Shown here in pieces: positions 1 through 27,473 of a DNA stretch of 27,473 nt. Below the pieces are notes generated by a model, which was not told the origin of the DNA, ran no database searches, and saw only the letters and a program-made list of their open reading frames with translations. The stretch's first letter is position 1. Every line of letters begins with the position of its first letter. This DNA comes from a virus: positions 1 through 27,473 of the IMG/VR virus record IMGVR_UViG_3300006754_000122; one strand, 5' to 3'. Made by a program: the position numbers and the translations under genes.

Positions 1-68
1 CAGCTGTAGTAGTTCCCATACTCGCCACAGAGGTAAGCCATGTGACTGCCACAGTAAGGGCAGTCCAT
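1..68 (-). CDS. Zinc-ribbon-like small protein, 5' part only
   Basis: An ATG at 68 (minus strand) opens a frame that stays open to the window edge and encodes MDCPYCGSHMAYLCGEYGNY and then YS. The CPYC knuckle followed by a further Cys (LCGEYGNYYS, with a next codon starting TG, so Cys or Trp) is typical of the N-terminus of small phage zinc-ribbon proteins. The start lies 7 nt after the stop of the upstream gene, as expected for a co-transcribed gene. Only 22 codons are visible, so length and role are unknown. Confidence 0.55.
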   Translation of the reverse strand, partial: MDCPYCGSHMAYLCGEYGNYYS

Positions 69-75
69 GTCTACG

Positions 76-462
76 CTACTCATTGATCTTCAACCGATAC
101 ATACGAGCAAACGAACGTAGGCTCCATTCCATTCTGTGCGGTATTTCCCACATGTCATGCGCTGCACGTAGGCTCTTGAGCCAAGTTACGTTCGGCGCTG
201 GCATACCAATGCTATGACTCAGTACCTCAGTAAGGTCTGAGATATCGCGGCCTTCCATGTCTGGGGTGTAGTCCTCGTCTCGGATAGCCCATCCAATTGC
301 ACAACGACGGTTGTCCTCTCCGCGCAGAGCACACACTAGGGTTTGATTGTTGCAGTAGTCTTTGACTACAACAGATCTCTCAAAGCCCTGGCTCTTGAGC
401 CCCGCCCAGGCCAAATCAAAGATGGCCTGCTGTGCTGCGGTATCGGTCGATTCCTGTGTCAT
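76..462 (-). CDS. Conserved phage hypothetical protein, 128 aa
   Basis: This 128-aa protein starts at an ATG with a Shine-Dalgarno AGGGAAGC just upstream. The central part (about residues 45-72: ALRGEDNRRCAIGWAIRDED, then YTPDMEG) resembles a widespread family of small uncharacterised phage and bacterial proteins with a 'RG..G.KCAIG.LI.D..Y.P.MEG' signature. I know no function for that family. There is no signal peptide or membrane segment. It sits between a 94-aa hypothetical gene and a partial zinc-ribbon gene in one minus-strand run. Confidence 0.75.
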   Translation of the reverse strand: MTQESTDTAAQQAIFDLAWAGLKSQGFERSVVVKDYCNNQTLVCALRGEDNRRCAIGWAIRDEDYTPDMEGRDISDLTEVLSHSIGMPAPNVTWLKSLRAAHDMWEIPHRMEWSLRSFARMYRLKINE

Positions 463-496
463 GCTTCCCTAGTATGCGCAGGGTTGGACAGTGCCG

Positions 497-781
497 TTAC
501 ATCCACTCCGCCCTCACACCCAGCAGCTCTAACAACTGGGCTAGGTCGAGAGTTTCGAGGCTACCCTCAGACAGAACGCTGGGGTGATCTATTGACGCCG
601 AAGGCAGGACCCACGCGGGTGAATCTAGCGACAGTAATACGGGGCCTGCGATTCCACTAGTCTGCCGCTTTCGAATTTCCTCCAGCAAGGCAGGCAGTGG
701 AAGCAAGTCCAGACCTTCAGGTGTCTTAGTCACTCTGCGACTGCTTGTGCTTACGGTACGAAGCCATGAGAGCAGGGACAT
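497..781 (-). CDS. Hypothetical protein, about 94 aa
   Basis: This short minus-strand frame has no recognised domain. The C-terminal two thirds are Leu-rich (LDLLPLPALLEEIRKRQ; LETLDLAQLLELLGVRAEWM) and probably helical. The start is uncertain. An ATG at 781 follows an AGGGG stretch but overlaps the upstream RyR gene by 56 nt. A GTG at 733 overlaps that gene's stop by only 8 nt but has no clear ribosome site. The 17 residues between the two starts are Ser/Arg-rich and may not be translated. Confidence 0.55.
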   Translation of the reverse strand: MSLLSWLRTVSTSSRRVTKTPEGLDLLPLPALLEEIRKRQTSGIAGPVLLSLDSPAWVLPSASIDHPSVLSEGSLETLDLAQLLELLGVRAEWM

Positions 782-1637
782 CAAGCCCCTGCAGCCCAGT
801 TTCGAGGGAGGCGCGAACCACTGCGCCGAAGAGGGTGTCCTTCAGGCGCTGGTCGGCGTCCTTCAGGCGCTGGTCGGCGGGAAGCTCCGCGTACGGAACC
901 ATGCAAGGGTGGGTCTTGGCGTCCGCGTCCTTGACTTCACCATACACCCAACCGTCCTTGGCCTTGTGCTCCATCCAGCCCTCGTGGGACTGCTCCGGAG
1001 TCCTGTCGGGATCGGACGCGATGGCGATAACGCCATCGATAGCGGAGTCTCGCTGCCACTCCGGCGCGTCATTCCACGGCACCTGCGAAGTGTCACCAAG
1101 TGACTCGCAGTACGCGCGGTTGACCTCGTGAGCCATGCGAGCGGCCTCGCATACGGCGGTCATAAACTCCACGGCGTCCATAAAGGAAACATTGTCAGTT
1201 GTCTTAGTCATTTCAGTCATTACATTTACGGGGAGTCTATCAACTCCCACGGTCAGTCTTTGTAGGGTCTCAGGGGACAGCTCGTAGCTTGTTATCTTGA
1301 ACGCCGCGTCTGGTGGCGTTTCAACCTTCTTGCGAGTCCACATATCGTCGTTCGGGTCAGGCACAACATGATCTGGGTCGGGGACAGGAGCCTCTGCCTG
1401 CACACGTCTGCGTACGTCGAGACGCGGATCTGCCGGGTAGGGAAGCCGCTCGTAGGACTGAACCGTCCCAAACGGCTCAGCACGCTCGCGGATCTCAGCT
1501 TCCGTAGCCGCCTCCCTATCGCCCCGAAACCTCTCACGCGCCTCTGGCGTCTTCATAGGCGTAATGGGGTACCAACTTACGTCAACTTCGATCGTACCTG
1601 CCGACCGATTGGCGAACTTCACCCAGTAGAAAGTCAT
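726..1637 (-). CDS. RyR-domain protein
   Basis: This is a 303-aa protein counted from the ATG at 1637, preceded by CAGGAG with a 7-nt spacer. Residues about 167-274 match the RyR domain (named after ryanodine receptors; common as a stand-alone domain in phages): MAHEVNRAYCESLGD, then WNDAPEWQRDSAIDGV, SHEGWMEHKAKDGWVYG and HPCMVPYAELPADQRLKD. The first 75 residues form a separate small unit (FYWVKFANRSAG ... ERLPYPADPRLD), joined by an acidic Pro-rich linker (PVPDPDHVVPDPNDD). In phages the RyR domain has no settled function; ligand or nucleotide-derivative binding has been suggested. Within the domain the heptad KDADQRL is duplicated in frame by a 21-bp tandem repeat. The gene follows a TM protein by 13 nt and is probably co-transcribed with it. 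Confidence 0.85.
   Translation of the reverse strand: MTFYWVKFANRSAGTIEVDVSWYPITPMKTPEARERFRGDREAATEAEIRERAEPFGTVQSYERLPYPADPRLDVRRRVQAEAPVPDPDHVVPDPNDDMWTRKKVETPPDAAFKITSYELSPETLQRLTVGVDRLPVNVMTEMTKTTDNVSFMDAVEFMTAVCEAARMAHEVNRAYCESLGDTSQVPWNDAPEWQRDSAIDGVIAIASDPDRTPEQSHEGWMEHKAKDGWVYGEVKDADAKTHPCMVPYAELPADQRLKDADQRLKDTLFGAVVRASLETGLQGLDVPALMASYRKHKQSQSD
837..878. repeat. Perfect 21-bp tandem duplication inside the RyR gene
   Basis: The 21-bp unit beginning GTCCTTCAGGCG and ending GGTCGGC occurs twice back to back (837-857 and 858-878). The length is a multiple of three, so the frame is kept and seven residues are duplicated near the end of the RyR domain. Perfect identity points to a recent slippage event. 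Confidence 0.95.
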
Positions 1638-1650
1638 CACTTAGCTCCTG

Positions 1651-1833
1651 TCACTCAGCACACTGGCAGGTTTCATCACTGGACTGATCCAGCGATGGGA
1701 CCGCGTAGAAACGGTAGATCTGTATACCAACCAAGATGGTAAAAGACACCACAAATACAGCCCCCGAAAGTACCAGCAGAGGGCGGTAGGCATTGAGGAC
1801 AAAGGCGACGAGCAGCCTGTGCCACTCACTCAT
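1651..1833 (-). CDS. Small single-pass membrane protein
   Basis: This 60-aa protein has a long hydrophobic segment (about residues 18-40: LLVLSGAVFVVSFTILVGIQ) after a short N-terminal helix with Arg/His, and a polar acidic C-terminus ending in CQCAE. It is one membrane helix with no cleavable signal. The ATG at 1833 has AGAGGTG upstream; a GTG two codons earlier is possible. Position and size resemble small phage inner-membrane proteins of unknown function. It sits 13 nt before the RyR gene. Confidence 0.7.
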   Translation of the reverse strand: MSEWHRLLVAFVLNAYRPLLVLSGAVFVVSFTILVGIQIYRFYAVPSLDQSSDETCQCAE

Positions 1834-1841
1834 CGTCACCT

Positions 1842-2462
1842 CTAGACTTGAGGTACGACTCGTGAATTACAAGCGCCTCCAGGGGGGAATACCTCCTCAT
1901 GCGCAGGTCCCCAAACCACGTCGTGGTGGTAGTCGGTGTAGACTGGTTCAAACCATTTGACGCCCACACTGAGAAGGCGGGCGTAGTCATTCTTGTTGAG
2001 CTTGCATACGGTCAGCAGGGGGCTGCCGCTCTTCAGCCGCACCACGTCGCCAACATTGAGAGTTGTCTTTTCTTCCGAAGCCATGATCTGTTCCTTTGTG
2101 TTGTTAGATCGCACCGGTAGTGCGTTTACAGGTGAGTTGCTCTTGTACGGCGCATTCCCGCGCCAAGCACTCTCCGGCGGGAGTTTGCGAAGGGTGAAGG
2201 TGGGGGCGTCCTCCGGCCACCGCCAGTTAGTATCGCGCCCAGCACCAGGCTGTAGGCCCCCGAACTTGTAAGGACCCTCACCGTTAATTTCAGCAAAACA
2301 AGTGAAGGTGGTAGACGTGGCCTCGACAACTTCCGCGTCCTGCCAATGTACGATGTACCTGAGAGACACGTGACCCTGGAAAGGCTCCTCCCTTGTCTCC
2401 GCCCAACGGACCTGAACTACGTCCCCAACCTCAACGGGTCGGCGTGTATCTGTCGTGCTCAC
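1842..2462 (-). CDS. Hypothetical protein with C-terminal DUF2158/YodC-like domain
   Basis: This 206-aa frame starts at a GTG with CGAGGAG upstream (6-nt spacer). The C-terminal part (about residues 127-206) begins MASEEKTTLNVGDVVRLKSG and matches the DUF2158 (YodC-like) small-protein family, usually a stand-alone protein of 60-80 aa. The N-terminal 125 residues also start with a 'VGDVVQVRW' motif, so the protein may contain two related beta-barrel-type units. The junction (PVRSNNTKEQI) looks like former intergenic sequence. An internal ATG at 2084 has its own AAAGGAACAG ribosome site, so the DUF2158 domain may also be made alone. Function unknown. Confidence 0.75.
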   Translation of the reverse strand: MSTTDTRRPVEVGDVVQVRWAETREEPFQGHVSLRYIVHWQDAEVVEATSTTFTCFAEINGEGPYKFGGLQPGAGRDTNWRWPEDAPTFTLRKLPPESAWRGNAPYKSNSPVNALPVRSNNTKEQIMASEEKTTLNVGDVVRLKSGSPLLTVCKLNKNDYARLLSVGVKWFEPVYTDYHHDVVWGPAHEEVFPPGGACNSRVVPQV

Positions 2463-2513
2463 TGCGTGCTCCTCGTCCAGCCGATACAGCCCCGGCAGGG
2501 TGAGTTTACAGCG

Positions 2514-4514
2514 TCACCGGGACGTAGCCCGGAACCTGTGGTCGGGGTTCTGCCGCAGGAAGTAGATGAAGCGGTGACTGTCCACCTCAAACTGGAATTG
2601 GCCCTCCCTGTCGAGCACCAGGAGACGATGAGAGGTAGTGTTGTTACCCTCCACCTTCTCCAGAGCCTGCAGAACCTCAAAGCGGTGCCCCAGCCCAAGA
2701 CTGTCCACACGACTCTGTGCGGCACTCACGGGGTCTTTCTTCTCGAAAAAGGTAACTTCAGGCCCGTACTTCTTACACTTGCCGAAGAATCCACCCAGAA
2801 CTCGGGTGAATTCGTCGTTTGTGCGCTTGTCCCTCACCCGGAGGGTCCAGAACATACGGCCACTTGTCTTGGTGCGTGACGGGATAGCTTCCTGTACCTC
2901 CAAGATGGAGTCGAGTCCCATCTTTGTAAGCCGCTGGTTTGCCTTCACCACCTTTGCTTGGCGCACTTCCTTCCCAGGAAGGGGCAGCTCAGCCCGGCTG
3001 TTGTCTCGCCGGGTTAGTGGTGGAGCCTCTTCTGGCGAGGAGGGCGGCAGCGAGGAGGTTTCCCGGAGTTCGAGGGTCCATTTCGCTTGTCCACAATCCC
3101 ATATCCGGGTGTAGCCCGCGTCTACCCCCGACGACCCGGGGTACTTCATGCGATGGAGCGTCTCTGTTCCGTTGGTCCACTTGAATGAGGGGTACTCAGA
3201 CACCTTGGTCCAGCCTTGGGCCTCCAGGTGAGATCCGTCTCCATACCTACGGTCCACGAATGTTTGGATCACAGCGGGGTCATAGTGGTTGATGACGTGG
3301 CGCAGCAGCCTGCTCCACCCACCGGGGACAGAGTGACCTCCCCGAGTACAGAACCGACTGATGTCTAGAAGCTCACCTACCTGCACCCACCTCACCTGCA
3401 TGGCGCACAGGGTCTCCCCTCGGTACGACAGTGAGAAAACCTGACCGGAACCCCTGCCCATGAGGTGATGAGTATCGAAGAACTCAGCACTCCCAGGAAC
3501 TATGGTACATTTCCGCGCTCCTGTTGTGGTACTCTTCCCTACCGCGTGGCCCAGGATGGAACGTACTGCCTCAGTCCTGAAAGTGATCTCATCTGACCGA
3601 AAGAACAAAGGGCGGTACCCCAGTGCCTCGAACTCTCTCCTGCGGTGCAGGTGGTGGTTTCGTCCTTTCCCCGTAGCTTCTGAGTGGAAGTACAATCCGT
3701 CGCACTCGATCACCACGTCGTAACCAGGAACCAGGAAGTCGGGGCGTAGAGTGGACCCGGGAAGCTCCTTGTTATGAATGTAAGGCACTCCCAGGTCTGT
3801 AAGAAACTGGGACACTACATTCTCGATGACGGTGCCCGTACCACGAACCAGGTCTGGTACCTTGGCAGTCCCACAGTTAGCCACCAACGCCCGTGCATAG
3901 GTGTTGGATATCCCGTTGGCAGCCGCCCATTCATCGATGGGCTGACCTTCAACGATAGTGGTCAGCCCTTTATCGATGAAGGCCTTCTTGGTGAGGGAAG
4001 ACCGCTCCTCTGATGTTGGACTGAAAAGTCTGTCGGGGTTCTTCTTTAGCTCACGGATGAATGCAGGGCCACTGTAGGTAAACTCACAATCACGGTTGGT
4101 GTCCACGATGGTGAAATGGTACGTGGTCTTTAGAACCTTACCCTCAGTACTGATGCGAGCGGTCTTCTTGTTCAGGTCGAGCACCTGGTACGTGGAGGGT
4201 TTCAAGGCGTCTGTTTTTGCCTGAAGGCGGGTAACAGCTCGGTTCCTCTCCTCATCTGAGGTGGGGATCTCTTTCACGGAGGTCTTTGACGCGCTGGGGG
4301 TGCGGATCTCGTAGGTAGGACTGTCCCGCAAGTTCTTGATGACCTTCATCAGGTTCTTACGCAGAACCTCTTCCCCCGTAGCCAGGACACGAAGCCGGAC
4401 CCCAAGATTTGTCCCTGTGGAGGGGACCACCTCCACCACTTGGTACTTACCAGGACGCAAGCTGTCAAATACCTGTTGGTAATGCAGCACTCTGTGCTTT
4501 AGTTGTGTGGCCAT
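2514..4514 (-). CDS. Free-standing Vsr/EDxHD-like homing endonuclease with repeat modules, paralogue 1
   Basis: This 666-aa protein counts from the ATG at 4514; a TTG at 4550 is also in frame but unsupported. Order of parts: two N-terminal repeat modules of about 60-70 aa (residues about 11-68 and 96-166), a helix-turn-helix-like stretch (EWAAANGISNTYARALV, about 195-211), a nuclease core (about 228-325) and a C-terminal region (about 340-483). The core has a conserved Glu in IENVVSQFL, then LRPDFLVPGYDVVIECDG and YFH, the PD-(D/E)XK variant seen in Vsr-like/EDxHD phage homing enzymes. The C-terminal region has FFDTHHLMGRGSG, a GNAT-like RRYGDGSHLEAQGW and the closing motif IWDCGQAKW. Unlike its paralogues it continues about 170 aa past that motif, through a Pro-rich linker, into two more repeat modules. 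It probably cuts DNA to promote its own spread. A site-specific repair or restriction role cannot be excluded. Confidence 0.75.
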   Translation of the reverse strand: MATQLKHRVLHYQQVFDSLRPGKYQVVEVVPSTGTNLGVRLRVLATGEEVLRKNLMKVIKNLRDSPTYEIRTPSASKTSVKEIPTSDEERNRAVTRLQAKTDALKPSTYQVLDLNKKTARISTEGKVLKTTYHFTIVDTNRDCEFTYSGPAFIRELKKNPDRLFSPTSEERSSLTKKAFIDKGLTTIVEGQPIDEWAAANGISNTYARALVANCGTAKVPDLVRGTGTVIENVVSQFLTDLGVPYIHNKELPGSTLRPDFLVPGYDVVIECDGLYFHSEATGKGRNHHLHRRREFEALGYRPLFFRSDEITFRTEAVRSILGHAVGKSTTTGARKCTIVPGSAEFFDTHHLMGRGSGQVFSLSYRGETLCAMQVRWVQVGELLDISRFCTRGGHSVPGGWSRLLRHVINHYDPAVIQTFVDRRYGDGSHLEAQGWTKVSEYPSFKWTNGTETLHRMKYPGSSGVDAGYTRIWDCGQAKWTLELRETSSLPPSSPEEAPPLTRRDNSRAELPLPGKEVRQAKVVKANQRLTKMGLDSILEVQEAIPSRTKTSGRMFWTLRVRDKRTNDEFTRVLGGFFGKCKKYGPEVTFFEKKDPVSAAQSRVDSLGLGHRFEVLQALEKVEGNNTTSHRLLVLDREGQFQFEVDSHRFIYFLRQNPDHRFRATSR

Positions 4515-4584
4515 GGTACTGCTACATAGCTCAGTAGCAAGGAACAGCAACTGGAAAGTGCAACTTTGGTGGTTAAAATGATAA

Positions 4585-4615
4585 AACCCCCTTCGAGACC
4601 TTCTCGAAGGGGGTT
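4585..4615 (-). terminator. Rho-independent terminator after endonuclease paralogue 2
   Basis: A perfect 14-bp stem (AACCCCCTTCGAGA / TCTCGAAGGGGGTT) encloses a 3-nt loop. On the minus strand the stem is followed by TTATCATTTT. It touches the stop codon of the 610-aa endonuclease gene and separates it from the next endonuclease gene, so the two are probably not one transcription unit. Confidence 0.92.
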
Positions 4616-6447
4616 CACAAGGACTTGACCCATTTGGCTTGACCGCAGTCGTAGAGCCGGTCGTACCCGAAGTCGTACCCGGTTTTGCCGCGGAACTTGG
4701 TCCGGGCGTACCGCTCTAACTCTCCTTTGACCCAGGAGAACGAGGGCTCCGGAGGGTCCTTGCTCTTCTTTACCCACCCCTGCTTGCTGAGGTAGCTGCC
4801 GTCGCCGTAGCGAAGGTCGATGAAAGTAAGGACGGACTTCGCAGATGGAAAGGCTTCCCGCACACCGTGTGTGAGGAGCCGAGAGAAACCACCCACGACG
4901 GAGGTGCCCATGGCGGGGGAAAATCTGGCCACTTCCAGCAGCTGATCCTCCTTACTCTTCCACTTGAGCTGCATCCCAGCTACGGGTTGGCCCTGGTGAA
5001 AGAGGCCGAAGGAGGAGCCCCGACCACGCCCCATGAGGTGATTCGTGTCGAAGAACGACGGGCTCAACTCAGCGAACTCAAGCTTCCGGGCAAAATGCCG
5101 GGCTGTGGATTTGCCCAGGTGGTTCATCAGGATGGAGCGACAGATCTCAGGCTTGTGGGTAAGCTCGTCGGACAGAAAGAAGAACGGACGAATTCCCCGC
5201 TTGAGGTAGCGAAGTCGCCTGTCCCGATGGTGAAACATCGCCTTTTTGCGCGCTTCTGCCTCGGGCAGATCTGCGTACCGTGACTCCAGGGCGAACATGA
5301 ACCCGTGCCAATAGTTGCCCTCACACTCAATAGCTACGTTGTGGTCGGGAAGGTAGAAGTCCGGCCGCATCTTGCTGCCGGGCAGTTGAGAGTCGTGGAC
5401 GTAGGGAAGCCCTTCTTCATGGAGCCACGACTCTACCAAGGCCTCAATGTTCGTCTTACCACGGTTGCACGTGGCCACCAGGCCCTCGACGTCACCAAGG
5501 TTCCGCATGTTGGTGCGAAGGGTGATTGGCGACACCTCAAGGAGGTCCGCAAGTTCCTGAAGTGAGCGTCCCCCAAAGACCTTGGTGGTCCCGTTCTCAC
5601 CCATCTTTGCCTGCCGGGTCTGCGCTGATGGTGCGAACACAAACTCCGGGTCGGAGCGTAGCTTCTTGAGGAACTTCTGCGCGGGGGCGGTCACCTCACG
5701 GTCGTCTCGCTGGTCCAGCACACGCAGGTGGACCATGGGCTTGCCGTTTCGCCTGTCTTTTCTGTCGACCTCCAGGAGCTTCAGGTGCGGCGCCTGGCTG
5801 TCGAACATGGCCTGGTACCACTCAAAGGAAGATTGCGAAGGGAGCCCAACCTTGGCAGGGAGCCGGCTCCGGTTGAGGCCCATGTCCTTCGAGATGGAAG
5901 AAATAGACTCCCCCGACGCCCACCTCTTGATGACGGTACGCGACAGCTCATCCGAAGTCTTTTCTAGCAACCCGTGAAGCACGGACCCAGGGGCGCAGGG
6001 CTCGAAGGCCGCGTCCCGGTAGACGGCTAGAGGATCATGGGGAGGATCGAAGTAGAAGTCTGGATCGGAGCCTTGCCCCAGAAGGTCTTTGAGGGGGACT
6101 TTCTCGATGCTCTCGGCCTTCAGCGATAAGGCAACTACCATGCAGGTGTCGTCGTCCCGGTAGGACGCGGAGAGGACCCTGAAACGACCCTTACCGATGG
6201 TATCGTCCAGCTTCTCCTGGCAGAGATCTTCCAGGACACCCTGGTGTTTGAACTGGTGGTAAGGGTTGACCCGAAGGCTATAACCCAGCTTGTGACCCCT
6301 TTTCTTGAAACTCCTTTTGTTGGAGTTGTCATAGAGGAGCCAGTAATCACCTTTAGGGTGAGGTAACACCCTGAGAAGCCTGAACCTATTATCGTGGGGA
6401 TAGGTGGCTAACAGCTTTCTTGCTTTCTTTAACTTTTCTGAGGGCAT
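4615..6447 (-). CDS. Free-standing Vsr/EDxHD-like homing endonuclease with repeat modules, paralogue 2
   Basis: This 610-aa protein starts at an ATG preceded by GGGAGAGG. It carries degenerate repeat modules at residues about 5-67, 74-134 and 209-272, a first HTH-like stretch (IKRWASGESISSISKDMGLN, 173-192) and a second one (RSLQELADLLEVSPITLRTN, 294-313). The nuclease core lies at about 330-445: IEALVESWL, MRPDFYLPDHNVAIECEG, NYWHGF. The C-terminal domain has FFDTNHLMGRGRGSS (465-479), VVGGFSRLL, the GNAT-like IDLRYGDGSYLSKQGW (543-558) and LYDCGQAKWVKSL at the very end. It lies just downstream of the MCP gene, next to a decayed copy of the MCP 3' end and terminator, as expected for a mobile endonuclease that homes near the capsid gene. 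It is a candidate driver, in trans, of the ORF-less MCP intron. The exact target is unknown. Confidence 0.78.
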   Translation of the reverse strand: MPSEKLKKARKLLATYPHDNRFRLLRVLPHPKGDYWLLYDNSNKRSFKKRGHKLGYSLRVNPYHQFKHQGVLEDLCQEKLDDTIGKGRFRVLSASYRDDDTCMVVALSLKAESIEKVPLKDLLGQGSDPDFYFDPPHDPLAVYRDAAFEPCAPGSVLHGLLEKTSDELSRTVIKRWASGESISSISKDMGLNRSRLPAKVGLPSQSSFEWYQAMFDSQAPHLKLLEVDRKDRRNGKPMVHLRVLDQRDDREVTAPAQKFLKKLRSDPEFVFAPSAQTRQAKMGENGTTKVFGGRSLQELADLLEVSPITLRTNMRNLGDVEGLVATCNRGKTNIEALVESWLHEEGLPYVHDSQLPGSKMRPDFYLPDHNVAIECEGNYWHGFMFALESRYADLPEAEARKKAMFHHRDRRLRYLKRGIRPFFFLSDELTHKPEICRSILMNHLGKSTARHFARKLEFAELSPSFFDTNHLMGRGRGSSFGLFHQGQPVAGMQLKWKSKEDQLLEVARFSPAMGTSVVGGFSRLLTHGVREAFPSAKSVLTFIDLRYGDGSYLSKQGWVKKSKDPPEPSFSWVKGELERYARTKFRGKTGYDFGYDRLYDCGQAKWVKSL

Positions 6448-6538
6448 TATGCCTCTCCCGTTCGGTCTCGTTAGATCTGCCGTTACCAGGGTCTTTACAG
6501 GTCCGTACGTAGGAAAGTCGCTTTAGCTATGAGAACAA

Positions 6539-6674
6539 GGCTTTTCTTAGTGATTTCAGCTAGTTATCAGGCTTTTAGGATCGACCACTACCAAGCTCTT
6601 TTTATGCCTTAAAAAGAAAAGCCCCGTTCGCACTGCGAACGGGGCTTTTCTCAATGGTTTCAGCTAGTTATCAG
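6539..6674. repeat. Imperfect 32-bp direct repeat: MCP 3' end and terminator start, duplicated
   Basis: Copies at 6539-6570 and 6643-6674 (104 bp apart) match at 29 of 32 positions. The shared 3' core is TTTCAGCTAGTTATCAG (6554-6570 and 6658-6674). The second copy includes the MCP stop codon and one arm of the MCP terminator. Beyond the 32 bp, similarity continues only weakly into a degenerate version of the terminator stem. This looks like a duplicated MCP 3' end that is decaying, placed between the MCP and the endonuclease gene. Confidence 0.85.
6615..6651 (-). terminator. Rho-independent terminator of the major capsid gene
   Basis: A perfect 17-bp stem (AGAAAAGCCCCGTTCGC / GCGAACGGGGCTTTTCT) with a 3-nt loop lies 20 bp after the MCP stop. 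On the minus strand it is followed by a T-rich run (TTTTTAAGGC). The A/T ends on both arms would also let it work in the plus direction. Confidence 0.93.
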
Positions 6675-9086
6675 ACGCGAACGCCACGATCACACGCTCG
6701 GCCATTGACGATCAGCTGCGATTGGATCTGCTCCATGAACCAACCACGACGCGCACGACCCAGGTTGTACTGGTCGATCGCCCTGGAATCCAGTTCCTTG
6801 CGCTGGAGAATCGCGCCAAGCGTCACGGGTGACGCGGTGACGTAAACCTCACCAGGCTGCAGGACCTGCAGGGTGTCGTAGCGGAAACCGTCTGTGATGA
6901 TTTCCATGCCGAGCATGGAACCAAGACGACCCTCAAGGATAAGCTCATGCTTGTGGACCTGGTCCCACCAAGCAACAAAGTCGGCATCTGCGATGATGTC
7001 ATCCCAGATGTCGAAGCTGATGAGCATGGTGGACGCCGGGGTGCCCCAGCGGTTGACCTGGGTACGGAGCGTGGTCAGCACGGACGGGTTGAACGTTGTG
7101 AACATCACAAGCTCGTTGAACGTTGTGCTGGCCTGGTTGAGAAGCGCGCGGGTGATGAGGTCCTCGCGGCGAAGAATCGCCTCAAGGCCGTCCTGGAACT
7201 TCGTTGTTTGTTACTGATCAGTAGTTGGACCGTATAAATCCAACCACTAACCGGGAAGGTCATTTCTGCCTTCCTCTGCAGTTTCATGTATAGCTGCAGA
7301 CCAGACTATATCTTCTACCAAGTTGGGTTCCTTGGCAGTGCCGCCCCCTGCTACGAGGTCTCCCCCGTTAGCAGCCGAATTATCGTCATGTCGTCACCAG
7401 CACTCTAGGGCTTGTTACCCTGCCCCAGGGTGCCTCCGATTTAGACTTTCGGTAGTCGTTACGCACACCTGACAGTTTCCCGTCAGGCTTCACTCGGTGT
7501 GGCCTTGCCTGTTCCACCAGGTTCAAGGTTTCCACCGATTTCGCGGCATTTGCTAACATCCTATTGCTAGAATGAGACGAGTTAGTTGAACTTCTCGTCG
7601 AGAATGTCCGTCGAGGCCTGCTCGATCTCCTTGTCCTCAATGAGGATGAAGGCACCGAGGTAGAACTCTGCCGGGTAGACCCACGGCTGACGGATGCGCT
7701 GCTCTTCGATCGCGCTGTCGCTGGTGAACTGGTACGCGACCACGTCCTTACGACGAACACGAACACGACCGGTCTGTCCCTTTGCAAGCGGGTTCACCGC
7801 CAGAAGGCGGCGGCTGAAGCCCTGGCGACCCAGGGTCTCCCCATTGATGTTACGCTGCACATTTCTGTTGCAGCCTGCGTCTTCATTTATTCACGCAGAT
7901 CGGACTATATCTTCACCCCTCGTAGAGGGGGACTGGTACATAGTCTCTACACCTTCCCTGCACTGATTGCTCGCGCGCACAGCGTTCAACCCTCACGGGT
8001 ATCGGGCTCGGCTCGGTATTGTCTAAGGATAGTGGGCGGTAGCTTATAGTGCATGGAATCTACCATGCAGACATAGGGGGCAGCGAGGTTCCAGAACTCT
8101 TCTTGAGACTTTGCCCGAAGGTTTAAGTACCAGTATTGGTTCTGGCGCTGGATGCTGAAACTGAGGTTGAACCTATCGTAAAGACAGGCAGCAAGTGCTT
8201 CGTTTTCAACAAGTGAGTATGCGTGAGTGGCGAACACAACCTCCCAACACTTTGCTGAGGTGTCGCGAGATTTGTCTGATCTTCCCTTCCACTTCAGACT
8301 TCCGTCATCCATGTACCATATGGCCAGCCCGAGAGGACTGAGGGAGTTTACTAGGTGCCTGTCCACTGTTCGTCTTCCTTCGAAGTATAGACGATGTCTC
8401 AGTTTACCGAACAATGGGTGTGCTTTCGCACGCAGTCTCAGTACGTCATAGCTACCGCTAACGTAGCCTTTGCCATTTGGATAGTTGTACTTGGAGTAGG
8501 TGGTCTTACAGACCTGATTGAGGATGTCACATTTGAAATCCATCAAGTCCGTACTGTCAGCTTTGTGCTCAATGAGCACAGATGCTGTGTTTTTACCACT
8601 GGCCTCTAAGTGTGCGTCTCCGAGAGCCATCCCAATGATGGCGCCCTTCAACTCTTTTCTATTCATCTGACCACAGATTTTCACCGAATTCTCCAGTATT
8701 TGTCATGCCCATTGCTGGACAAGGATCCTAGGAGTTAAGATCTCCTCGGAGAGAACCTCTCCGAGAACCTCAAGCTTGGTGTTTGACCGGTCGTAGTAAG
8801 CTTCCCGTACCTGAGCGAGGCGCTCCTGCATGACCTCGGGGGACGCGTGACGTTCCATCACGTTACCCTCGCGGCTCTGCTGAAGCACGTTCGCGACGAC
8901 CTGCATAAGCTCCTTCTTGGAAGAAGCGTTTAGCTCGCCATTGGAACCGAACGCGGGACCTGAGCTGAGAAGCTGACGACCAGCGACACGGATACCTCCA
9001 CGGAGGCCATCCTCGGAAGTCGCGGGGACGTCGGGCTGCGAACGCAGGACCTTTACGCCGGGACCAGAAGCATAGGGGTTTGCCAT
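6671..9086 (-). CDS. Major capsid protein, interrupted by two group I introns (3 exons)
   Basis: Exons are 9086-8738, 7841-7591 and 7198-6671 (minus strand). Joined they give 1128 nt, or 375 aa plus stop. Exon 1 starts MANPYASGPGVKVLRSQ and ends LGEVLSEEI plus one T. That T and GG from exon 2 make Trp117, giving EEIWETLGRQGFSRRLL. Exon 2 ends EIEQASTDILDEK; exon 3 continues FQDGLEAILRRED. The joined text restores motifs I associate with myovirus capsid proteins of this type (EDKEI, DGLEAI, RLGSMLG..I.TD.FR, RRGWF near the C-terminus). The HK97-like fold is inferred. Portal, protease and scaffold-like genes upstream fit this call. No exon alone encodes a plausible product, so capsid production should depend on splicing. 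The ribosome site before the ATG is weak (ACGGAAATAG). Confidence 0.9.
7199..7590 (-). ncRNA. Group I intron without ORF in the capsid gene (intron 2)
   Basis: About 392 nt separate the DEK and FQDG codons of the MCP. On the minus strand the core has a conserved R-type element (AACGACTACCG at 7460-7450) and S-type element (GAAGATATAGTCTGG at 7315-7301), whose GACTA and TAGTC pair to form P7. Downstream hairpins (CTGCAG pair at 7276-7299; GGAAGG/CCTTCC; GTTGGA/TCCAAC) fit P9 elements. No reading frame of note lies inside. The ends are ambiguous because GAAGTTC occurs at both junctions (7594-7588 and 7202-7196); any cut within it yields the same mRNA. Confidence 0.85.
7842..8737 (-). ncRNA. Group I intron with endonuclease ORF in the capsid gene (intron 1)
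   Basis: This 896-nt intron has well-supported ends. The exon ends GATCT and pairs with intron GGATC (8725-8721) with the standard U-G pair at the 5' splice site (P1). Directly 5' of that guide, CTCCT pairs with the start of exon 2, GGGAG (P10). The last intron base is G. The core R-type element (AGAGACTATG region, RC of 7939-7947) and S-type element (GAAGATATAGTCC, RC of 7902-7914) pair to form P7. The endonuclease ORF lies between the 5' P-like region and the Q/R/S region. Splicing restores Trp117 of the capsid protein. Confidence 0.92.
7986..8666 (-). CDS. Intron-encoded LAGLIDADG homing endonuclease
   Basis: This protein of about 226 aa lies inside intron 1. It has two LAGLIDADG-type motifs: GAIIGMALGDAHLE near the N-terminus and GLAIWYMDDGSLKWKG about 100 residues later. 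Each carries an acidic residue at the catalytic position (GD and DD), so it is a two-motif monomeric enzyme. A GTG at 8684 gives six extra residues; the ATG at 8666 is chosen here, and neither has a clear ribosome site. It should cut intronless capsid alleles at the exon 1/exon 2 junction and so spread intron 1. The frame looks intact, so the enzyme may be active. Confidence 0.9.
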   Translation of the reverse strand: MNRKELKGAIIGMALGDAHLEASGKNTASVLIEHKADSTDLMDFKCDILNQVCKTTYSKYNYPNGKGYVSGSYDVLRLRAKAHPLFGKLRHRLYFEGRRTVDRHLVNSLSPLGLAIWYMDDGSLKWKGRSDKSRDTSAKCWEVVFATHAYSLVENEALAACLYDRFNLSFSIQRQNQYWYLNLRAKSQEEFWNLAAPYVCMVDSMHYKLPPTILRQYRAEPDTREG

Positions 9087-9227
9087 TACTATTTCCGTTT
9101 CTTGGATTCGGTCTCGCCTTGCGGCTCAACCTCTTCCGGATTTTTGGTAACGGGTTCGGTGTGGTCTTTCTAAACCACAAGTGTGAGAACCCACTACCGG
9201 ATTGTTAGCGGTTAGTAGTTACCTTAT

Positions 9228-9457
9228 TCAGTTTTCAAGGTCGGCCAGCTGGTCAGCTACCCCGTGGTAGCTGGTGGCCTGTTTTGGGTCTGGGTGCCCA
9301 ATGAGGCTGCGGTTTATTTGGGGAGGCCATCCTTGGCCTGAAAGGTAACGTAAGGCTTTGCTTCTGGTGACCCAGCGCCGTCAAGCACTGAATCGGTGGC
9401 ACTGTTGTGCCTGAGACTGGAGGACGTTGTAACGTCCCGATGGTTAAAGTATAACAC
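9228..9457 (-). CDS. Possible small gene, intact only with a -1 frameshift
   Basis: On the minus strand a frame from GTG 9457 to TAA 9314 encodes a 47-aa peptide whose end reads SPEAKPYVTFQAKDGLPK. At CTCCCCAAATAA a -1 shift on CCC would avoid the stop and continue QINRSLIGHPDPKQATSYHG and then VADQLADLEN to TGA 9230-9228, about 76 aa in all. Both segments look like protein, but there is no Shine-Dalgarno and the slip site is not canonical. It may be a programmed frameshift, a frameshifted remnant or chance. Confidence 0.25.
9243..9279. other. Stable hairpin in the capsid leader
   Basis: An 8-bp inner stem (CAGCTACC / GGTAGCTG, 4-nt loop) is extended by an outer GGCCA/TGGCC pairing across an asymmetric internal loop. 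No U-tract follows on the minus strand, so it does not look like a simple terminator. It lies about 160 nt before the capsid start codon and could be a leader RNA element. Confidence 0.6.
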
Positions 9458-9491
9458 CGAAACCAATTGTTGTTATTCAATGGTTCCGGTG
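9455..9491 (-). terminator. Probable terminator or hairpin after the 96-aa gene
   Basis: Arms CACCGAAACCA (9455-9465) and TGGTTCCGGTG (9481-9491) pair over 11 positions with one mismatch. On the minus strand the stem is followed by TTATACTTTAA, a weak U-rich tail. It starts 18 bp after the stop of the 96-aa gene. It is weaker than the other terminators in the window and overlaps a TATACT box. Confidence 0.5.
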
Positions 9492-9508
9492 TGTTGAAGA
9501 ACGCGGGC

Positions 9509-9799
9509 TTATAGGAAGCGCTTTACAGCCTTGTTGTGGAGGGACCAGAGGCCGTCTTCCACGAACTTGCGACCCACGACGTGTAGGCCAGCGGCGGCTC
9601 CGGAAAGCTCCGGCATGACGGTGAGTGTCTCGCTGGAGTCGGCGTAATCCACCGTGGCTTCGACGGCGGAGCTGACAGGGTCGACGGTGGTCGTGGTGAT
9701 CGCCCCATCTTCCGTGTGCTCGCTCGCGTGGTAGGGAAGCTGGTAGGCTCCGTCTACAGGGGGCGCGTGCTGGGTGGGGTGGTCGATGGTGATGGGCAT
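9509..9799 (-). CDS. Small hypothetical protein upstream of the capsid gene, 96 aa
   Basis: This 96-aa protein starts at an ATG with AAAGGA upstream (8-nt spacer), 4 nt after the 166-aa gene. The N-terminal half is Thr/Val-rich and polar (GAITTTTVDPVSSAVEATVD); the C-terminus is mixed and ends LWSLHNKAVKRFL. No TM segment or known motif. Its place directly before the capsid leader suggests a structural or capsid-associated role, but that is inference from position only. Confidence 0.7.
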   Translation of the reverse strand: MPITIDHPTQHAPPVDGAYQLPYHASEHTEDGAITTTTVDPVSSAVEATVDYADSSETLTVMPELSGAAAGLHVVGRKFVEDGLWSLHNKAVKRFL

Positions 9800-9800
9800 G

Positions 9801-10301
9801 CTACTTTTCCTTTGCTGGGTTTGCCTTGCCTGAAACTGAGGTGGCGAACGCCTGGCAGTATGAGATCAACTTGGGAGCGACTCGATCTAACTGAGTCGCT
9901 TTCTTCTCTGCTTCGATGAGTGACTTTTTGGCCTTGTTGGACATCGCGAGATAGAGGGAGATCTTGATGAGCAGCCGCGTGAAGTTCTTGTGGCCACTCT
10001 TACCCAGGTAGGAGAAGTTCACGGGCACTTTCTGCGGCTCCAGGGAGCCTAACTCGGACTTCCCCACTGCGTAGTGGGCCTCGAACGACTCGAAAATACT
10101 CTCCAACTGGTCCAGGTACTTGACTTCAATCTTGGAAGGTAGGCGAACCTGCGACAGTGACTCCCACGCCTGCTTGAGGAAGCTCTGCACGCGTTGGTTG
10201 TGTTCCGCCACGGACCCTGAAGAGACCTGCGACGCTTCTTCTGCCTGCTTCTGGACGGTTTCTGCCAGCCGCACTAGCTCATTTGTGTAATGCTGGGACA
10301 T
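9801..10301 (-). CDS. Helical hypothetical protein, 166 aa
   Basis: This 166-aa protein is rich in Lys, Gln, Glu and Leu and is predicted mostly helical (NELVRLAETVQKQAEEASQV near the start; LIEAEKKATQLDRVAPKLIS near the end), with a Lys-rich C-terminus. Its ATG shares one base with the stop of the upstream beta-helix gene (TAATG), so translation is probably coupled. No family recognised. As the gene just after three fibre/spike-like genes it could be a chaperone or adaptor for them; that is a guess from position. Confidence 0.75.
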   Translation of the reverse strand: MSQHYTNELVRLAETVQKQAEEASQVSSGSVAEHNQRVQSFLKQAWESLSQVRLPSKIEVKYLDQLESIFESFEAHYAVGKSELGSLEPQKVPVNFSYLGKSGHKNFTRLLIKISLYLAMSNKAKKSLIEAEKKATQLDRVAPKLISYCQAFATSVSGKANPAKEK

Positions 10302-11905
10302 TAGCTACTACGCTGTACAATGGAACCGTCGTTCAAAGTTGTATCTGTGACGAAGGACCCCGCAGAGACTGAAGCAAATGTCGCTGTGGCAGGGGTATTC
10401 CCTACAGAGATCTGGCTTCCGCTAACTGTACCCAGTGTAGGCGTGGTAGCGTAAGAGATGCGACCACCCTCTAGGGAGCGGGCTCCGTCTACCGCTGTAT
10501 TAAGGGTCCATCCAGCGTAAATCTGGATGTTCGCACCGTCTGACGCCTGTACGCCGTTTGTGACAGAGTCGATCACAGTGCCGGTGCCTACCCATACTGT
10601 GGCCCTGGCCCCCTCGCACTGGATCGCCGATACGAACGCACCCTGCGTGTTGTTCACACGGCTGGCGACGCCAAGGGGCGGGGTAGCTCCTGGAGCTTGG
10701 ACGCCGAATGACACATGGATAGCTTCGTGCTCGAAAGCCGAGTCTGCGATCGCGCGGATCGGACCGCTGTGGATGTTCCCGGCAATGAAGTGCCTCCCAG
10801 AGAAAACCACATACCTAGGGGACACAATGAACCCACGAACCACTCCAGTTGAGTTTAGCCACACAGGGAAGTGGGCGTCGTAGTTGAGTCCCCACCCCAG
10901 CCACTGAGTATCGGTGTCAGTGAGGGAACTGGATAGTGCTGCCATGGACGAGCCTGACCCGAGCAACAACTCACCACCTGAAATGTACCCGCGACTAAAC
11001 GCCCCGGCGTAGGTTATCTCGCACCCAATCAACCCCAGCCTGGCACCCGCGCTGAAGCGTAGGTCTTGCGTTGTGGGTGCTAGGTGGGTGTTGATAAGGC
11101 GGAACCCTGAGGAGAAGTCACCATAGGGAGGGGAGGTGCTTAGGACGTCAGAAGACGCTACTAGGGGTGCGTCTACGGGAGGAAGGATAACGTTACCCGC
11201 GTCAGGCTCTACGATTCTGTAGGTATCACCTGGCGCCACTGCAGCGCTGAAGAGCGCAGCGGGGTAAATGGCAGTGGTGGTGTTTCGTTCAACAGTTCGC
11301 CGATCCCCGGCTGCGGCCCCACTGAGGATTTCAATCGTCTTGCCCCGGAAGGCGTTGTCGGTAAACCCAGTGCCGTCTACTAGTGTGTTGTTGCTTCCTG
11401 CCCCAGCAGCTGTCGACGACAGCAGCTCTGCGAACTCACTGAAGTAGATCTCAATCTTCGCGTTTGAGGTGAACTGACGATAGACAGTTGAGGACCAGGA
11501 GTAGCCTGCACCCGGGTGAGGGGCAACATTCACGACTACATCGTGGGCAACTAGATCGGGAACCCTGTTCCATACCTCATCGATTGAGGCTAGCGGCTCC
11601 AAGCGACTGCCAGAATTTGCGTTGTTTCCTGTGGATGCATCAACAAAGAGCGTGATAGCCCTTGAGGTTTTGGTCATCTGGTTTGACAGTGGCAAGAATT
11701 CACCTGCATTGTCTCCAGAGTTCCTGTTCTCGGACGCAAACCACGAAACCAGTCCAGCGGCCTCTAGGGTTGCTAGACGGGAACGAACTTTCTCCACCTC
11801 GTCAACTCGAACGTCCAGTTCTTTGGTCTGTCCTGGCTTGAGGCTGCCGATAGTCCCACCAACCGTTACTACACTGGCTGTAGTGTTGCTTATTGTAAGT
11901 AGCAT
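10301..11905 (-). CDS. Beta-helix fibre/spike-like structural protein, paralogue C
   Basis: This 534-aa protein starts at an ATG with GGAG six bases upstream. An N-terminal unit of about 60 aa (MLLTISNTTASVVTVGGTIG ... ETKELDVRVDEVEKV) is shared in form with the two upstream genes. From about residue 85 it reads ITLFVDASTGNNANSGSRLE and then PLASIDEVWNRVPDLVAHDV, the opening rung typical of right-handed parallel beta-helix phage proteins, followed by Gly/Asn/Thr/Ser-rich repeats to the end. FRGKTIEILSGAAAGDRRTV closely matches paralogue B. Tail spike, tail fibre or head fibre are all possible, and a glycan-binding or depolymerase function is plausible but not shown. No catalytic motif can be assigned by eye. 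Confidence 0.75.
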   Translation of the reverse strand: MLLTISNTTASVVTVGGTIGSLKPGQTKELDVRVDEVEKVRSRLATLEAAGLVSWFASENRNSGDNAGEFLPLSNQMTKTSRAITLFVDASTGNNANSGSRLEPLASIDEVWNRVPDLVAHDVVVNVAPHPGAGYSWSSTVYRQFTSNAKIEIYFSEFAELLSSTAAGAGSNNTLVDGTGFTDNAFRGKTIEILSGAAAGDRRTVERNTTTAIYPAALFSAAVAPGDTYRIVEPDAGNVILPPVDAPLVASSDVLSTSPPYGDFSSGFRLINTHLAPTTQDLRFSAGARLGLIGCEITYAGAFSRGYISGGELLLGSGSSMAALSSSLTDTDTQWLGWGLNYDAHFPVWLNSTGVVRGFIVSPRYVVFSGRHFIAGNIHSGPIRAIADSAFEHEAIHVSFGVQAPGATPPLGVASRVNNTQGAFVSAIQCEGARATVWVGTGTVIDSVTNGVQASDGANIQIYAGWTLNTAVDGARSLEGGRISYATTPTLGTVSGSQISVGNTPATATFASVSAGSFVTDTTLNDGSIVQRSS

Positions 11906-11907
11906 TC

Positions 11908-13530
11908 TTATCTCCGATCAACTCGAATGATGGTACTACCATCAGCCGATATAACAAAATCTCCGTAGTTGCTCAGATCAACCGAAAATTGTGCTTGAAC
12001 GGGAGTTCCCTCGCCCACTTCTATTTCAGTTGTCGCGGTTACTACAGCTCCGCTGTTGTAGTAAATGCGTGAACTACGGTTCAACTGGACCCCAAGATCT
12101 GCAAGAATCTGTGTCGTCCCTGCGATGGTCCCCACAGCCCCTTCAATCACTCTAAGACCAACACCGTTGGTTGGTGCGCTGAGAATAGCCTCCTCGATGT
12201 AGATCTCCGAATCGGGACCAAGAGCGGAGGCGGCGGCACCGCCATCATCGACATTTGTGATAGTGATCTGATCGTCAGGCAGGTAGACCTTGCCATTAAC
12301 AGCCAATCTTCCACCAATAGCGCGTACCCCCGACGCGTAACAGTTCCCCCCACGCAACTCAACGTTTGAGCTAAGAGATACTAGTCGGGGGCCCACAAAT
12401 GCGTAGAGCCAGCATCCGCCAATCTTGGCTTCCCTAGACACAAATATGACGTTGGAATATATTCCCCAACCTACCCAGGCTCGCGGGGACACATTGGCCA
12501 GACGTTGGCCTATGTCAGCTAGTTCTTCGTACACTTGCCCAGGTTCCCCTCCTGGAGGTCCGAACACGCGATCGATGCCGGCTGCAAAGTGCCCTTCGAA
12601 GAATCCCCAAAAGGATCCAGAGTCGTTGACCTCGCAACCAAAAACACGCACGGGGTGAGAGTGAATAGCGTACACAAAGGGAGCGGGGTTAAAGATGAAG
12701 TTGACGAAGTTGATGCTGGGATGGACTTCGTAGTTGGATTTGAAGCCGTAGTTGATGGACTTGACATTACCCTTTGCCACGAACCAACGTCCCTGCGGCT
12801 CTAACCTCGCCACGTCAATGACGGTAATGGGCTCCAGGATACGAAATGAAACGCCAGGACTGAGAGATCCAAACAGCTGGCAGAAACTTATCTCAGAAGT
12901 CGTGTTTGACTTGATGGTGCGTCTAAACCCACGGTTGTCACCTGATGTGATTTCAATGGTCTTTCCCCTGAACTCATCCTCAACCAATGGCGTGTCAGAG
13001 ACAAGCTGTACGTGAGTAGTTCCTGCTTGGGCAGTTCCTGTCAGGAGTTCATTGAACCCATCGTTATGAGTTCCCCCTGAGTCTGCAACGATGTCCACAC
13101 TATGGTGGTATACTCTCTCACGGAACTCAGGGGGAATGTACCCATCTTCAGCTATTGAATGAGGGGCCACGTGTATTACCACAGGGTGGGCCACGATATC
13201 CGGAATTCGTGACTCAGCCTCTACGAGAGAGGAGAGAGGTGCGGATTTGCTCCCTACCGCTGTGTCAGACCCGCGACGAGCATCCACCCATAGATGCAGC
13301 GGCCCTTGAGTTTTAGTGGCCAATGCCTGTGCGGGTAGGAAGTTGGTGTCTTCAGACTCAAGCCTCCAAGAAAGCAGGCCTAGCCGCTGAAACTCGTTCA
13401 GTGAATCCTCTACCTGCTCAAGGAAGGCTACGGTAATGGGTCGGCGTATAGTCTTCCCAGTGCCAAGGACGCCCAAAGGCGAGCCCAGGTTGAGCGTACT
13501 CGCAGTTCTGCTCTCGACTACAACTATCAT
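11908..13530 (-). CDS. Beta-helix fibre/spike-like structural protein, paralogue B
   Basis: This 540-aa protein overlaps the upstream gene by ATGA (start at 13530, upstream stop at 13527). It has the same plan as its neighbours: an N-terminal unit of about 60 aa (MIVVVESRTASTLNLGSPLG ...), then LHLWVDARRGSDTAVGSKSA, PLSSLVEAESRIPDIVAHPV and a long beta-helix-like region. FRGKTIEITSGDNRGFRRTI and FRILEPI are shared with paralogue C, so these two are the closest pair. The C-terminus (YGDFVISADGSTIIRVDRR) resembles that of paralogue C (DTTLNDGSIVQRSS). Probably an exposed virion appendage; the exact place on the particle is not known. Confidence 0.75.
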   Translation of the reverse strand: MIVVVESRTASTLNLGSPLGVLGTGKTIRRPITVAFLEQVEDSLNEFQRLGLLSWRLESEDTNFLPAQALATKTQGPLHLWVDARRGSDTAVGSKSAPLSSLVEAESRIPDIVAHPVVIHVAPHSIAEDGYIPPEFRERVYHHSVDIVADSGGTHNDGFNELLTGTAQAGTTHVQLVSDTPLVEDEFRGKTIEITSGDNRGFRRTIKSNTTSEISFCQLFGSLSPGVSFRILEPITVIDVARLEPQGRWFVAKGNVKSINYGFKSNYEVHPSINFVNFIFNPAPFVYAIHSHPVRVFGCEVNDSGSFWGFFEGHFAAGIDRVFGPPGGEPGQVYEELADIGQRLANVSPRAWVGWGIYSNVIFVSREAKIGGCWLYAFVGPRLVSLSSNVELRGGNCYASGVRAIGGRLAVNGKVYLPDDQITITNVDDGGAAASALGPDSEIYIEEAILSAPTNGVGLRVIEGAVGTIAGTTQILADLGVQLNRSSRIYYNSGAVVTATTEIEVGEGTPVQAQFSVDLSNYGDFVISADGSTIIRVDRR

Positions 13531-15221
13531 AGAACATCCGCAATCGTGCTGAGCCAGGTTGTGTCCGTTACCCTGCCCGCTGAATCAATGGCAGCCCATG
13601 TAAGGTCGGTAGCCCCAAGCCTAACGTCAACACCCCCATTGCCGAATACAGTTTGAACACCATTCACACGAAGATGGCACCCCTCCCTAGCGAGGATAAC
13701 CCGGGTGTTTGCAGTAGGAAGTGTGTTTTGTGTAACGTCCCAAGGAGCTACAGTCAGCATTGAACTAGCGATGGAGGTTGACGTTGTCATGGACACGTTA
13801 CTACAATCAAACACGTTGCTGGAGATGTGAGCCACATCCAGTTTGAGAGTCCCAGTGAAGTTCGCAGTGCAGTTGAAAAGGTGCACGTGCCCCCGCAGTA
13901 GTGGCGTTACCCCATTACCAGATAGGCATATCCACACCGTATCTGACAACTCAAGCCGTACATTTATCAATGCAGCGCCACGCGTCCAAAGCGTGTGTTG
14001 CCCGTTAGCGAGTGTAACAGCGCCGCTTACCACTCCCTCCAGCTGGACATCCGACCCAGAGTTTAGGGAAGCCAAGGCTCTCGTGGTTATCACCCCTGTC
14101 GTATTTTGGATACTGGAGCACCAGGTTCGCCAGAGACCAGACTCGGTGGAATTAAGTCCTACCTGCTCTAAGCCAGACAGAGGAAGCGCTCCCACAGAGC
14201 CCTTACTCAACTTAAATGAAGAACCCTGAGTCAGCTGAACAACCCCTGAAGAAGAACTCCCTCTCCCGGCCGAGCCCACCAGATCGATATCACAGGGTCC
14301 GTGCGTAACCAGCGATTCGAACTGAAACCCCACAAGGAAAAGTCTATACCCGGGACTTGTCGATAGACCCAGGCTGCCCACCTTCACAGTAGGTTCGACT
14401 ATGTAGAGTCTGTCGGTAGTTTGGGGTGTAGTGGAGAACAGCGCATTTGCATGTGTTTGAATTGTAAGCGTCTGTCCCAAACCCTCGTGGGCCACAACAC
14501 ACCCACGCCACTTTTCCTCGCCTGACACGCCATCGAAGCAGCGCACCTGCCTACAAGTATAAGTGTTGTCTGCTTCTGCAAAAGTCCCAGGGTTGAAGGT
14601 ATAGATGAAGCGACGATCCCTAGTCTCAGTTGCGACGGGTGTCAGTGGTCCCTTCAAAACATCAAACCTGGGGTCTGTTGTTGAGTTGACTGAATCTGAC
14701 CAGCTGGCGATGTAGATGCTTCCCCAGTACGGGACCTGGCTTGTCCCAAAATCCAGGTACCCGCCAAGGCTACTGATTTGGCTGGGGGTCTGTAAAGTCA
14801 CGAGAGGACCCAGATCGTAGGGGGCTTTTACCCAAATGACGAAAGCTTTCTCAGGAGACGACGCCGTGAGTGCTAGGATAGGGACATCGGCAAGAGCCCT
14901 CTCTATCGTTTTGTAAGGGTCACTTTGTGTCCCCCTACCCTCAGCATCACTGCCGTCAGCGGCCACGTAGCGCGCGGCGGGAACAGTCTGTAGCTGAGAA
15001 AGGACAAGTGATTCGAATTCGTCGTCTTCTGTTGTGGCCGTGTTTCTAACGTTGAAGTCTATTACTCCACGTGATCTGAGTGCTATGAGCGCGGTTGAGG
15101 ACGCGTCCAACTCCGTTGAGGTCAATACGTACTCCCTCACACCACCTGCGGGCAAGGTACCTAGGTCTGCATTGATGGATACAGTAGACGAGCTTGTATT
15201 CTGTACGTACAGCAGCGGCAT
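13527..15221 (-). CDS. Beta-helix fibre/spike-like structural protein, paralogue A
   Basis: This 564-aa protein counts from the ATG at 15221 (MPLLYVQNTSSSTVSINADL). The frame is open further upstream to 15710, but that part lies antisense to the HD gene and is not protein-like, so this start is preferred even without a good ribosome site. The N-terminal unit of about 60 aa resembles paralogues B and C (VSINADLGTLPAGGVREYVL). Then follow ARYVAADGSDAEGRGTQSDP and YKTIERALADVPI, the classic beta-helix opening. The rest is rich in Thr/Ser/Gly/Val repeats. It is the most diverged of the three and the first gene of this minus-strand run. Confidence 0.75.
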   Translation of the reverse strand: MPLLYVQNTSSSTVSINADLGTLPAGGVREYVLTSTELDASSTALIALRSRGVIDFNVRNTATTEDDEFESLVLSQLQTVPAARYVAADGSDAEGRGTQSDPYKTIERALADVPILALTASSPEKAFVIWVKAPYDLGPLVTLQTPSQISSLGGYLDFGTSQVPYWGSIYIASWSDSVNSTTDPRFDVLKGPLTPVATETRDRRFIYTFNPGTFAEADNTYTCRQVRCFDGVSGEEKWRGCVVAHEGLGQTLTIQTHANALFSTTPQTTDRLYIVEPTVKVGSLGLSTSPGYRLFLVGFQFESLVTHGPCDIDLVGSAGRGSSSSGVVQLTQGSSFKLSKGSVGALPLSGLEQVGLNSTESGLWRTWCSSIQNTTGVITTRALASLNSGSDVQLEGVVSGAVTLANGQHTLWTRGAALINVRLELSDTVWICLSGNGVTPLLRGHVHLFNCTANFTGTLKLDVAHISSNVFDCSNVSMTTSTSIASSMLTVAPWDVTQNTLPTANTRVILAREGCHLRVNGVQTVFGNGGVDVRLGATDLTWAAIDSAGRVTDTTWLSTIADVL

Positions 15222-15305
15222 ACACACAAGATAACTGGCTGGAACTGGGTGAGTTAGCCCATCCGTCAACCCTGGGCATAGTAGAGAGTATGGAGATTTC
15301 GTACC
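15222..15305. promoter_or_regulatory. Divergent intergenic region
   Basis: These 84 bp separate the minus-strand beta-helix run from the plus-strand HD gene, so they should hold promoters for both directions. TTGACG occurs on the minus strand (RC of 15262-15267), but no matching -10 box is found at normal spacing, so a phage-specific promoter is likely. A GGAG site for the HD gene lies at 15292-15295. Confidence 0.4.
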
Positions 15306-15953
15306 ATGGATGAAGTTACACTGCAGACGGTCAGCAAGGCGGCATACTGGGCCATCAAGCACCACGATGGCCAGTGGCGCAAGGGAGGCGACGGTCCTCC
15401 CTACGTGACGCACTGCGCCCGCGTAGCAGAGACCGCAGCCCGCATGCTGGGAGACTCGTCTCCCAGACAGATGAATGGCAGACACGCCATCCAGTGTGTG
15501 GCGTGGCTGCACGACATCGTGGAGGACACTGCTGTCACGATCGAAGAGATTCGAGCGGAGTTCGGCAACACGATCGCAGAGAGTGTCGAGGCTCTGACTC
15601 TCAACGACGAGGAGCAGCGCAACTGGGAGCTGAAGCTCAAGTCGCAGATCGAGGCGGTGCAGAGTGCAAGCCACATCTCTGTTCCCATGGTCAAGCTGGC
15701 GGACAAGCACTGCAACGTGATCGACCTGGTCACCATGCCTCCGCCCAACTGGTCTCCAGAGAAGGTACTCGGATACGCAAATAGCTCTCTTCAGGTGGCA
15801 ATGGAGTGCTACAAGTCGCTACTGGAGACTACTATCTGGGGTGTGTTTTCTATCAACCCGGAAGAGATCGAGGCTGTTCTGGAGGAAATGAAGGCGGCAC
15901 ACAAGGCCCTGGCCATTTCCCTTGTGAAGCACGTAGCGGAAGGGGTTGCGTGA
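15306..15953 (+). CDS. HD-domain (p)ppGpp hydrolase-like protein (MESH1/SpoT-HD type)
   Basis: This 215-aa protein has the full motif set of RelA/SpoT-type HD hydrolases: HHDGQWRKGGDGPPYVTH (RKGG with Arg25; His36), WLHDIVEDT (His69-Asp70, Glu73-Asp74) and VKLADKHCN (Asp133, Asn137). Stand-alone enzymes of this size (MESH1-like small alarmone hydrolases) remove the 3' pyrophosphate from (p)ppGpp. There is no synthetase domain. The start has GGAG 10 nt upstream. It is the first gene of the plus-strand block, opposite to the virion genes, as expected for accessory cargo. It could keep host alarmone low during infection. Hydrolysis of another nucleotide is possible. Confidence 0.85.
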   Translation: MDEVTLQTVSKAAYWAIKHHDGQWRKGGDGPPYVTHCARVAETAARMLGDSSPRQMNGRHAIQCVAWLHDIVEDTAVTIEEIRAEFGNTIAESVEALTLNDEEQRNWELKLKSQIEAVQSASHISVPMVKLADKHCNVIDLVTMPPPNWSPEKVLGYANSSLQVAMECYKSLLETTIWGVFSINPEEIEAVLEEMKAAHKALAISLVKHVAEGVA

Positions 15954-16372
15954 TGGAACCGGACGTAGCGGACAAGATCTGGCCCATGGCTTCCCCTGAG
16001 ACAGTTCGTGAGAGCTTCAGGTCACTGAAGCTCTCAGAGGAAGTCACGAATATCCTGGTGGATATCTACACAGAGGTCCATGACGGAGTCCGTGAGTTCC
16101 TCAACCAGGACCTCTACTACGTGAACTCGGTAACCAGCAGTGAACTGGCTCCGCCTGGGTTGACCCGTGAGCCCCCGTCAGCTGAGAACGCCCTTCAGTG
16201 GGTGGCCGACCAGACGGGTAAGGACCGGAGCGAACTACGGCTCGTCAAGATGGGGATGAACACGTTCCGTATCGAGGTGGAAGCGGGGATTTACGACGAC
16301 ATCAGGTTCACCAAGCTGAACTGGTGGGCCCACCCTGATACGGTTGAGAAGCGCCGGGAGGAAACTGAGTGA
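15953..16372 (+). CDS. Hypothetical protein, 139 aa
   Basis: The ATG overlaps the stop of the HD gene (TGATG) and has AGGGG upstream. The 139-aa product is acidic and soluble. No domain recognised. The N-terminal half is helical (ETVRESFRSLKLSEEVTNIL); the C-terminal half looks alpha/beta (SELRLVKMGMNTFRIEVEAG). It is translationally coupled to the HD gene and to the next gene. Starts further upstream lie inside the HD gene and are not needed. Confidence 0.7.
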   Translation: MEPDVADKIWPMASPETVRESFRSLKLSEEVTNILVDIYTEVHDGVREFLNQDLYYVNSVTSSELAPPGLTREPPSAENALQWVADQTGKDRSELRLVKMGMNTFRIEVEAGIYDDIRFTKLNWWAHPDTVEKRREETE

Positions 16373-16557
16373 TGTCAAACCACAGCGAGTTGCTCACTGC
16401 AGTCCGAGACGCACTGGCTGCGATCCATGGACCGGCGGTTAGTGTCGCCCCTCCGAGTCCGCGAGTACTGTCCCTACGGAAACAACTTCTTCAGGACCAG
16501 CCAGAGCTGACAGTGCACGGGACGGGAAGTTCGCTTCCCAACAGGTCGAGGCGGTGA
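16372..16557 (+). CDS. Small hypothetical protein, 61 aa
   Basis: The ATG overlaps the preceding stop (TGATG), with GAGG about 10 nt upstream. The 61-aa product has a short helical start (SELLTAVRDALAAIHG), a Pro-rich middle (VSVAPPSPRVLSL) and a basic end (SLPNRSRR). No family recognised. The chain of overlapping starts and stops on either side argues that it is real. Confidence 0.6.
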   Translation: MSNHSELLTAVRDALAAIHGPAVSVAPPSPRVLSLRKQLLQDQPELTVHGTGSSLPNRSRR

Positions 16558-16961
16558 TGCAAAAAACAAAGATCCGAAGCCCTGAAGCTTATGTCAAGTT
16601 CCTTGTGGAACAACCATTCTTCCGTAGTAGGTGTGTAGAAGACATCGAGAGGTTTGCAGGTATTGCCTTCGCTTACGTGACCGATGGCAAAGTCATCTAC
16701 CCAGCAGCCGACGACTTTCCTGAGGAGGACGAGCCGCTGGTCGATGACGCTAAGGTAGATTTCTCACAATTCAAGCTTGCACGTCGCGGTAATGACGACT
16801 ACTGCTGGCCCGAACAGTTTCCATGTCTCGTGGTCTCTCTACTAGAGGATGGTCACGACAGGGCAGGCAAGTTCGGTATCGCGGCAGTGGAGTTCGTCTA
16901 CCCCAGTGATGTCGACTTTTTGTTACACAAAGTAGAGATCAAAGAGCATGGAAAAGTCTGA
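16557..16961 (+). CDS. Hypothetical protein, 134 aa
   Basis: The ATG overlaps the previous stop (TGATG), with GAGG 5 nt upstream. The 134-aa product is acidic in the middle (DDFPEEDEPLVDDAKVDF) and has hydrophobic strands near the end (FPCLVVSLLEDG; IAAVEFVYP). No known domain. It overlaps the next gene by 14 nt. Confidence 0.7.
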   Translation: MQKTKIRSPEAYVKFLVEQPFFRSRCVEDIERFAGIAFAYVTDGKVIYPAADDFPEEDEPLVDDAKVDFSQFKLARRGNDDYCWPEQFPCLVVSLLEDGHDRAGKFGIAAVEFVYPSDVDFLLHKVEIKEHGKV

Positions 16962-17220
16962 CCTCAAGCAGCTCGCTAATTCCCTGTACACCGCTATTTG
17001 CTACGATAACAACCACTGCGTAGTTGTTAATGGCATCGGAGTTAGCGTTGCTCACGCTAAGGGTATGATAGCATTAGCTGAAGCCATGATAGGCGGCTCT
17101 GTTACGCTGTCCGTAGAAGAGTTCTCACTAACAGGTGAGCGTACCGTACTATTCACCAACGCGCCTGAAGGAACTCCTTCAGATGCGCCTACTGCCGACC
17201 CTGCTGAGCCGCCCCAGTAA
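16948..17220 (+). CDS. Hypothetical protein, 90 aa
   Basis: This 90-aa product starts inside the end of the previous gene. Residues 20-60 are hydrophobic to amphipathic (HCVVVNGIGVSVAHAKGMIA), followed by a Thr/Pro/Ala-rich acidic tail. No clear TM helix and no recognised family. The base composition here is more A/T-rich than in the flanking genes, which may point to a separate origin. Confidence 0.6.
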   Translation: MEKSDLKQLANSLYTAICYDNNHCVVVNGIGVSVAHAKGMIALAEAMIGGSVTLSVEEFSLTGERTVLFTNAPEGTPSDAPTADPAEPPQ

Positions 17221-17247
17221 AGGCATCATCCCAGGAGTATGAGTCAA

Positions 17248-17484
17248 ATGAGTGAAGTAGAGAAGCTGATGGTAGATATTCTGGACGTGACAGCTCCCCA
17301 GATGGTGATCGACATCCTAGAGGACATAGAAGAGAGACTAAACCTACTGACAGAGAACGAGGATGCGTCCACACTGGAGTTGAACCCTGGGTTGGTGCGA
17401 ATGTTCCAGGAACGTCTCTCAGAACTAGAGCATGGGGAGCTTGTGCCTCTGTGCGCCAATATTAGATACTACCTGGGTTGCTGA
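17248..17484 (+). CDS. Small acidic hypothetical protein, 78 aa
   Basis: The ATG at 17248 sits 10 nt after AGGAG; the ATG at 17239 is too close to that site and would add three residues. The 78-aa product is acidic and helical (KLMVDILDVTAPQMVIDILE; DIEERLNLLTENED). No family recognised. The next gene starts on its stop codon. Confidence 0.65.
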   Translation: MSEVEKLMVDILDVTAPQMVIDILEDIEERLNLLTENEDASTLELNPGLVRMFQERLSELEHGELVPLCANIRYYLGC

Positions 17485-18047
17485 TGCAGATCCTTAACTG
17501 GCTCGATAAGCTCTACAAGAAGTCGACCCCAGGCGAATGGGTACACACCGGGGATGTCACTCCTCGCGTCATTGACTGGCATGACGCTCCTGAGGGGCAC
17601 GATCCCACCACGATAGTGGAATCTGAAGAAGACGCTCTGTTCCTCGTTACCCTCCGCAACGTGTTTCCACAGCTGATGGAGGTGGTCCGAGCAGCCGAAG
17701 AGCTAAATCTGCAGGTGAAGGACTCAGACCTTAAGGATGCGCTCTCTAACCTGGAGATGAAACTGCGGGAAGAGAGCGAAGAGCATGAGTGTCCGGGCTG
17801 CGAAGGGGAAGACTTCATCTCGTCTAACCGTGCAGGTGCCGAGTGCATGAACCCCAGCTGCGAGTACTATAGCCAGCCGTTTACCCTCAGCGAGATAACG
17901 CGCGAAGTAAAACGACGCCTCAGGCTCATCAGCGGGGGGTCAGTCCCACAATTCGAGCCAACGTTCAAGGGATGGACGGTGTCTAGGGTGTCTCCTGCAG
18001 TTGTTAGATGGTCACGAGGGAAAGAGCACTTTGACTTCCCCCTGTGA
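17484..18047 (+). CDS. Hypothetical protein with Ea22-like N-terminus and zinc knuckle
   Basis: This 187-aa product has an ATG overlapping the preceding stop (TGATG). The N-terminal part (STPGEWVHTGDVTPRVIDWH ... EEDALFLVTLRNVFPQLMEV) resembles the Ea22-like phage proteins, which share a 'TPGPW ... NDA.FI...RN..P.LL' pattern. A zinc-ribbon-like motif follows (Cys103, Cys106, Cys121, Cys126: CPGC ... CMNPSC). Function unknown; a regulatory or nucleic-acid-binding role is inferred from the zinc motif. Its end overlaps the third endonuclease gene. Confidence 0.6.
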   Translation: MQILNWLDKLYKKSTPGEWVHTGDVTPRVIDWHDAPEGHDPTTIVESEEDALFLVTLRNVFPQLMEVVRAAEELNLQVKDSDLKDALSNLEMKLREESEEHECPGCEGEDFISSNRAGAECMNPSCEYYSQPFTLSEITREVKRRLRLISGGSVPQFEPTFKGWTVSRVSPAVVRWSRGKEHFDFPL

Positions 18048-19599
18048 CGAAGTAGAGAAGTACCAGAAGAAGCTAGACCTGCTCTCACCGGGCAGGTTTC
18101 GCATTTTGGAGCTTGTTGCCGTAACCAGGTACGGAAAAGCCCGCAATATCCAGCGCAGGTTCCGTTTCCGCGACGTTCAAACCGGAGCTGAGTTCGAGTA
18201 CTACTGGCACAAGATCCAGGCCGAACTTAAGAAGAACCCGGAGAAGACTTTCCAAACGGAGGACACCCGGTCCGACACGGAGAAGTATCAGGAGCAGCTG
18301 GATGACCTGGCTCCCAGAAGGTTCTCCGTACTTCAATGCTTCAACAAGCAGCCTAGCCCTGAGAGCCGGAGCCGCAAGTACGTCAGAGTCCAAGACTCCA
18401 AGTACTCTACGGAGTTCGACTACGACATTGGAGCACTGAAGCAGGAGCTGAGGGCTAACCCTGACTCGCGCTTCTTCGTCGAAGAGTTCTGCGAGAAGGA
18501 CTTCACGTCCGAAACTCAGTCCAAATTTGACGTCCTGTCGCCGGGGAGACTGAGGATACTGGGCGCACGACGCACGGGTCCTCCATACAAGTACGAGATT
18601 GACTTCATCGACACCTGGTCATGGCGAAAGTGGGAGGGTGAGAACCCATACACGTGGATCCGAGGACTGACCGAGGACCCCGAGTACTCCCGCCAGGAGG
18701 CCATTGAGCTGGAGGGTAAGACCCTGCCGCAGATTGCGGAAGAGCACGGCTACAGTCGGGCGCACATCCACAAGCTATACAAGAAGTGGGGCGATGACTT
18801 CATCGACTACCTGAAGCCCCATGCTCCCTACTCACCGCTGGAGGTGCTGGTACAGGGGTGGCTTGATGGAGAAGAGGTGGTCCTAGGCAAGAAGCTCGAC
18901 GGTACCAACATCTTCCCAGACGTATATCTGCCGCAGCACAACCTGGCGGTGGAGTGCGATGGTCTGTACTGGCACTGCGATCGCTTCCGCGACAGGCGTT
19001 ACCACTTCGAGCGCCGACAGACCTACGAGTCAGTAGGAGTCAGGGCCCTCTTCTTCCGAGAAGATGAGCTGCTGGAAAAGCCGGAGATCTGCCAGGGCAT
19101 TCTACAGAACGCGCTGGGAAGGAGCCGTAGGGTGTTCGCCCGTAAGACCACGCTCGGCAGTGCTCCACCCTCTTTCTTTGAGAAGAACCACCTCATGGGT
19201 AAAGGAAGTGGCCGAGGCTACGGTCTGTACCACGACGGGGACCTGGTAGCGGGGATGAGAGTTCGATGGGTTTCAAAGTCTCAGAGACAGCTCGACGTCT
19301 CTCGGTTCTGCACCAAGCTGGGTGTATCCGTTGTGGGTGGTTGGTCCAAGCTACTCAAGCACGTCATTGGCCAGGAAGACCCTTCATCCATTCGTACCTT
19401 CGTAGACATGAGGTACGGAACAGGGGCCTACCTAGAAAAGATGGGGTGGAAGCTGGAGTCTTGCCACGCCAGCTTCAACTGGACGAAGGGGATGGAGTCG
19501 TTGCACCGGCTACGCTACCCTGGGAGTTCTGGGTATGAGGCGGGGTACCGAAAGATATGGGACTGCGGGCAAGCCAAATGGGTGTTGCAGGTGAATTAG
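18031..19599 (+). CDS. Free-standing Vsr/EDxHD-like homing endonuclease with repeat modules, paralogue 3
   Basis: This product of about 522 aa probably starts at TTG 18031 (GAGGGAAAG upstream); TTG 18001 is the other option, and no ATG precedes the first domain. Three repeat modules lead (about residues 8-75, 83-150 and 160-220; first one KYQKKLDLLSPGRFRILE ... AELKKNPEKTF). An HTH-like stretch follows (TLPQIAEEHGYSRAHIHKLY, about 231-250), then the nuclease core (about 265-370: LEVLVQGWL, FPDVYLPQHNLAVECDG, LYWH). The C-terminal region has SFFEKNHLMGKGSGRG, SVVGGWSKLL, the GNAT-like VDMRYGTGAYLEKMGW and IWDCGQAKW at the end. It is the only paralogue on the plus strand and ends at a strong terminator. 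It sits 12 kb from the other two, consistent with mobility. Confidence 0.78.
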   Translation: MTSPCDEVEKYQKKLDLLSPGRFRILELVAVTRYGKARNIQRRFRFRDVQTGAEFEYYWHKIQAELKKNPEKTFQTEDTRSDTEKYQEQLDDLAPRRFSVLQCFNKQPSPESRSRKYVRVQDSKYSTEFDYDIGALKQELRANPDSRFFVEEFCEKDFTSETQSKFDVLSPGRLRILGARRTGPPYKYEIDFIDTWSWRKWEGENPYTWIRGLTEDPEYSRQEAIELEGKTLPQIAEEHGYSRAHIHKLYKKWGDDFIDYLKPHAPYSPLEVLVQGWLDGEEVVLGKKLDGTNIFPDVYLPQHNLAVECDGLYWHCDRFRDRRYHFERRQTYESVGVRALFFREDELLEKPEICQGILQNALGRSRRVFARKTTLGSAPPSFFEKNHLMGKGSGRGYGLYHDGDLVAGMRVRWVSKSQRQLDVSRFCTKLGVSVVGGWSKLLKHVIGQEDPSSIRTFVDMRYGTGAYLEKMGWKLESCHASFNWTKGMESLHRLRYPGSSGYEAGYRKIWDCGQAKWVLQVN

Positions 19600-19630
19600 A
19601 AAAGGCCGGGTCGAAAGACCCGGCCTTTTC
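19599..19630. terminator. Bidirectional terminator between convergent genes
   Basis: A perfect 14-bp stem (GAAAAGGCCGGGTC / GACCCGGCCTTTTC) is capped by a GAAA tetraloop. It begins at the last base of the plus-strand endonuclease stop codon and is followed by TTT. The arm's A-run gives a U-run in the other direction. It should also stop readthrough from the minus-strand head gene whose stop is at 19655. Confidence 0.95.
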
Positions 19631-19654
19631 TTTAGGTACTAAGACCTAGTGGGC

Positions 19655-20359
19655 TCAGCTCTTCTTGACACCGAGCATGGCATCGCCAACGCTCGGGACC
19701 TTGGAGCAGAAACCGATCTCTGTTCCACCGGCAGCGCTGGTCACGAGACCCGCGGCGCCAGTGTAGAGGGCGCCGCCCACTGCGTACGCCTGTGAAGAGT
19801 CGTACACTGTGGTGAAGATCTCGAACTCAGACCCGTCACCGATCACGGATACCTGCGAAAACAGCTCCTGTGCTCGGTTGTTGATGCTACGCTCGTGCTC
19901 AGTCGCAAGGATCTCGGCGAGGGTGGGCTGGTAGCGGTAGTAGATGGTGACGGTCTCACCAGCCTGGGCCGCATTGAATTCAGCGGTACCCGCGGAGTCA
20001 TCCACGGAGTACTGACCTGCGGCGGGCGGACTCGCCGCCTCGGTAAGCGCACCTGAAGTGCTCGCTACTGCGTAAGTGCTCCCAGCAACAAGGCTGGAAT
20101 GGGCGAGGGTGGAGGTGCCACCGCCGGTCGGGACCACAAGCTCCTCCACCACCGGAGCGGTGACGTAGCTCATGCTGTCGGTAAGGGCGAAGCCCGCGAA
20201 ACGCTCACCGCCAGCACCAGCGGACGGCTGAACCGCCATGGTGCCGTCGCCAGCGTCAACGTAGACGAGGCACTGGGCCTCCTCTGTGATCGTCGCGCCG
20301 GCCGCAAGGGGACGCTCGCGAAGATCGTTGTGGTAACCACGTGTAAGATCGAATGCCAT
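19655..20359 (-). CDS. Putative head/decoration structural protein, 234 aa
   Basis: This 234-aa protein starts at an ATG with AGAGGA 9 nt upstream. The first 60 residues (RPLAAGATITEEAQCLVYVD ... ERFAGFALTDS) follow the 'RPL..G..I..G..V..D ... FAGFA' plan seen in small beta-rich phage head or stabilising proteins. The middle is rich in Gly/Ala/Ser/Thr (TSTLAHSSLVAGSTYAVAST). Next to scaffold-like and capsid-processing genes, a decoration or head-stabilising role is likely. No single family can be named with certainty. Confidence 0.6.
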   Translation of the reverse strand: MAFDLTRGYHNDLRERPLAAGATITEEAQCLVYVDAGDGTMAVQPSAGAGGERFAGFALTDSMSYVTAPVVEELVVPTGGGTSTLAHSSLVAGSTYAVASTSGALTEAASPPAAGQYSVDDSAGTAEFNAAQAGETVTIYYRYQPTLAEILATEHERSINNRAQELFSQVSVIGDGSEFEIFTTVYDSSQAYAVGGALYTGAAGLVTSAAGGTEIGFCSKVPSVGDAMLGVKKS

Positions 20360-20388
20360 GATTGATTTCCTCTAGAAAGGTAGTTGGT

Positions 20389-21321
20389 TTAGCGACGCAT
20401 TGAAAGCTTCATCTTAGCCTTCAAGCTCGCCTTGTCGTCGACCTCCGCGTTGCCCTCGAAAGCGGCGTCACGGTAGGTGTGAAGTGGAACATTGTGGATG
20501 TTTGCCGCCGGGATGTTCTCGGCAGCAGCGACCACGGGTGTACGGTGAGAGAAGCCACGGATCTGCTCCTCAAGCTCAGCAAGAGCCTCAGGCTGAAGAT
20601 CCATCCACTTTGAAGCCTGCTTGAAGCACGCCTCAAAGTGGTCCGCCGCCTTGGCCTGGTAGGCCGCCTCGATGATCGAAACGGCACGACTGTTGTCTAC
20701 GCCAGCATCAGTCATCCGGGTGAACATCTCCTCCTTGAGGGGGTTCGCCTGGATGAAGTTCTTCGACTGTGCGTGAACAACAAGGTTCAGGAGGTTGAGC
20801 ATGTTGTCGCGAAGATCGGCCTTCGCCTTGCGAAGCTCGGCCTTCGCCTCCGCCTTTACCGACGCCTCTACCTGGCGGTACGCATCAGCACCCGCGACAG
20901 CCGCCACGTAGGGACGACCACGGACACCAGCGAGAACCTCCTGGAAGGAGAAGCGACGAGCCGCCTCACGGACAGAATCCGCGTACTGCTCGGTGACAAA
21001 GAGGGAAGCAACCTTCTCCGGCTCCTCCTGGTCGCGGAGACGAATCTCACCGACCGGGCGGCCATCAGCAAGAACGATCCAGTGAGGATCCTGAGACTCA
21101 GCGCCAAGAAGGAGCATGTCCAGGTGAGCGTTCTTCTCGATGGAAGAGGGGTTGACAACGGGAGCCACCATCTCAGCAGGTACCGCGGACGCGGGGGAAC
21201 TTGCGGGGGTGGGGGCTGTGGCTTCATGAGACTGAGTGCTCGCTACCTCGGCAGCCTTGCGCGCGGCAATACGCTGCTGACGAGCTGCTCTTAAGGCTTC
21301 TGCGTCGTGCTTTTTAGCCAT
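20389..21321 (-). CDS. Putative scaffold/prohead core protein
   Basis: This product of about 310 aa counts from the ATG at 21321; ATG 21336 and TTG 21369 are also in frame, and none has a strong ribosome site. The N-terminus is basic and Ala-rich (MAKKHDAEALRAARQQRIAA), then low-complexity Ala/Pro/Ser, then a long charged helical region (EASVKAEAKAELRKAKADLR), ending KASLKAKMKLSMRR. High charge, helicity and a place between the protease and capsid genes fit a scaffold processed by the prohead protease. I see no family-specific motif, so this is by analogy with the T4 gp21-gp22-gp23 order. Confidence 0.55.
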   Translation of the reverse strand: MAKKHDAEALRAARQQRIAARKAAEVASTQSHEATAPTPASSPASAVPAEMVAPVVNPSSIEKNAHLDMLLLGAESQDPHWIVLADGRPVGEIRLRDQEEPEKVASLFVTEQYADSVREAARRFSFQEVLAGVRGRPYVAAVAGADAYRQVEASVKAEAKAELRKAKADLRDNMLNLLNLVVHAQSKNFIQANPLKEEMFTRMTDAGVDNSRAVSIIEAAYQAKAADHFEACFKQASKWMDLQPEALAELEEQIRGFSHRTPVVAAAENIPAANIHNVPLHTYRDAAFEGNAEVDDKASLKAKMKLSMRR

Positions 21322-21387
21322 TGTAGTATTTTCCATTATGGGCCGTAGAGCATTTGTCCAGAGGCGCAATCAGACACCATTGTCTTA

Positions 21388-22527
21388 TCACGCACTACGC
21401 TCATTCTGGAAAAGCGTAGATTTGTTCTCCAGATAACGGAGAATTAGTAGGGTTTTAGCGACCTTCGCAAGGCGCTTGGTAATTGTGGAGGCAGATTTGG
21501 ACCTTTGCGTGCCAAATTCGCCCTGAAAATCGTCATGAACGGTGCGAAGATTCTTGTACCGACGAATCATACTCTCTAGGGGAGCATCTACTAGATGGAG
21601 GACCACATCGACGGCTTTAACTCGATTGAACATGCCGATCACTGCCTTGTGCATCTTCTGCACCATAGGATGGGCGAGAACCTTCTTGGAAGCTTCTTCC
21701 TTGCTAGCTCCCTGCTCCACGAACATCTCTACACCAGAGCGGTACCGCGTCTGGAATACTTCGAAGAGCTTCTTGTGCTGTTCTGCAGTGGTCTTACGGA
21801 ACTCACGGATGGAAGACAGGGCGTTCGACGCAGACATGAGACCCATACCAGCTTCCTCGACGAAGCGATCAGCAGCCTTGGCATACTGAGGGTAGTTGTC
21901 ATTGTCGAATGTGATCTTCTTACCAATAATCCGCACGTTGTTGATCAACTCTTCCGCGTGATCGACGTAGTCGAACACAGGGCGGATGAGTGAAACGGCC
22001 TCTTCGATGGTTGCTTTAAGCTTGGGATCGACCTGGTCGACCTGATCGTCTGCTGCGATTGCCTCAGTAGCCTTGGGCACAAGGTCGTTGCGGAGCCGGA
22101 TCAGTGCTCGAATGTTCACCAGGAGCTTGGAGGCGGCGCCTTCCAGCTGCTTGTTACGCTCGGTAGAGACAAACTTCTCAGCGCCCGGGTCGTCCGTGAG
22201 GAGGAGACTCATATCATTCTGATCTGGAGGAAACTGAGCCTTCATGGCCAGCTCATGCGCCTTCAGCTTACGAGACTCTGCCTCCGTTATCTCGTTTGCC
22301 CACTTTTTCTTGTAGAGTGCATCTACCTCTTCTTTTGAAAGAAGTGCAGCTTCTGTATTCCTAAGTTCTACCTGCTCACGCTGACGCTCGATAGCGCGCC
22401 AGATCTTGCGCTCTTTGGGGTTGAGCATGTCTACGCCCTGCTCCTTAACCTTGCGCAGAACTTTGCGTTGCAACGCGGGGTTCAGGGTAAGGGCGAGCTT
22501 CTGAAGGCGATGGCTAGTAGGTCTCAT
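21388..22527 (-). CDS. Helical hypothetical protein of the head module, 379 aa
   Basis: This 379-aa protein is almost entirely helical and charged (VLRKVKEQGVDMLNPKERKI; EEVDALYKKKWANEITEAES; ASTITKRLAKVAKTLLILRY), with coiled-coil potential in several parts. No known domain or TM segment. It lies between the PcfJ-like gene and the scaffold-like gene, so a role in head assembly is possible. Upstream, two plus-strand genes interrupt the run, so it probably has its own promoter in the short region 22528-22588, though none is recognisable. Confidence 0.7.
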   Translation of the reverse strand: MRPTSHRLQKLALTLNPALQRKVLRKVKEQGVDMLNPKERKIWRAIERQREQVELRNTEAALLSKEEVDALYKKKWANEITEAESRKLKAHELAMKAQFPPDQNDMSLLLTDDPGAEKFVSTERNKQLEGAASKLLVNIRALIRLRNDLVPKATEAIAADDQVDQVDPKLKATIEEAVSLIRPVFDYVDHAEELINNVRIIGKKITFDNDNYPQYAKAADRFVEEAGMGLMSASNALSSIREFRKTTAEQHKKLFEVFQTRYRSGVEMFVEQGASKEEASKKVLAHPMVQKMHKAVIGMFNRVKAVDVVLHLVDAPLESMIRRYKNLRTVHDDFQGEFGTQRSKSASTITKRLAKVAKTLLILRYLENKSTLFQNERSA

Positions 22528-22588
22528 GATCTCAAGCTAGAAATAACCAACGTATCCGAAAGGTTCTGTGTTGGTGTAAAAGCACGCT

Positions 22589-22822
22589 ATGGAATTCGAC
22601 CTTCAACCTCTACAGCCATCGCTTGCGTTGTTGCGAGAGGAAGCCTCAGAGTGGGAATGGGGCTGTGTGCTGGTGCACTTCAACACACGCAACTACATAG
22701 GTACTAGGGGTGGCGAGACTGTCTCGGTGGTAAGTAAGACCGATGGATGGCGTGTGGAAACAGATGTTGGGTCTGTCCCGCTAGAGTACTGGCTGAATGG
22801 AGGGGGAAATGAAATCACTTGA
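22589..22822 (+). CDS. Small hypothetical protein, 77 aa
   Basis: This 77-aa product is acidic and Trp-rich (LREEASEWEWGCVLVHFNTR; VSVVSKTDGWRVETDVGSV) and looks like a small beta-rich domain. Ribosome site weak. It overlaps the next gene by 14 nt. Divergent from the helical head gene on the minus strand. No family recognised. Confidence 0.5.
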   Translation: MEFDLQPLQPSLALLREEASEWEWGCVLVHFNTRNYIGTRGGETVSVVSKTDGWRVETDVGSVPLEYWLNGGGNEIT

Positions 22823-23216
22823 TGACGTCGTAGACAAGGAGAGCGGTGGTCCCCTTCCTATTCTTCCAGCAGAGCAGCGGGTGGCGAACCTGGAAGGTGA
22901 CATCCGTCTCCTCAAGTCCAAGATCAAGAGGCTCCAGAAAAGAGGCCTCTACTACCGCCATCAGCGAAACCGCCTGATCTTGTGGGGGCTCCAGGACCGG
23001 TTCATGCGCTTCGTGATCTCCAACGTCGTGGGCGCGGAGTGGACCGAGCTGATGCGTGGACTGGTTATGGAGGGGGAGTTCGACAAGGACGAACTGAAGC
23101 AGATCAGCATGCAGGACATCGAGGAGCAGCTTGAGCTGAAGTGGAACGAGAAGGCGGGGGTCTACAAGTCCACTCGCAAGGAAGAGAAGAAAAAGAAGAA
23201 AAAGAAGAAAGCCTAG
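22809..23216 (+). CDS. Basic protein with poly-lysine tail, 135 aa
   Basis: The ATG at 22809 follows a strong GGAGGGGG site; an in-frame ATG at 22797 lacks one. The 135-aa product has a coiled-coil-like region (NLEGDIRLLKSKIKRLQKRG), a central helix and an extreme Lys-rich C-terminus (RKEEKKKKKKKKA). The tail suggests binding to DNA, RNA or an acidic partner. Its TAG stop lies in a CTAG that also gives the stop of the convergent PcfJ-like gene. No family recognised. Confidence 0.65.
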   Translation: MKSLDDVVDKESGGPLPILPAEQRVANLEGDIRLLKSKIKRLQKRGLYYRHQRNRLILWGLQDRFMRFVISNVVGAEWTELMRGLVMEGEFDKDELKQISMQDIEEQLELKWNEKAGVYKSTRKEEKKKKKKKKA

Positions 23217-25015
23217 AAGAGGCTCTCGTCCTTTTCCATCAGCTCTTCTACTTCCACCAGCGTGCTTCGTAGCAGCTTGAGTTCCTCCTGGTCCTCTGTG
23301 GAAAGTTCGTCCTCATCGAGGTCCGCAGTGAGATCCTGGATCTCATCCTCCAGCTCGCTGTGTAGGGACGAGAGTCCGATACCCACACGCGTAGACGGAA
23401 GTCCCGCAGCCTTGGCCATGTCTAGGAAGTCGTCAGCCAGGTAGAGGGCAAAGTCTAATGGCTCCCCTACTGGTACGTTGACTGTCAAAAATGAGGTCAA
23501 GAGTGACCCAATCCGACGCACCACATCCTTTGGAGGAGGGTCCTCCGCGGCGATGAGTTCTTCGAGAACTTCAAACACCTGCTCTCGCACCGCATCGTCC
23601 TTGAGGAGGGGGTGCCAACCATGAAGGTAAAAGTACCTGGCGGGTAGGTTTCGACTAACGAGCATCTTCACGGCATCAGATCCTCGACGAAGTACTCCGT
23701 CGATGATGCCCTCCTCCGACCCTGGCGTTTTCTCTGCCATCTCAATAGCATTGAGAACGGCATCGTGAGATAAACGGGGGTTGGACAGAAGCGTGCGTGC
23801 CGCCTCAGGACGTCCATGCTTCACCTCTTTGTTACCCTCCTCGTTGGTCACAACGCGAGTGAAGAACAGCGGGAAGATGCTCTCCAGTTCCTCCCCGGTC
23901 AGCTGTACATTCTTGGACAGGTCTACCCGCTTGAGATTCTGCAGGACGAAGTCGTAAGGTAGGTAAGGGTTGCGCACGATGCCCTCGATAGGGCTCAGTA
24001 CTGGAATCTCTTTGGTGTCAAGGCTGGAGAGCACCTCCTGGAGGAGGTCTCCCTTGATGGAGCGCAACGTTGCGTGGAGGGCATTCTGTGGGTGGTTCCC
24101 TCCCCGCTGCTCTAGCGTGGCGTCAGTGAGTGCCGTGAGGATCTCCTCCTTTAGCCCAGCAGAGGACAGTAGATCCGTCAAAGAGCTACGCCACACCTCG
24201 GTCGGAGCATAAGTAAGCCCGTCGCCGTCATACAGCTTCTTCGCTTTGACGAACTCTTCCACGTAGGGGCGGTACTTGGGACTGACCGGATTTGCGTTCT
24301 TCTTGCCTCTGATCTGCCCAACGGTCACCTGGCCGTTTTTCTTGTTCAGCTCGATGGTGGCATGAGGCATGTTCTTGGGATCGCGTAGGGATAGGATGGT
24401 AGACCTGCCCCTATCTACGTCTTCGCAATACCCACCCACGCAGTGGTCCATGATCCTGCCCTCGACACCCAAGTCTTGGGAGGGAACGTTCACAAAAACC
24501 CAGCCGTTGCCAAAGTCGTAAACGACGTCACGACTTTTAAACGGGCCATAACGCCCGTTTTGATCGACTTGTGGCTGCGGTTGCCTCGTGATCTGCCGGT
24601 GCCACGTATCCGATGCCTGAACAAGGTCCTGGACTGACGCCCCAGCTAGGGAAGGTGAGTTGGCAGCGATCCAGTCTGCTACTTCCCTAAGTTTCTGCTG
24701 GCCTACCTGAGCAACTACGTCCTCCTGCTGCATGAGGAGCGTCGCAAAGTCGCGAGCCTGAGCCTTGTTGAGGCGCTGGCCAATCTGATCGATGAGGCGG
24801 ATGACAGCCTCAGAGAACAGCGGACCCGTCTTGGCCAGCTCCTGCAGCTGCATGTAGAACTCCCGCTTGTCCTGATCAGGCTGAGGCTGCTCCGTTCGCT
24901 GGAGCTGCTTCAGGTTGATCTTGACCAGGGCATCAGAATTGGCTCCTGCCTCCACAAGTCGGTAGAGGCAGGAGGCAAATCTAGTGCGTGCAGCCAGGCG
25001 GGAGTACTGAGGCAC
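23213..25015 (-). CDS. PcfJ-like domain protein with helical repeats
   Basis: This 600-aa product starts at a GTG at 25015, 9 nt after the protease stop. Residues about 160-255 match the PcfJ-like domain (VVYDFGNGWVFVNVPSQDLG; MDHCVGGYCEDVDRGRSTIL; SLRD; HATIEL; VGQIRGKKNANPV), including the conserved 'HC.G.Y' and 'Q.RG..N' motifs. PcfJ-like proteins were first described near conjugation genes and also occur in phages; their biochemical role is unclear. Residues about 300-500 form helical-repeat-like units (RTLLSNPRLSHDAVLNAIEM). The C-terminal 60 residues are strongly acidic. Its position between the protease and head genes suggests late expression. Confidence 0.75.
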   Translation of the reverse strand: MPQYSRLAARTRFASCLYRLVEAGANSDALVKINLKQLQRTEQPQPDQDKREFYMQLQELAKTGPLFSEAVIRLIDQIGQRLNKAQARDFATLLMQQEDVVAQVGQQKLREVADWIAANSPSLAGASVQDLVQASDTWHRQITRQPQPQVDQNGRYGPFKSRDVVYDFGNGWVFVNVPSQDLGVEGRIMDHCVGGYCEDVDRGRSTILSLRDPKNMPHATIELNKKNGQVTVGQIRGKKNANPVSPKYRPYVEEFVKAKKLYDGDGLTYAPTEVWRSSLTDLLSSAGLKEEILTALTDATLEQRGGNHPQNALHATLRSIKGDLLQEVLSSLDTKEIPVLSPIEGIVRNPYLPYDFVLQNLKRVDLSKNVQLTGEELESIFPLFFTRVVTNEEGNKEVKHGRPEAARTLLSNPRLSHDAVLNAIEMAEKTPGSEEGIIDGVLRRGSDAVKMLVSRNLPARYFYLHGWHPLLKDDAVREQVFEVLEELIAAEDPPPKDVVRRIGSLLTSFLTVNVPVGEPLDFALYLADDFLDMAKAAGLPSTRVGIGLSSLHSELEDEIQDLTADLDEDELSTEDQEELKLLRSTLVEVEELMEKDESLF

Positions 25016-25024
25016 GAAGGAGTC

Positions 25025-25804
25025 TCATCCGTTCCAGGGCTTGACCCAACGCTGAATGGCCTCGGGGTCAGCCTGACCGCCATGACCCTCGGCGCCGTTG
25101 CCGTTGGTGATGACCGATGACTCGATGTAGCAGATCTGACGGCAGATTTCAGCAATGACGAACTGCTTCGCCCCCGCTGAGATGAGGCGCCCCTTACCGC
25201 GGCCCGATTCCATGTGCCGGCAGGCGATGCGGCCGTTCGGGCTCGTAGCACCGCAGCCCGGGAAGTTACACTCGGTGTACCCAACAAGGGCACCCATCGA
25301 GTGACCCTTGAACTCACCACGAAGGATGGACTCCGCCACATGACGGTCCTTGGTACGGTCCCACCCCGCGAGAATGACGATCTTCCAGAGGTCTGTTCCG
25401 GCAACCTTCTGCAAGTTGGCATCGAAAATCACGCCCTTTGCCTTCCGAGGGTCGCGGTTGTCGTGGTCACGGTGGGTGGGCTTACCCACGAAGCTGCGGT
25501 AAACCAGAGCCCCTGTCTCCGGGTTAAAAGACGATACCTCGTCGTACGGGAACAGGTCGAGGTTCCGGTTCGGCACGTCTACGGAGACGATTGGGATCTC
25601 CGTGATGACGTAGTCGTTGATGTTACCCGAGATGAGGAGCTTCTCAGCCGCCTTGGGGAGCCACGAGATGTCAATAGCCGACTGCTTGTTCAAGAAGTTG
25701 TCGGACGCAGCTCGGAGCTTGCCAGAGAAGTGGTCCTTCTCCATGCGACAGGTGTGGCCTTCGAACAGCCGGGTGTTTTGGATTACTTCGCCAGTCTTAA
25801 ACAT
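25025..25804 (-). CDS. Prohead maturation protease (T4 gp21-like)
   Basis: This 259-aa protein starts at an ATG with AAGGA upstream, overlapping the spacer after the portal stop. It matches T4 gp21-type prohead proteases: YRSFVGKPTHRDHDNRDPRK with the candidate catalytic His (111 or 114), and EFKGHSMGALVGYT with Ser169. A Cys/His cluster follows (CNFPGCGA; ACRH; residues 179-197), common in this subfamily and possibly metal-binding. The enzyme acts inside the prohead, cutting the scaffold and capsid N-termini before DNA packaging. Location directly after the portal gene and ahead of scaffold and capsid genes fits the role. Confidence 0.88.
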   Translation of the reverse strand: MFKTGEVIQNTRLFEGHTCRMEKDHFSGKLRAASDNFLNKQSAIDISWLPKAAEKLLISGNINDYVITEIPIVSVDVPNRNLDLFPYDEVSSFNPETGALVYRSFVGKPTHRDHDNRDPRKAKGVIFDANLQKVAGTDLWKIVILAGWDRTKDRHVAESILRGEFKGHSMGALVGYTECNFPGCGATSPNGRIACRHMESGRGKGRLISAGAKQFVIAEICRQICYIESSVITNGNGAEGHGGQADPEAIQRWVKPWNG

Positions 25805-25807
25805 GGT

Positions 25808-27473
25808 TCATTCCTTGAGCATAGCAGGGTCGTCGACGAATCCGTTGATGACGTTGTTCACGTGCTTGGACTCTTGGGTTATTGAGTTGGCGATAAGACG
25901 AGCCTGATTGGGATTGTCGCGGAAGAACTGGTTCCGGATGTCCTTTACTTCCTGCATGTCCGGCGGCTTAGACCCTGCGATGCGGCGTTCACGTACTTGA
26001 GTTAGATGAGCCACAACAGTCAGCTCACCGGCAAGAAGCTTGGGGTCTGGGCAGACCTTCTGGAGGTTCTTGTAGATGTCCATGGCCACCTCGCGGGTGA
26101 CGTCGGCGTTCTTGAGAATGCCGATACGCGCCATGATGTAGCGTAGAACTTGATCTCGCCTGTTGTGGCCAGTGGACAGGATGCGGCGAGCCTCAGCCTT
26201 GGTAAGGGTCTTCGCCAGCTTCTCACCTAGGGAATCGAGAAGACGCCGAGCATAAAGCTCAGCCTGATCCTTGCTGATGCCCATGAACTCGCCGCCCTTC
26301 CAGACAGGGAGGGCGTCGAGAAGGTCCAGCATCTCCCGGTCCCTGCGGTAGTTGCGACGGGTCGAAGTGATGATGTTGGGCGCCGTGGCAGCGTCGGCGG
26401 TCTTTTCGGTAGCCGCGCCCTTGAATGAGGCGCCAATGGAAGGAAGTTCTAGGCCGGCATCGGCGCCAGCGTCGCCGCCCATCATGTCGCCGCCCATGCC
26501 TCCACCCATGTCACCCATGCCTCCACCCATGTCGCCCATGCCCATGTCACCCATGCCCATGCCCATGCCCATGCCCATGTCGCCCATGCCACCACCGAGG
26601 TCACCTAGACCGGAGCCAAGGTCGCCGCCCATGCCACCCTGGCCGCCGGCTGCCTCAGGCGCTAGCTCCATGACCTTCTTCTTTTGGCGCGCTAGCTGGC
26701 GAGAGGTCTCAATGTCATCGGAGAACTGTTCAATCTCCGAGTCGAGATCGAAGCCAGCGGCGGAGGACCAAGTACGCTTGGTAACTGGGATGCCCTTTTC
26801 CTCCATCATCTGGAGGATTTCCAGGTAGTCTCGGTCAGCTACCGGCTTGAGGCTCTTCTCCCACGCCAAGGTGGGGAGGATGTACCTGCGGTTGTCCTCG
26901 TTGAAGTCACTCGCCACGCGAATCCGATGATCGACGTTCGCCTTCTTCTGATGGAAGAAGCCATTTCGCTCGGCGATTGGCTTGAGGATCTTCTCCTTGA
27001 TGAGGGAGTTGACGAAGTAGTTACGATGGGCCTTGATCTTCTCAAGGAAGGTGGACATCACCTGTTCCATCGCATTGAAGTTCGCGTCCCCCGTGATGAA
27101 CTGCTCACTCACACCGAGAGCGTTGAGCTTGCCTTGGAGCAGGAACTGCCATTCATCGCTGATCTTGGTGATGTCGCTGACGGTGCCTCCGCCAACTTCT
27201 GAGGCCTGAACACCAGACCGTGTCACTACAAGAGCGCCAACGGGATCCTCGTCAGCCTGCATGAAGAGGCCTGCAAGGTCATCCAGCTCACCTGGGCTCG
27301 GCTCCCACACGTCGTCGATTCCAGCAGTGATGTGCCGGATACGGGAGGCCCTACGGCGGCTGGCCGCAATCGTGGAGTTCACCAGGGCCTTTTCATAGGC
27401 CACGAACATGATGATTCGAGTGAAAATACTCGCCCCCGTCACGTCGTACGGGGAGACCTTCCGCGGAAGGTAG
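25808..27473 (-). CDS. Portal protein, N-terminus beyond the window
   Basis: The frame is open to the window edge; residues before the in-frame GTG at 27442 (YLPRKVSPYD then VTGASIFTRI) fit a portal protein, so the true start lies outside. About 555 aa are visible. RIRHITAGIDDVWEPSPGEL, GALVVTRSGVQASEVGGGTV, KISDEWQFLLQGKLNALGVS and EQFITGDANFNAMEQVMSTF match the stem, wing and crown pattern of large-myovirus portals. After that core comes a Gly/Met/Asp-rich linker (26471-26647), then a further helical domain of about 200 aa (LLDALPVWKGGEFMGISKDQ). The portal forms the dodecameric DNA channel at one capsid vertex. The linker and extra domain are unusual. Confidence 0.85.
   Translation of the reverse strand, partial: YLPRKVSPYDVTGASIFTRIIMFVAYEKALVNSTIAASRRRASRIRHITAGIDDVWEPSPGELDDLAGLFMQADEDPVGALVVTRSGVQASEVGGGTVSDITKISDEWQFLLQGKLNALGVSEQFITGDANFNAMEQVMSTFLEKIKAHRNYFVNSLIKEKILKPIAERNGFFHQKKANVDHRIRVASDFNEDNRRYILPTLAWEKSLKPVADRDYLEILQMMEEKGIPVTKRTWSSAAGFDLDSEIEQFSDDIETSRQLARQKKKVMELAPEAAGGQGGMGGDLGSGLGDLGGGMGDMGMGMGMGMGDMGMGDMGGGMGDMGGGMGGDMMGGDAGADAGLELPSIGASFKGAATEKTADAATAPNIITSTRRNYRRDREMLDLLDALPVWKGGEFMGISKDQAELYARRLLDSLGEKLAKTLTKAEARRILSTGHNRRDQVLRYIMARIGILKNADVTREVAMDIYKNLQKVCPDPKLLAGELTVVAHLTQVRERRIAGSKPPDMQEVKDIRNQFFRDNPNQARLIANSITQESKHVNNVINGFVDDPAMLKE
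26471..26647. repeat. Gly/Met-rich low-complexity repeat in the portal gene
   Basis: This stretch encodes about 59 residues made almost only of Gly, Met and Asp (MGDMGMGMGMGMGDMGMGDM is one part). At DNA level it is built from CCCATG hexamers with GTCGCC and CCACC variants (plus strand), a typical slippage-prone repeat. Length is likely to vary between related phages. Confidence 0.9.

Follow-up and report, generated by a model that had tools for sequence, protein, structure and literature searches.

The window analysed here, a virus record of 27,473 bp taken whole, encodes on its + strand a MESH1-like small alarmone hydrolase (SAH), a stand-alone hydrolase domain of the RelA/SpoT homolog (RSH) superfamily in which the full set of catalytic residues is intact. 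Because the motifs are complete and the predicted fold matches, we infer that the product is an active, metal-dependent 3'-pyrophosphohydrolase of the MESH1/SAH type, one that would cleave alarmones in the infected cell and so act against the stringent response and/or against toxic alarmone synthetases. We give this reading a probability of about two in three, drawing on sequence, a structural model and analogy to characterised enzymes.

A stand-alone hydrolase of the RelA/SpoT homolog superfamily

The gene and the codons of its catalytic residues, numbered against Exiguobacterium Rel (locus L168), are as follows.

15292..15295, + strand: Shine-Dalgarno-like GGAG, 10 nt 5' of the SAH ATG, read from the sequence
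15306..15953, + strand: SAH gene, MESH1-like, first gene of its operon, 215 aa, ATG to TGA
15378..15380, + strand: R25 codon, equivalent to Rel R44
15411..15413, + strand: H36 codon, metal ligand position, equivalent to Rel H53
15510..15515, + strand: H69-D70 codons, HD metal ligands, equivalent to Rel H77-D78
15522..15527, + strand: E73-D74 codons, catalytic ED pair, equivalent to Rel E81-D82; D74 corresponds to MESH1 D66
15702..15704, + strand: D133 codon, metal ligand position, equivalent to Rel D144
15714..15716, + strand: N137 codon, equivalent to Rel N148

The SAH protein matches the Pfam families HD_4 (E 4.8e-13) and HD (E 1.3e-4), both above the curated cut-offs, as well as the phage family phrog_990, "metal-dependent phosphohydrolase" (E 7.1e-30). 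NCBIfam spoT_relA, a full-length model, is matched at E 5.3e-19, which lies below its cut-off and is confined to the hydrolase part (profile positions 3-127 of 687). Among 22 distinct PDB sequences found at E <=0.01 the best match is human MESH1 (E 1.4e-13), followed by a second MESH1 entry, the Pseudomonas aeruginosa SAH and the hydrolase domains of Rel/SpoT; a profile search from 45 aligned rows returned 23 sequences in total and reached MESH1 at 1.2e-62. Identity to characterised enzymes is about 24-31%, and PADLOC gave no match for the protein. Judged by match scores that lie far beyond chance, the 15306-15953 open reading frame is a real gene. Reading it as part of the overlapping minus-strand ORF at 13527-15710 was rejected, since that overlap stems from choosing the most upstream GTG; further start codons of the minus-strand ORF occur at 15269, 15227 and 15221.

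An AlphaFold2 model built with 45 sequences has a pLDDT of 93.8 and a pTM of 0.91. Foldseek returned 29 PDB matches at E <=0.001 with MESH1 first (6.3e-8), then the P. aeruginosa SAH, Corynebacterium glutamicum RelH and Rel. In VIA-align the model superposes on human MESH1 with Z 21.8 (rmsd 2.5, 176 aligned), on the P. aeruginosa SAH with Z 20.7, on RelH with 20.0, on the L. levettii SAH with 19.3 and on the B. caccae (p)ppApp hydrolase with 17.6. Best sequence match, motif residues and hydrolase fold thus all assign the protein to the HD domain of the RSH superfamily, in line with the initial annotation of a (p)ppGpp hydrolase-like enzyme, a hydrolase-only RelA/SpoT homolog. Twenty predicted viral structures also match the model at E <=0.001; the top one is a protein of the giant virus Clandestinovirus that is named (p)ppGpp synthetase/hydrolase (BFVD A0A8F8KL62, 5.6e-9, 30% identity).

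The first annotation had further described the HD hydrolase motifs as intact, and comparison with Exiguobacterium Rel bears this out for R25, H36, H69-D70, E73-D74, D133 and N137. We aligned the query with 80 viral loci, 80 bacterial loci and 6 annotated phages, 167 rows in all, and H20, H36, D133 and N137 occur in every row and R25 in 158; H69, D70, E73 and D74 are likewise present in 167 of 167 rows, by construction, because the viral and bacterial scans searched for that motif. The metal-ligand role of the remaining catalytic positions is one we take over from RelSeq and MESH1. D74 aligns with the position that is changed in MESH1 D66K (5vxa/9chy alignment row), and R44Q, at the position of R25, renders Rel hydrolase-defective according to a passage of PMC9765508. 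The ERK..Q basic helix motif of bacterial MESH1-like SAHs is reduced in the query to K110/Q114.

The hydrolase domain stands alone in its 215 amino acids, with no synthetase or regulatory domain, which is the architecture of a SAH. That no synthetase domain is present had been claimed before, and the claim holds on a wider scale: the spoT_relA match is restricted to the hydrolase part, and the RelA_SpoT synthetase domain (PF04607) occurs in neither of two records searched, the window and a near-identical phage contig of 388,485 bp that may be incomplete. We therefore rejected the idea that the protein is the antitoxin of a toxSAS-SAH toxin-antitoxin pair, as there is no synthetase nearby or in the 388-kb relative. 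A phage pyrophosphohydrolase of the MazG type was rejected as well, since the protein carries an HD domain and not a MazG domain; MazG was not found in the 388-kb contig, which is possibly incomplete.

An accessory operon between fibre-like and head genes

The SAH gene heads a + strand run of eight genes ending at 19599, several of them joined by TGATG overlaps of stop and start codons. This run and the surrounding virion genes are listed here.

6671-7108, - strand: part of the major head protein, phrog_2522 positions 191-312, C-terminal part
15953..16372, + strand: operon gene 2, 139 aa, no known family, TGATG overlap with the SAH stop
16372..16557, + strand: operon gene 3, 61 aa, TGATG overlap
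16557..16961, + strand: operon gene 4, 134 aa, TGATG overlap, no known family
16948..17220, + strand: operon gene 5, 90 aa, overlaps gene 4 by 14 nt, no known family
17239..17484, + strand: operon gene 6, 81 aa, 18 nt after gene 5, no PHROG match
17484..18047, + strand: operon gene 7, 187 aa, TGATG overlap, zinc-ribbon-like Cys pattern (by eye), no known family
18001..19599, + strand: last operon gene, homing/HNH-type endonuclease, phrog_3339 (E 5.9e-45), start uncertain, 18001 or 18031
19608..19626, + strand: terminator-like hairpin directly 3' of the operon; such matches are no commoner than in shuffles (2 found, shuffle mean 3.4)
19655-20359, - strand: virion structural protein, phrog_16710
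25025-25804, - strand: head maturation protease
25808-27442, - strand: portal

A promoter scan gave no promoter-like site upstream of 15306, with counts equal to chance. Operon genes 2 and 7 have no match among annotated phages, and in IMG/VR gene 2 is matched only in the 388,485-bp contig. On the other side of the SAH gene lie three tandem ORFs, alike by eye, that run from 10301 to about 15269 on the minus strand. Two of the three have weak matches to PHROGs tail families (2.2e-3 and 4.1e-4), and the ORF that adjoins the SAH gene matched no PDB sequence; the name fibre-like is a guess based on their character.

The SAH operon is wedged, inverted, between fibre-like and head genes. Its earlier description as lying inside the virion gene region is right as to position, but the virion genes are on the minus strand, whereas this gene is on the plus strand and belongs to an operon of its own. 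Because it is so oriented and heads its own operon, it is probably not a virion gene, and the simplest view is that it belongs to an accessory cassette. The candidate role of a virion structural protein was rejected on the same grounds of opposite strand and separate operon, and on the grounds of its enzyme family.

About 87% of the window aligns to one stretch of the 388,485-bp IMG/VR contig (blastn; computed by hand), which places the window in a jumbo phage or in a phage closely related to one. The SAH gene is identical in the two records (648 of 648 bases), and positions 15200-16918 hold a single difference. The far part of the adjoining fibre-like gene shows 44-47 differences per 200 bases, and 10239-13533, where the other fibre-like genes lie, gave no blastn alignment to the contig. 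Since the fibre-like region either differs or fails to align, the cassette borders a fast recombining or diverging region, and the genes at 10301-15269 are perhaps a fast-changing host-recognition block. When the flanking structural genes were sought in other phages for a site free of the island, only the 388-kb contig was returned.

Additional features of the window lie outside the cassette. The major head protein gene appears to be in pieces (6671-9086, minus strand): upstream of its C-terminal part lies an ORF for a LAGLIDADG endonuclease (7986-8684), an arrangement that suggests introns in the capsid gene; Rfam returned no intron at gathering scores for this region. Four homing-type endonuclease ORFs occur within 27 kb, at 2514-4550, 4615-6447, 7986-8684 (-) and 18001-19599 (+). 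The portal-like ORF at 25808-27442 (-) carries a Gly/Met-rich repeat stretch after its portal match.

Relatives of the phage SAH

Searching 50,697 annotated phage records by tblastn with the SAH protein gave matches in 127, all below 60% identity and some of them bacterial stretches with long SpoT; 13 records cover at least 80% of the query. Two Campylobacter phage records, MG065691 and MG065686, have the same SpoT match as Salmonella chromosomes (query 1-198, 27.5%), and this stretch may be bacterial DNA within the deposited entries. At least 496 IMG/VR stretches, of 598 candidates, encode SAH relatives. The best 80 of these comprise 74 ORFs shorter than 300 aa and 6 longer ones, including a 702-aa RSH that groups with bacterial RSHs. 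In GTDB genomes 559 of 597 candidate stretches encode relatives, and the 80 that were kept divide into 19 SAHs and 61 long RSHs. By these sequence counts phage SAHs are common.

A quick tree of all 167 rows placed the query with 17 bacterial and 12 viral SAHs (SH-aLRT 89, not starred). A more careful tree used 50 rows hand-picked from the 167 after the first tree, omitting, among others, the long-branch loci L044 and L098 that had fallen beside the query. There, the query groups with three phage contigs, L017, L021 and L027 (support 99/85), inside a 28-row MESH1-like side (98/91) and apart from the branch of SSU5 and BcepSaruman; the query's group of the quick tree was kept in this smaller one. 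The comparison with bacterial SAHs called for by the initial annotation consequently puts the query on the MESH1-like side in the best tree, but an AU test does not reject a placement with the common phage SAHs (p 0.107), and because long branches meet in the tree we give the placement with caution. What appears to be new here, and is of modest weight, is a subgroup of four divergent phage SAHs on the MESH1 side of the best tree, separate from SSU5 and its branch.

Individual comparisons show how far the query has diverged. Metazoan MESH1/HDDC3 (3nr1, 5vxa) is alike in fold (Z 21.5-21.7), in catalytic residues and in being a stand-alone hydrolase, whereas identity over the structural alignment is 28% and the query is a phage gene with a longer connection between H36 and the HD motif. 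The P. aeruginosa SAH (6yvc, 6z3n) shares the fold (Z 20.4-20.7), the catalytic residues and a proline run before a conserved W, but is bacterial and 24% identical. The Salmonella phage SSU5 SAH (PaSpo) is likewise phage-encoded and stand-alone, yet it is 31% identical (alignment A1) and lies on another branch of the best tree, and the published function is that of SSU5. The SAH of Bordetella phage PHB04 (MF663786) likewise falls on the MESH1 side in the best tree and has a portal gene nearby; it is 29-33% identical to the query and, unlike it, lies on the same strand as the portal gene. The three grouped contigs (150, 190 and 104 kb, from IMG/VR) encode proteins 28-36% identical to the query (alignment A2) in different neighbourhoods. 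For example, the gene in L027 adjoins a match to a MazG/endolysin-like family and a DNA methyltransferase. Elsewhere, the SAH gene of locus L019 is preceded by genes for a portal and a minor head protein, and PHB04 likewise has its portal, so SAH genes lie near head genes in another lineage too.

Some large phage ORFs (820-1000 aa) fuse a cytidylyltransferase-like domain to the SAH HD domain (L022:3513-6512, L024:3075-5534 and L035:24-2978), and an 846-aa ORF of L028 has the HD domain with no second recognised domain. The cytidylyltransferase-like family includes NMN adenylyltransferases, and one guess is that the three fusions are associated with NAD metabolism.

Proposed function and alternative readings

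In the mechanism that we favour, a jumbo phage would express the SAH during infection, from the first gene of a small accessory operon, and the enzyme, with a metal that is probably Mn2+, would remove the 3'-diphosphate from guanosine and/or adenosine alarmones. Lowered (p)ppGpp and/or (p)ppApp would then prevent the stringent shutdown of host growth and transcription; additionally or instead, the products of toxic alarmone synthetases that serve as anti-phage toxins would be removed, the two effects being compatible. Both roles are plausible by analogy with characterised relatives. For an orphan SAH from a bacterium, hydrolysis of (pp)pGpp and pppApp in the presence of Mn2+ is described (in a passage of PMC9765508), a role in modulating (p)ppGpp or (p)ppApp has been discussed for a Pakpunavirus SAH (in part of PMC12846349), and base specificity cannot be read from SAH sequences according to a section of PMC7644958. 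The counter-defence idea is not new, since the neutralisation of toxic alarmone synthetases by phage SAHs is in print (passages of PMC11559606 and PMC7644958); the latter, citing Jimmy 2020, has the SAHs of phages SSU5 and PVP-SE1 relieving FaRel toxicity. What counts against our preferred explanation is that the query falls on the MESH1 side of the best tree, off the SSU5 branch with its published anti-toxSAS effect, although the AU test (p 0.107) does not reject the latter placement. The low identity to characterised enzymes, the reduced basic helix motif and a base specificity that sequence does not reveal weigh on the same side.

The most serious alternative, although we consider it unlikely, is a specialised anti-defence enzyme whose main substrate is the product of a toxSAS or CapRel-type enzyme, either (pp)pApp or the pyrophosphate on a tRNA 3'-CCA, with any lowering of ppGpp incidental. 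The SSU5 SAH counteracts the toxSAS FaRel2 by stripping the tRNA modification that FaRel2 makes (a passage of PMC11559606), and SAHs are frequently promiscuous, as stated in part of PMC9765508. Moreover, the query segment PPPNW at 145-149 overlaps, in the PDB sequence alignment, the site of three prolines in the P. aeruginosa SAH that the same part of PMC9765508 proposes to widen substrate range, a weak hint of promiscuity. Against this reading, ordinary bacterial relatives carry a proline run too, if shorter, no recognised defence or toxSAS gene adjoins the SAH gene, and the query is off the SSU5 branch in the best tree.

A more speculative variant, which we hold to be quite improbable, is that the query, L017, L021 and L027 form a phage-specific MESH1-side lineage in which the altered substrate helix (ERK to K) and the longer H36-HD connection have shifted activity away from ppGpp and towards, say, pyrophosphorylated tRNA or toxSAS-made (p)ppApp, with the operon partners as further counter-defence genes.

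Very unlikely, in our judgement, is a phosphatase of NADPH or PAPS like metazoan MESH1, serving phage metabolism rather than alarmone control. The closest solved structures are those of human MESH1, among them its complexes with NADPH (5vxa) and PAPS (9chy), and the three fusion ORFs described above join a SAH to a cytidylyltransferase-like domain. The SAH operon, on the other hand, shows no signs of NAD or sulfate metabolism, and NADPH hydrolysis by MESH1 was not seen in another laboratory's assay, as a passage of PMC7644958 relates. Less probable again is that the SAH is a passenger in a mobile island carried by a homing endonuclease, without benefit to the phage. The operon does end in such an endonuclease, with three more endonuclease ORFs in the window, and the island adjoins divergent fibre-like genes; yet none of the catalytic residues has been lost, two phage records share the same unbroken frame, and SAH genes recur among unrelated phages in other settings. 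Another HD-family enzyme (a dNTP triphosphohydrolase, 5'-nucleotidase or YpgQ-type pyrophosphohydrolase) shares the general HD fold but can practically be dismissed, as the first enzyme outside the superfamily in VIA-align is Bacillus subtilis YpgQ (Z 13.8, against 21.8 for MESH1; dNTPase 9.1), RSH/SAH structures come first by both sequence and fold with a wide margin, and the ED catalytic pair and K..D...N motif are of the RSH type; the better match to another HD family that had been named as a point to look for was thus found by neither route.

As a single gene, the SAH belongs, as an ordinary if distant member, to a family that many phages are known to carry. As a family, phage SAHs offer a ready test of viral answers to alarmone signalling and to alarmone-based immunity, and with a divergent MESH1-side phage lineage, separate from the SSU5 enzyme, one could tell a counter-defence activity shared by phage SAHs at large from one peculiar to a single branch.
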